This document shows, piece after piece, positions 1 through 47,928 of a stretch of DNA of 47,928 bases (positions are counted from its first letter, which is position 1; each line of letters opens with the position of its first letter). A model generated the notes under the pieces. It was given only the letters and a program-made list of their open reading frames with translations. It was not told the DNA's origin and ran no database searches. This stretch comes from a virus. Position numbers and translations under genes: made by a program. The stretch is taken from positions 1 to 47,928 of the IMG/VR virus record IMGVR_UViG_3300025410_000030, one strand, 5' to 3'.

Positions 1-645
1 GCTGGAGCCGGTGAAGCTGCTGCTGGAGCCGGTGAAGCTGCTGCTGGTGCAGAAGAAACCGGTGGCATGGGTAGCATGATGAAGAACATGCCTTCAATGG
101 GCGGAGGTTCCAAGGGCGATCAACAACAGGGCGATCAACAACAGGGCGATGACCTCCAGGGCCAACAGACAGTATCCCCTGCCGTGCGAGGTCCTGCTAA
201 CCCAATCATTAGCAGTTTTAAAACGATTTCATTCCAACCGATGTTTCCTTCTACTACCGTTCCAATGGAGTTGCCATCAATTAAGCCATGGACCATTAAT
301 TCTCCGGCAACAAAAGGTTTAGAAAAAGGTTATAGTGTCCAAGCCGAACCAGAAGTCTCCCGTGAGGAAGAGACAGTTCTTGAGGCTGAGACGAAAGGTT
401 CTAATGGGGATAAGAGCCCTCAATCATCGATTACACCATCTTTGCCAGAACCTGAGCCTATGGGTACTAAACAAGATAAACAAAAAAGGCAATTTAACTT
501 ATCTATCAATTCTCCACAGCCAATTGTTAACGTCTATACACCTGCAAACCCCAGATCATCGAGCGCTAATAAATTATTTGAATTAATTATTGAAGATCAA
601 AACAATTTTATTGACAATAGCCCAAAAAGAACGACGTGGGAATAG
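1..645 (+). CDS. Hypothetical low-complexity protein, 5' end cut by window
   Basis: Reading frame is open from the first base, so the true start lies upstream; the first in-window ATG (67) is probably internal. The visible 214 residues begin with a seven-residue Ala/Gly/Glu repeat (AGAGEAA twice), then a Met/Gly-rich stretch, a GDQQQ repeat, and a long polar, proline-rich region without a recognisable fold. The last 28 residues contain SSANKLFELIIEDQ, a short amphipathic segment like those ending the next three genes. I do not recognise a family. Composition suggests an extended or disordered linker protein, possibly virion-associated; that is inference. Confidence 0.7.
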   Translation, partial: AGAGEAAAGAGEAAAGAEETGGMGSMMKNMPSMGGGSKGDQQQGDQQQGDDLQGQQTVSPAVRGPANPIISSFKTISFQPMFPSTTVPMELPSIKPWTINSPATKGLEKGYSVQAEPEVSREEETVLEAETKGSNGDKSPQSSITPSLPEPEPMGTKQDKQKRQFNLSINSPQPIVNVYTPANPRSSSANKLFELIIEDQNNFIDNSPKRTTWE

Positions 646-687
646 AGCGCGTTGTCAATTAAAATATCTTCTAATACGCAGTAGTGA

Positions 688-1593
688 ATGATGAGATACG
701 CAGACACTAGCTCGGGCAATTACGATAATGACGCCTCGTTATCGGGTATAGAAGCCCCAACTGAAGATGAAGAGAACGCTGGGTTCGGCATACCAGGCCA
801 GTCTGCGGTAGGAACTGTAGGAAGATTTAGAATATCTAATATTGGCGTACAAGATGAGAATGCGGTTGAGAATACCGCACCAACTGGTTTAGATACCATA
901 GATGTCACTGGTGAGCCAAAGACGATAGAGAATGAGGGACTGAGCAGCGTAAGCCCAGGATCCTTATCAACGATTATTGGAGCGAAGAAAATGAGTTTAG
1001 ATGCGCGAATCGCTTACGTCATGGAAAATGGCGAGCCATTCTGTAATCACTGCGAGAGTACCTTCTTGCCGAATAGTTTAGGGCCACGTATGGCTTGCAC
1101 GAACTGTGGTTGCGGACAACCGAACAATGATCATGGCGCTCTTAATGCTGACTTTGACCATGTAGAGGGCCCAACCGCTGGGGATCTCACACGTGGGAGC
1201 GATATTGTTAAAGAGGAAGTGAAAACGGGTAGCGTCGAAGAGATCATGGGATTCTTCACCGCCAGCGGTGATGCGAGCAAACTCTATTACCAGGGTTATC
1301 AGGATGCTATGGATGGTAAGCCTCTGGATGAAGACCTAGCTCTTTTAAGCAAAGACTATTACAACGGATACGAGCAATACAAGTTCTTCAACAAGTCGCC
1401 TCAACAAAGTGAAGGCCAAAGCCTTTATGACATTAAGCCTAACAGCAACTCTATCCCACGCCCTGGCCAGATCACTCCTGGAGAAGAAGACCGTGGGCCT
1501 CTTGAATTGACTGATGGTTTTAATAGTGCTACAGCTAGCAAAATTGCATCAATCTACCCAATTGATGTAATAAAGAAATTCTTCGAGGTATAA
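688..1593 (+). CDS. Hypothetical zinc-ribbon protein with C-terminal ASK motif
   Basis: A 301-residue protein of unknown function. Residues 1-90 are acidic and polar; a four-cysteine zinc ribbon follows (C119, C122, C137, C140). Around 198-235 there are two GY-containing helices (YYQGYQDAMDG and YYNGYEQY) resembling the GYxDA repeats often seen in small phage proteins. The C-terminus carries TASKIASIYPID and then a hydrophobic helix, matching the tail ends of its neighbours; DASKLYY near 196 is a second copy of the same short motif. Two adjacent ATG codons offer starts; the upstream one is used here and no strong ribosome site separates them. Confidence 0.72.
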   Translation: MMRYADTSSGNYDNDASLSGIEAPTEDEENAGFGIPGQSAVGTVGRFRISNIGVQDENAVENTAPTGLDTIDVTGEPKTIENEGLSSVSPGSLSTIIGAKKMSLDARIAYVMENGEPFCNHCESTFLPNSLGPRMACTNCGCGQPNNDHGALNADFDHVEGPTAGDLTRGSDIVKEEVKTGSVEEIMGFFTASGDASKLYYQGYQDAMDGKPLDEDLALLSKDYYNGYEQYKFFNKSPQQSEGQSLYDIKPNSNSIPRPGQITPGEEDRGPLELTDGFNSATASKIASIYPIDVIKKFFEV

Positions 1594-1595
1594 TC

Positions 1596-2234
1596 ATGGA
1601 AAAATGTCCAGTATGTATTAAAGGGAACTTGCTTACAAAATTAAGTAGCTCTGGTAGCGAAACATTCTGTCTTAGCTGCCGTCGTATTATTAAGAGCGCC
1701 ACTTTCAATTTTGAATTTAAAGTAGGTGCGAACGCTGATACCGCTCAAGATATTCAACCTTGCAAGACCTCTGACTCACGACCAGGTTGGAAGGGTCCAG
1801 GTAAGAAAGCTGTTTGCCACCCATATACCGGTGGTGATGAAGACAGCGAGACCAAGGCCAAGGCCAAAGCGGTAGAATCCGCGTATGCCTTCCAACACAA
1901 ACGTTCTGCTTCTAAGATTGTCAATGCGCTCGCATATTTTGAAGGTGCCCCAAGCTCTTTGATGCCACCATCTGGTGCCACTGGGCAGCAGGCTATGCCG
2001 AACCCATCGCCAACAATGCCACAAGACTTTAGCGCGACTGATCAGAGTCCAATCGGACAGGCGACTGCACCCGGTGGAATGCAGCCCGGTAATCTAAATG
2101 GTCCTAACCCATTGAACAGTGGGACAACTGCGAGCAAAAGACTTGCTGAATTAATTTCTGAAGAATTAGGACCAAGTTTTTGCACAGAACATATGTCCTA
2201 TGATGGATGTAATCATAATCAAAACTCGCAATAG
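1596..2234 (+). CDS. Hypothetical N-terminal zinc-ribbon protein
   Basis: 212 residues, beginning two bases after the preceding stop with a GAGGT ribosome site six bases upstream of the ATG. C4, C7, C25 and C28 form a classical zinc ribbon. The middle is basic (SRPGWKGPGKKA) and then Pro/Gly/Met-rich. Two copies of the short ASK motif occur: SASKIVNALAYF near residue 104 and TASKRLAELISEEL near 178, the second close to the C-terminus as in the neighbouring genes. A short Cys/His-containing tail follows. No family recognised; co-transcription with the flanking genes is implied by spacing. Confidence 0.72.
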   Translation: MEKCPVCIKGNLLTKLSSSGSETFCLSCRRIIKSATFNFEFKVGANADTAQDIQPCKTSDSRPGWKGPGKKAVCHPYTGGDEDSETKAKAKAVESAYAFQHKRSASKIVNALAYFEGAPSSLMPPSGATGQQAMPNPSPTMPQDFSATDQSPIGQATAPGGMQPGNLNGPNPLNSGTTASKRLAELISEELGPSFCTEHMSYDGCNHNQNSQ

Positions 2235-2261
2235 TCACTAAGGAAACAGAAAGATTCCATT

Positions 2262-2969
2262 ATGAACTACGATAACATTGCAAAAGAAGCCAAACTTGCA
2301 GCCGCCGACACTGGCTGGTTTAATGGTACATCTGAGAGCATCCTTACACGTCTTGACAGACTTCAGGAGATTCTTGATGGCGCTAGGATGGCTGCTAGTG
2401 TGCCGACAGCATCGAACCACGAGCTCGAGAGATACGCTAGCATCATAACTGAACTTGGCGCGGAGAAAGAGCAGCTCGAAAAGCTGGCTTCAGAATATGT
2501 TGAGTTCGACACAGAGGATTATCTCAACAGCCTCCCAGGCGGCACTATTGCCAAAGAGTACCGCATCAGTTCTGCAGGGACGAGCGACCTAGGCGAAGAC
2601 GATGGTAGCCTGCTTTATCGTACTGCTTCCTCCATCGAGGGAGAGTACGCCGACGCTGACTGGATCAACTTTGTAACGGCGGGCGCAGAGATCTGGGTAG
2701 AAGATCAGAGTACCCGGCTCCTGGACAGCCAGCTTGACACCCGTGAGGCCGCTGTCTATTACGTAGAGAAGAAGACTTTCCCGATTTTAGACACCGTAAA
2801 GCGTGCTTCTATAATTGATAACTTTGTTGACAACGTAGAGATTTGCCGCAGAGCTAAGAATGAGGGAACTCATTTCCAGAATGTGAAGAGCGCAAGCGCG
2901 AATAAATTGTCAGCCAGCTTTGCCCAAGAAGCCGTTGACTACGCATTTGGTGAGAACAACTGGTTCTGA
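2262..2969 (+). CDS. Hypothetical helical protein with C-terminal ANK motif
   Basis: 235 residues, largely helical in pattern, acidic and unrelated to any family I can name. The N-terminus has LTRLDRLQEILDGARM, a likely amphipathic helix. The last 26 residues contain SASANKLSASF and then an aromatic tail, the same type of ending seen in the three genes before it. The stop codon is one base before the start of the Dps-like gene, so the two are probably translationally linked. Function unknown; a virion-associated or head-packaged role is only a guess from the shared ending. Confidence 0.7.
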   Translation: MNYDNIAKEAKLAAADTGWFNGTSESILTRLDRLQEILDGARMAASVPTASNHELERYASIITELGAEKEQLEKLASEYVEFDTEDYLNSLPGGTIAKEYRISSAGTSDLGEDDGSLLYRTASSIEGEYADADWINFVTAGAEIWVEDQSTRLLDSQLDTREAAVYYVEKKTFPILDTVKRASIIDNFVDNVEICRRAKNEGTHFQNVKSASANKLSASFAQEAVDYAFGENNWF

Positions 2970-2970
2970 T

Positions 2971-3468
2971 ATGACCGATCTGCTCGGCTTCCGAACCGTT
3001 GGTTCTGTAGAAGATGATACCAAAGAAGAATATAGTCTTATAACTTCTTTGAAGAAAATGCTTGCTGAAGCATATGTTCTTTATCACACCATCCATGGGT
3101 TCCACTGGAATATAAAAGGTAGTGATTTCTACGAATATCACAAATTCTTTGATGAGATCGTTAGCGATATTTACGATCATATTGATCCAATAGCTGAGAA
3201 CATAATTAAGTTAGGTGGAGAAGCTCCCTTTGTAATGAGCGATCTCATAAAGTTAAGTGATATTGAAGAAGTTGGTCTTATTAGTAAGAAAAAGAAAGAG
3301 CTATCTGCTAAGTTCTATAGTATGAATGAAGAATATATACAGCACATTAAAGATGCGTTCAAGATCGCCAATAATAGTAATGAGCAAGGAGTTGCCAACT
3401 TTATTGCCGAGCGTATTGACGCCCATCAAAAATGGAACTGGTTCCTAAAAGCATCTATTGAGGGATAA
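2971..3468 (+). CDS. dps: Dps-like ferritin
   Basis: A 165-residue DNA-starvation-type ferritin. Family members form 12-subunit cages that oxidise ferrous iron with peroxide and protect DNA. The family signature is clear (HGFHWNIKGSDFYEYHKFF), and the four ferroxidase ligands are present with exactly the spacing of E. coli Dps: H45, H57 (+12), D72 (+15) and E76 (+4). The start is taken at ATG 2971, just after the preceding stop; an ATG 51 bases upstream would overlap the previous gene and add unrelated residues. The next gene starts within its stop codon (TAATG). Iron or oxidant defence during infection, or a capsid-packaged role, are both possible. Confidence 0.9.
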   Translation: MTDLLGFRTVGSVEDDTKEEYSLITSLKKMLAEAYVLYHTIHGFHWNIKGSDFYEYHKFFDEIVSDIYDHIDPIAENIIKLGGEAPFVMSDLIKLSDIEEVGLISKKKKELSAKFYSMNEEYIQHIKDAFKIANNSNEQGVANFIAERIDAHQKWNWFLKASIEG

Positions 3469-3698
3469 TGAATTCTATTTCAGACAACATTCAAAATGTA
3501 GTTGCATTATTAACTGCTATTACCAGCGGGCAAGAAGAATTTGCCTATGAGATGGTTCTAGAGAGTGACCCGGTAGAGTTATTCAGTGCTCTTACTGGAG
3601 TGTTGTTGAGTGCTTTGAATAGACTAGCTGAGCTTGATGGTGTTACAGTAGAGAATAAGCTAAAGACACTCGGAATGCTTGCTTTTAATCCAGAATGA
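3468..3698 (+). CDS. Small hypothetical protein
   Basis: 76 residues, acidic and helical, with a hydrophobic core pattern (ALTGVLLSALNRLAEL). It starts within the stop codon of the Dps-like gene (TAATG) with a GAGGG ribosome site, and its own stop overlaps the next start (ATGA), so all three genes look like one translational unit. No family recognised and no transmembrane segment is convincing. Confidence 0.65.
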   Translation: MNSISDNIQNVVALLTAITSGQEEFAYEMVLESDPVELFSALTGVLLSALNRLAELDGVTVENKLKTLGMLAFNPE

Positions 3699-3997
3699 GT
3701 GAAGAATTTATCTTGCCTGATGGTATAACATTTAATAATGCAGATTCTCAAGAAATAAATTTAGATTTATCTTTTGAGAAGATTAACGATACAAAATGCA
3801 ATAAATGTGATATAATGCTTGAGGCTGTACTTATAACAAATTTTGGTAGGCATGAAGGAATCATAAGAATACCAAGCAATGACAATACAGTTTGGAAAAA
3901 CTCTCTACCAAAGGACCGTGTAAGATCAATTAAGATTCTTAACGAAAAACTTTCAGAGAAGCTTGACAAACACAAAGAAAGACACAAAAATGATTAG
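3695..3997 (+). CDS. Small hypothetical protein with CxxC
   Basis: 100 residues; start overlaps the preceding stop by four bases (ATGA). A single CNKCDIML motif lies near residue 36, followed by a beta-like section with a histidine (NFGRHEGII) and a strongly charged C-terminal helix ending in a Lys/His-rich tail. One CxxC alone may bind metal only as a dimer. Function unknown. Confidence 0.62.
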   Translation: MSEEFILPDGITFNNADSQEINLDLSFEKINDTKCNKCDIMLEAVLITNFGRHEGIIRIPSNDNTVWKNSLPKDRVRSIKILNEKLSEKLDKHKERHKND

Positions 3998-4160
3998 GTA
4001 CAGCACACAACCAAGCCAAGACTCCAACGCATTAACGGACAGTCCTACCTCACCTATTATGACGACAAGAGATAATCAGGGTCTTAATGATGGTGGGAAG
4101 CCAAGCCAGCAGGATAGAGACTTGCAGGACTTAGATGCCGAGGATGTCAACGACAACTAA
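3990..4160 (+). CDS. Small polar hypothetical protein
   Basis: 56 residues if started at the ATG that overlaps the preceding stop by eight bases; an ATG 27 bases upstream is also in frame. The product is polar and acidic with repeated Gln/Asp/Ser and no hydrophobic core (for example SQQDRDLQDLDAEDVNDN), so it is likely disordered. It sits in a gene chain with matching overlaps, which is the main support for it being real. Confidence 0.45.
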   Translation: MIRYSTQPSQDSNALTDSPTSPIMTTRDNQGLNDGGKPSQQDRDLQDLDAEDVNDN

Positions 4161-4162
4161 GG

Positions 4163-5035
4163 ATGACAGTGACCGAACAAGAAGCTGAAAAAGATCCAGC
4201 TACACATATTCTTATTCCAGACACACAAGCAAGAGAAGAAGTCCCGACAGATCACCTATCTTGGATAGGTAATTATATAGTTGAAGAATTCCATGATCAA
4301 GATGTGAAGATTATTCACATCGGAGACCATGCTGATATGCCAGCTCTGTCTTCTTATGATAAAGGGAAGAAGAGCATGGAAGGAAGACGCGTAAAGGCGG
4401 ATATTGATTCTGCCAATGAAGCGTGGCGCATTCTTAACCAACCTCTATACGATTTTAATGACAACCGTCGTAAAACCAAACATAGCACCTGGAATCCTGA
4501 GAGATATATTACTCTAGGGAATCATGAAGACCGTATTACTCGTGCCACTGAGAATGATGCCCAGATGGACGGGCTCTTTGGCCTGGATGATCTTGATTAC
4601 GAGAGAAGCGGCTGGCAAGTATTACCATTTAAAGAGATTCTGTGGCTAGATGGCGTTGCCTATAGCCATTTTTTCTATAGTCCAATGAATGGTCAACCAT
4701 ACAGCGGGAACATAGAAACTCGTTTGAAGAATATCGGGCATTCTTTTTCGATGGGTCATCAACAGACGTTCTTGTATGGTATGCGCTACGTGAATGGTGA
4801 CCGCAGTGGGAATTGCCCACACTCTCAGCATGGTCTAGTGGCAGGTTCTTGCTACCTTCACGAGGAAAATTACAAGGGACCCCAAGGGAATGCCCACTTT
4901 AGAGGAATAGTAATCAAACACCAGGTATTTGATGGAAGTTACGATATCCAACAAATGTCTCTTGATTCGTTGTGCAGAAGATATGAAGGTATGAGCCTTG
5001 AACGATTTAAGAAGCTTAAGTACCCGCACATGTAA
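4163..5035 (+). CDS. Calcineurin-like metallophosphoesterase
   Basis: A 290-residue member of the two-metal phosphoesterase superfamily. The ordered motifs are visible: ILIPDTQ (D20; the usual second His is Gln), IGDHAD (D55), LGNHED (N120, H121), a later YSHFF histidine, and GHQQ near residue 198 in place of the usual GHxH. These ligands hold two metal ions that hydrolyse phosphomono- or diesters. Phage homologues are often annotated as DNA repair exonuclease or phosphatase, but the substrate cannot be assigned here. AAGG touches the ATG, so the GTG six bases downstream could be the real start. Confidence 0.8.
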   Translation: MTVTEQEAEKDPATHILIPDTQAREEVPTDHLSWIGNYIVEEFHDQDVKIIHIGDHADMPALSSYDKGKKSMEGRRVKADIDSANEAWRILNQPLYDFNDNRRKTKHSTWNPERYITLGNHEDRITRATENDAQMDGLFGLDDLDYERSGWQVLPFKEILWLDGVAYSHFFYSPMNGQPYSGNIETRLKNIGHSFSMGHQQTFLYGMRYVNGDRSGNCPHSQHGLVAGSCYLHEENYKGPQGNAHFRGIVIKHQVFDGSYDIQQMSLDSLCRRYEGMSLERFKKLKYPHM

Positions 5036-5038
5036 GTG

Positions 5039-6061
5039 ATGGATTCTCCAAAAACCACACAACGCAAGAATTTTCGCTGCATCTTTAATAATTATGTCTC
5101 AGAATATAATAAGGATGCAGTAGTTCGTTCTGTCATCTCTCAATTTGAGGGATACTTCGCAGAACCCGAAGTCACAGTGACTGAAGATGGATTTATCCTT
5201 TCTCTCATGTTAGGGAGCAACCTCCCAGCATCGGTTGTGAGAGACAAGATCCTCTGGAACCAGTTCATCGAGAGTGTGTCCGCCGCAGACGCGATCCGTA
5301 AGATCCAGATTCTTCGCTTACCTCAATCTAGTAAAGAGAATGAGGGGACCGTAGGAGCATGGGGCCCAAACGGAAGTGATAGTGGAGTTAATGAGAAATT
5401 AGATATTCCATTGGACTTCGTACCTAAGTATAAGATCGATGGTGTGCCAGACGATCCGCTCGGATACCATGCGAGCGTCCATACCGCTGACCCAACCGGG
5501 CAAATGTTGCCAGAAATCTATGGACCAGGATCTGACACGGGTGAGCCAGTGGATGAAGACGTTTTGAGCGATGCCACTGACCTAGAATCAGCCGGTGGGC
5601 ATAAAATACCAAGATTATTTAATGCTGGGTTCAGAAGAGTGGCAATCGATACGGATGTTGGTTCTGCATTCACCCTGAATAAACCAAATGGTTTTCAAGA
5701 CGTGAACACACCACCAGAAACAGCGTTCTTAGACCAGAGAGCTAACCCTGGGACTGGTATCGGTGGAGGTGCCCCCATCAGTGGTGCTAGCTTCTTCGTA
5801 TATGACCCACTGAACGCTCAAGGTACTGAACCGGGTGCGGAGCGCAATAGAGGAGATGCTTCGAGTGCTCCTCTAGGGAATATCTCTGCGAGTAAAGTTT
5901 CAGAAGAAGACGATGAACAAGGAATAAAAGGTCCATATGGTGCGGAGCTCGATGTCCTCGGGGTCGGTGACGAACCACTCGGTGGAGCTTCTTATGGATC
6001 ATATTTTGGTATTAATGAATACTATGATTATGAAGGCGATATAGATGACTACGACATATAA
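5039..6061 (+). CDS. Hypothetical acidic protein
   Basis: About 340 residues; GTG 5036 directly precedes ATG 5039 and either could initiate. Residues 10-100 look like a folded alpha/beta domain, starting NFRCIFNNYVSEYNKDAVVR. The remainder is Gly/Pro/Asp-rich, probably extended, and ends in a strongly acidic tyrosine-rich tail (YYDYEGDIDDYDI). NISASKVSEEDDE near residue 285 carries the short ASK motif shared with the first genes of the window. The stop overlaps the following hydrolase gene by 17 bases. Family unknown; the composition suits a virion-associated linker. Confidence 0.68.
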   Translation: MDSPKTTQRKNFRCIFNNYVSEYNKDAVVRSVISQFEGYFAEPEVTVTEDGFILSLMLGSNLPASVVRDKILWNQFIESVSAADAIRKIQILRLPQSSKENEGTVGAWGPNGSDSGVNEKLDIPLDFVPKYKIDGVPDDPLGYHASVHTADPTGQMLPEIYGPGSDTGEPVDEDVLSDATDLESAGGHKIPRLFNAGFRRVAIDTDVGSAFTLNKPNGFQDVNTPPETAFLDQRANPGTGIGGGAPISGASFFVYDPLNAQGTEPGAERNRGDASSAPLGNISASKVSEEDDEQGIKGPYGAELDVLGVGDEPLGGASYGSYFGINEYYDYEGDIDDYDI

Positions 6062-6581
6062 GGTATATGCCGCAGGAGAAGCACCAAGTAAATACGTCCC
6101 CGGAGATTTCATCCTAGTATCGACCAAGGGTGTACTCGCCAAATTAATTAGGTTTGGTCAATTTTTGCGCTACCACGGCAAGATGAAACCATACGCGCAC
6201 TGGAACCACTCAGCCATGATCATAGATGAGGATGGATCCATAGTTGAGGCAATTGGCCGTGGGGTTGTAGTAGATAACATAAGTTCTTACAAAGATGTAG
6301 AATATTATTATGTAAGTACTAAATTAAACAAGCAAAGTCGTGACCAGGCGACAGCCGCATGCAAAAGCTTTATCAAAGACAAGTACGGATGGCTGACTAT
6401 TCTCAGCATAACGTTGGAATTAACAACTGGTATAAAGTTCCAATTTAGTAGTAGTAATACCATGATATGTAGCGCAGTCGTTGCGCAAAGTCTTTGGGCT
6501 GCTGGTTATATCTTTGATAAAAACACATATCAAATGATGCCCGCAGATCTCGCCTCAGCCTTCAATATAATGCATAATTAA
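6045..6581 (+). CDS. Permuted papain-like cysteine hydrolase (YiiX/YebB-like)
   Basis: 178 residues matching the circularly permuted NlpC/P60 layout, in which the catalytic His precedes the Cys. GDFILVST opens the barrel, WNHSAMII supplies the likely catalytic His (H55), an acidic residue follows in VEAIGRG, and MICSAVVAQSLW supplies the likely nucleophile (C142). Members cleave amide bonds in peptidoglycan peptides or lipid-linked substrates. No signal peptide is seen. It lies just upstream of the candidate holin, so a role in lysis is reasonable, though a different NlpC/P60-type enzyme sits in the tail region. Substrate unproven. Confidence 0.72.
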   Translation: MTTTYKVYAAGEAPSKYVPGDFILVSTKGVLAKLIRFGQFLRYHGKMKPYAHWNHSAMIIDEDGSIVEAIGRGVVVDNISSYKDVEYYYVSTKLNKQSRDQATAACKSFIKDKYGWLTILSITLELTTGIKFQFSSSNTMICSAVVAQSLWAAGYIFDKNTYQMMPADLASAFNIMHN

Positions 6582-6597
6582 TAATTATGATAAAAGC

Positions 6598-6626
6598 TTG
6601 ACTTTTGATAAAAAAAGCAATAATAT
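6598..6626 (+). promoter_or_regulatory. Sigma70-like promoter
   Basis: TTGACT, a 17-base AT-rich spacer, then TAATAT: one mismatch to consensus in each hexamer and optimal spacing. It lies in the short gap after the cysteine hydrolase gene. Initiation six to eight bases after the -10 box would fall at or next to the ATG of the following small gene, giving a near-leaderless transcript that continues into the holin and tRNA region. Confidence 0.55.
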
Positions 6627-6632
6627 TAATTT

Positions 6633-6803
6633 ATGAAAAAAGCAACAATAACAATCAGTTATGATGCTAGAGACGCACAAAGCGATGAATTGGCAAGCCA
6701 GGAAATCAGCGAAACTATTGCTGGTCTTTTGAATAGTTTGCGGACTCAAGTCAATGGCGTACAAGTATCTGTAAAAATCCAAAATAATAAGGAGAATAAA
6801 TAA
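6633..6803 (+). CDS. Small hypothetical protein
   Basis: 56 residues beginning MKKATITISYDARDAQ. The pattern is a beta strand followed by an amphipathic helix and a second strand (VNGVQVSVKIQ), so a small alpha/beta fold is plausible. No ribosome site precedes the ATG; instead a strong promoter is located so that the mRNA would start at about this codon. The stop is immediately followed by the ATG of the candidate holin. Family unknown. Confidence 0.5.
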   Translation: MKKATITISYDARDAQSDELASQEISETIAGLLNSLRTQVNGVQVSVKIQNNKENK

Positions 6804-7130
6804 ATGAGCGCAACACCTGTTGTATCGACAACTGTGCGGGTTACACTCCGTGCTTTTATCTCGGCAGCTGTGGGTTCTTTGATCGCCTGGGGCGTTGCTA
6901 AGTGGGGAAGTTTCCACGCTGGCACCTTTGCTTTCTTGGTTCCCGTAGCTTCTGGTTTGTATTACACCGTGATCAATTGGTTGGAGAAGAAGTACCCGTC
7001 CCTTGGATGGTTGCTTGGTACTCTCCCACAGCCTAAGGGCAACCCTGCTCCTCCCGCTGTAACGCCAACCCCGGCTCCTACACCTGCTCCGGCCCCAGCA
7101 CCCGCTGCTGGTAAGAAGCCAACGAAGTAA
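6804..7130 (+). CDS. Candidate holin, two membrane segments with Pro/Ala tail
   Basis: 108 residues with two hydrophobic segments at about 13-32 and 40-58, separated by a short Trp/Gly turn, then a Pro/Ala-rich tail (73-103) ending in basic residues. Size, two helices and charged tail suit small phage holins, which form membrane lesions that time lysis and release or activate the cell-wall hydrolase. An AAGGAG site lies nine bases before the ATG. It is adjacent to the permuted papain-like hydrolase. Other small phage membrane proteins look alike, so the function is probable rather than certain. Confidence 0.6.
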   Translation: MSATPVVSTTVRVTLRAFISAAVGSLIAWGVAKWGSFHAGTFAFLVPVASGLYYTVINWLEKKYPSLGWLLGTLPQPKGNPAPPAVTPTPAPTPAPAPAPAAGKKPTK

Positions 7131-7139
7131 AGTAGTTTA

Positions 7140-7213
7140 GGCCCCATAGCTCAACTGGTCAGAGCACCACCCTGTCACGGTGGGGGTTGGGGATTCGAGC
7201 TCCCCTGGGGTCG
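7140..7213 (+). tRNA. tRNA-Asp (GTC)
   Basis: A complete cloverleaf: seven-pair acceptor stem GGCCCCA/TGGGGTC with one G-T pair, D arm, anticodon stem CCACC/GGTGG around loop CTGTCAC, T arm GGGGA-TTCGAGC-TCCCC, and discriminator G. The anticodon is GTC. CCA is not encoded. The ATG of the next gene is only four bases after the tRNA. Confidence 0.93.
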
Positions 7214-7217
7214 CTAT

Positions 7218-7802
7218 ATGCAAACATTGAAAGAAATATTAGAAGACAATATCGGACTTACATGGTTTGCCGAGAACAATGTTGGTACCGACAAAGGTAG
7301 TGGTCATCACGGAGAACACAACTACATTGATGGGTTCTACGATAAAGAATTCGCTAGGTATCAAGACAAAGAAATCTCCCTATTAGAGATCGGTATCTTT
7401 GGCGGAGCATCACTAGCTCTCTGGAGTAAATACTTTACAAATGCCAACATTGTTGGTATAGATATTGCGGACAACGTCCCGGAGAAATACAAGTATCTTG
7501 ATAGAGTTACTCATGTATTTAAGGACGCATACTCATATGATGTTGCCGAATCTCTAGGTAATTTTGATATCATCATTGATGACGGCCCCCACACTCTGGA
7601 TTCAATGATTCAGTGCATCAGACTATATTTTGATAAGATTAATGATGGTGGTATTCTAGTTATAGAGGATTTACAGGATCCAGCGTGGTTCGATCTTCTT
7701 AGAGAGAATGTACCTAACGAATATCAAGACAATATTGAATACATCGATCTTAGAAAAAATGTCAATAGACATGATGATCTATTGTTCATAGTTCGTAAGT
7801 AG
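7218..7802 (+). CDS. Class I SAM methyltransferase, macrocin O-methyltransferase-like
   Basis: 194 residues with the Rossmann methyltransferase core. SLLEIGIFGGASLALW (54-69) is the SAM-binding motif I, IVGIDIAD (78-85) ends in the acidic residue that contacts the ribose, and IIIDDGPHTLDSM (118-130) has the DDGxH pattern typical of the TylF/macrocin O-methyltransferase family. These enzymes methylate sugar or other hydroxyls. The cytidylyltransferase and glycosyltransferase-like genes nearby suggest a small sugar- or polymer-modifying set, target unknown. There is no normal leader; TGGGG in the tRNA acceptor strand could serve as ribosome site. Confidence 0.8.
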   Translation: MQTLKEILEDNIGLTWFAENNVGTDKGSGHHGEHNYIDGFYDKEFARYQDKEISLLEIGIFGGASLALWSKYFTNANIVGIDIADNVPEKYKYLDRVTHVFKDAYSYDVAESLGNFDIIIDDGPHTLDSMIQCIRLYFDKINDGGILVIEDLQDPAWFDLLRENVPNEYQDNIEYIDLRKNVNRHDDLLFIVRK

Positions 7803-7808
7803 TATCAT

Positions 7809-7884
7809 TCTACCCTAGCATAATTGGCAATGCACAAAACTGTTAATTTTGAAAATCTCCGTTCGAGTCGGAGGGGTAGAGCCA
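7809..7884 (+). tRNA. tRNA-Asn (GTT)
   Basis: Acceptor TCTACCC/GGGTAGA, anticodon stem CAAAA/TTTTG with loop CTGTTAA, T arm CTCCG-TTCGAGT-CGGAG, discriminator G, and CCA encoded at the end. The anticodon is GTT. It lies seven bases after the methyltransferase stop and two bases before the serine tRNA. Confidence 0.93.
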
Positions 7885-7886
7885 GG

Positions 7887-7974
7887 GGAAGCATGGCTGA
7901 GAGGCTAAAGGCACCGGTTTGCTAAACCGGCAGCGGTTCGCCGCTCGTAGGTTCGAATCCTACTGCTTCCGCCA
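7887..7974 (+). tRNA. tRNA-Ser (GCT)
   Basis: Class II tRNA with the long variable arm expected for serine (CAGCGGTTCGCCGCT region). Acceptor GGAAGCA/TGCTTCC, anticodon stem ACCGG..CCGGC region around loop TTGCTAA, T arm with GGTTCGAATCC, discriminator G, and encoded CCA. The anticodon GCT reads AGC/AGT. Confidence 0.94.
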
Positions 7975-7991
7975 TAAATAAAAGGATGATT

Positions 7992-8420
7992 ATGACCACT
8001 AGAGTCTATACTGGAGGGACATTCGATATGTTCCATCCTGGCCATGTTAATCTATTAAGACGATGCAGAGAAATATCCGGTCCAGACGGTCACGTAACGG
8101 TTTCTCTTAACACAGATGAATTTATTGAACAATATAAGGGCAAAAGGCCGGTCTGTAATTTTACTGAGCGTAGAGATGTGCTTCTGAGCTGTAAATATGT
8201 CGATGAAGTCGTGGCGAACATCGGTGGTGTTAATTCTAAGATCTCCGTAGAGCTCTGTATGCCTGATTATATAGTTATTGGGTCAGACTGGGCCGAAAGG
8301 GACTACTACAAGCAAATGGGATTTGATCAGAAGTGGCTTAATGAGCATAATATTGGGCTCGTCTATGTTCCATATACACCCGGCGTTTCTTCCACTGATA
8401 TTAAGAAGAGAATGTCTTGA
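7992..8420 (+). CDS. TagD-like cytidylyltransferase family protein
   Basis: 142 residues, a complete small nucleotidyltransferase. YTGGTFDMFHPGHVNLL carries the HxGH nucleotide-binding motif (H15, H18), and GVSSTDIKKR near the C-terminus matches the (I/V)SST-x-I-x-x-R signature. Family members such as glycerol-3-phosphate cytidylyltransferase use CTP to activate a phosphorylated alcohol or sugar for teichoic acid or surface polymers. The ATG at 7992 is chosen because AAAGG lies at proper distance; the ATG six bases upstream touches that site. The next gene overlaps its stop. The acceptor substrate is not determinable. Confidence 0.85.
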   Translation: MTTRVYTGGTFDMFHPGHVNLLRRCREISGPDGHVTVSLNTDEFIEQYKGKRPVCNFTERRDVLLSCKYVDEVVANIGGVNSKISVELCMPDYIVIGSDWAERDYYKQMGFDQKWLNEHNIGLVYVPYTPGVSSTDIKKRMS

Positions 8421-8965
8421 AAGAACTGATTGTGGTTGCCACTTCTCCTGGCAGGGAAGAATGGGCTAAAGATTGTTCAGAATCTATAAAAAGACCGCAT
8501 ATGGTTCTAAGTATATACGGTTATGAACTTGGTAAGATCAAGTGGCTTTATGAAAACACTAATTTAGATAGATTTGCCATTTTACAAGATAGTGTTGTTA
8601 TAACAAACCCAGATATTTTTGATAAAATTTGGGATACTCCAGGCAGTATCTGTCTCCATCACGAAGCACGCCATATGAGCTGCTATCTCGGTGTATACGA
8701 AAGAAAAGTCTTAGACAAGATTGATATACCAGTTATAAATACAAAAGATGCATCAGTATTTAATGAGAGTGCCTGGATAACCAATTATCTACAGGCTGCT
8801 GATGAGACTGTTTGCTTTGACACTGACGGATCCTTTGGGGCCATAGAACCTCGTCATGGCAGAGACAATCTTATATACTCCAATAGTTTTTTAATAAAAT
8901 ATAGGGGGAATTGGGGGCAGTTACCATTCGACGGGAGTGACCCACAAGACGCAAAGGAAAAATAA
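8417..8965 (+). CDS. Glycosyltransferase-like protein (GT-A type, tentative)
   Basis: 182 residues starting at TTG, which overlaps the preceding TGA. The beginning (KELIVVATSPGREEW) and the FAILQDSVVITNP section look like the beta strands and DxD-like metal site of nucleotide-sugar transferases with a GT-A fold, but only one Asp of that site is clear (D58). A conserved-looking FGAIEPRHGRDNL follows. Overlap with the cytidylyltransferase suggests that they act together on an activated sugar or alcohol. The family assignment is weak; an unrelated alpha/beta enzyme cannot be excluded. Confidence 0.5.
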   Translation: MKELIVVATSPGREEWAKDCSESIKRPHMVLSIYGYELGKIKWLYENTNLDRFAILQDSVVITNPDIFDKIWDTPGSICLHHEARHMSCYLGVYERKVLDKIDIPVINTKDASVFNESAWITNYLQAADETVCFDTDGSFGAIEPRHGRDNLIYSNSFLIKYRGNWGQLPFDGSDPQDAKEK

Positions 8966-9117
8966 TGGACAAAAAAGAGATAAAATTCAATATTCCAATG
9001 AGATTATTTGCTAGAATAGAGAGGGTAGCAGATTCTTTAGGATATAATGATGTGGATGAATTTATGAGCTATTACATGAGTCTTAATTTCCAAGTTTTTG
9101 ATACTCCTGAAGAGTAG
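8965..9117 (+). CDS. Small ribbon-helix-helix-like protein
   Basis: 50 residues beginning MDKKEIKFNIPMRLFARIER, then VADSLGYNDVDEFMSYYMS. A short strand followed by two helices, with a basic residue pattern on the strand, is the layout of MetJ/Arc/CopG DNA-binding proteins. It begins within the stop codon of the previous gene (TAATG). If real, it could be a small transcriptional regulator; no operator can be assigned. Confidence 0.5.
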   Translation: MDKKEIKFNIPMRLFARIERVADSLGYNDVDEFMSYYMSLNFQVFDTPEE

Positions 9118-9126
9118 TAGCATAGA

Positions 9127-9197
9127 TCTGGGGTAGTGTAAAGGTAGCACGCAACTCTTTGAAAGTTGTAGCCCTCGTTCGACCCGAGGCCCCAGAG
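9127..9197 (+). tRNA. tRNA-Gln (TTG)
   Basis: Acceptor TCTGGGG/CCCCAGA, anticodon stem CAACT/AGTTG with loop CTTTGAA, T arm CCTCG-TTCGACC-CGAGG, discriminator G. The anticodon is TTG. CCA is not encoded (CAC follows). The D arm is short but pairs. It begins the second tRNA group, which fills the 370-base interval between coding genes. Confidence 0.88.
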
Positions 9198-9199
9198 CA

Positions 9200-9232
9200 C
9201 TGAGAATTGGGGTTCGGTTCCCTATTCCTCAG
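9200..9232 (+). other. tRNA-like minihelix (acceptor plus T arm only)
   Basis: CTGAGAA and TTCCTCAG form an imperfect acceptor-like stem stacked directly on TGGGG-TTCGGTT-CCCTA, which has the length and TTC loop of a T arm. There is no space for D or anticodon arms. It lies between the Gln and Tyr tRNAs. It is either a decayed tRNA that lost its middle or a processed hairpin within the tRNA transcript. Confidence 0.4.
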
Positions 9233-9237
9233 CAAAT

Positions 9238-9321
9238 CGATGGGTGGCGGAGTGGCCAAAGGAATCTGGCTGTAAACTAGCTCCTTCGGGTACGGGAGTT
9301 CGAATCTCTCTCCATCGACCA
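9238..9321 (+). tRNA. tRNA-Tyr (GTA)
   Basis: Acceptor CGATGGG/TCCATCG, D arm, anticodon loop CTGTAAA giving GTA, a long variable arm (CTCCTTCGGGTACGGG region) as expected for bacterial tyrosine tRNA, T arm with GTTCGAATC, discriminator A, and encoded CCA. Confidence 0.92.
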
Positions 9322-9322
9322 A

Positions 9323-9401
9323 CCGGGTAGGAGCGACGTTGGTAGTTGCTGGCATTCTTATAAAGTGTTGATCCCTGGTTCGATTCCAGGTGCCCGGACC
9401 A
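9323..9401 (+). tRNA. tRNA-Ile (TAT)
   Basis: Acceptor CCGGGTA/TGCCCGG, anticodon stem GCATT/AGTGT with loop CTTATAA, T arm CCTGG-TTCGATT-CCAGG, discriminator A, encoded CCA. The anticodon TAT reads AUA, a codon this phage uses often. Position 8 appears to be G instead of the usual T, so the fold there is slightly irregular. Confidence 0.85.
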
Positions 9402-9487
9402 TTTAAAACCATATTCAGCGTGTATGAGTTAATAGGGAATACCACCCTTTGTCCAGCGCCTTTTTAGGCAGAATAAGGAGCAACACG

Positions 9488-9877
9488 ATGACCTCGATGT
9501 TCGACTACGACGATTCAGTAAACTTGGCATGGGATGCCAAAATCGCGGGTAAGAGTCTTATCGCCGCAAAGCATGATCTATTAACCAAGACCGGTGAGTT
9601 CCTTTTTCTTGCGCATAGCCCTAGGGAGCTTGCTCTGCGTATGCAGATGGTCGAAGAGGATATCGAGAAGATTGCGTACCGCAAACTTGCCAACATCAGT
9701 GATTCTAAGGCCAAGTTGGTCCGTGCTGTCTATGAAGAGTGGCAGATCCGCCACGCCCACTGCCCTTCGTGCTCTGGACAATCAGGCGATCTGGACGCCG
9801 GAAAGCGCGATTATAACAGCGACAGTTACGTCGATGCTCTCCACCACCCGGAGCACCCAGACACGGTTAATAAGTAA
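9488..9877 (+). CDS. Hypothetical protein with CPSC motif
   Basis: 129 residues from the ATG preceded by a clear AAGGAG seven bases upstream; an upstream in-frame TTG lacks such a site. The body is helical (for example ALRMQMVEEDIEKIAYRKLA) and the C-terminal third carries HAHCPSC, a possible half metal site, then a polar tail with several His. It is the first gene after the tRNAs and precedes the zinc-knuckle gene series. Family unknown. Confidence 0.68.
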   Translation: MTSMFDYDDSVNLAWDAKIAGKSLIAAKHDLLTKTGEFLFLAHSPRELALRMQMVEEDIEKIAYRKLANISDSKAKLVRAVYEEWQIRHAHCPSCSGQSGDLDAGKRDYNSDSYVDALHHPEHPDTVNK

Positions 9878-9902
9878 TTAATCTAATTTAAGTTAGGTTA
9901 AT

Positions 9903-11345
9903 ATGAAATTTAATTCAAGCAGAGTAGAGAGATCAACCAACCCCGAGACCGGGGAGTCTGCCTACATCCCATTTTGGATGGGGAAGCCTGATGTAAAGTC
10001 TAGGGATATTACTCCAAGCCAAGAGTATGATAGAAATAGGGACATCCTATATCGTTTTAAGAAAAATACGATGGGTGAGCACAAAGACGCATGTTCTTTC
10101 TGCTTGGAAAAGGATTGTAAAGGGTATAACGGTCTAGGGTTCGGGATCCACTTCGTACCTGGGAAACTGCCAGAACGCCAGCAAAACCCTCCAGAAGAGA
10201 AGGTTCATGCGTCGCTGGAAGACGCTTATAAATCTCTCCTGCAAGAGATGGAATCTGATCCTGATAGATTCCCAATAAAGTTTACAAAAAAGGCCGGTAT
10301 TGTTACCGTAACTCTTCGGAACAAGTCTTTTAATTCTAAAAGATCTTTTGTTGTACGTTCTCACTATCTAGATGATGACTACGAGGAAGCCCAGGCTGCT
10401 GCTGCACAGCCGGATAACTATTCTTTAATATCTGGCAAAGAAGAAGCAACGCACTTTGATAAATACTTTAGCAAGGACGATCCCGAAGACGTTGGATCTT
10501 TACCGGACTACAGCGATTTGGATGATGATACTCCATACGAAAATGAGTTCAGTAGTTTTGATAGTGGCCCAGAAAGAATAGATAAAGAAGAAGATAACTT
10601 GGTTTGCCCCACTTGTACGGGGATGTCAAAACACAACACGGATGGTAACCATATTTTTACCGGTGATCCACATTGTTCCGGTTGTTCTGATGACAATTGT
10701 TCTGGAAGCAAAACAACCGTCGGTGTGCACTGCCCCAGTTGCAAGAACGAAGAGAATTGTGATGGTAAAAAGCGTTATGAATGGGTAGGCGAAAACAAAG
10801 AAAAAGTTTGCCCTACCTGCAATAACTCCGGAGAAATCACTTTTGATCAAATGAGAGCTATTGAGCTCGCTAAACACGAGGGTAGAGACCCTTTAGAGTT
10901 ATCTAATAGTTCTTCTTTCGTAGACAGAGATAAAGATGCCGAGGGCGTTCACGAAGAGCAATACGACAAGAAGGATCTAGAGAACCCTATCGTCCAGAGC
11001 ACCTTACCAGAATCCTCAAACAAAACACGTGCTTCGACAGAGGTCTTTAACCCACAGATTTCCAGTGCTATATTAAATAGAATACAGAAAAGAAAGCTTA
11101 CAAAAGAGCCCGATGTCAATCTAGCTATAACTGGTACGCCCACTTCTTCTGCTGAAGTAAAGCACGGGAAAAGCTGTAAGTGTAATGGCACCGGTAGATT
11201 GGGCGAAAAAGAGATTGGTGATCTGATCAATACCGATGATTATAAGAAAGGTATCGCTAATATTGTGACGACCTTTTCTGGTGAAGAGAAAAAGCGTAAG
11301 TTGGCTGAATTCGTAAAACAACAATATGCGTGTAAAGGTGAATGA
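9903..11345 (+). CDS. Large hypothetical protein with zinc-knuckle cluster
   Basis: 480 residues of unknown function. An N-terminal CxxC cluster (C64, C67, C72) is followed by an acidic middle, then a dense cysteine region from 235 to 306: CPTC, CSGC, a further Cys, CPSC, a further Cys, and CPTC. A last CKCNGTG motif is at 425. CxxC followed by Gly-rich turns resembles the zinc-binding region of DnaJ, but there is no J domain. It may be structural metal binding in a virion or a chaperone-like role; neither is shown. The stop overlaps the next start. Confidence 0.68.
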   Translation: MKFNSSRVERSTNPETGESAYIPFWMGKPDVKSRDITPSQEYDRNRDILYRFKKNTMGEHKDACSFCLEKDCKGYNGLGFGIHFVPGKLPERQQNPPEEKVHASLEDAYKSLLQEMESDPDRFPIKFTKKAGIVTVTLRNKSFNSKRSFVVRSHYLDDDYEEAQAAAAQPDNYSLISGKEEATHFDKYFSKDDPEDVGSLPDYSDLDDDTPYENEFSSFDSGPERIDKEEDNLVCPTCTGMSKHNTDGNHIFTGDPHCSGCSDDNCSGSKTTVGVHCPSCKNEENCDGKKRYEWVGENKEKVCPTCNNSGEITFDQMRAIELAKHEGRDPLELSNSSSFVDRDKDAEGVHEEQYDKKDLENPIVQSTLPESSNKTRASTEVFNPQISSAILNRIQKRKLTKEPDVNLAITGTPTSSAEVKHGKSCKCNGTGRLGEKEIGDLINTDDYKKGIANIVTTFSGEEKKRKLAEFVKQQYACKGE

Positions 11346-11989
11346 TGGCACACGCTTACGGTAATAAAAAAGCAGAATGCGTTATCCACGTAGCAAAAAA
11401 GAACCTTTCTAGCAAGTTGTTTGATGAACAGTTTGGCCATTTAGGGCCATGCGATGACGTTGACCGTAGTTCTCCAGGGTTCCTTGAATCAGCGCTAGAG
11501 AACGCTGGCGAGGATGTTGTTGAACAACTCGCAAACAAAGCCGAGCGGCCAAAGGGCGAGATCCAGCTCACTCCTGGAGGCAATGCTCTTCACTACTATT
11601 GCAAAAATCATGCTCAAGAAGGTAGAAAAAGTATAGAGTTTACAGAAAGAGCTTTACAGAACATTAGACCGATCTTGAATGACCGAGAACCGATCAATAT
11701 AAAAAGAAGATTTATTGATCGTAAAAACGTTAAAAAAGAGAAGGCTATTTCTTACTATAACCGTCTTTTGAGAGCTATGCATATCAACAAGACTATTACT
11801 AACAATGAACAAGATTCCCCAGAAGAAGCCATTTATGGAATTTCTTCTGACGCACCAGAACACGATCTTGTTCCATCGCTATATAACAGCGGTAGCGACA
11901 TCCCGAGACCGTCTGTACGCAAAGCTCCTCAAGCACAACCTAGTAATAATGAAGAAGAAATGCCTATCACAATGCCATGGGAAAATTAA
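11342..11989 (+). CDS. Hypothetical protein of zinc-knuckle gene series
   Basis: 215 residues. It starts within the stop of the previous gene (ATGA) and ends within the start of the next (TAATG). The N-terminal half has scattered Cys and His (CVIHVAKK, GPCDD, HYYCKNH) that could form one zinc site. The C-terminal half is basic and then proline-rich. No recognised family. Tight coupling on both sides suggests it is made together with the two large cysteine-rich proteins around it. Confidence 0.65.
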   Translation: MMAHAYGNKKAECVIHVAKKNLSSKLFDEQFGHLGPCDDVDRSSPGFLESALENAGEDVVEQLANKAERPKGEIQLTPGGNALHYYCKNHAQEGRKSIEFTERALQNIRPILNDREPINIKRRFIDRKNVKKEKAISYYNRLLRAMHINKTITNNEQDSPEEAIYGISSDAPEHDLVPSLYNSGSDIPRPSVRKAPQAQPSNNEEEMPITMPWEN

Positions 11990-14373
11990 TGTTTAAATTT
12001 ACTTTTGATGGGAACAACATAAAGACAGCAGCGGCGAAGCCGGGTCGCCGTGCGCCCGTAAACATTCAGCATTACATCAATGCCAAAGAGAGTAAGAAAA
12101 GCCTAAGAGCAGCCGCCCAGAGTCAAAGAGATGAAGAATCTCGCCTAGCTGAGATGGATGCTCCATTTGCTTTACATAACGGTGATTCTTGGGAAATAAT
12201 CCACTCATCTTTGCCTAAATATAGCGGGAAAAGTAAAAGAGGCACCCCTTACGCTCGTCAACTAAAGTCTTTGCTGAGAAAAAACAATAGTGGCTACGAA
12301 AGAGTCCTTTTATCTCCTTCTGACTTTACTCCTCTACTCAATGATAAGAAACTTAAGCCTTATAATGGTAAGTTAGAGGGTTTTAGGCCGTCCGGATCCA
12401 GCGTTAGCAGACAAACCACTAAATTCCTGCGCACGATAGACAACGCTCGGGCAGCTGACAATCAGGGTGCACCAGTCTCAGATAATACGAATGGGACTTT
12501 AGACCCGGACGATCCAATAAATCTTATTAGAACTCATCGGCGCGGTGCCTTACGACGAATGTTAAATTCATACGCTCCGTTCAAATCTGGTAAAAATCTT
12601 TGTGTTTGTGGAGAAACCCAAGAGAATCACGTAAGCCCGAGCTCTGCGAGAGAACACCACGAGAAAACTGGTGAGCACCTAGAGATACATGATTATTTGC
12701 CACAGACAATAGGCTTCGGTGACGCTGGTCACGAAATCCGTGCGAAGCGTTCTCCGCATCTCTTTTCAATGAGACCGGACAGATCTGGTAACGTAAGGCT
12801 ATTAAAAGCATTTGATAAAGAGGATGGTCCAAGAACTGAGCAGATGCCAGTCGTTCGTGTTGGTCTCGAGGCTGATGAATACACTCGTTATACGCGATCT
12901 GAATACGCCCAAGAAGGTAAAGGCCAACGCATACAAAGAGCCATCAGTTCTGTAACGAACGCTTTAAAAAAGTGCCCAGCATGTAATGGAACAAAAAAGA
13001 TAAATCCTGATCAAAATGAAAATGCTGTCGATTGCGGAGATTGTTCTGTAGATAAAATTGTCTATAAAGAAAAAGTTGGCGAGGATGGTAAGCCGACTCT
13101 TGAGCCATATACGCGTGGTTTGGGCAACGGGAAACAAGAGTACATTAACCCAGATGATGCCCCAATTTGTAAAACATGCCGTGGAGAAAAGAAATTACAG
13201 GTTGCTGATCGTTCAAACAACACGACGATAGATTGCCCGGACTGTGATGTAACCGGTAGAGACACCTCGGCAATTACTTGTAACAATTGTCACTCAGAAA
13301 ATGGTGCCATAAGGTTAACAACAGATAATACATGCAAATCATGTTCAGGAAAAGGATTCTTTGAAACCACTGTTAAACCTTCATTCAAAAAGATAAAAAC
13401 AAACACTGATAGTGCTGAGAGACGCTCGGGCAATGCTAGATACGCGCTTGAATACAAAAGCGATACTTCTGCTGCAACAGGTGTGGACGCATGGAAGGCT
13501 CACGGGGATAAAGAATGCACGCGCTGCCATGGTGACGACGAGTCCCAGATGCCATCAACAGGGCTTCCTTGCAACTGCAGAATCACTAGTCATGAAGATT
13601 CTGATTCTTTGCCAAGTGGATTACGGCTTATACACCCCAACCACATAATTATTCCAGAGAATCACTATCAAAGAGCTTTGGCTAGAGCTTATGGCGGCAA
13701 TCTCTCTACTTCTCCACATGAGATTTCTCACGAGCCGAACTACATAGACCCCGACACTAATCAAACCCCTAGCCAGACCTACGGGATTGGTACGTCTCAA
13801 GAGTACAAGAATGGGACTAAAAAAATCCCTGATAGCGCCATTCTGGGTGTTTGGAGCCTTGGTAAGCAAATCCCACAGAAAGTTCTACAGAGACTCAATG
13901 ATAAGAGCCGCAAGAATTGGAGCAGCAAGAACGCAAAATTTACTGCGTCTAGCGCAGATTTGACGGACATTAAAACAGAACTAGAACAGATGCATACGTG
14001 GCCGGATCTTATCCCTTCAGAAAAAGCGACTGAAGGTAGCGTCATAGAGCGCCAACGTCAAAAAAGAATGCGCGTTAATCCGGAAGATTATCCATCGGAC
14101 GTTAAACCACATGTTTCTAAGGTTGAAAGAACCATGGCAGGATTACCAGATTATGAGCAGGGACGGTATAACGCCGACTTGGATGAAATCTATGAGAATG
14201 CTTCGTCAGGAGCTTTTGATCGTCTAGGATCCAATGTAGATAGATTATTGTCTAATGTAAAACGCTTTAGTGGGCCTGAGACACACGATAGACTATCAGA
14301 ATCGATATCTGGTCTGAAAGAGCTCGCTGGAAGAAAAGAATCTCCAAAGACTGAGGAATCAGCGAATGTCTAA
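11989..14373 (+). CDS. Very large hypothetical protein with DnaJ-like zinc knuckles
   Basis: 794 residues from the ATG sharing its first base with the preceding stop; an ATG 12 bases upstream would add four residues. After a basic N-terminal region, a LCVCGE motif lies near 205. From about 329 to 530 there is a cysteine-rich run of CPAC, CGDC, CKTCRG, CPDC, CNNC, CKSCSGKG, CTRC and CNC, spaced like several zinc ribbons or a DnaJ central domain. The remainder is polar with basic helices. I cannot name a family or an enzyme motif. Confidence 0.68.
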   Translation: MFKFTFDGNNIKTAAAKPGRRAPVNIQHYINAKESKKSLRAAAQSQRDEESRLAEMDAPFALHNGDSWEIIHSSLPKYSGKSKRGTPYARQLKSLLRKNNSGYERVLLSPSDFTPLLNDKKLKPYNGKLEGFRPSGSSVSRQTTKFLRTIDNARAADNQGAPVSDNTNGTLDPDDPINLIRTHRRGALRRMLNSYAPFKSGKNLCVCGETQENHVSPSSAREHHEKTGEHLEIHDYLPQTIGFGDAGHEIRAKRSPHLFSMRPDRSGNVRLLKAFDKEDGPRTEQMPVVRVGLEADEYTRYTRSEYAQEGKGQRIQRAISSVTNALKKCPACNGTKKINPDQNENAVDCGDCSVDKIVYKEKVGEDGKPTLEPYTRGLGNGKQEYINPDDAPICKTCRGEKKLQVADRSNNTTIDCPDCDVTGRDTSAITCNNCHSENGAIRLTTDNTCKSCSGKGFFETTVKPSFKKIKTNTDSAERRSGNARYALEYKSDTSAATGVDAWKAHGDKECTRCHGDDESQMPSTGLPCNCRITSHEDSDSLPSGLRLIHPNHIIIPENHYQRALARAYGGNLSTSPHEISHEPNYIDPDTNQTPSQTYGIGTSQEYKNGTKKIPDSAILGVWSLGKQIPQKVLQRLNDKSRKNWSSKNAKFTASSADLTDIKTELEQMHTWPDLIPSEKATEGSVIERQRQKRMRVNPEDYPSDVKPHVSKVERTMAGLPDYEQGRYNADLDEIYENASSGAFDRLGSNVDRLLSNVKRFSGPETHDRLSESISGLKELAGRKESPKTEESANV

Positions 14374-16489
14374 TAAGTTTAACTCAAAATATGCTGCCGA
14401 CGTAACGGAGACTTCGTTCTCTCCGAGCGACCCAGAGCTAGAGCAAGCTGGCATTTCTGCTACGCCAACTAATACTTATAATAGTAGAGAGCTTGAGGAA
14501 CCAGAGGGCCGTCCAAAGTTCACTCAACTTGAAACAACAACGAGAGAAGAAGTCAGCAGACCTCCGCTTGTCTATTATGGTCCAGATAAGAACATGGACC
14601 CAGAGGATCGTATAGAGAGAATCAAAACGGATCCGGAGGCTTTTGCTGAAAAGGAGAAGGCGTTCCATCAGCGTTCTCAGAGGACTCCAGAGCAACGTTC
14701 TAGAATGTCTCGATTTCGTCAGAATATTAGCGATAGGCACACGATCAAAGCAGTTTTCGCGGCTATCGACAGATCAGCACGAGAGTTATATCCATGCCCA
14801 GAATGTGGCGGAGCCTTCAACGGAGGCAAACCAGTTTTGCCTACGGAAAGAAGACACGAGAGAGAATTTTGTCAAACGTGCGCCAACACCGGGCATACGA
14901 TAATATCTCCAGAGACAGGTTTCTTTGATCTAGAAAGAAAAGCTGCTATACACAATGCACACGTAAGTTTTCATAATAAATGGTGCAATCAAACAAAGTG
15001 CCACAAAAATTGTGGATTAAACAAAACTGGGTTAGTTGATCAATTACGTAGACAGCACATAGACTCTGAGGACAGCCGTTTCAATGAAGAAGCCGCTGTC
15101 TTGAAGAGAGAAAAGGGTAGAGATCTTAAGCCAGAAGAGGTTGCTCAAATCGCGCCGAGAGAACCATTGCAGCGTAAGCATACTCACGCCGAACCGGGCG
15201 CAGCTGAAAACGTGATCGAAACTGTTGGGCCAGTGGCTCTTATTGATCATTTTAAGCCAATGACCTCTGCTCATCTATTGGGCGGTCGTGAGCACAGTGA
15301 TATTACTATGGACGACCACGTTCTAATCACAAATTATGATACTACTAACCCAAATGCTTCTATAACATCCAATGAGAAAGAAAAGATGTTTGAGACGTAT
15401 CGACCGTCCCAGTGGGGAGCTACTGATACGAGCAAAGAACAGGAAGAAAACGGTAAATCTCATAAAAATAGATTCTTTAAGATACCATTTACACGTAGAC
15501 CAATAAGAGATGAATCAGTACGCGTCAAAGGGTTTACGGATCCTCAAACAACCGGTATTGTTACCGGTCTGTCGGCAGATGGAAGATCCGCAAAAGTTGT
15601 AGAGTTTGGTACCCCATCTGATGTAAGAATCGAAGAACGCAACACCAGAATGAATGGTCGTCCTGATAAAGTAATCAGGAATAATACCATGGAAGCCATT
15701 AATGATACAAACGAGCCAGCGAAAAAACCAGAAGATACCGAAAAAAATGCAAAGAGAAGCAAATTCAAACAACAGGTAGCTTATTTGTATAGCAAGATCG
15801 CTCCGTTAAGAACAGAAAGATCACCCGTAGAAAAGCGCGAAGCAGCCGTCTCTTACCACCCGGTAGAGAATCTCGCAAGAATGTCAGACATTACTTACCC
15901 GTTAGTAGCTACGGTTGGGCATACCCATGAAAAAGTTGCCCGAAAAGACTTAAAAATCTCTACCAATAATCAGTTCTATTCTAAAAGCAAGATTGTAACT
16001 GCAAAGGTAATTCGTAGAAAAGGTTTGGGTCACAGCCCAGAAGAGATCCGAGATACGATAAGTAATACTATTAATAATGAGGCCAGAAGAGAACTAAAAA
16101 GATGGGGTACACGAACTAATAAAGTTTTGGGCATAAGTAGAAACGATCCAGAAAGTCTTCTCCCACACGAAACGGGAGCAGAGATCTCTGAACAAAGTGG
16201 AGCTCCAAAGAGACGTAAGTTCTCCCCTCCTAAAAAGTCTGTATCACCAGGTGATTTGTTCAGCATTGGTGAATCCGGAGCCTCTATCCCCATGGCTGAA
16301 TTGCCGCCCGAGATAAACCCAGTTAATTCTGAAGAGGGTATAAACGAAGCGATAGATGTTGTAAGAAAAGGCTTGGGCGGTAGAGAGCTAACACCTGAAG
16401 AGCACGCTACTGCTAGAAATAATATAAAACAGCGCGGTCACATAAACGGTGCTTTAGACGATGATTACGAGGAAGACGATGACGAATAA
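14366..16489 (+). CDS. Large hypothetical protein with zinc ribbon
   Basis: 707 residues, start overlapping the preceding stop by eight bases. One well-formed zinc ribbon is visible near 147-171 (CPECGGAF and FCQTCANTG), followed by a His/Cys-rich stretch (WCNQTKCHKNC). The middle holds a likely small beta barrel (TGIVTGLSADGRSAKVVEFG). The C-terminus is strongly acidic. Like its neighbours it begins MSNKFNSKYA, similar to the MKFNSSR opening of the first large gene in the series, hinting at a shared N-terminal signal. Unknown function. Confidence 0.67.
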   Translation: MSNKFNSKYAADVTETSFSPSDPELEQAGISATPTNTYNSRELEEPEGRPKFTQLETTTREEVSRPPLVYYGPDKNMDPEDRIERIKTDPEAFAEKEKAFHQRSQRTPEQRSRMSRFRQNISDRHTIKAVFAAIDRSARELYPCPECGGAFNGGKPVLPTERRHEREFCQTCANTGHTIISPETGFFDLERKAAIHNAHVSFHNKWCNQTKCHKNCGLNKTGLVDQLRRQHIDSEDSRFNEEAAVLKREKGRDLKPEEVAQIAPREPLQRKHTHAEPGAAENVIETVGPVALIDHFKPMTSAHLLGGREHSDITMDDHVLITNYDTTNPNASITSNEKEKMFETYRPSQWGATDTSKEQEENGKSHKNRFFKIPFTRRPIRDESVRVKGFTDPQTTGIVTGLSADGRSAKVVEFGTPSDVRIEERNTRMNGRPDKVIRNNTMEAINDTNEPAKKPEDTEKNAKRSKFKQQVAYLYSKIAPLRTERSPVEKREAAVSYHPVENLARMSDITYPLVATVGHTHEKVARKDLKISTNNQFYSKSKIVTAKVIRRKGLGHSPEEIRDTISNTINNEARRELKRWGTRTNKVLGISRNDPESLLPHETGAEISEQSGAPKRRKFSPPKKSVSPGDLFSIGESGASIPMAELPPEINPVNSEEGINEAIDVVRKGLGGRELTPEEHATARNNIKQRGHINGALDDDYEEDDDE

Positions 16490-16898
16490 GAAAAGCTATG
16501 TAGAGCCGAAAGACGCTCCTCCTGGGGTACCATGCCGTTTCTGTGATATGCCAGCGGGCACAGATGGCCTAGGGCCTGTCTATCAGGATGGAGTTGCAAT
16601 AGACAAGAAAAGACCATTGTTCTCACACGCTTATTGCCTGATGAATTCTGGTGGTGTAAAACAGGATGATCAGGATTTTTCCCTACAGAACTTACTCCCA
16701 AACACATTAAAAAATGCCTCCGGCCCTGGATCAGACATCTGGGACTTTTCCTTTAAAAATAGGTTTATCGCTCACCCAGAACCTAATAATTTAACAAAGA
16801 CCAAAAGACCGCCGGAAGTAGAACCAATTGTTCGCATGAATAAGTCCGAAGAATACGAGGGCGACGACACCGGCGCACCGAATCCACCCAGTAAATAA
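16479..16898 (+). CDS. Small hypothetical protein with CxxC
   Basis: 139 residues from the ATG preceded by GAGGAAG at proper spacing; an upstream in-frame ATG has no such site. CRFCDMPAG near residue 20 and a later HAYCLMN could make a single metal site. The rest is polar and acidic. It is the last member of the overlapping zinc-knuckle series and is followed by a 60-base gap holding AT-rich sequence but no clear terminator. Confidence 0.62.
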   Translation: MTNKKSYVEPKDAPPGVPCRFCDMPAGTDGLGPVYQDGVAIDKKRPLFSHAYCLMNSGGVKQDDQDFSLQNLLPNTLKNASGPGSDIWDFSFKNRFIAHPEPNNLTKTKRPPEVEPIVRMNKSEEYEGDDTGAPNPPSK

Positions 16899-16958
16899 AT
16901 AATGTAATTACCTAAAATATATACCCTAGTGTATGTATCCATATGTACAGGAGAAATA

Positions 16959-17531
16959 ATGGAACCCCGTTTGAACATAAAAGTAGCCGAGATTTTTGAC
17001 AACGCCAACCCCGTAGATGCCGACTTCCAGGCCCCGGATGCCAATGGGCAGTTCCCTCAGTGGCTTGGTGACTTCATCGACCAGAACAGCAATCACGCCC
17101 AAAAGAACTGGGATGCTTATGCTGAGCAGCGCCAGGGTCTTGGTGACCAGATCCAACGTTACGTTGATGAATCTCACATGCACGCCACCGATGAGAACCC
17201 CGCTCAGGATCCTACTCTCATGGCGATGAACCCCTCTCTGGTCAATAGCCCTGACCTTAGTGACGTGCCAGCGCCCAAGGCGGCGAGCAAGTTCGCGTCT
17301 CAGGCTAATGGCTTCAGAAATAGTCAGGCGCACCCTGACTTTACTCTTGGGCTTGTTGCCAAGGCTAATACCGGGACCATTGTTAACTCTCGAGTTGTTG
17401 CCGAGACCCCGACCACGAAGATCGCCGGTACGGTAATTGCCGTTGGTGATGCTGAGTTCGCCGTTGTCTGGGATGACAGAACTGCCTCCGTTGAGCGTAA
17501 GCGCGACTACGAATTGGTGATTGCCCAATAG
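16959..17531 (+). CDS. Hypothetical protein, possible virion component
   Basis: 190 residues from the ATG following AGGAG; an upstream in-frame GTG is ignored. The N-terminal half is helical and acidic. PKAASKFASQANGF near 103 matches the short ASK motif of the first genes in the window. The C-terminal part (VAETPTTKIAGTVIAVGDAEFAVV, split here for reading) looks like a small beta barrel. Codon choice favours C- and G-ending codons as in the capsid genes. It opens the head module, so a structural role is likely but unproven. Confidence 0.65.
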   Translation: MEPRLNIKVAEIFDNANPVDADFQAPDANGQFPQWLGDFIDQNSNHAQKNWDAYAEQRQGLGDQIQRYVDESHMHATDENPAQDPTLMAMNPSLVNSPDLSDVPAPKAASKFASQANGFRNSQAHPDFTLGLVAKANTGTIVNSRVVAETPTTKIAGTVIAVGDAEFAVVWDDRTASVERKRDYELVIAQ

Positions 17532-17534
17532 ATC

Positions 17535-18164
17535 ATGTTCGTAACTAGAAAAACTAAGATCGTTTCTGCTCCTGCGGAAGAGGTCCTTGAAGTTGAAGAT
17601 CCGTTTATTGAAGAGATCAAGAACGTTGTTATACCTCAACAGGTATCAAATATAGAATTCTTAACTGTTGAAGATGAAAAAGACGATATCTATCACGGAA
17701 CCCTAACTGACTATGATGGGAATCTTTATCATTATTGGTGGGATAACAAACCCAAGAGAATAAAAACTCTACTTGGCAAAGAGGTTAACCCACTTACTTG
17801 GAATCTTTGCGACATTGTCCTGCAAAAGTATTTTGCTAAGCCTAAGAAAGAAAAGGCTAAAAAGACAGAGTCATTATCTGAACAAGTAGAAAAAGCTCTT
17901 AAGCCAGTCCATGAGATGATGAAAAGTGTTGATGGCAAGGTTGAAAAACTTCTATCCAAGCCAGCGGTAGCGGTCCCGACAGTCTCGTATTCTGCCCCTG
18001 TACAGCAGACTACTCAGCGTCCCGCCCCAACGACCGTTACAGCCTCAACACAGGTAGATACACCAGCCATAAACGTTGCGGACGATGAAATAAGTATTAA
18101 CGCACAAAGATTCTTACAGCAATCAAACACTGAAGATCTTGGTATAGATTATATGAGTCTCTAG
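17535..18164 (+). CDS. Hypothetical protein with coiled-coil segment
   Basis: 209 residues. A folded N-terminal region (about 35-110) contains GTLTDYDGNLYHYWWDNKP, a beta-hairpin-like section. A heptad-rich, Lys/Glu-rich helix follows (120-145), then a Pro/Ala/Thr linker and an acidic C-terminus. It starts three bases after the preceding stop and precedes the portal by three genes. Family unknown; placement suggests a minor head protein. Confidence 0.62.
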   Translation: MFVTRKTKIVSAPAEEVLEVEDPFIEEIKNVVIPQQVSNIEFLTVEDEKDDIYHGTLTDYDGNLYHYWWDNKPKRIKTLLGKEVNPLTWNLCDIVLQKYFAKPKKEKAKKTESLSEQVEKALKPVHEMMKSVDGKVEKLLSKPAVAVPTVSYSAPVQQTTQRPAPTTVTASTQVDTPAINVADDEISINAQRFLQQSNTEDLGIDYMSL

Positions 18165-18172
18165 GAGAGATT

Positions 18173-18901
18173 ATGAATTTCGCAGAGGGAAAAGGACCAA
18201 AGCAAGCAAAGAAGCCTTACGTCCTGGGACAATTTGTAACTATTTATGGCAATGATGGGACGCCAGGTGCCGTAAACCCTGCCAACCCTCCTTATACACC
18301 TGTTGTGTCTGGCAGCACCTGGAATGGTGGAGTGGTCGGATCTTTGAACCCAGGTCTTAATGTCAGCCCATCTAACGTATACGATGTTAGTGTTATATGT
18401 GCCCCTGGGTCTAATGAAAGTTTACAAGACCTAGAATCAACTACAGCTGTCCTCAGTCCTGAAACCGGGTTCTCCGGAAGCTGCGTAGTCTCTTTACAAG
18501 CTACTTTAGATCGGTATACTCCAAACCCTTATACTACATCTCCATCTGGAGCATACGGTAGCACCAACTGGATAACATTAGGAAGCGTCACCGTTACTGG
18601 TAATGGACCTAAGATTATTAATCTTGCCGTCTCCAGTGGTTACGCGTACCCAGCGTATAGGCTAATCGCAAGCGGTAATTCTGCTACGGGTGGTATTATC
18701 GACTGGGTTCTCCCGAATATGTTTATCGATCTAAGCGCTCAAGGAGTTGGACAAGAGGCCAACTGGATTAATGGTAGCATTGGTCAGCCAAATATCGCCT
18801 CTCCTGTGTCTATTACTATATCTGGTGGGCAAACAAACAATTACAGTAAATCTGCTGTGGCGTACGCCGCTACTGAAAACAACCACGACTATATAGGTTA
18901 A
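18173..18901 (+). CDS. Beta-rich hypothetical structural protein
   Basis: 242 residues with a GGAGAG ribosome site. Composition is rich in Gly, Ser, Thr and Asn with alternating hydrophobic residues, typical of all-beta phage surface proteins; only two cysteines are present. The middle (SCVVSLQATLDRYTP) and end (INLAVSSGYAYPAYRL) read as strands of a jelly-roll or Ig-like domain. Likely a virion decoration or neck component upstream of the portal; this is inference. Confidence 0.62.
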   Translation: MNFAEGKGPKQAKKPYVLGQFVTIYGNDGTPGAVNPANPPYTPVVSGSTWNGGVVGSLNPGLNVSPSNVYDVSVICAPGSNESLQDLESTTAVLSPETGFSGSCVVSLQATLDRYTPNPYTTSPSGAYGSTNWITLGSVTVTGNGPKIINLAVSSGYAYPAYRLIASGNSATGGIIDWVLPNMFIDLSAQGVGQEANWINGSIGQPNIASPVSITISGGQTNNYSKSAVAYAATENNHDYIG

Positions 18902-18905
18902 GGTA

Positions 18906-18933
18906 TTGACATGGAACGATCACAGAATATAAG
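18906..18933 (+). promoter_or_regulatory. Possible promoter inside small gene
   Basis: TTGACA followed 16 bases later by TATAAG resembles a sigma70 promoter with a slightly short spacer. It overlaps the start of the small gene before the portal and would give a leader of about 170 bases for the portal mRNA. It may be chance. Confidence 0.28.
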
Positions 18934-19099
18934 ATTAAGTAACATACGCCGTGTAGGTGCGAACTTCGATTTTAATGGTAATCCTATTATTCAGAATACC
19001 TCTGGGGGTATTGTTCGTTTTAGCGGCGATATTAATACTTATCCATGCGGCCACCAATCGATCCCCGGCGTAGATGCCTGTAGCTGCCAGACTTACTAG
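18911..19099 (+). CDS. Small hypothetical protein
   Basis: 62 residues, preceded by AAGG. Beta-like pattern in the middle (NPIIQNTSGGIVRFSGD) and three cysteines with a His near the end (CGHQSIPGVDACSC), a possible small zinc site. It lies 12 bases before the portal gene. No family recognised. Confidence 0.6.
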   Translation: MERSQNIRLSNIRRVGANFDFNGNPIIQNTSGGIVRFSGDINTYPCGHQSIPGVDACSCQTY

Positions 19100-19111
19100 A
19101 AAGCACCAATA

Positions 19112-22100
19112 ATGGCGTCAAAAGACTGGAGTGCCTCTTCGGAGCTTAACCGAATGAGAGCATCTGGGATAACCCTTCCTAAAAACCCCATCGCTGGGCG
19201 TGTCGCCGCACGTGACATGCTGAACCGAGCTAAGACAAGTGGGTCGATGGCTAGCGAAGTAGGACCATTGGCTATGGCCATGAGCGGGCCTCCGGAAGGC
19301 CGTCAACGCCTCAACAAACTAGGTTCTGACTTCCTAGCAGAAAACGGTATGGCACGGACTCAGAATCGTAAGCTTGGTGCCGCAACTGGTAGCGATGCAC
19401 AATGGGCTTGGCCAAAACTTCATGACCCATTCGAGTACTGGCGTGAACGTTGCGTCTTGCCCGGAGAAGAAATCACTCTTCTTGATGGTCCAAAGAAGAT
19501 CGAAGATGTAACGTATGGTGATCAAGCCCTAACACACATGGGCCGTTATCGTCGCGTCCTTGACCTCGGTAATCAAGAGTATGAGGGCAAGGTCTATGAG
19601 CTGAAGCCTCGTTATCGTACTTCTATCAAGGCGACTGCTGATCACCCAATTTGGACACTCCGCGAAGATGGCGGACAATTCATTCACGTCCAGGATCTAA
19701 AGCCAAATGATAAGATTCTTTTCCCAGTAGATCGTAAGATCGAAGACAAAGACTTCATTGATCTTACAGAAATAATTGATCACTCTGACTTGGTCATTGA
19801 GAACGGCTATTTCACTCGTAAATTGAGTGAAAAAAGAAATGCATCACCAAAGCGTCCGACAGGCAAAATTGGTACGCCAATTAGTTCTTTACCAGTAGAG
19901 ATTGAATTAACTGATGATTTCCTCTGGTTCCTTGGGCTATACATCGCTGAAGGCTCTACTGGTGGCACAGATAACAAAACGGTTCACATTTCTTTGTCCA
20001 CAAAAGAAACAGATTTAATAAATAGAACAGTTAATATTCTTGAAAAGCTCACTGGCAAAGTAGCAGCTATTCGTGACCATACGAAGTATGGTGACAATTC
20101 TGTAATCATTGAACTCACAAATATTCCGTTGTCTCGTGCTCTGCCAGTCCTTTGTGGCAAAGGATCATATAATAAGCACTTTCCAGAATGGGCGCAATTC
20201 TTGCCAGAAGACAAGCAGAAGGCGTTGCTGCGTGGTTACTTTGATGGAGACGGTTGCTACCAGCCAGACATCTCTTCTTGTTTCACTTCATCTAACCATT
20301 TGCGTGATCAGATCCTCCAGATGATGGCAAGAAATGGATTCTTCCCATCTGTCTATCACAGAACCACTAAGTCATTCTCAAAGAAGATCGACGGTAAGAA
20401 TATTGTTCTTAGTCGGACAGAGAATAGCGCGTTCCTGAATTGGATGGATATCCACATTTTTGATGAGATTGATGATGATGTTATTGTCAAGCGCGGTCGT
20501 AAATACCCAATTGAACATGTAGAAGAAGGCGTCTGGGTCCCCGTAGAAGAAATAATCGAATCAGATTACAAAGGTACTATTTATAGTCTTACGATTACGG
20601 AAGACCACTCGTATTGTGTTTCTGGTATTGCAACACGCAATACATGGTGGTTCAATATGGAGGACCCCGATGAACAGACTCGTAAGATCCGAGACTGGGC
20701 TCGTCTTCTTTACACTACTCACCACTTGGTGCCTGGTCTTATCGACATTTATACTCGTTTCCCACTTCTAGATATTGAGTTAGTTCACCCGGATAAGCGG
20801 ATCGCTGATTTTTATAATGACTTATTCTTTAATGGTCTTAACTACCAGGAATTTCTGTATGATTTAGGTAGAGAACATTGGGTGGTTGGCGAAGCTTTCG
20901 CTATGGGATCCTGGCACGATGGTATCGGTGCTTGGGAAGAGGATGAACTTATTAATCCCAACGACGTTATCGTTGCTAAGAACCGCGCTTTAAGAACATA
21001 CCAATACCACGTCAAAGTGCCTGAGGAAATCAAGCGTCTTATTGAGCGTCGTGATCCTCCTCAGGAATACGCCATGCTCATGCAGCTTTACCCGGACGTA
21101 GTCGCCTGGGCTAGACAGGATAAAGAGATCCCTGTTTCTGATGTGATTATGAAGCAGGTTAAGTTCTCCGCCAATTCGTGGAGCGAGCATGGTACTCCTA
21201 TTCTACTTCGTGCTTTTCGCATGCTTATGCTTGAGGAAAGTCTTAACGCCGCGCAAGACGCTATTGCTGACCGACTCTATTCTCCTCTTATTCTGGCTAC
21301 CCTTGGTCTGCCTGACGTAGACCAGGATGGTCCGTGGATCCCTGATGCTCAAGAGCTCCAGAGTCTCCGTGACGACCTTGCGATGGCTATCAACTCGGAC
21401 TTCCGTCTTATGACGTATCACCACGGGCTACAGATCCAAAACGCTTTTGGACGAGAGTCTATGCCCCGCTTAGACCAAGACTTTATGAGAGTCCAGACCA
21501 ATGTCATGGGCGTCTTTGGTATCGGTGCTGACCTTATCCAAGGTGGTCAGGGTGGGACATACGCTTCTGGAGCTTTGAACCGTGAGCTTATTACGCAGAT
21601 GCTCTCTACGTATCAGAATAAGATTAATAAGTTCTTCCGTAGCCGTATGGAACCCGTAGCAGAGAGGCAGGGCCACTATGAGATGCGTAACGTGGGCGGT
21701 CAGCATGTTCCTGTTATGGAAACTGTTCTTATGGTCGATGAAGAGACTGGCGCTGAGTACGTTGAGGAACGCCCCAAGCTAGCTATACCTGAGGTCAGAT
21801 TCCGCTCTATGAACCTCCGTGATGAGACAGTAGAACGTGGGTTCTTGCAGCAATTAGCTGCCAGCGGGTTCCCGATCTCTCTTGGCACGCTTGCCGTCAA
21901 TATCCCAATTGACTTCGATGATGAGCTCGAGGCCCGTAAGGAAGAGAAGATCAAGACTGTTGTCGAAGAGCAGAAGTTCAAAGCAGAGCTCTTCAACCGC
22001 CTCTATACTCTACAACTTCCTATCCCGCCAGAATACGTTCAGGAGTACCAGGCGTATCTGGCCATGCTCGAGGATCCGTCTCTTGGCGCCCAGCTAGCTC

Positions 22101-22627
22101 CGGGAGCGATGGCCGGTCTTGTTACTCCTCCTGCTGCTCCTAATATGACTGATGTTGGCGCTATGGGTAGTGATGCCGCCGCAGGTGCACAAGTTTATCC
22201 AAGTATAAACCAGGAGGCTCGCCAACGCCCAGAGATCTCCTATGAGCAACGTAAGTCTCAACCCAAGCCTTCCAAAAAGGGTCCAAAGAATGGACCGAAG
22301 AAGAAGACAGCCTCTGTAGTCGGATGGGATGAAGACGATGAGTTCCAGGGTCGGGTTGAGTACGGTGATCGTATGAAATTCGCCGTGCCTTTTGAATCGA
22401 AGAAACGCAAGCGTATGAAGCTCGCTTCTGGTATGAAGATTATTATTGATGATTCATACGAGAAATTTGATGAAAATGAATTTATGAAGCATCTATCATC
22501 CATCATTGATGAGCCTATGATCCAAGAGCCTACTGACCTTATGGAGCATAGTTCTGGTGAAGGTGGTATGGATCAGCCCGCAAGAAAACAAATTGATCCA
22601 ACAGAAGAAGATTCTTTCCCTGAATAG
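19112..22627 (+). CDS. Portal protein interrupted by an intein
   Basis: 1171 residues as encoded; removal of residues 114-510 leaves a 774-residue portal. Portals form the 12-subunit ring at one capsid vertex through which DNA is packaged and ejected. Portal-like features after the intein are WWFNMEDPDEQTRKIRDW, a long helical and beta domain with TRFPLLDIEL, a helical stem region, and a late helix with SRMEPVAERQGH. The C-terminal 150 residues are charged and contain KKKTASVVGW and KLASGMK. Position ahead of the prohead protease, scaffold and capsid genes supports the call. Splicing is needed to make functional portal. Confidence 0.85.
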   Translation: MASKDWSASSELNRMRASGITLPKNPIAGRVAARDMLNRAKTSGSMASEVGPLAMAMSGPPEGRQRLNKLGSDFLAENGMARTQNRKLGAATGSDAQWAWPKLHDPFEYWRERCVLPGEEITLLDGPKKIEDVTYGDQALTHMGRYRRVLDLGNQEYEGKVYELKPRYRTSIKATADHPIWTLREDGGQFIHVQDLKPNDKILFPVDRKIEDKDFIDLTEIIDHSDLVIENGYFTRKLSEKRNASPKRPTGKIGTPISSLPVEIELTDDFLWFLGLYIAEGSTGGTDNKTVHISLSTKETDLINRTVNILEKLTGKVAAIRDHTKYGDNSVIIELTNIPLSRALPVLCGKGSYNKHFPEWAQFLPEDKQKALLRGYFDGDGCYQPDISSCFTSSNHLRDQILQMMARNGFFPSVYHRTTKSFSKKIDGKNIVLSRTENSAFLNWMDIHIFDEIDDDVIVKRGRKYPIEHVEEGVWVPVEEIIESDYKGTIYSLTITEDHSYCVSGIATRNTWWFNMEDPDEQTRKIRDWARLLYTTHHLVPGLIDIYTRFPLLDIELVHPDKRIADFYNDLFFNGLNYQEFLYDLGREHWVVGEAFAMGSWHDGIGAWEEDELINPNDVIVAKNRALRTYQYHVKVPEEIKRLIERRDPPQEYAMLMQLYPDVVAWARQDKEIPVSDVIMKQVKFSANSWSEHGTPILLRAFRMLMLEESLNAAQDAIADRLYSPLILATLGLPDVDQDGPWIPDAQELQSLRDDLAMAINSDFRLMTYHHGLQIQNAFGRESMPRLDQDFMRVQTNVMGVFGIGADLIQGGQGGTYASGALNRELITQMLSTYQNKINKFFRSRMEPVAERQGHYEMRNVGGQHVPVMETVLMVDEETGAEYVEERPKLAIPEVRFRSMNLRDETVERGFLQQLAASGFPISLGTLAVNIPIDFDDELEARKEEKIKTVVEEQKFKAELFNRLYTLQLPIPPEYVQEYQAYLAMLEDPSLGAQLAPGAMAGLVTPPAAPNMTDVGAMGSDAAAGAQVYPSINQEARQRPEISYEQRKSQPKPSKKGPKNGPKKKTASVVGWDEDDEFQGRVEYGDRMKFAVPFESKKRKRMKLASGMKIIIDDSYEKFDENEFMKHLSSIIDEPMIQEPTDLMEHSSGEGGMDQPARKQIDPTEEDSFPE
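19451..20641 (+). mobile_element. LAGLIDADG intein within portal gene
   Basis: 397 residues in frame. The N-terminal splice residue is Cys (portal 114, CVLPGEEITLLDG), block B is TADHPIWTL (H178), and the C-terminal block is YCVSGIATRN with terminal Asn 510 followed by Thr as +1 nucleophile. The penultimate residue is Arg where His is commonest. Two endonuclease motifs, LWFLGLYIAEG (271-281) and LLRGYFDGDG (372-381), are the paired LAGLIDADG helices with acidic catalytic residues. It should self-splice and cut inteinless portal alleles. Confidence 0.92.
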
Positions 22628-22641
22628 GGTTTATAAACGTA

Positions 22642-22678
22642 TAAATAATGCACTAATAATTAGACGAAGCATTATTTA
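22642..22678 (+). promoter_or_regulatory. Perfect 10-bp inverted repeat before ribosome site
   Basis: TAAATAATGC and GCATTATTTA form a perfect ten-pair AT-rich hairpin with a 17-base loop. It ends three bases before the AGGAG of the next gene. No T-run follows as in a standard terminator, so it may control translation, stabilise the mRNA, or bind a dimeric repressor. Confidence 0.5.
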
Positions 22679-22691
22679 ATCAGGAGTTTTG

Positions 22692-22880
22692 ATGAGCACT
22701 CTCTTTAATAATGAACCACCTCGAATATTGCCCAAAAAAGCTTTTAATAAGAGGAGTTTTTTAGACATTGTTAGCCCATTGATTAAGCTAGACATAATCA
22801 AAGAAGGTGAAGGTCTTAAGTGCAGAAATGCTCAAAAGCTTGTTTTAACGAATAGTATTTACGAAAAAATCAGCGAGTAA
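22692..22880 (+). CDS. Small basic hypothetical protein
   Basis: 62 residues from the ATG placed five bases after AGGAG; an adjacent upstream TTG is too close to that site. The product is basic at the N-terminus and has KAFNKRSFLDIVSPLIKLDI, a likely amphipathic helix, then a short strand-rich part. Its pattern loosely resembles small winged-helix pieces but no family can be named. It lies between the portal and a membrane protein. Confidence 0.55.
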   Translation: MSTLFNNEPPRILPKKAFNKRSFLDIVSPLIKLDIIKEGEGLKCRNAQKLVLTNSIYEKISE

Positions 22881-22883
22881 ACC

Positions 22884-23330
22884 ATGCTCGCTTCCTTTAT
22901 TATTTTTGCTACGTCTTCAGCCGCGTACGATGGTATTAATAACCTATATATTGTTCTTGGAATCATTGTTTCTGTAGGAACAATCCTTTTTGGTGTTAAT
23001 AAATTCATCAAAGGTCTTAAAACTGATCTAGCTCAAGATATTACTTTAACAGTTGTAGAAAAAGCTAAGACTGATGTCGCAGTAGCTGTACAGCTTGCCG
23101 TGAGTCAAGAAGTAAAAGAAGCCATTAGTGCCTTAGATTATAAGATTACTCAGAATGGTAAGAATAGTAATAACCTAGGTGACGTAGCCGCCCGCACCGA
23201 AGAGAACGTTCTCGCTGTGAAGGACTCTTTGAACGCATTAATACCACTCGTTCAAAAGAATAATGATGTGCTCATGAAACACATAGGAGCACACATTGGG
23301 CATGGCGATTCTTGGATACAAATAAATTAA
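22884..23330 (+). CDS. Membrane-anchored hypothetical protein
   Basis: 148 residues. A short hydrophobic N-terminus (LASFIIFATSSAA) and a clear transmembrane helix at about 20-40 (NLYIVLGIIVSVGTILFGV) are followed by a basic stop-transfer (KFIKGLK) and a long alanine/valine/lysine helix likely to form a coiled coil. Such organisation is seen in phage spanin-like or holin-associated proteins, but also in many unknown small phage membrane proteins. The position between portal and protease is unusual for lysis genes. Confidence 0.6.
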   Translation: MLASFIIFATSSAAYDGINNLYIVLGIIVSVGTILFGVNKFIKGLKTDLAQDITLTVVEKAKTDVAVAVQLAVSQEVKEAISALDYKITQNGKNSNNLGDVAARTEENVLAVKDSLNALIPLVQKNNDVLMKHIGAHIGHGDSWIQIN

Positions 23331-23383
23331 CACAAAATTAATTATTACAATAGTGTAAAGACTACGCTAGCGCAAAATAGGCT

Positions 23384-24049
23384 ATGAACATGATAAAGTT
23401 TGGTGCTCCATCCATAACTCTACAAGGTAGAGAAACTCTCGCTGGTCACAACCAGCCAATCGAGCTACATAATATCACGTTTGACGACTTTGATTTTAAG
23501 CCTGAAAAGGGTTACGTCTACGCAGTATCCAGGGCTATCTCTTCCAGGGTAAACGCCAACTATGATGGTTGGCCGGTAGACCAGATCAAGAAAAGCTATA
23601 AGACTTTCGTTGGAAGACCAATCTACGTAGAGCACAATAATAGCGATCCTGAGAGATCTCGTGGTGTTATTCTTGACGCTATTTATCGTGAGTCTAAATT
23701 GGCGAGCGGTATAACCGACGCGAGCGTTTATTGCTTGATGGAAGTCGATGCTCAGACTTTCCCCAAGCTTGGCAGCGCAATTATGGATGGAAGACTGAAC
23801 GCTGTCAGCATGGGTGCTGATGTTGAGGGAACGCAGTGCTCTGCTTGTGGTAAATACGCCAGCAAACCAGCTGAGTATTGCACGCACATTCCTCGTCTTA
23901 AAGGTAGAACTGTAACTGTTTACAAGCAAGGTAAAAGAATCGAAAGCCTTGTTTATGAAAGTTGTATCAAGCCAAACTTCTTCGAGCTCAGCTTCGTTTT
24001 TGAGCCCGCAGACGAGAGTGCCCATCTTATGCATAGAAAAAGATTCTAA
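23384..24049 (+). CDS. Prohead maturation protease
   Basis: 221 residues, serine protease of the herpesvirus-assemblin/T4 gp21-like fold. FVGRPIYVEHNNSDPERSRG contains the conserved His (H84), and GRLNAVSMGADV contains the nucleophile (S142). A CSAC plus YCTHI insert (C152, C155, C166, H168) forms a zinc-type site, seen in several large-phage proteases. It cleaves scaffold and tails of head proteins during capsid maturation. It is followed by a zinc-ribbon protein, the scaffold candidate and the capsid protein, the usual order. Cleavage sites are not known, but see the recurrent ASK/ANK motif. Confidence 0.88.
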   Translation: MNMIKFGAPSITLQGRETLAGHNQPIELHNITFDDFDFKPEKGYVYAVSRAISSRVNANYDGWPVDQIKKSYKTFVGRPIYVEHNNSDPERSRGVILDAIYRESKLASGITDASVYCLMEVDAQTFPKLGSAIMDGRLNAVSMGADVEGTQCSACGKYASKPAEYCTHIPRLKGRTVTVYKQGKRIESLVYESCIKPNFFELSFVFEPADESAHLMHRKRF

Positions 24050-24054
24050 TCTAA

Positions 24055-24750
24055 ATGCCATTTCTTAAGGTTTCGGACAATATAAAGAAATACGCCCTTG
24101 AGACTATCAGGGTTCCTATTTCTCCACTCGGGAATTGTCCACAATGCCAAAGCAACGGTTATAGAGATGGTATCTGCCCAGATTGTAGCTATATCGATCC
24201 GCAGGTTCTTGAAGCAATTCAAGAGTGGCAGAACGCTATGGGGATTCAACAAGTAATAAAGCAACAGCAATCAGAATTGTCTGAACAGAATCCTAACGCG
24301 AAAGCTGCTTATAGAAGCCTGTCTTTCGTAGATATTTTACCATCGATTAGCAACGCAAAGACTAAATGCCCAAATTGCGGGCAAATGACCTTCAATAATG
24401 ATTCCTTAAAAAAGGGAGAATTATCCGGATCTTGTGAGAATCCTGCGTGCAGTCATGAAATTGCTGGTGCCTTAGGGTTTAAAAGACCCAATTACTTGGG
24501 TATAGATCCTGAGATAATAAATTCTGTTAAGCGCAACTTTTTAAGTCCTGCGTCAATAAAGATCGAAAAGAATAAAAAGAAGTTGAAGAAAAGCGCGAAA
24601 GAGTCTTACGACCCAGGCGCTTTACAAGACGATTCTATGAATGCCTCTATGGATGCTACCACTCGTATGTGGGACATGCTCAAAGACAATGCACAAATAG
24701 ATTCACAGAATAAAAGCGAAGAAAACGCAAAAAACAGCGAGGAGCTATAA
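24055..24750 (+). CDS. Hypothetical zinc-ribbon protein of head module
   Basis: 231 residues with two separate zinc ribbons: CPQCQSNGYRDGICPDC near residue 24-41 and CPNCGQ with CENPAC further on (about 104-130). Between them is a helix (VLEAIQEWQNAMG). The last third is basic (KKKLKKSAKES) then polar. Starts five bases after the protease stop and ends in the start of the scaffold candidate. Family unknown; it could be a head-core component cleaved by the protease. Confidence 0.68.
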   Translation: MPFLKVSDNIKKYALETIRVPISPLGNCPQCQSNGYRDGICPDCSYIDPQVLEAIQEWQNAMGIQQVIKQQQSELSEQNPNAKAAYRSLSFVDILPSISNAKTKCPNCGQMTFNNDSLKKGELSGSCENPACSHEIAGALGFKRPNYLGIDPEIINSVKRNFLSPASIKIEKNKKKLKKSAKESYDPGALQDDSMNASMDATTRMWDMLKDNAQIDSQNKSEENAKNSEEL

Positions 24751-26072
24751 TGAGTCGTTTCGATGACGAGCTGGTTAAGACAGCCGAGAACGCTTACCAA
24801 GAGCGAGGTCTCTCTGGTCAGTTTACCACACCAAGACAACAGCCATACGACCAGGTCAATACGGTTGGAACCGACTCGGCTCCTGGTGTGACTCAGGCAC
24901 CCGCCCCTGCAGAAGAGGCTGGAGACTGGATCGCCAACCAGCCCGCTGCGCACGTAGTTGATGTACGTGACCTTGATGCTGCTGATCAGGGCGAGATTAT
25001 CGGTGGTCCCGGCTCGAGCGCCGTCTACGCCGAGGGTGGTCCCGTATACGCTAGCGTGAACCCGATTGATGAAAGTCTCTACAACGTTTACAAGGCTAGC
25101 CGAGACATTCGTACGGCTATCGATGAGCAAACTGACTTTGACTTCTCTAACTTAATGACTGCTTCTACAGATGCGGCTACTGTACTTCGTTTCGCTAGCA
25201 CAGACGACAATGCCAAGCAGGTCATTGGTACTGTGGCGAGCATCGTTCAGGACATTGAGAACGACCTTGCCACAACTGGCGATTACAAACAGGCCGCTAA
25301 GGACCTTACAGAGCTCGAGAGCCTGTTGAAGGAAGTTAAGAAGGCTGCTACTGGCGATTCCGATGAAGAGTCTGACGATGACTCTGATGATTCTAAGACT
25401 GCCTCTAAGAAAGACGATGACTGCACCTGTGACGGAGAGGGCACTTGCAAGTCTTGCAAGAAAGCTAAGAAGACCAAGAAGAAGCAGAAGAAGGCTTCTA
25501 ATGGTAACCAGGAAAGCCTCGCTGTTATCGATGTACGTGACCTTGACGATCAGGCTGGTCTGTTCGACCGCCAGCGCGTTATGACTCCTGACCACGTCAC
25601 CAACCCTCTTGTTCCTGAAAAGGTGAATGGTGAGGACGCTGCTTATGTCCCATTCTACAACGATGGTGCTGAGTCGGGCGTAACTCCTCAGGTTGACCAC
25701 GACCGCAATGCGTGGCCCTATGACGGCACTAACCCAGCCCTAGTTGGCTATGCGGGCACCGTTGCCGCCGTACAGGCTAGCCGTGAGAAGATTTTTGAGG
25801 CTCTGCAGGTCGTAGAGCGTCTTGAGAAGCTGGGCATGGTCAATCACGATGACCGCGCCAAGCATATCGCAAAGTTTGAACAAATGTCAGATGCCAGTCT
25901 TACCGGTTTCAAAACGGCACTGGATGCGTTCGAAGAGTCTGGGGCTCGTCAACCCCGGAGCCAGAAAGTGGCAAGTGGTAATAACCGCATGCCAGAAATG
26001 GGTCGGTTGACAACGGCCTCAACAGTTACTCGTCAGGATGTTCAGTCTGACGATTGGCTGATGACACTTTAA
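24750..26072 (+). CDS. Candidate scaffold/head core protein
   Basis: 440 residues, mostly acidic and helical, with ribosome site GAGGAG and start inside the previous stop. A central acidic stretch (DSDEESDDDSDDSK) precedes TASKKDDD and a small Cys cluster (CTCDGEGTCKSC), then a lysine-rich run. The dipeptide-like phrase VIDVRDLDDQ echoes VVDVRDLDAAD in the first part, an internal repeat. Location between protease and capsid, with acidic low-complexity helices, is characteristic of scaffolds that are degraded during maturation. Sequence similarity to a known scaffold is not apparent. Confidence 0.6.
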   Translation: MSRFDDELVKTAENAYQERGLSGQFTTPRQQPYDQVNTVGTDSAPGVTQAPAPAEEAGDWIANQPAAHVVDVRDLDAADQGEIIGGPGSSAVYAEGGPVYASVNPIDESLYNVYKASRDIRTAIDEQTDFDFSNLMTASTDAATVLRFASTDDNAKQVIGTVASIVQDIENDLATTGDYKQAAKDLTELESLLKEVKKAATGDSDEESDDDSDDSKTASKKDDDCTCDGEGTCKSCKKAKKTKKKQKKASNGNQESLAVIDVRDLDDQAGLFDRQRVMTPDHVTNPLVPEKVNGEDAAYVPFYNDGAESGVTPQVDHDRNAWPYDGTNPALVGYAGTVAAVQASREKIFEALQVVERLEKLGMVNHDDRAKHIAKFEQMSDASLTGFKTALDAFEESGARQPRSQKVASGNNRMPEMGRLTTASTVTRQDVQSDDWLMTL

Positions 26073-26100
26073 CCAAATCCCCTACTAAGGAGAAAGAAAA

Positions 26101-26622
26101 ATGCTGCAACTCAATAGCGTAGCCAACGTTGGGGTTCACCGTACGTGCACCCCACTGTACGAAAAGTACGAGGCTACACCCTACAACACATTCCTTGACC
26201 CCGCCGATACGACTAACATCTACTCGGGTATGGTCTTGTACCGTACTGGTCCTGACACCGTAGCCAATGCTAGCGCCGCGACTTCTGTCGTTGGTGCCAA
26301 GCCTTTCGGCCTCTCGGCTCTTGACCGTAACCCTAACATCGATGATGTTACTCAGGTTGGTGTTAACTCTTGGGCGGTTTGGCTCGGTGGTGCGAACGCG
26401 TTCTTCACCATTACGGCTCCCGCGTTTGACACGACTCAGTCGTACTCTATCACTACCTCTGGTGTCCGTACTCTTCTGTACACCGCCTCTGGTACTGGTC
26501 AGCTTACTTCCGTTTCGGGTGCTGCCACAACTCTGGCTGCTGTTCCTGTCGCTGAGCTTATCGATGTTATTAGCCCAACACAAATTGTTGTCCGTCTCGT
26601 CCCATTCGGCGCAACAGCCTAA
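26101..26622 (+). CDS. Candidate capsid decoration protein
   Basis: 173 residues with AAGGAG before the ATG and codon choice like the capsid gene, implying high expression. The sequence is beta-rich with Thr, Ser, Gly and Val, and no lysine-rich or helical domain. It lies immediately upstream of the major capsid gene, where trimeric decoration or head-stabilising proteins usually occur. The assignment is by position and composition only. Confidence 0.58.
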   Translation: MLQLNSVANVGVHRTCTPLYEKYEATPYNTFLDPADTTNIYSGMVLYRTGPDTVANASAATSVVGAKPFGLSALDRNPNIDDVTQVGVNSWAVWLGGANAFFTITAPAFDTTQSYSITTSGVRTLLYTASGTGQLTSVSGAATTLAAVPVAELIDVISPTQIVVRLVPFGATA

Positions 26623-26645
26623 GGTATCTGAAAGGAAATATAAAC

Positions 26646-27659
26646 ATGAGTACTATCCTTCCCAATGGCGCTGTTGCCGAGCATCTCGCTCCGCGCACGG
26701 CCAAAAAGTCGGACGATTATGTCGCCGGTATTGTAGAGGCTCAAGAGCGTCTCGCTGCGGCTACTGGTCGTAAGACTGCCACCCGTGAGGAGAAGCAGCG
26801 TCGTCTGGCCGGTGTTCTGGCTGACAAGGACAACTACATGGTCCGTTTGGGCCAGGGTATGATCGGTCCTATCCAGCTGAAGCTCCGCTATCAGGGTATG
26901 ACCCGTAACGTCCTCCTTGAGGATCCGTTAACTCCCGGTGTCCCCGTCATGTATGACGTATTGGACGAGTATGGTCAGGCTTACATTCTTTCCGGTAACG
27001 AGGGTGAGGTCCGTGTGACTCCCTTCGAAGGTAAGAAGGTTCCAGTCCGCTTGTTCCGTATTGCCACCTTCCCTCAGATCAAGAAGGAAGACCTGTGGTA
27101 CCTGCGTGTAAACATCGTTGAGTACGCTCAGGACATGTCCAAGCAGGCCATCATGATGCAGGAGGACGCCCGCCTTATCACCGTCCTCGAGGCTGCTATC
27201 AACAACTACGCTGTTGACCCCAACCACGTAGTTTCCCCCAACCACATCGTCAACGAGCTCTCGGGTTACATTACTCCTGACTCGATGTACGACCTCGTGG
27301 CCCTCATTGAGGTTCACCAGTTGGAGGCTAGCCGTCTTCTGTTCAACCCCATCGACTACCGTGACCTCTACAAGTGGGACATCAACCAGACTGGTTGGGC
27401 CTTCAAGGACCGCGTTGTTGCCGGTGAGCGTATTGTTCAGTTCGGTGGCTTCCAGGTTCAGCGTAGCATTGAGGTCCCTCAGGGAACTGTTTACATGACT
27501 CCTAGCCCCGAGTTCCTCGGTGTCTTCCCTGTCATGTACTCGCTCGATGTTGAGGAGAACCACACCCCTGAGAAGTTCCACAAGGGCTGGGTCATGGACG
27601 AGCTCGTTTCCGAGATAGTCTTGAATCCACGTGGCCTTGGCAAGATCGTGAAGGCATGA
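26646..27659 (+). CDS. Major capsid protein
   Basis: 337 residues, moderately sized for an HK97-fold capsid protein, with the strongest C-ending codon bias in the window, as expected for the most abundant virion protein. The N-terminal 70 residues are charged and could be removed on maturation. The core shows an extended domain (LTPGVPVMYDVLDEYGQAYIL), a long helix (MSKQAIMMQEDARLITVLEAA, slightly shortened when cleaved) and a beta-rich end (VPQGTVYMTPSPEFLGVF). Placement after protease, scaffold and decoration genes supports the call. It is followed by a short duplicated gene-end sequence and a homing endonuclease. Confidence 0.82.
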   Translation: MSTILPNGAVAEHLAPRTAKKSDDYVAGIVEAQERLAAATGRKTATREEKQRRLAGVLADKDNYMVRLGQGMIGPIQLKLRYQGMTRNVLLEDPLTPGVPVMYDVLDEYGQAYILSGNEGEVRVTPFEGKKVPVRLFRIATFPQIKKEDLWYLRVNIVEYAQDMSKQAIMMQEDARLITVLEAAINNYAVDPNHVVSPNHIVNELSGYITPDSMYDLVALIEVHQLEASRLLFNPIDYRDLYKWDINQTGWAFKDRVVAGERIVQFGGFQVQRSIEVPQGTVYMTPSPEFLGVFPVMYSLDVEENHTPEKFHKGWVMDELVSEIVLNPRGLGKIVKA

Positions 27660-27694
27660 GTCTAGTTAAGTTTGTAAAGGCTTAATTAAATAAT

Positions 27695-28399
27695 ATGTCT
27701 AATGTTCGTAAACCAAAGTATGAGTTGAAATGCCAAAAGTGTGACAACTCATACTTTGGTTACAGAACAGATTCACGTTTTTGTTCTCAAAAATGTATGT
27801 TTAGCAATACACAACAAAAAGAACGAGATTGTTTAACTTGTAACAACACATATGTTGGTTATGCAAATAGCAAATATTGTTCTTCTGAATGCCGAAAAGC
27901 TGCAGGAAATTATAAAAAACCTGGGAAAACTAAATCTGCAATCTGTATAGGTTGTGGAGAAGAATTTACTAGACCATCGTCTTATGCCTCAGCGATGAAG
28001 TACTGCTCTAATAAGTGCAGCCACTCAGAGATAAAGCGCGTAAGAGATAGGTACGTAATGACACTCCACGAAGACACAATCGTTTTTCGTAGTACATGGG
28101 AGCTCAGATTTGTGGCCGCTTGCCTCAGATTTGGGCTCCCATGGAGACGATATGACGGTGACTATATCGAGACTTCTGAAGGAAATTACCGCCCGGACTT
28201 TATCGCTGGCCTTGAAGAATACGTTGTAGAAATTAAGGGCTACATGAATTTTGAATCAGCCGTAAAGATTGAGGCTGGAAGACAGGCATTCGGAGATAAG
28301 TATATCTTACTTCTGGAAGAGGATCTTATCAGATTCGAAGAAACTGGTGAGCTCGATGTAAAGAATGTTTCTACTCGCTCTAGTGAGTGGATGAATTAA
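27695..28399 (+). CDS. Free-standing PD-(D/E)XK homing endonuclease
   Basis: 234 residues. Three similar C4 zinc fingers occupy the N-terminal half (C13/C16/C30/C34, C46/C49/C62/C66, C84/C87/C104/C108) and probably bind DNA. The C-terminal nuclease has STWELRF (E136), RPDFI (D168) and VVEIKGYM (E179, K181), the PD-(D/E)XK catalytic arrangement. AT-rich sequence unlike the flanking capsid genes suggests recent transfer. Homing genes of this kind cut uninterrupted relatives near their site, so the target is probably close to the capsid gene 3' end. Confidence 0.8.
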   Translation: MSNVRKPKYELKCQKCDNSYFGYRTDSRFCSQKCMFSNTQQKERDCLTCNNTYVGYANSKYCSSECRKAAGNYKKPGKTKSAICIGCGEEFTRPSSYASAMKYCSNKCSHSEIKRVRDRYVMTLHEDTIVFRSTWELRFVAACLRFGLPWRRYDGDYIETSEGNYRPDFIAGLEEYVVEIKGYMNFESAVKIEAGRQAFGDKYILLLEEDLIRFEETGELDVKNVSTRSSEWMN

Positions 28400-28406
28400 A
28401 GAAATA

Positions 28407-28473
28407 CCCTTGAAGTTGAATTAACTAGGTATAGAAAATCTCTTTACCTACCTAGGGCGAAAGCCCCTTGAAG
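28407..28473 (+). other. Structured leader between homing gene and next virion gene
   Basis: CCCTTGAAG occurs at both ends. Within it CTAGGTA (28425) pairs with TACCTAG (28449) in seven perfect pairs, and GGGC-GAAA-GCCC (28455-28466) makes a GNRA-loop hairpin. AGGAA of the following gene is just downstream. It may be a terminator-like or 5' leader element; no T-run supports termination. Confidence 0.4.
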
Positions 28474-28488
28474 ATAGGAAGCATTAAA

Positions 28489-29058
28489 ATGGCACCAAGA
28501 ACCGTATCGAAATCAAGCGACGTTAGTAGCGAGAGCACTCCGGTCCCCGTTGTGGACTTGGGCGGTCACTACGAAGAGCACAAGGCTGATCCAGCGGATC
28601 GAGCTGCGGCCCTTCAGAAGCGACCTCCTGCTGCGTTTAAAGATATGCAGGATATACAGGTAGCAGATTGGATTGAGAACCTGATGGAAGGTTCCACTGT
28701 TTTTACCAGTGATAAGGGTAGCTTTAAGCTAGCCGGAGCCGGTTACCACAACAGTATTCAACCAATCGCTGAGGAAATTCGCAAAGATCCTTATTTGCTG
28801 AGAGCAGTGCAGCGCGGAAGAATTGCTTATATAACTGCTGATGATGCGATGGAAAAGATCGCTGGGCTTAAGGATGAAAGTAGTACAAGCGAGAGTCACA
28901 TGGACCATCTCCGTGAGAGTCTCTCCGCAGGAGCTAGCGAGAACACGGGCATGTACAAGATCCCGCTGCCAGACGAAGCAGAGCCTAAGGGTCCCGCTCA
29001 AACCTGGGAGCAGATCTGGTCCAACAGTACTAGCACTGCCAAGCCAAAGAACGTATAA
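28489..29058 (+). CDS. Hypothetical head-module protein
   Basis: 189 residues from the ATG after AGGAAG; an in-frame TTG 21 bases upstream is less likely. The N-terminus is polar, Ser/Pro-rich; the middle is a folded helical region (QVADWIENLMEGSTVF and AEEIRKDPYLLRAVQRG). The C-terminus is proline-rich and disordered. Located downstream of the capsid protein where head-to-tail connectors or accessory capsid proteins occur. No family recognised. Confidence 0.62.
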   Translation: MAPRTVSKSSDVSSESTPVPVVDLGGHYEEHKADPADRAAALQKRPPAAFKDMQDIQVADWIENLMEGSTVFTSDKGSFKLAGAGYHNSIQPIAEEIRKDPYLLRAVQRGRIAYITADDAMEKIAGLKDESSTSESHMDHLRESLSAGASENTGMYKIPLPDEAEPKGPAQTWEQIWSNSTSTAKPKNV

Positions 29059-29100
29059 CAACCGGTGGACTGAAAAGCTCCACCTTTATAAGGAGCTTAA

Positions 29101-29361
29101 ATGAGCGACGAGATCAAGAACACAGTGAAGGCTGAAGAGGCCGAACCACTTGGCGCAGTTCTTCCTCAGAACACAGTTTTGAGTGGTACGACCATTTACA
29201 ATGAGCCATGGTTCAGCGTCTGGGTCCCTCAGACCTTTGCCGGTGCCGTTGCTAGCGGTTACGCTGCCCCTACTTTGAGCGGTAACGGGTGGGCTGGAAC
29301 GAACAACACTGGGTTCGCTTTCCAGAACGACCAGTACAACACTACCGTAAGAGGCTTCTAA
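29101..29361 (+). CDS. Small virion-like protein
   Basis: 86 residues with AAGGAG at good spacing. The N-terminus is acidic; the rest is beta-like, aromatic and Gly/Asn-rich (WFSVWVPQTFAGAVASGYAA), typical of small capsid-surface proteins. The next gene starts in its stop codon (TAATG). Function unknown. Confidence 0.6.
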   Translation: MSDEIKNTVKAEEAEPLGAVLPQNTVLSGTTIYNEPWFSVWVPQTFAGAVASGYAAPTLSGNGWAGTNNTGFAFQNDQYNTTVRGF

Positions 29362-29540
29362 TGGCAGTTAAAGTACCACCACACGCTGTAGTGACAACTC
29401 AGAGCAAGCCGGGAACTGTTATTGCTCAAGGGGTTTCCGTCCCAGACGTGAGCAAGCCTACTCCATCATACGTAACAGCAACAATGCACTCGAGCACTGC
29501 TCAGTCCGCACAACTCATCAACAGAATAGGTGATATATAA
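29361..29540 (+). CDS. Small virion-like protein
   Basis: 59 residues, beginning in the previous stop and ending in the next start (TAATG at both ends), with Val/Thr/Ser-rich strands and no charge clusters. The coupling suggests that this and its two neighbours are made in matched amounts. Function unknown. Confidence 0.55.
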   Translation: MAVKVPPHAVVTTQSKPGTVIAQGVSVPDVSKPTPSYVTATMHSSTAQSAQLINRIGDI

Positions 29541-30535
29541 TGGTTACTCCAAACACCGCTACAGAAATGGCCAACAAGCTCGCGCTTCGTAGCGTTACGC
29601 GAGGTGGCGCGAACACATGGTTCGAAGCAATTGATCCCGCTATCATGGTAAACGCCGCCGCGACCACGAACGGTCTTGTCGGGCTCTCGGTCCCGACGAA
29701 CAACACAACGTTCCAGGTAGGTATCACCAGCGCAATTGCTTCGGGTGTGTTCGCCGTTACCGCCATTACTGGTGCTGGTTCGGGTTCATTCCCTTACACG
29801 ATCACCTTGACTGGTTCTTCGGCTAGCGCCTTCTCTACGGGTAGCACGTTTAACGTAGCTGGTGTAACCACTACCACTGGTTATAACCAAGCCTACGTCA
29901 TCAGCTCGGTAACCTATAGTGGAGCCTCCTCGGGAGCCACGACGTTTACCGCTTCTGGTACCACGAGTAACGTGGTCACTGGTGCTGCGACACTGACGAA
30001 CGCCTGGGTGAGTGGTACTGGTTACGGTACTCTTACGACAACCTTGACCGGAACATCAACCGGGAACAATGTTGCCGCGCTTGTATCTGGTCTAGCTGCT
30101 GGGCCGCTGAGTGGTTATACATTCTACGCTAATGCCGGAAATGCTAACTACCTATACGACACGACTACCACGCTGGTCATCCCTAGTGGTGCTGCGCTCG
30201 GTGTTGTTAATGCCCTAGGTACTGCGCCGGTTCTTACCTCGCTTGCCCTGAGTGGTACTAATGCCGAGGCGACGACCTACCCCAACTACACAGGTACTCC
30301 GAACGCTGTGCCTACGTGGGTAGACGACGCTACGGTACACGCTACGCAGGTTGGTTTCAACGGTCTGGCTGTAGCCGCTACCACTCTGAGCGGTACTGGT
30401 CTTGTAACCCAGCAACAGGTACGTCAGATCCAGACCAATGTGTCTGAGACCCAGACGTACGCCGGTTACCAGGCTACCTACAGCGGTAACCTGTACCAGA
30501 CTGGCCAGAAGAGAACGTACCGTCAGCAAAGCTAA
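29540..30535 (+). CDS. Beta-rich virion surface protein
   Basis: 331 residues. A short N-terminal helix region (residues 1-35) precedes long stretches of Thr, Ser, Gly and Ala with alternating hydrophobics, including GSFPYTITLTGSSASAFSTG, an Ig-like or fibre-type pattern. The end has a Gln/Tyr-rich helix (QQQVRQIQTNVSETQTYAGY). High use of C-ending codons like the capsid gene. Probably a capsid fibre or decoration protein; exact role unknown. Confidence 0.6.
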   Translation: MVTPNTATEMANKLALRSVTRGGANTWFEAIDPAIMVNAAATTNGLVGLSVPTNNTTFQVGITSAIASGVFAVTAITGAGSGSFPYTITLTGSSASAFSTGSTFNVAGVTTTTGYNQAYVISSVTYSGASSGATTFTASGTTSNVVTGAATLTNAWVSGTGYGTLTTTLTGTSTGNNVAALVSGLAAGPLSGYTFYANAGNANYLYDTTTTLVIPSGAALGVVNALGTAPVLTSLALSGTNAEATTYPNYTGTPNAVPTWVDDATVHATQVGFNGLAVAATTLSGTGLVTQQQVRQIQTNVSETQTYAGYQATYSGNLYQTGQKRTYRQQS

Positions 30536-30675
30536 TGGAACACTTACCTTTTGTTATAAAGGTTGATGCAGTAATTACTAGAGCCAATGGTGACCGTGAA
30601 GACCTCGGCACCATTGGTTCTACTGTATTGGAACTAGAACGTGATAACACTACTGACATCGAAGACGAGAAGTAG
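30535..30675 (+). CDS. Small acidic hypothetical protein
   Basis: 46 residues (MEHLPFVIKVDAVITRANGD opening) starting in the previous stop codon. One beta-like N-terminal part and a strongly acidic C-terminus. The next gene starts inside it in another frame. Support comes from the TAATG coupling. Confidence 0.45.
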   Translation: MEHLPFVIKVDAVITRANGDREDLGTIGSTVLELERDNTTDIEDEK

Positions 30676-31246
30676 TTTAGCCAATGCGATAGCAGGATCT
30701 GGTTACTCTCTGAGTGTGCCAAAATACCTGGCTTGGGGTATTGGTGCCGGAGATACTCAATCATCTGATATAGGTCTTTTCTATCCTGTTGGATCACCTA
30801 TATCTGGAACAGTAAGTGTTATAACTACTTCTTCTTCTGGAGATACCTTTTTATCTAGTACTTCTTTGACTTCTTCTGGTAGTTATAAGATTACTGAGGT
30901 TGGTCTTTTTGACACTAATTCTAGTCCAGCCGTGGGGTTCTTGTCAAGTCAAGTAAATCCTGGCGATAAAACCATTACCATCAGCGGTTATTCACGCTTC
31001 CCAAATACCTTCCCGTTCTTTGTACAGGTCTATGAAGAGGTCATGACGGTAATTTCTGGAAATGGTACCAATATCTTCAATGTAATTAGGGGCTCAAACG
31101 GCTCTAGTATGTTGACAACGATAATTCCTTCTCTCACTCCGGTGGTTGGACCAGCCGGGAATATGTTCATGAAGAGCAGCTTCCCAAGCATAAGTCTCGC
31201 TCCTGGTGATGGCGTTCAATTTAATATTAGTGTTCAATTTATTTAG
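30641..31246 (+). CDS. Fibre-associated structural protein
   Basis: 201 residues; the GTG start overlaps the preceding small gene by 35 bases and no better in-frame start lies nearby. After a short basic N-terminus (LTSKTRSSLANAIAG), KYLAWGIGAGD and a repeated Ser/Gly/Thr beta pattern follow, with SYKITEVGLFDTNS resembling phage receptor-binding or baseplate-adaptor proteins that contain an EVGLFD motif. It leads the fibre gene cluster. Role inferred from motif and place. Confidence 0.58.
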   Translation: MITLLTSKTRSSLANAIAGSGYSLSVPKYLAWGIGAGDTQSSDIGLFYPVGSPISGTVSVITTSSSGDTFLSSTSLTSSGSYKITEVGLFDTNSSPAVGFLSSQVNPGDKTITISGYSRFPNTFPFFVQVYEEVMTVISGNGTNIFNVIRGSNGSSMLTTIIPSLTPVVGPAGNMFMKSSFPSISLAPGDGVQFNISVQFI

Positions 31247-31254
31247 GAGCATAT

Positions 31255-31788
31255 ATGGCTAGTAGTTTCAACTCTACATTCTATTTCCCTCAGGAGGGTC
31301 TGAACTACCTTCTGAACCTATTCCCGCGAAACACCGCTACGATCTCTGGTACGACATACATAGGATTGATTGGTACCCCATGGGCTACAATCAGCGGTTA
31401 TGTGGCCGCTACCGATGAGCCGATCACACTGAACTCTGGTACATACACCGTTGCTGAGGTTTCTGGTATGACCGGCTACTCGCGTCAGGCGATTACTTCT
31501 GCGACGTGGAACGCTCCGGCGTTCACCACGATTAGCATTAACACCAGTACCGGCATCCCTGTCCAGTACACGACTACATCGAGTGGTTATACTTGGACAA
31601 ATACAGGAACAACTTTCTCCGGTATTAACGGTATTTTCATCACTCTTGGATCTGGTGTCAACTACACCAGTGCGAGCGGTGCCGTTATTTGGTATGCGCC
31701 ATTCTCCGACCTCTCAACTGTTACGCTGGCATCTGGTGACTCCTTGACCGTAACTCCTACCTGGCAGATGGCTTCTTACCCGTACTAA
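31255..31788 (+). CDS. Beta-rich tail/fibre-associated protein
   Basis: 177 residues with AGGAG before the ATG. Pattern: an N-terminal helix (QEGLNYLLNLFPR), then GTTYIGLIGTPWATISGY and repeated Thr/Ser/Gly strands ending in WQMASYPY. This general arrangement is common in small phage structural proteins next to fibres. No enzymatic motif. Confidence 0.58.
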   Translation: MASSFNSTFYFPQEGLNYLLNLFPRNTATISGTTYIGLIGTPWATISGYVAATDEPITLNSGTYTVAEVSGMTGYSRQAITSATWNAPAFTTISINTSTGIPVQYTTTSSGYTWTNTGTTFSGINGIFITLGSGVNYTSASGAVIWYAPFSDLSTVTLASGDSLTVTPTWQMASYPY

Positions 31789-31807
31789 TGAGCTAGGGGC
31801 CTAGTCA

Positions 31808-34534
31808 ATGGCATTGAATATACCCAATATTGAATCATCGCCATCTTTTGACGCCCAATCTGTAACAGACTACACTGACGTATCCGCTTGGCTGGCTTTG
31901 AGCCAGGGTACTGGCGTCATTTCTGGTATGCAGGTAACGCCAAGTGCTGGTATGACGGTGAGCGTTGCTCCCGGTGCATTCACTATCAACAACGTCCAGC
32001 ACTCGTATGCTGGTGGCACAGTCACGATCAGCGGTGCAGCAGCGTTCGATAGAAAAGACATAATAGTTGCCTCGGGTACAACGATATTTGTTGTGTCGGG
32101 TACGAACAGCACAGTATCGGGATGGACAAGAAGCTCGTCTTCCCTGCCACCAGTCAAGCCGGTTATCCCATCTAGCTCTGCTCTAGTCGCAGAGATCTAC
32201 GTTGGTGCTGCCACCACAACCGTAGCAGCCGGTAACATCATTGACAAAACTGCCCTGAACGGAATTAGTAATAACTTTTTGCCGACGAGTGGTGGTACCG
32301 TTAGTGGTAACCTGGTCGTAGTAAGTGGGTTCACCGTCAGCGGTACAGTAAACGTAGTTAGTGGGGTTATCAGTACAAACAGTATTCCATTAGTATACGG
32401 ATCAGGAAACTCCGCGAATGTTCCCAGTGGTGTAGCAATCGGTTATAAAGCACTTGCCGTGAACACAACATCTGGTATTAATAATATTGCAATAGGTACT
32501 ACTGCAATGCAGGCTAATACTAGTGGTAGCTATAACACTGTAGTAGGTAACCAGGCTAGCTATAGCGGTACAACAGGTGGATATATAACCGCAATTGGTT
32601 ACCAAGCTGCATATAACAACGTAACAGGTGGATATATAACCGCAATTGGTTACCAAGCCGGTCAGTCACAGATAAACAGTTACGGTACATACGTAGGATA
32701 TCGTGCGGGATCCAACGATACTGGTTCGTATAACATTATCATTGGTTATAACATCGGTGGTGGTGCAGGAAGCAACAACGTCGTTGTTGGTGCAGCCGCT
32801 ACTGTTTCAACCTACAGTGGTTCCTCTGCCATTGGTTATGGTGTACAGCTCGGAGGGCACAACAGCACTACTATCGGCTCCAATTCGGTCGGCTCCTCAG
32901 GATCCGTAACATTAGGATATTCTTCGAGCACTATAGGCGCAACAAACACTGTTGCAATTGGAACAAACATACAAACTGCAGGTGCTTCTAGTGTTATTAT
33001 GGGCATAAATGCCGGTGGTAACTATGGCACAAATGCAATGACGATTAATAGTGGTGTTGCAATCGGAGCTTATGCCGGTGGGTACGTCTCGGCGGGAACA
33101 TCTGCATATGTTAATACCGGGTCGGTGGCAATAGGTGCTTATGCTGGTACAAGCATACAGATAAACCCAATAACTGCCGTGGGGTTCCAAGCCGGGTACT
33201 CAGCATACGGGCAGTACAACACATATATCGGATATAACTCAGGTTATCCCAACGGAACAAACGCAAGTACTCTGGCGATTGGACAAACCCTAGTTGGTTA
33301 CAACACAGGACAGGCCAACGCCACACAGTCGAACTATATAACGGCCCTCGGGTACGGAGTAACCGTCGGTGCGTCGGGTGGTGTTGCGATAGGTGTAGAC
33401 TACGCAGGTAACTCAGCGACCACATCTGTAGCGAATCAGTTCGTTCTCGGTACTGTCAACCACACGGTGGTTATACCTGGTACATTTGCCGCAAGCGGTG
33501 TAGCGACAGTAAGTGGTAAACAAATACTTACAATAGTTCCAGGCACCCAGGCGGGTAAGAACTATATCATTAATGGTGCAATGGAAATTGCCCAAAGAGG
33601 TACGAGCACATCAGGTTCAACAACAACCGCGTACGGTCTAGATAGATGGGCTAACAAAGCTACGGTGGCGACTGGTGTTTATTACTCTCAAAGTACTAAC
33701 CTATACCCGAGTGTCAACCAATATATACAGTACTTCCAGCAGGTTGCCGCTTCAGGAACAACGAGTACGACTTGGTATTTAGGACAATCGTTAGAAAACA
33801 ACATGGCGTTCTCTTTGCAGGGCCAAAATGTGACTCTGTCGTTCTGGTATAAAATCCCAGTTAACTTTACTAACTCTGTCAACGTAGCTCTGCAATATGC
33901 CACCGCCTCGGGTAACCAGAACATGGTTACTACATCTGGTACAACAATAGCCGCAAGTACCGGGACAAACATTAGTACATCTACTACTGCTATTACTGCC
34001 AACACAAACTGGACATTCGCCCAGGCAACATACGCGGTTCCTTCCGGGGCGCTATCGCTCGGAGTTGTGTTTTCAAGCCTTACGAATACTGTATCTAGCG
34101 GTTTATTTCAAGTAACGGCTGTCCAATTAGAAATCGGTTCGTATGCATCACTTTTCTCAAGAGCAGGAGGAACATACCAAGGAGAGTTGGCGAACTGTCA
34201 AAGATATTTCTACCGTGTAGGCGGCAACAACACCTTCGAGCTCATGGGTACCGGTGTATGCACGACAACAGCCAACACGGCTTTCGTTGATATTAAGTTC
34301 CCAGTTACAATGAGATCTGCTCCATCTCTTACAGCTGCGGCAGCATCTGGGTTCGGCATCATTACCGGTGTAACAACGACCGTAACCGGTATAACTCTGA
34401 ACAACGCTTCCGTAGACCAAGCCGCTGTACAGCTCGTAGTTTCGGGCACCGCGACGGTAGCGGGGCAAGGATGTATCCTACAGGCCGGTAACAACACCAC
34501 CGCAACCCTACAATTCTCGTCGGAGCTGCTATAA
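31808..34534 (+). CDS. Tail fibre/adhesin with YadA-head-like repeats
   Basis: 908 residues. The N-terminal 200 residues are beta-rich and probably anchor to the tail. From about 220 to 540 there are many short repeats of the form (T/V)AIGYQA or VAIGxxA with interspersed Ser/Asn/Gly, the left-handed coil repeat of YadA-type trimeric adhesin heads. A last domain begins KNYIINGAMEIAQRG near 585 and contains LDRW and SFWYK, typical of C-terminal receptor-binding modules of phage fibres. It is likely a trimeric host-attachment fibre. The next gene starts in its stop codon. Confidence 0.78.
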   Translation: MALNIPNIESSPSFDAQSVTDYTDVSAWLALSQGTGVISGMQVTPSAGMTVSVAPGAFTINNVQHSYAGGTVTISGAAAFDRKDIIVASGTTIFVVSGTNSTVSGWTRSSSSLPPVKPVIPSSSALVAEIYVGAATTTVAAGNIIDKTALNGISNNFLPTSGGTVSGNLVVVSGFTVSGTVNVVSGVISTNSIPLVYGSGNSANVPSGVAIGYKALAVNTTSGINNIAIGTTAMQANTSGSYNTVVGNQASYSGTTGGYITAIGYQAAYNNVTGGYITAIGYQAGQSQINSYGTYVGYRAGSNDTGSYNIIIGYNIGGGAGSNNVVVGAAATVSTYSGSSAIGYGVQLGGHNSTTIGSNSVGSSGSVTLGYSSSTIGATNTVAIGTNIQTAGASSVIMGINAGGNYGTNAMTINSGVAIGAYAGGYVSAGTSAYVNTGSVAIGAYAGTSIQINPITAVGFQAGYSAYGQYNTYIGYNSGYPNGTNASTLAIGQTLVGYNTGQANATQSNYITALGYGVTVGASGGVAIGVDYAGNSATTSVANQFVLGTVNHTVVIPGTFAASGVATVSGKQILTIVPGTQAGKNYIINGAMEIAQRGTSTSGSTTTAYGLDRWANKATVATGVYYSQSTNLYPSVNQYIQYFQQVAASGTTSTTWYLGQSLENNMAFSLQGQNVTLSFWYKIPVNFTNSVNVALQYATASGNQNMVTTSGTTIAASTGTNISTSTTAITANTNWTFAQATYAVPSGALSLGVVFSSLTNTVSSGLFQVTAVQLEIGSYASLFSRAGGTYQGELANCQRYFYRVGGNNTFELMGTGVCTTTANTAFVDIKFPVTMRSAPSLTAAAASGFGIITGVTTTVTGITLNNASVDQAAVQLVVSGTATVAGQGCILQAGNNTTATLQFSSELL
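32573..32658 (+). repeat. 35-bp direct repeat in fibre gene
   Basis: Two identical 35-base copies (32573-32607 and 32624-32658), offset 51 bases, encode the TGGYITAIGYQA unit. Exact identity inside otherwise diverged repeats suggests a recent duplication. Confidence 0.85.
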
Positions 34535-34953
34535 TGTCATCCTACTTAATCCCACTTGACATAAACAATGAGCCCAGCACGACAATAATTTATCTTATTG
34601 AAGATGATGGGTCTACGCTCTCTATACCGGTTGATCCTGACAATGCAGATTATCAGACATACCTGAACTCAGGTCTTACTGCTGCCGTGCAAGTCCTTTC
34701 CACTTCCCAGCAAGAAGCTATAGCAGCAGAAGCAGCCATTAAACAAGCGGTTGTACAAGCAGTAGCTAACCTAACGGCACTGGACTCACAAATGGCCCCA
34801 ATGGTGGCTCAGGCGCAAACAGATTTAGCAACTCTCGCGGCATCTACCGACCCATTAGCACCAATAATAGCTCGAGATATTGAAGGTTCCTTGACAATCG
34901 CGCAGGCTGTATCAGACATCCTTACGGCGCTTCAGCTTATTTCGACAGAGTAA
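34534..34953 (+). CDS. Small helical protein between fibre genes
   Basis: 139 residues, start in the fibre stop codon. An N-terminal beta part (TTIIYLIEDDGSTLSIPVD) is followed by Ala/Gln-rich helix (EAAIKQAVVQAVANLTALDS), probably coiled coil. It may be a fibre assembly or hinge protein by position; no chaperone family is recognised. Confidence 0.55.
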   Translation: MSSYLIPLDINNEPSTTIIYLIEDDGSTLSIPVDPDNADYQTYLNSGLTAAVQVLSTSQQEAIAAEAAIKQAVVQAVANLTALDSQMAPMVAQAQTDLATLAASTDPLAPIIARDIEGSLTIAQAVSDILTALQLISTE

Positions 34954-34965
34954 GAGAGCCATTAA

Positions 34966-37764
34966 ATGGCTATTAACTATGTACAAAGCTCTGCAGTAGT
35001 AACGAGTGGCGGACCAGCGTCGATCACCATCTCTGGCGTGACACCAGGCAACCAGCTCATCTTCAACATCAACGTTGAAGCTGCGTCACAACCATCTATA
35101 ACAAGCGTTGCCGATAGTAAGACCAATACTTGGTCAAAAGTATACGGAACGTCTTCTGGTGGTTATTTCACTCAACAGAACGAGATATGGTTCTGTAACT
35201 CAGCAGCTAGTGGTAATACTACTATAACTGGTACATTCACACCGGTAGGAACGTACGGAAACGGCGTTAGCCTGACGGTGTTTGAATTTAGTGGTATTGG
35301 TGGTGTCGATGGATCAGCAACATATAATACTGCGAGTGGAACACAGAACCCAAATGTTACGATAACGCCTAATCAATTCGGGGATCTTCTTCTCGGATAT
35401 TTCCCAGATGCCAACTGGGGACCAAGCGCTCTACCGGGAGTTCCATGGAATAGCTTTACCAATGGAGCATCTCAAGCGTTTGCTTGGCAAGTATACCCAA
35501 GTACTAGCCCAACGAACCCCACGTGGACGCTGGTAGGAAATACACTTACATGGGGTGTTATCGGGGCTGCGTTCTACCCTGCGATTAACCCATCGGGGTC
35601 TCTCGCTAATTATCCAGGGTTTATGGGAGATATTCTGCTAGGGGCAAGCCCATTGGGTACTGGCGGGACTATTGTCCATAATATTTATGTAAAATTAGCA
35701 TTAATTGTTTCTACGAGCATTAGTACAACTAATAAATTTGCTCATAGAATAAAGACTTCAAATGTTATTCAAACATCATTGTCGAATGTGTCTAGAGCTC
35801 TAGCAAGAGTAAGACAATCTGCTGTCGTTGCCACTAATTTAGTAACTAGTAGTAAACTCTTTAAAAGAGTAAAAAACTCCGCTGTCGTTGCCACTAATTT
35901 AGTAACTAGTAGTAAACTCTTTAAAAGAGTAAAAAACTCCGCTGTAGTGCAGACAAGTATTGCTAATAGTGTAAAGACCATAAAACGGATAAAAACATCA
36001 GTCGTTGATGCTACGAATCTAATTAATACAGTTAGAATAAGATCAAAGAATAAAGCTATATCAGTAGTACAATCTGCCCTGATAACTTCTACACGCTTGC
36101 GTTCAAAAGTTAGATCGATAACATTAGTTCAATCTTCTTTATCGATAGCTAAAAAAACACTTGCTCGAGTAAGAACTACTAAAGTAACATCTACACAATT
36201 AGTGCAGATTATAAGATCTATAAAAAGAATAAGAGTAACAACTGTAATACAAACTAATCTTGCAATAGCTATTAAAACAATTAAACGTGTTAAAGCAACT
36301 ACTGTTATCCAGATACCATTATCGATAGCTAAGAAGACAATATCAAGAGTCAAATTATCTTCCGCTAATCTAGCAAACCTAGTCAAATCTGTGAAGATTT
36401 TCTCTAGGGTCAAAAAATCTATCGCAGTAGGTACTAATCTAATCCGTTCCAATAAGGCTTTGAATAAATCGTCTAAAGTGATACAAACGTTACTTGCCAC
36501 TTCTTCAAAAGCAGCAAAGCACTTAAGAACAGTTCTTGCGAATGCTATAAACTATGTTCTACCTAAGAGAGTAGACCAGATATTCCGCTATAGCACTGTT
36601 AGAGCAATAAACCTAATAATATCTACAAAGAAGTTCGCTCGTGTTCGTATTGTTAAACCAATACAGGTATCTACCGCTATTGCTGTAAAAACAGCTAAGT
36701 ATCTTAGAAAAACGACCGTAACTTCCACGAATCTTGTTAAGAGCTTGCGCGGGAAAGCAAAATCCGCGCTGGTGACAGCAACCTCACTGGTCACGTCATC
36801 GAAGCTTTTCAAGAGAATAAGAATCTCCGTTGTTGTTCAAACTCCGATAGTTTATTCGGTAAAATTGCTAAAGAGAATTAGAAAAGCTTTGGCAACAGGG
36901 ACGGATGCGGCTCTAAACAACAGGACAATAATCCGCATAAAGACGAGCAAGGCGATCCAAACTTCGCTGACTATAGCAAAGAGAATATCAGGGAAAACTA
37001 GAACTGCTGTGGCCACCGCCATCTCTTCCGTGAAGATAGCCAGGAAATTTAATAGAGTCAAAAATACAATCGTTACTGCGGTGGATCTTATAACCAGCAC
37101 TAAAACAGCCAAACGCATAAAGACGAGTAAAGTCGTACAGATCCCTCTTTCGTTCGGCCTCAGAGGCGGATACCACATAAAAACCGCCGTAGCGAACCTA
37201 GTTACTCTTGTCAGAGTACAGAGAACTAGAAGCAAGACCGTAAGAGTTATTGGTATTTCTCTGGTTAAAGTTGGTAGAGGGCTGGGCCGTCTGGCGGGAG
37301 CAATAGCCGTACCGCTTGTGTACTTAACTAAGAGATTCAGCAGAAAACGTCAGGCTGTTGCCCTACAAGTGGTTTCCGCAACAATAACCAGGAACGTGAA
37401 AGTAACCCGCCGAGGGACCGTAACAGTCAGCTACCACATCGGGACGAGTAAAGGCAGAACGAAGTTTAAGCAGGCAATCGCCGGTCTTATCGGGTTAGCT
37501 AAAGTAACCAGAGCTTACATAATTAACATTAAATCGAAGGAAGATTCCAATGTACAACCAATTAGTAAAATTAATAATTATGTAATAACTAATAGTTCGC
37601 TGGATAACGTGGGCAATTTCTCGCAGGGCGTAGATTCCCCGGCCTCTACGTACCAAGAGCCGTTCGTTGACAACCCTGGTAATTATAATGAACCAACGGA
37701 TAATCCACCGAATGATCATTCTGAGCCGGAGAACGCCTCTGGCGAGGATATTGTCCCGTTCTGA
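34966..37764 (+). CDS. Large protein with about thirty basic 20-residue repeats
   Basis: 932 residues. Residues 1-240 are a beta-sandwich-like domain (QSSAVVTSGGPASITISGVT opening) resembling concanavalin-type or fibre-anchor domains. Residues 245-857 are a run of 20-residue repeats with consensus near S-x-V-V-x-T-x-L-(x5)-K-x-x-K-R-(I/V)-K-(T/N), nearly devoid of acidic residues. The final 75 residues are acidic, Pro/Asn-rich. The regular period suggests a solenoid shaft with a highly positive face, perhaps binding DNA, teichoic acid or other anionic polymers. No known repeat family matches by eye. The fibre region placement implies a tail-attached role. Confidence 0.72.
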   Translation: MAINYVQSSAVVTSGGPASITISGVTPGNQLIFNINVEAASQPSITSVADSKTNTWSKVYGTSSGGYFTQQNEIWFCNSAASGNTTITGTFTPVGTYGNGVSLTVFEFSGIGGVDGSATYNTASGTQNPNVTITPNQFGDLLLGYFPDANWGPSALPGVPWNSFTNGASQAFAWQVYPSTSPTNPTWTLVGNTLTWGVIGAAFYPAINPSGSLANYPGFMGDILLGASPLGTGGTIVHNIYVKLALIVSTSISTTNKFAHRIKTSNVIQTSLSNVSRALARVRQSAVVATNLVTSSKLFKRVKNSAVVATNLVTSSKLFKRVKNSAVVQTSIANSVKTIKRIKTSVVDATNLINTVRIRSKNKAISVVQSALITSTRLRSKVRSITLVQSSLSIAKKTLARVRTTKVTSTQLVQIIRSIKRIRVTTVIQTNLAIAIKTIKRVKATTVIQIPLSIAKKTISRVKLSSANLANLVKSVKIFSRVKKSIAVGTNLIRSNKALNKSSKVIQTLLATSSKAAKHLRTVLANAINYVLPKRVDQIFRYSTVRAINLIISTKKFARVRIVKPIQVSTAIAVKTAKYLRKTTVTSTNLVKSLRGKAKSALVTATSLVTSSKLFKRIRISVVVQTPIVYSVKLLKRIRKALATGTDAALNNRTIIRIKTSKAIQTSLTIAKRISGKTRTAVATAISSVKIARKFNRVKNTIVTAVDLITSTKTAKRIKTSKVVQIPLSFGLRGGYHIKTAVANLVTLVRVQRTRSKTVRVIGISLVKVGRGLGRLAGAIAVPLVYLTKRFSRKRQAVALQVVSATITRNVKVTRRGTVTVSYHIGTSKGRTKFKQAIAGLIGLAKVTRAYIINIKSKEDSNVQPISKINNYVITNSSLDNVGNFSQGVDSPASTYQEPFVDNPGNYNEPTDNPPNDHSEPENASGEDIVPF
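35698..37536 (+). repeat. Array of 60-bp (20-residue) repeats
   Basis: About 30 consecutive 60-base units coding the basic repeat. Codons drift from AT-rich at the beginning to more GC-rich at the end, while the amino-acid pattern persists, so the array is old and under selection at protein level. Confidence 0.8.
35821..35940 (+). repeat. Perfect 60-bp tandem duplication
   Basis: Two identical 60-base copies, 35821-35880 and 35881-35940, each coding one repeat (AVVATNLVTSSKLFKRVKNS). Complete identity amid diverged units shows a recent duplication and explains how the array grows. Confidence 0.97.
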
Positions 37765-37815
37765 ATGTAAAACAACTCAGTATTTACCATAGTTTATAGA
37801 TCTAGAGGAGAAAAA

Positions 37816-38313
37816 ATGACCGTCAAAGATACTCGTCTTACAATCGTTTCGTGGGCTTCCAAGTGGGGCGTCGGGAATAAGCGCTATTTCCAGTACTCCA
37901 AGGGGCCTGAGCGCATGGATTTTTTGAAGCACCAAAGAGGGTACGTCCCTCTTTCCCTAGATTGCTCCGCTGCGGTTACTCTGTGGTATTGGGCTGCGGG
38001 AGCTCAAGACCCCAATGGGCTTCACTACGATGGTGAAGGATACACCGGGACACTCCTGAGCAATGGCGTAAAAATTGGCCTGAAGCAACTTCAGCCAGCT
38101 GACGTTATTGTTTACGGCCCTGGCACAGGAGTGCACGCCGTGCTTGTCGTAGACGCTACGAACAAAGCCAACCCGCTCTGTGTTTCGATGGGAGAAGACG
38201 GGGATCCAAGTTTCGTTCGTCACTCCGTGCTCCTTGGGCTGGGTGAGCCAACATTTCTCCGCTACCACACTGGGACCACAGGGCCCGTTTACAATCCACC
38301 AGCAGTTAAGTAG
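37816..38313 (+). CDS. NlpC/P60-type cell-wall hydrolase
   Basis: 165 residues with AGGAG ribosome site. PLSLDCSAAVTLWYWAAG has the DCS nucleophile motif (C50), GPGTGVHAVLVVD supplies the His (H107), and the usual ADVI strand precedes it. This is the order of NlpC/P60 cysteine peptidases, which cleave peptidoglycan stem peptides. No signal peptide. Located among fibre genes, it could be a virion-associated lysin for entry or the lysis enzyme; the candidate holin is 30 kb away. About 50 bases upstream hold an AT-rich gap with TGTAAAACAA. Confidence 0.75.
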   Translation: MTVKDTRLTIVSWASKWGVGNKRYFQYSKGPERMDFLKHQRGYVPLSLDCSAAVTLWYWAAGAQDPNGLHYDGEGYTGTLLSNGVKIGLKQLQPADVIVYGPGTGVHAVLVVDATNKANPLCVSMGEDGDPSFVRHSVLLGLGEPTFLRYHTGTTGPVYNPPAVK

Positions 38314-38321
38314 GACTATAA

Positions 38322-39266
38322 ATGTCACGTTATCGCGTTAATTTTGCCCAGGGAGTTGCTTACAACGTATCTGGTACTGGTGCACAGCTAACAATATCAG
38401 GTATTAACTTCCCTCAGGTGTCGGGGACGTACATGCCTATTGTTCTGAATCCAGGGTACTTTGGCGCGACAAACACTAGCGGTCCAGAGATCGTATACGT
38501 TACGTCAGTGAACTCATCGGGGACAGTCGCCACGTTAAGTGCTCGGGCCCAAGAAGGCTCTTCTCTCGCCAGTGGAGCAGTAGTCCCGTGGGTAGCTGGC
38601 CCTGTTGTGGCCGACTTCGACGTATCGAACCTGACTTCTACGGGCACTCTCTCGCTGAATAATGGCATCTCCGCATCTGGATCCACTACATTCAATAGTG
38701 GAGCAACTGTAACTAGCGGTATAACCGTCAACGGGAACTCAACATTCAACAACAACCTCACGGTTATTGGCAACGAGACCATCAGCGGGACCGTCACGGC
38801 GGGGGGAGGTACCTTCGGGGGGACATCTATTCCTGCGGGAACGTCTCTTCTAACTCTCAATGGTAATGCCGGTACTCCTTCAGCAATTAATCTTGCTAAT
38901 GGTACTAACTTACCCGCTGCAAGTATAGTTGGTACAGTAGCTAACGCCACTAATGCCACTACAGCTTCTAGTTTACTTGATCATGGGGGTGTAGGAACTG
39001 GACTCATTATACAATATGGTGTTGTTAATGATACTACTAACTCATATGGTAATATATCTTTTAATTTTCCAAGTTCATTCCCCAATGCATGTCTTTCAAT
39101 TTTTATGGAAAACCAAAACAATGGTAGTGGGGGTATGTATGTTAACTCTATAGTAAGCGCTAGTAAAACTGGTGCAGTTATGTCACAATGGGTTGGTAAT
39201 ACAAGTTCATTTATACCCAGAAATGCAGTTTTAATTTCAGTCCAATATATAGCTATTGGATACTAA
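38322..39266 (+). CDS. Short tail fibre with Gp53-like C-terminal domain
   Basis: 314 residues. An N-terminal beta domain is followed by a triple-beta-spiral-like shaft rich in NGxSTFNNNLTV units. From about residue 219, GTGLIIQYGVVNDTT and FPNACLSIFMEN followed by a final VLISVQYIAIGY match the pattern of the Gp53-like fibre tip domain that binds receptors. The base composition becomes AT-rich from about 38865 to the end, unlike the shaft, which suggests domain exchange. Two G6 runs lie at 38798 and 38818. Confidence 0.72.
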   Translation: MSRYRVNFAQGVAYNVSGTGAQLTISGINFPQVSGTYMPIVLNPGYFGATNTSGPEIVYVTSVNSSGTVATLSARAQEGSSLASGAVVPWVAGPVVADFDVSNLTSTGTLSLNNGISASGSTTFNSGATVTSGITVNGNSTFNNNLTVIGNETISGTVTAGGGTFGGTSIPAGTSLLTLNGNAGTPSAINLANGTNLPAASIVGTVANATNATTASSLLDHGGVGTGLIIQYGVVNDTTNSYGNISFNFPSSFPNACLSIFMENQNNGSGGMYVNSIVSASKTGAVMSQWVGNTSSFIPRNAVLISVQYIAIGY

Positions 39267-40133
39267 ATGAGACCAAGACCAATACCAATGTATAGCGTGG
39301 AGCCCATCGGCATCATGACGTATTCGCTGGGTGCTCTGACAGATCCTGACAACAAACTGGTTTATGTCGAAGTGGTGAATACTGATAATAATCTGGTGGT
39401 TGTGCCAAGCGGGACACAAACAACTTGGGAAGGCACCGGAACCTATCAGTACACATTTAACTCTAGTCAAACTGCCGAGCAAGGCAATTATGCCGCAACG
39501 TATACATACACGATTAGCGGCTCTCCGCGAACATATGTAGATTATCTCGTCATCACCGATCAGATGCCCTACTGGAGCAATCTAGACACCAATACGCGGG
39601 AAATAGCGACAGGTATCGTTCACAGACTGGATAAGAGCTTCGACAGCACGGCGGGAGGACCTTATCTCCAAGAACTACAACAAAGCGGGTTCATTATCTA
39701 CGAAGAAGTAGCTATGGTCATGCAAGACGAAACCATGGACTATATCAACTTTGAATTCCAGCCGATATTCAATCCCCCATACGATATTGGGCTCAACGCG
39801 CAAGTTCCATTCCCCACCACATACTACGGGGTGCTGGCTAACCAAACATACGCTCATTTCCTAAAGCACATTGCCCGTAACTACATTGAACAACCGTCGC
39901 CGGAAGGCATGAACGCCGCCTGGATGAACCGTAGAGATTACTATAACAGATGGTGGCAACTCTATCTATTTGAGAAAGAGATAGCTGATAAGCAACTCCG
40001 ACAGATGAAGCGTCAATTCATGGTTGGATCCAAGCGTAGTCTGCTTGTAGCGGGTGGATTGATTCCACGAATGTTTGTTAATCCTGCAAGACCACATTTT
40101 GCTTATGCCGCAGTCAATATGTCGGGCGTTTAG
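39267..40133 (+). CDS. Connector/neck protein with Ig-like N-terminus
   Basis: 288 residues. Residues 15-100 look like an Ig-like beta domain (KLVYVEVVNTDNNLVVVPSG). A helical C-terminal part has HRLDKSFDSTAGGPYLQEL and many Tyr/Trp/Arg. It lies ahead of genes resembling stopper and terminator proteins, so a head-tail adaptor role is likely but not established. The end (AVNMSGV, stop) is mirrored by the end of the following homing gene, and 12 bases (GCAGTCAATATG) are shared. Confidence 0.6.
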   Translation: MRPRPIPMYSVEPIGIMTYSLGALTDPDNKLVYVEVVNTDNNLVVVPSGTQTTWEGTGTYQYTFNSSQTAEQGNYAATYTYTISGSPRTYVDYLVITDQMPYWSNLDTNTREIATGIVHRLDKSFDSTAGGPYLQELQQSGFIIYEEVAMVMQDETMDYINFEFQPIFNPPYDIGLNAQVPFPTTYYGVLANQTYAHFLKHIARNYIEQPSPEGMNAAWMNRRDYYNRWWQLYLFEKEIADKQLRQMKRQFMVGSKRSLLVAGGLIPRMFVNPARPHFAYAAVNMSGV

Positions 40134-40174
40134 CAGGAATAAATATTGGTGGGATGTAATTCATTCAACTTGTT

Positions 40175-41047
40175 ATGCTAGCAGGTATGAGTACTTATAC
40201 CTGTGTCGTTTGTAATGAAGAAAATGATGGTGGCGTAACTAGAAAAATCTGCGCTGATTGTAAAGATATACCCCGATATTGCAAATGTGGTTGTAATACC
40301 AAGCTTTCATCATCTGTTTATGCAGGAGCAAAATTTGCTCCAGGACATAACGTTTATTTACAGAGCAAAGAAGAAATTGTTAACAGAGGGAAGAAAGGGC
40401 ATAAGAAAAGTATGGATCACTTCCCAATTATTAAAAAATATACATGTCGTGTTTGCAACGAAGAAAAAGAAGAGACTTTGACACGCCCCGGTCCTAGTCG
40501 TAAAACGTGTGAAGCATGCCAGGATAGAGAGATTATCTGCGCGTGCGGTTGTGGAACAGTGATTAAATCTGATAAACATCATCAACCAAAATATGCTGTT
40601 GGGCATAATACTAGAGCTTTAACTTTTGAAGAACAAAAAAGACGCAATGCTAAAAGATTATCTCATCATAAATATGATGATGAATTTCGTAAAAAAATGT
40701 CCGAAAAGATTGTACGTCTTCATAAAGAAGGTAAATTCCTCAATCTCTATGGCTCAAACAATAAATCTTCTAAGGTTGAGTTGTCGCTCAAACCCGTGCT
40801 TGAACCTCTTGGATACGTAAGTACACAGGATAAGAAATACCACATTGGTAATTCAAAGATAGGTGTCCACATACCAGATTATGTCAATCGCTCTGAACGA
40901 AAGATCGTAGAAGTATGGGGAACATACTGGCATCGTGGCGAGAATCCCCAAGATTTAATTGATTGGTACGCAGAACAGGGATGGACCGCTCAGGTGGTAT
41001 GGGAAAATGAAGTCCCCGCGTTTGCAGTCAATATGGGAGGAGTATAG
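40175..41047 (+). CDS. Vsr-like homing endonuclease
   Basis: 290 residues from the first ATG; a second ATG is four codons later. N-terminal zinc clusters (C10/C13/C26/C29, CKCGC, C91/C94/C112/C115, CACGCG) precede a basic linker and a very short patch repair-type nuclease: SKVELSL (E202), HIPDYVNRS (D235), IVEVWGTYWHRG (E246, W252, H253) and VVWENEV. The last residues, AVNMGGV, copy the end of the gene upstream. AT-rich base use contrasts with the neighbours. It likely cuts phage DNA lacking it near the connector gene junction. Confidence 0.82.
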   Translation: MLAGMSTYTCVVCNEENDGGVTRKICADCKDIPRYCKCGCNTKLSSSVYAGAKFAPGHNVYLQSKEEIVNRGKKGHKKSMDHFPIIKKYTCRVCNEEKEETLTRPGPSRKTCEACQDREIICACGCGTVIKSDKHHQPKYAVGHNTRALTFEEQKRRNAKRLSHHKYDDEFRKKMSEKIVRLHKEGKFLNLYGSNNKSSKVELSLKPVLEPLGYVSTQDKKYHIGNSKIGVHIPDYVNRSERKIVEVWGTYWHRGENPQDLIDWYAEQGWTAQVVWENEVPAFAVNMGGV

Positions 41048-41048
41048 T

Positions 41049-41738
41049 GTGTCCGGGATTGATCCTCAACCGGGTCCGGTAGTATCTGGTACGGGAACCG
41101 GTTTATTCACGCAATTAGAGAGCCCGCTTTTAGTTGTAAAACAACGTGAGATATGGGCTGAAATAGATCAGCAACGTTTCCATGATGAGTCTCTTCAATG
41201 GTTTGGAGAGGAAACAATCGTTCGTCAACTATGGCGTGCTGAGGATGCTGCTCTTGGTTTGGTTGGGTATTGCCAGCAGTGCCAAGATTCCCCGAATCCG
41301 CTGTACCCGGATGCCACGATACAATCACGGGTTAGTACTGTATACAGACAAACGGGGAATAGCTACTGCCCGACCTGTTTCGGTACTACCTTCAGCGGTG
41401 GATTCAAACCTATTTGCTATCATCTGTATATGTTGGCGGCAGATACTCCGCAGGTGCGTTCTAACTTATCAACGGGACAATTCTGGAGAGACAACCCCCA
41501 GGTACAGTTCAGTTGGTTCCCCGAGATTAGAACTGGTGATTTAGTTGTCCGCGTTAATTCCTGGAGCAATGGCACACCGACTGCCCTAGGTCTTAGATTC
41601 CAGGTGAGCGCGGTCAATGTGCAGACCGTGAGAACTGGCCCCGGTATCAGTTACGATACCACCAAGATTGTTAGTCAGTCTTGCACGTTAGAGAATGTAT
41701 TCCCGAGCCACCCATATTATAACGTCCCAGTCATATGA
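41049..41738 (+). CDS. Candidate head closure/stopper protein with zinc site
   Basis: 229 residues from GTG, which has GGGAGGAG at ideal distance; that ribosome site lies inside the end of the homing gene. CQQCQDS and CPTCFGT form a four-cysteine zinc site (about residues 77-120). The second half (RTGDLVVRVNSW and LGLRFQVSAVNVQTV) reads like the beta barrel of stopper-type connector proteins. Its place between neck protein and terminator-like gene supports this. Its original start was probably ATG-TCG-GGC, now seen at the end of the upstream gene. Confidence 0.6.
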   Translation: MSGIDPQPGPVVSGTGTGLFTQLESPLLVVKQREIWAEIDQQRFHDESLQWFGEETIVRQLWRAEDAALGLVGYCQQCQDSPNPLYPDATIQSRVSTVYRQTGNSYCPTCFGTTFSGGFKPICYHLYMLAADTPQVRSNLSTGQFWRDNPQVQFSWFPEIRTGDLVVRVNSWSNGTPTALGLRFQVSAVNVQTVRTGPGISYDTTKIVSQSCTLENVFPSHPYYNVPVI

Positions 41739-42256
41739 TTAATGGAGTTCTTTTACCAGAGTTATTAACGCAGAGATTATCTCGCCGCGCAGTTGAGATC
41801 GCTCAGCTAATAGGACCGCGTAAAACAGGGCGTGGACTGAATAGCCTCTTGCCGCTGTATCAACCAGGGATAATAGGTATAGAAGTACCTGATAACACTG
41901 CCTATATGTACGACCTTGAGAAGGGCGTCCGGGCACATGCCATGGTGGATCTCGCTGGGAAGGTAATCCCGATTAGAGAAACTAACGGGAATATCTCTTT
42001 TAGAAGAGCTAGCGCGAACAAGATTGGCACTATACCAATTATTACAAGATCAGCTAAAGACGGAAGAATACAGACGGATAAGAGAGAGTGGTATTACCCG
42101 GAGAAACAGGGGCTCTCATTCCTGGATAAATCACTTCGTATGAGTGTAGAGGAATGGAAGAGAACAACCAATACACAAGAAGTTATAAGTATTCTTATGC
42201 AAACTAGCATGAAGAATGATATAAGCGAGATCTTATATGGCAGACCCACACCTTAA
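41735..42256 (+). CDS. Connector-region hypothetical protein
   Basis: 173 residues, start overlapping the previous stop (ATGA). An N-terminal helix region with SRRAVEIAQLIGPRKTGRGL suggests the HK97 gp10-like neck family, whose members begin with a helix and basic residues. RASANKIGTIPI near 88 repeats the short ANK motif of other virion proteins. The C-terminus is helical. The role is inferred mainly from position ahead of the terminator and sheath. Confidence 0.6.
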   Translation: MINGVLLPELLTQRLSRRAVEIAQLIGPRKTGRGLNSLLPLYQPGIIGIEVPDNTAYMYDLEKGVRAHAMVDLAGKVIPIRETNGNISFRRASANKIGTIPIITRSAKDGRIQTDKREWYYPEKQGLSFLDKSLRMSVEEWKRTTNTQEVISILMQTSMKNDISEILYGRPTP

Positions 42257-42268
42257 TAAGGATTAATT

Positions 42269-42916
42269 TTGTTTCAGACAGCCGTAAAAACGTGCATCAT
42301 AGAGGCTCTTGAAGCTGGATTTTCTACCCTCGCGTCCTCCCCAAGTGATTATAGCCTTGAGTTGACGCCAAATAGTATCACGATTGAGTACCCTCTCGAG
42401 CTTGTCCAATGGCCAGCGATATTTGTGCAATTTAGGCCCAACAAGATCCAGTGGTCTGGGCTCAACCCCGATATATTCAGCACATCAGTGTCGGGAATCA
42501 CCATAAGTGGTATAAATTATCCAGGGTCTAACGCCACCAGAACCGGGTATTTTGAGGGCAGTATTGACCTACAAATCATGGCTATGCACAGCGAGGAACG
42601 AGACCGTCTTTACGATAGTGTTACGAACCTGATCTTATTAGACAGTATTAGCCCTGCCAGTACGGCTTTTGTCCAGAGTATCTATAACAATAATCTAGTC
42701 GGGATGACGCTGCTTTTGGACACATTCACCCCTCTCGGGGACAGCATCAGTGTGGGAACCCCGTGGAGCCCCGAAGAACTTACCTATGAATCCAGCATCC
42801 GAGTCAGTTGCATAGGTGACTTCTACGAGACAAAGTACCAGCCACTTTACCCACAGATCACTGCCGCAACTTTCTCGGGGACCATGGTGCCTCAAATCAT
42901 TACGTTTTCTGGCTAA
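42269..42916 (+). CDS. Candidate tail terminator protein
   Basis: 215 residues. Start is TTG with AAGGA six bases upstream; no good ATG exists near. Layout is N-terminal helix (AVKTCIIEALEAG), ELVQWPAIFVQFRP, then GYFEGSIDLQIMAMHSEERD, which fits the alpha/beta terminator (gp15/gpU-like) pattern of strand-Pro-Ala-Ile and a strand followed by ER helix. Terminators cap the tube at the neck. It lies just before the sheath, as expected. The following 75-base gap has AT-rich sequence with TGTAAAACAA and AAGGAG. Confidence 0.62.
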   Translation: MFQTAVKTCIIEALEAGFSTLASSPSDYSLELTPNSITIEYPLELVQWPAIFVQFRPNKIQWSGLNPDIFSTSVSGITISGINYPGSNATRTGYFEGSIDLQIMAMHSEERDRLYDSVTNLILLDSISPASTAFVQSIYNNNLVGMTLLLDTFTPLGDSISVGTPWSPEELTYESSIRVSCIGDFYETKYQPLYPQITAATFSGTMVPQIITFSG

Positions 42917-42991
42917 TTATTCAGAATAAAAGTATTAAAAGAAACACTGTAAAACAATAAACCATTCGCATAAGGCATTGAAGGAGAATGT

Positions 42992-44554
42992 ATGCCTATT
43001 CCCAATTATCAGATTCCTGGGGTTTATGTCACACAGTCTGGTTCCTCACTGACCGCTGTGAACCCAACAAATCTTAATATCGCTATTATTGCCGACGATG
43101 TCGTGCAGGGCTACAACATGGATACGTTCAATAACGTTGTATCTGTGAGTGGTGTCACAATCGGTCAGCTCTCTGTACCAATGGTTAATAATACATATAG
43201 CGGAACATATTCGACGTATTCCGGATACACAGTAACATGGACCAGCAACAGCGGAACGACAATTACCGGTGCTTATGGAACCAACTTTAACATAACAAAT
43301 GCTAGCGGTAGTGCGTTCTCTTACCTCACGACAAGCGGAATTTCTTCGAGCACCGTCCCAAGCGGGACCGTACAGATAACGTATGGTCACAACTGGGGTG
43401 CCTATGGGAATTTCACAGAGTATACACAGGCTGCTCAGGCCATAGGGTCGTCCATCAGCGGAACAACGATTGTTCACCCAGCATTGCTCGCTACGCAGCT
43501 CGCTTTCCAGAATGGTGCGAACACTGTATCGATTCTTCCTGTGGCCAGAACATCCAGTGGCACTACAGCATCTACTCAGGATTGGGCGAACGTGTTCTCC
43601 ACTGGTAGTGGGTTTACCGGGAACAACCCGATCTACGCTGCCGCCCTTAATAACATTGATGTAATTGTCCCCCTTTACGGATTCATCAGCATGAGCGGAG
43701 CTACATACGGTCAGATAACTCCGTACGGTAGCAACAACGTAGCTGCCGCGATTACCAGCTATCTTCTTGCTCAGAGCAGTAATGGCGTTTACCAAAGAGC
43801 CTTCCTTGGTGTAGACGGCACCTTTAACCAGGTAACGACCACCGCTATGCAAGCCCTGGCAAGTGGCTTCGGTATCGGTGGAGCGGGAACAAGAGTGAGC
43901 CTTCTTTTCCCTTCTACAATCAACTATAACCCTGGTCTGAGCACTTCGACTGGTCTTACGAACGTCAGCTTTAACATCCCAGGGTACTACTTAGCTGCCG
44001 CCGTAGCCGGTACATTTGTAGGACAAACCAACGTTGCTACACCAATTACTAATAAGATTGTTAATGGTTTCAACTATGTGCCAAACCAGATTAGCCTGAT
44101 TGATGCCCAAACCAACTATCTTCCATATGGATTGACGACGGTATATCAGAAGCGAGACGGTAAACTCTGGATCCTTCAGGGGTTAACAACAAATATTACA
44201 AACTGGTTAACACAAGAGATATCTATTAACGCGATTGGCGATGTTCTTGCGAATCAGATTAGAAATGGTCTACAGGCTACTAGCCTCATTGGTGGTCCAT
44301 TGACGCAAATTACAGCTGCTGCTGCCCTCGGTGAGGTGCAAGGACAGCTAACGGATGCTGTTGCTAACGGTTTAATTCAAAATTATCAGAACTTGGCGTA
44401 TACAGTTAATCCTGCCACACCAACAACTATCAATATAACTTTCCAATACTCTCCGACCTACCCAATTAACTACATCCAAGTTGTACTGAGTCTGAACACT
44501 CAGACCGGTGTAGTCCTGGCTAGTAGCGCTCAGAGCAACCTCGTAGTTTACTAG
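42992..44554 (+). CDS. Contractile tail sheath protein
   Basis: 520 residues. The N-terminal PNYQIPGVYVTQSGSSLT is the typical sheath beginning. An inserted Ser/Thr/Gly-rich beta domain (about 50-130) decorates the outside. The conserved core includes QRAFLGVDG, YYLAAAVAGTFVGQ and a C-terminal helix-strand block with WLTQEISINAIGDVLANQIR that interlocks neighbouring subunits. It polymerises around the tube and contracts to drive it into the cell. Strong AAGGAG. Followed closely by the tube gene, the classical arrangement. Confidence 0.87.
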   Translation: MPIPNYQIPGVYVTQSGSSLTAVNPTNLNIAIIADDVVQGYNMDTFNNVVSVSGVTIGQLSVPMVNNTYSGTYSTYSGYTVTWTSNSGTTITGAYGTNFNITNASGSAFSYLTTSGISSSTVPSGTVQITYGHNWGAYGNFTEYTQAAQAIGSSISGTTIVHPALLATQLAFQNGANTVSILPVARTSSGTTASTQDWANVFSTGSGFTGNNPIYAAALNNIDVIVPLYGFISMSGATYGQITPYGSNNVAAAITSYLLAQSSNGVYQRAFLGVDGTFNQVTTTAMQALASGFGIGGAGTRVSLLFPSTINYNPGLSTSTGLTNVSFNIPGYYLAAAVAGTFVGQTNVATPITNKIVNGFNYVPNQISLIDAQTNYLPYGLTTVYQKRDGKLWILQGLTTNITNWLTQEISINAIGDVLANQIRNGLQATSLIGGPLTQITAAAALGEVQGQLTDAVANGLIQNYQNLAYTVNPATPTTINITFQYSPTYPINYIQVVLSLNTQTGVVLASSAQSNLVVY

Positions 44555-44563
44555 GAGTAACTT

Positions 44564-45037
44564 ATGGCAAAATCAACATTCCGCGTAGGTGGTGGTCAAT
44601 ATACAGCATTTACCTATAAGGGAGCTCCTCTAATCTATGCTCAGATGATCAACGAGCGCGGTCCTCAGCCCGTTGCTCAGCCCCAGCCAATACAACCATT
44701 AGATTCTCCTTACCCCATTGAAATTGCGCTACCCTCCGCTCTTCAGGCTGGAACGCTAGAAATAACGTTCCTCGAGCAATGGAACGCAGAAGTCTGGGCG
44801 CAACTTGGTGGAGACTTTACAACTGCCTCTGACTTGCTCGATGTGTTTAATGCTCAGCTGGCACAGGGCGAAGTTCAGTGTCAAAAGATCATCAAAAAGC
44901 CAGACGGTACAACACGCAGAATTACTTATCAGGGCTGCGTCGTTGTCAATGCACAAATTGATGAGTTGATCCAAATTGGAACAATGACGATCCCCAAGAC
45001 AATAACAATTATGTATCGTTCTAGAAAAGAATCCTGA
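44564..45037 (+). CDS. Tail tube protein
   Basis: 157 residues with AGGAG site, ten bases after the sheath. The size and beta-rich pattern (TFRVGGGQYTAFTYKGAPLI, LEITFLEQWNAEVW, GTMTIPKTITIMYRS) agree with tube proteins of contractile tails, which form stacked hexameric rings. The neighbour order sheath, tube, then chaperones and tape measure is diagnostic. Confidence 0.75.
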   Translation: MAKSTFRVGGGQYTAFTYKGAPLIYAQMINERGPQPVAQPQPIQPLDSPYPIEIALPSALQAGTLEITFLEQWNAEVWAQLGGDFTTASDLLDVFNAQLAQGEVQCQKIIKKPDGTTRRITYQGCVVVNAQIDELIQIGTMTIPKTITIMYRSRKES

Positions 45038-45057
45038 CAGAAAGGTAACGAAGTAAA

Positions 45058-46047
45058 ATGACCGTACGTTCATATTTAATCCAGCTGCAGCCAGGAGTTG
45101 GTCAAGCCATTCTCCCTGACCACCGTAAGATGGTACAAGGTGTGCAGTATGTAGTCGATGCCGACACATTCTCCAAGATTAGCCTCGGTGCTCGCCAGAA
45201 TGTTGTTAGCGTTGTATCAGTCTACACTGACAACACTACTTCCAGTGGTGGCTACGTCCCCGCTCAGGTCTCTACGGGTGTAAACCGTCAGATCGGTGCG
45301 AGTGGCCAGAGCTTCCTCAACATCCTCTCGCAGACGAGTTCTACTCTGACAGCGTTCAGCATTGCTGGCTTCGCTGCTCAGGGTGCCTCTCCCGGTGGTT
45401 CTCAGGGCGCTGGCGCCGGTATCGGCACCGCTCAGTCTACGCTTAGCGGTTCTGCGAGTAACTACTCGCTAACCGGACCAGATGGTGCCCGTTATACCCT
45501 CGTATATAACGGAACATCTTCTACCATTTCTGGCGGTTGGTCTACAGTATGGCAAGACTTTAATAACCGGTACGTATCGACCGCCTCTGGTATCACATTC
45601 CAGGTACGTCAGGATGGTCTCGGCACATCTTACCTAATCAGCGCGAACACCACGCTGACTGGTACTGCCGGAGCCGTAACGACAGTCGGTACAAAGCAGG
45701 GTGAGTTCGCCGGTATCACATTGGTTAACATCCCTGCCGGTAACTTCGGGTTCGTACAGATTGAGGGTATCCACCCTAACGCAGCAGTATACAGCGGAAC
45801 CGCCGTTGGTGCCGTGGTCGCGGTCAGTGGTACAAGCTCTACTGGTGTGCTTGCTCCTCCTGCTACGACTGTAACGTCTGTCAGCACCGCTGGTGTCGTG
45901 ACCGGATCGGCCCTTGCGAATAACGTTGTTGGTACAGTTCTGACGACTCCCGCCAGTGGTACTGGTACTGGTCAGTACTTTGCCCAGGTTGAGCTTCGTA
46001 GCCGTCGTGTCAAGAAACCGTACAACCGTTTTCTGAATAAGAACTAG
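45058..46047 (+). CDS. Tail-associated beta-rich protein
   Basis: 329 residues, located between tube and chaperone genes. The N-terminal 60 residues (RSYLIQLQPGVGQAILPDHR) look like a small attached domain. The rest is Ser/Thr/Gly/Val-rich, with YSLTGPDGARYTLVYNGTSS and an Ig-like C-terminal half, ending in a basic tail (LRSRRVKKPYNRFLNK). Codon choice suggests high expression. It may decorate the tail or capsid; no specific family recognised. Confidence 0.58.
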   Translation: MTVRSYLIQLQPGVGQAILPDHRKMVQGVQYVVDADTFSKISLGARQNVVSVVSVYTDNTTSSGGYVPAQVSTGVNRQIGASGQSFLNILSQTSSTLTAFSIAGFAAQGASPGGSQGAGAGIGTAQSTLSGSASNYSLTGPDGARYTLVYNGTSSTISGGWSTVWQDFNNRYVSTASGITFQVRQDGLGTSYLISANTTLTGTAGAVTTVGTKQGEFAGITLVNIPAGNFGFVQIEGIHPNAAVYSGTAVGAVVAVSGTSSTGVLAPPATTVTSVSTAGVVTGSALANNVVGTVLTTPASGTGTGQYFAQVELRSRRVKKPYNRFLNKN

Positions 46048-46103
46048 AAAATTGCATAATTTACTGGTAGGCTACAAGGTAAGCCCTAGACCCAGAGGAT
46101 AAT

Positions 46104-46625
46104 ATGACAATTGCAGACAATAGAGGTTGGGAGACAGAAGACCCCTCCCAACCAATGAATGAAGTTATATCTTTCCCCGATGAGTGGAAGGAAGAGTTTG
46201 AAGGTCTCTTATTCCTCGGCTATTTACAGCATGAGGTAAAGAGAATACCTTTCCACAGTTTTGTAATTAAGACTCTCAATATCAATGAGAAGTTAGAGGT
46301 AAGTCTTATCGCCAAGCCCTACCTGGAGAGTGTTGGTTATAATCGTGCTTGGAAGGCGGCGGTCGTTGCTGCTGCCCTAGTCAGCATTGATGGACGACCT
46401 CTCATACCTAGTAATAAAACAACAAATGTTGTTAAGCAAAAGTATGATTACGTAGTCAATAATTGGTATGACACAACAATTGATCTTCTTTACGAAGAGC
46501 TCGATATGTTGGAGAATAAAGTCATTATGGTTCTTCAAGAGCTTAATATCATTGAGCCGATCATGCCAGTAAATATTTTTGATGATGACAACAAGGAAAC
46601 GGATAACCCAAAAGATGGCAACTAG
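46104..46625 (+). CDS. Tail assembly chaperone, short form (G-like)
   Basis: 173 residues with AGAGGA ribosome site. Helical, acidic protein directly upstream of the tape measure, the usual place of the lambda G / T4-type chaperone pair. CCA AAA in its last codons is part of a slippery heptamer, after which it terminates within four codons if no shift occurs. The short form binds the tape measure during tail assembly, by analogy with lambda gpG. Confidence 0.72.
   Translation: MTIADNRGWETEDPSQPMNEVISFPDEWKEEFEGLLFLGYLQHEVKRIPFHSFVIKTLNINEKLEVSLIAKPYLESVGYNRAWKAAVVAAALVSIDGRPLIPSNKTTNVVKQKYDYVVNNWYDTTIDLLYEELDMLENKVIMVLQELNIIEPIMPVNIFDDDNKETDNPKDGN
46607..46613 (+). promoter_or_regulatory. 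-1 ribosomal frameshift slippery site CCCAAAA
   Basis: The zero-frame codons are C-CCA-AAA, a canonical X-XXY-YYZ heptamer. The -1 frame is closed by TAA immediately upstream (46604-46606) and open from this point, so the heptamer lies exactly where the frames first overlap. A weak stem GTACG/CGTAC begins about 16 bases downstream. Confidence 0.75.
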
Positions 46626-47032
46626 ACCCGTACGTTGTTGAAAAAAGTGAGATAGCGTACTTAACCGGTGTCTTCAATAAGTCTGATCTTAATTTTCTTC
46701 AGGAAAAGCTATTAATAGCTGTCACATTGCGTAAGCGTAAGCAAGAAGCCGAGTTAGAAGAAGCGCATTTTGAACAGAACATGTTCTTGATTAACCCAGA
46801 GATGTATCGACAGTACATGAAGAACAAAGAAGATAACTCTGAGAACGAAGGCATTGCCTGGGGCGCTCCTGAAAGTATTGAAGAGCAACAGGAACTCCAA
46901 CGTATCTTTGAAGAAATCAATCAGCAGCTTGATAGTGATGAAGATAAAAAAGCCAATGAAGAGTTTGTTAATCAACTGGGCATAATGAATATATTCAACG
47001 GCATTGATATAGATAAAATTGGGGGTGACTAA
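46607..47032 (+). CDS. Tail assembly chaperone frameshift extension (T-like)
   Basis: This frame has no usable ATG at its beginning; it is entered by -1 slippage at 46607-46613, joining 46104-46613 to 46613-47032 for a product of about 309 residues. The extension is acidic and helical, with LNFLQEKLLIAVTLRKRKQ and a long Glu/Gln-rich helix ending in IDIDKIGGD. By analogy with lambda gpGT the extended form recruits tube subunits to the tape measure. The stop overlaps the tape-measure ATG (TAATG). An internal TTG is an improbable independent start. Confidence 0.72.
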   Translation, partial: PKRWQLDPYVVEKSEIAYLTGVFNKSDLNFLQEKLLIAVTLRKRKQEAELEEAHFEQNMFLINPEMYRQYMKNKEDNSENEGIAWGAPESIEEQQELQRIFEEINQQLDSDEDKKANEEFVNQLGIMNIFNGIDIDKIGGD

Positions 47033-47928
47033 TGGCACAAAATGATGGTGTTGAACTAAATTTTGATATGAATGCCAACACCGGGCCCATGCTCGAAGGC
47101 ATGCAAAGAGTCGCCGCAGTAACAAAACAGATCCGTGCAGATATTGAGGCCATGAGCGATGGATTGGATGGTACTATTGATAGAGCAAATAAACTCAGAA
47201 CCTCTTTTGAAGGTAGCTTAAATCTTGTCGATCAGATAAAAGCTGGAATGGATGTTGTAGGAACATTCGCGCAGACTTTTCAAACTGCTCAAAATAACAA
47301 TACCAATGCCTTATTGGAAATGATGAGAAGCACCCGCGCCCTTGGCGGGAATATGAACCAGTTTATGAATATCGCATCGTCTGCTGGGTTTGGTAGGGGG
47401 ACCCCAGGCTACGGCGGTGTATACACGGGCGGTATAACTCAGAGCCAAGATTTCAGTAGTTATGCACAAGACCAAGAATCAAACATATCTTCTTCTCCAT
47501 ACGATAGGATTATCAAACGCCGAGCTAAACCAGCGTCTGGCGGCGGTGCAGGCGGAGGAATCCCGCCAATCTTCACCAGTGGCGGAGAAGTACCCTACGA
47601 AGAAGTACCTTACAATGGTCAAGGCCCGAATACAGATGCGATAAATGGCATCTATGGCACCAGGGGGATCAATCTTGGCGGTAACCGACAAGTTCCTATA
47701 AAGCCAGCTCAATTGATGATCCAAGATCAATTAAAGCAGTACTACCCTAATTTATATGATGACATAGTGGGTAATGGCAAAGAAGGAACCGCTGCTGAGT
47801 TCGCGTATAGAAATATGATGTACCAGGCGGGAAGCCTGATCGGGAGAATCCCTGGCGGCGGAAGAATAATGGGACGCCTTCAGGAGGGTCTCAATAATTA
47901 TGGCATAAATCTCGATGCTATTAAAGCT
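47032..47928 (+). CDS. Tape measure protein, 3' end cut by window
   Basis: 299 codons are visible and the frame is open to the last base. The start shares a base with the chaperone stop. The N-terminal VELNFDMNANTGPMLEGMQR and the following helices are typical tape-measure beginnings, and position directly after the frameshifted chaperones is the defining context. A Gly-rich segment lies near 170-180 and 210-230. Full-length tape measures determine tail length and are usually many hundreds of residues. Confidence 0.75.
   Translation, partial: MAQNDGVELNFDMNANTGPMLEGMQRVAAVTKQIRADIEAMSDGLDGTIDRANKLRTSFEGSLNLVDQIKAGMDVVGTFAQTFQTAQNNNTNALLEMMRSTRALGGNMNQFMNIASSAGFGRGTPGYGGVYTGGITQSQDFSSYAQDQESNISSSPYDRIIKRRAKPASGGGAGGGIPPIFTSGGEVPYEEVPYNGQGPNTDAINGIYGTRGINLGGNRQVPIKPAQLMIQDQLKQYYPNLYDDIVGNGKEGTAAEFAYRNMMYQAGSLIGRIPGGGRIMGRLQEGLNNYGINLDAIKA

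Follow-up and report, generated by a model that had tools for sequence, protein, structure and literature searches.

The repeat gene and its neighbourhood

The DNA analysed here, hereafter called the window, is a virus record of 47,928 bases. PHROGs matches identify its major head protein, portal and sheath, and a gene for a protein with a basic repeat array is found between the first and the last of these (Table 1). This gene is located after a fibre gene and directly upstream of a lysin gene, and a phrog_4492 fibre and a Gp53-like fibre are encoded around it. The neighbouring genes match structural families, and the repeat gene is inside the virion structural module. An earlier sequence-only reading had placed it in the tail region, but the position between the major capsid protein and the sheath fits the head, neck or tail, and the assignment should be widened to these three.

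Table 1. Positions in the window of the repeat gene, its parts and the lysin gene, and sizes of the arrays in related loci
Feature	Position	Strand	Description
Whole gene, 932 aa	34966..37764	+	N-terminal module, basic 20-residue array, acidic C-terminal tail
N-terminal module, aa 1-235	34966..35670	+	Gly/Ser/Thr-rich, few charges; without family match
Basic repeat array, aa 236-862	35671..37551	+	~27-31 units, mostly 20 residues/unit, some 18
Recent 60-bp tandem duplication	35805..35945	+	2.3 copies; 65 nt identical at +60
Array C-terminal cap, aa 793-852	37342..37521	+	QVVSATITR...TVTVSYHIGTSKGRT..AIAGLIG
Acidic C-terminal tail, aa 863-932	37552..37761	+	Three [YH]xEP motifs, terminal GEDIVPF
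NlpC/P60-CHAP-type peptidoglycan hydrolase	37816..38313	+	Weak direct matches; conserved neighbour of the slot
Array in L055			~10 units; protein of 871 aa
Arrays in L012 and L029			16 units each; proteins of 462 and 577 aa
Array in L013/L027			25 units; protein of 739 aa
Array in L043/L048			80 units; protein of 1770 aa

The sequence-only reading had described about thirty basic repeats with a period of 20 residues and a scarcity of acidic residues, and both descriptions hold. Over aa 241-860, the lag-20 identity is 0.253, as compared with 0.092 +/- 0.011 for 1000 shuffles (z 14.3), and 27 and 31 units are counted by a position-specific model and an HMM respectively. The C-terminal half of the array (aa 501-860) is less regular (lag-20 z 4.1), and 18-residue units near aa 481, 579 and 757 represent phase slips. 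The 627 residues of the array contain 127 Lys/Arg and only 6 Asp/Glu, so that its net charge is +121, or approximately +4 per 20 residues. The protein is the most basic one encoded by any ORF in the window, with +0.113 per residue for the whole protein and +0.074 for the runner-up. The consensus of the window units is R-[VI]-[KR]-x-[ST]-x-V-x-Q-T-x-L-x-x-[SA]-x-[KR]-x-x-K, and positions 3 and 17 are Lys or Arg in every unit scored. The acidic tail has a net charge of -10 over 70 residues.

The exact 60-base duplication that had been noticed in the array is also found. Bases 35821-35885 (65 nt) are identical to the sequence 60 bases downstream, and an older third copy, which precedes them, differs at 4 of the 60 bases. 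The accompanying claim that the array is still growing holds only for a single event, because this is the sole recent duplication within the window array; no copy-number difference is detected between the window and two other contigs with the same gene (932 aa each). Likewise, no length difference is detected among seven L013-type contigs (742-codon ORFs) or between L043 and L048 (1770 aa). The L043 gene contains one exact repeat, of 26 nt, and the L013 gene contains no exact repeat of 24 nt or longer.

NLPC_P60 matches are obtained for lysin orthologs at L013 6491-6979 and L055 7598-8281, the latter being fused to PG_binding_1. The lysin adjacent to the slot is exchanged among relatives (L055 7598-8281; L060 9300-9998), and its variants consist of NlpC/P60 alone, NlpC/P60 with PG_binding_1, or a GH25-like domain with PG_binding_1.

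The host of the window phage is probably an actinobacterium, because the capsid gene gives short DNA matches, with identities of 76-79%, to Rhodococcus, Mycobacterium and Gordonia phages (135-165 kb). The phage is presumably of freshwater origin, as judged from the metagenome identifiers of the closest contigs. The product of window 39267-40133 is homologous to gp107 of Rhodococcus phage E3, annotated 'structural protein', and the corresponding E3 interval encodes a putative tail fibre, a putative amidase, a Hep_Hag structural protein and several 'structural proteins'. The small genes upstream of the amidase or hydrolase gene in E3 and Finch show no clear likeness by eye. In freshwater actinophages, a variable island containing part of a tail fibre protein has been described, with a proposed role in host recognition (PMC10202952).

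Elsewhere in the window, the portal gene (19112-22627) carries an in-frame intein at approximately aa 112-510 (Pfam Intein_splicing, 44.5 bits with a cut-off of 35.8; LAGLIDADG_3, 47.9 bits), and the portal family phrog_2833 matches aa 514-1068 of its product. The 40175-41047 ORF contains paired Cys-rich motifs with weak similarity to Vsr/DUF559-type endonucleases, and its product is possibly a mobile homing-type endonuclease; it adjoins the gene used as bait below in some relatives only (L010, L021, L025, L028 and L030). Six tRNA genes (Asp, Asn, Ser, Gln, Tyr and Ile) form two clusters within 7140-9401, and two short exact tandem repeats, of 21-bp and 15-bp units, are located within 1-150.

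Related phages and selection on the repeats

A search of IMG/VR with 39267-40130 as bait yielded 39 related loci, and the slot of the repeat gene was read where the locus reaches the lysin gene. In most relatives, the slot directly upstream of the lysin gene holds an ortholog whose C-terminal tail is acidic ('...EP...GEDVVP'). Repeat-less phages mostly retain a short form of it (86-174 aa), the C-terminus of which is in most cases an acidic tail that contains EP motifs together with GEDVVP, GGDTVP or GTDIVP. The exceptions are L019, in which only a remnant is found, and L026, in which nothing recognisable is found. A holin identity for the short ortholog was set aside, because it has no membrane-like segment by eye. 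The basic 20-residue array, where present, precedes the acidic tail. Array-bearing phages are scattered among repeat-less ones on a tree of the bait protein, in which many forks are weakly supported. This result suggests that arrays were probably gained and lost, or the slot exchanged, more than once.

The fibre regions of these phages also contain oddities. L043 encodes Cys-rich 'GCTANGCTAYGCT' runs (5476-6969) and a low-complexity, 1694-aa 'ATLSGQMVTANSNIATISG' repeat protein (26-5110), and L029 encodes a FFPPYFPPPP run (135-1058).

The C-terminal 142 residues of the window protein match the long members and the short orthologs with E values of 6e-23 to 5e-9 in a small set. When this region is searched with phmmer, E values of 5.9e-23 for L029, 1.4e-18 for L006 (109 aa) and, as the weakest, 5e-9 for L021 are obtained. 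The acidic tail and the C-terminal part of the short orthologs without repeats are homologous, and the cap is the array segment with the strongest conservation between phages. In contrast to this shared C-terminus, three unrelated N-termini are found. The N-terminal 235 residues of the window protein are present only in the window phage and two identical contigs, L055 has approximately 530 different residues, and the others have a region with a YEGYRGG-type motif.

A unit HMM built without the window sequence detects the window array with 16.1 bits (E 1.1e-4), while the best of 200 shuffled controls scores 4.6 bits. In the reverse search, a model built from the window units only detects nothing in the other arrays, indicating that the window units have diverged from them. 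The 163 units give the consensus [KFRL]-phi-[RK]-x-[AS]-x-[AV]-x-x-[TIV]-x-L-[AVI]-x-x-x-[KR]-x-x-x, in which Arg or Lys occupies position 3 of 99% and position 17 of 74% of the units.

Omega is 0.22-0.41 for whole genes, 0.32-0.43 for the repeats (0.32 for L013 versus L027 and 0.43 for L043 versus L048) and 0.04-0.05 for the ends (L013 versus L027). These values indicate that the gene encodes a real, selected protein, of which the ends are most constrained, and the repeats are under purifying selection. A frame artefact is rejected, because omega is clearly below 1 in the annotated frame only and is approximately 1 in the two other forward frames.

Predicted fold and comparison with known systems

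Searches of Pfam, NCBIfam, PHROGs and PDB sequences give nothing above noise for the array, the N-terminal module or the tail. With hmmscan against Pfam at E<=10, no family, including the beta-solenoid families FHA, pentapeptide and RTX, is reported for the window protein and only sub-threshold noise for the other array members. Two family members have no tblastn match in 50,697 phage records; in tblastn searches of cultured phages, nothing matches the window protein, the N-terminal module, a short ortholog or the 1770-aa member, and no relative is detected when GTDB genomes are scanned with the family alignment. An 18-residue 'KALAGTLT...' repeat that may occur in other bacteria plays no part in these comparisons. 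No nucleic-acid-binding family is matched, the best hit being phrog_4003 with an E value of 6.4, and no lectin or known receptor-binding domain is matched by the N-terminal module. A literature search found no described basic 20-residue phage repeat, the comparison with FHA/CdiA being the only relevant item. These results support the view that the repeats are unlike common fibre repeats. As judged from its sequence, the array family is previously undescribed and is missing from curated databases and sequenced cultured phages at the sensitivity used.

AlphaFold2 monomer models based on register-checked repeat alignments have a mean pLDDT of 40.4 (six window units) and of 33.3 (eight L043 units). 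Strands dominate both models, at untrustworthy confidence, and neither a strand periodicity (lag 2) nor a helix periodicity (lags 3, 4 and 7) is seen in the hydrophobic autocorrelation. In a charge-hydropathy plot, every array is just on the folded side, so that the array is not predicted to be disordered throughout. The sequence-only reading had proposed a new solenoid. The novelty agrees with the failure to match any known repeat family, but the structure predictions are too low in confidence to bear out or reject the solenoid. Gly and Pro account for 1.8-6.0% of the residues in six arrays, and so low a content speaks against solenoids with tight turns and against beta-spirals. The failure of the monomer predictions would be in keeping with an obligate oligomer.

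The FHA-1 repeats of filamentous haemagglutinin and the CdiA shaft (PF05594) resemble the array in having approximately 20 residues per repeat and tens of units, and in combining an adhesin shaft with a separate receptor-binding module. However, the window array is basic and Gly/Pro-poor, has a phage virion setting and lacks a Pfam match. The published FHA-1/CdiA model has a rise of 4.8 Å per 20-residue repeat (PMC5371414), and on this analogy 29 units would span approximately 14 nm and 80 units approximately 38 nm. The quadrilateral beta-helix of pentapeptide-repeat proteins (PF00805) also has 20 residues per coil, and the mean hydropathy of the array has a similar, weak 2.5-residue component (144 degrees). 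However, this family is not matched in Pfam, Lys/Arg at unit position 17 would occupy a core position, and the 5-residue periodicity is not seen, the lag-5 autocorrelation being approximately 0 or negative.

Triple beta-spiral shafts, such as those of adenovirus fibre and reovirus sigma-1, consist of approximately 15-residue repeats with conserved Gly/Pro turns. They share with the array short repeats of mixed hydrophobic and polar residues, and an oligomeric shaft such as theirs would account for the failure of the monomer prediction, but the array units consist of 20, 18 or 21 residues and contain 2-6% Gly and Pro. Modular phage tail fibres with variable tips are similarly encoded in the structural module, exchange terminal modules and evolve fast. 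The phrog_4492 and Gp53-like fibres of the window are, however, neutral (Lys and Arg approximately 2%), whereas the repeat protein is strongly basic, keeps a fixed period of 20 and has no sequence match. The array is probably best filed as a new repeat family among phage fibres or adhesins with a tandem-repeat shaft.

Proposed function and alternatives

The gene probably encodes a sticky stalk of variable length on the virus particle. Binding of the array to an anionic polymer or DNA is plausible from its charge. The reading that is tentatively preferred is that the protein is a modular virion fibre or adhesin, with a cationic shaft that binds an anionic cell-surface polymer. The acidic C-terminal module, which is kept even in short repeat-less orthologs, would most likely anchor the protein on the particle or on a partner, the basic array, which is expandable, would form an extended cationic shaft, and the exchangeable N-terminal module would be distal and provide specific recognition. 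Through multivalent and reversible contacts with anionic polymers of the host envelope, for which wall or lipoteichoic acids and acidic polysaccharide are candidates, the shaft would keep the particle at the envelope, and attachment would occur near the site of action of the neighbouring wall hydrolase. Reach and avidity would be set by the length of the array, which would be altered by unit duplication and loss. Against this reading, the structure predictions have low confidence, the N-terminal module matches no lectin or known receptor-binding domain, the array is not essential, because many relatives do without it, its very low Gly and Pro content is unusual for beta-solenoid or beta-spiral shafts, and the adjacent endolysin-like gene could mean a role in lysis.

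It is also conceivable, but somewhat doubtful, that the protein is a structural shaft in which the basic residues serve for assembly, either in an intertwined (e.g. trimeric) filament or by pairing with the acidic tail or a partner, and of which only the N-terminal module touches the host. The failure of the monomer predictions despite a conserved repeat, as for an obligate oligomer, the strongly acidic tail in the same chain and the fibre genes close by are consistent with such a shaft. However, the charge of the array far exceeds the neutralising capacity of the tail, the short orthologs carry the tail without the array, and no known shaft family is matched.

A role of the array as a polycation in lysis or entry, in which it would direct the adjacent peptidoglycan hydrolase to the anionic wall, retain it or help it there, or would disturb the membrane, is unlikely. 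Its immediate and conserved linkage to an NlpC/P60 or GH25-like lysin and its cationic, moderately hydrophobic composition favour this role, but the ORF is separate and is not fused to the lysin, the slot is within the structural module, the short orthologs have neither a basic array nor, by eye, a transmembrane-like stretch, and the exchange of the N-terminus is fibre-like.

The two remaining alternatives fit the data least well. Low-complexity filler that arises from slippage, is largely disordered or aggregation-prone and has little specific function would account for the low pLDDT, the elevated omega of the repeats relative to the ends and the abundance of odd low-complexity runs in the fibre genes of this phage group, but it is quite improbable in view of the position-specific conservation over 163 units and divergent phages, the omega values well below 1 and the location on the folded side of the charge-hydropathy plot. 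Still less probable is a packaged or injected virion protein whose array condenses or escorts DNA, as the high positive charge and near absence of acidic residues would allow, because the array is absent in close relatives, its beta-branched composition is not histone-, protamine- or AT-hook-like, no DNA-binding family is matched above noise, and the exchangeable N-terminal module better suits surface exposure.

A broader proposal, which is rather doubtful at present, is that the array represents a new structural class, namely a cationic, Gly/Pro-poor filament of 20-residue repeats, probably homo-oligomeric, that varies from 0 to approximately 80 units inside one conserved small protein and tunes electrostatic attachment to the host. 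Usual phage fibres read as neutral and Gly/Ser/Thr-rich, whereas the shaft predicted here is strongly cationic and periodic. The range of unit numbers in one gene slot is a natural length series, which could be used to measure how electrostatic, non-specific attachment contributes to phage adsorption.
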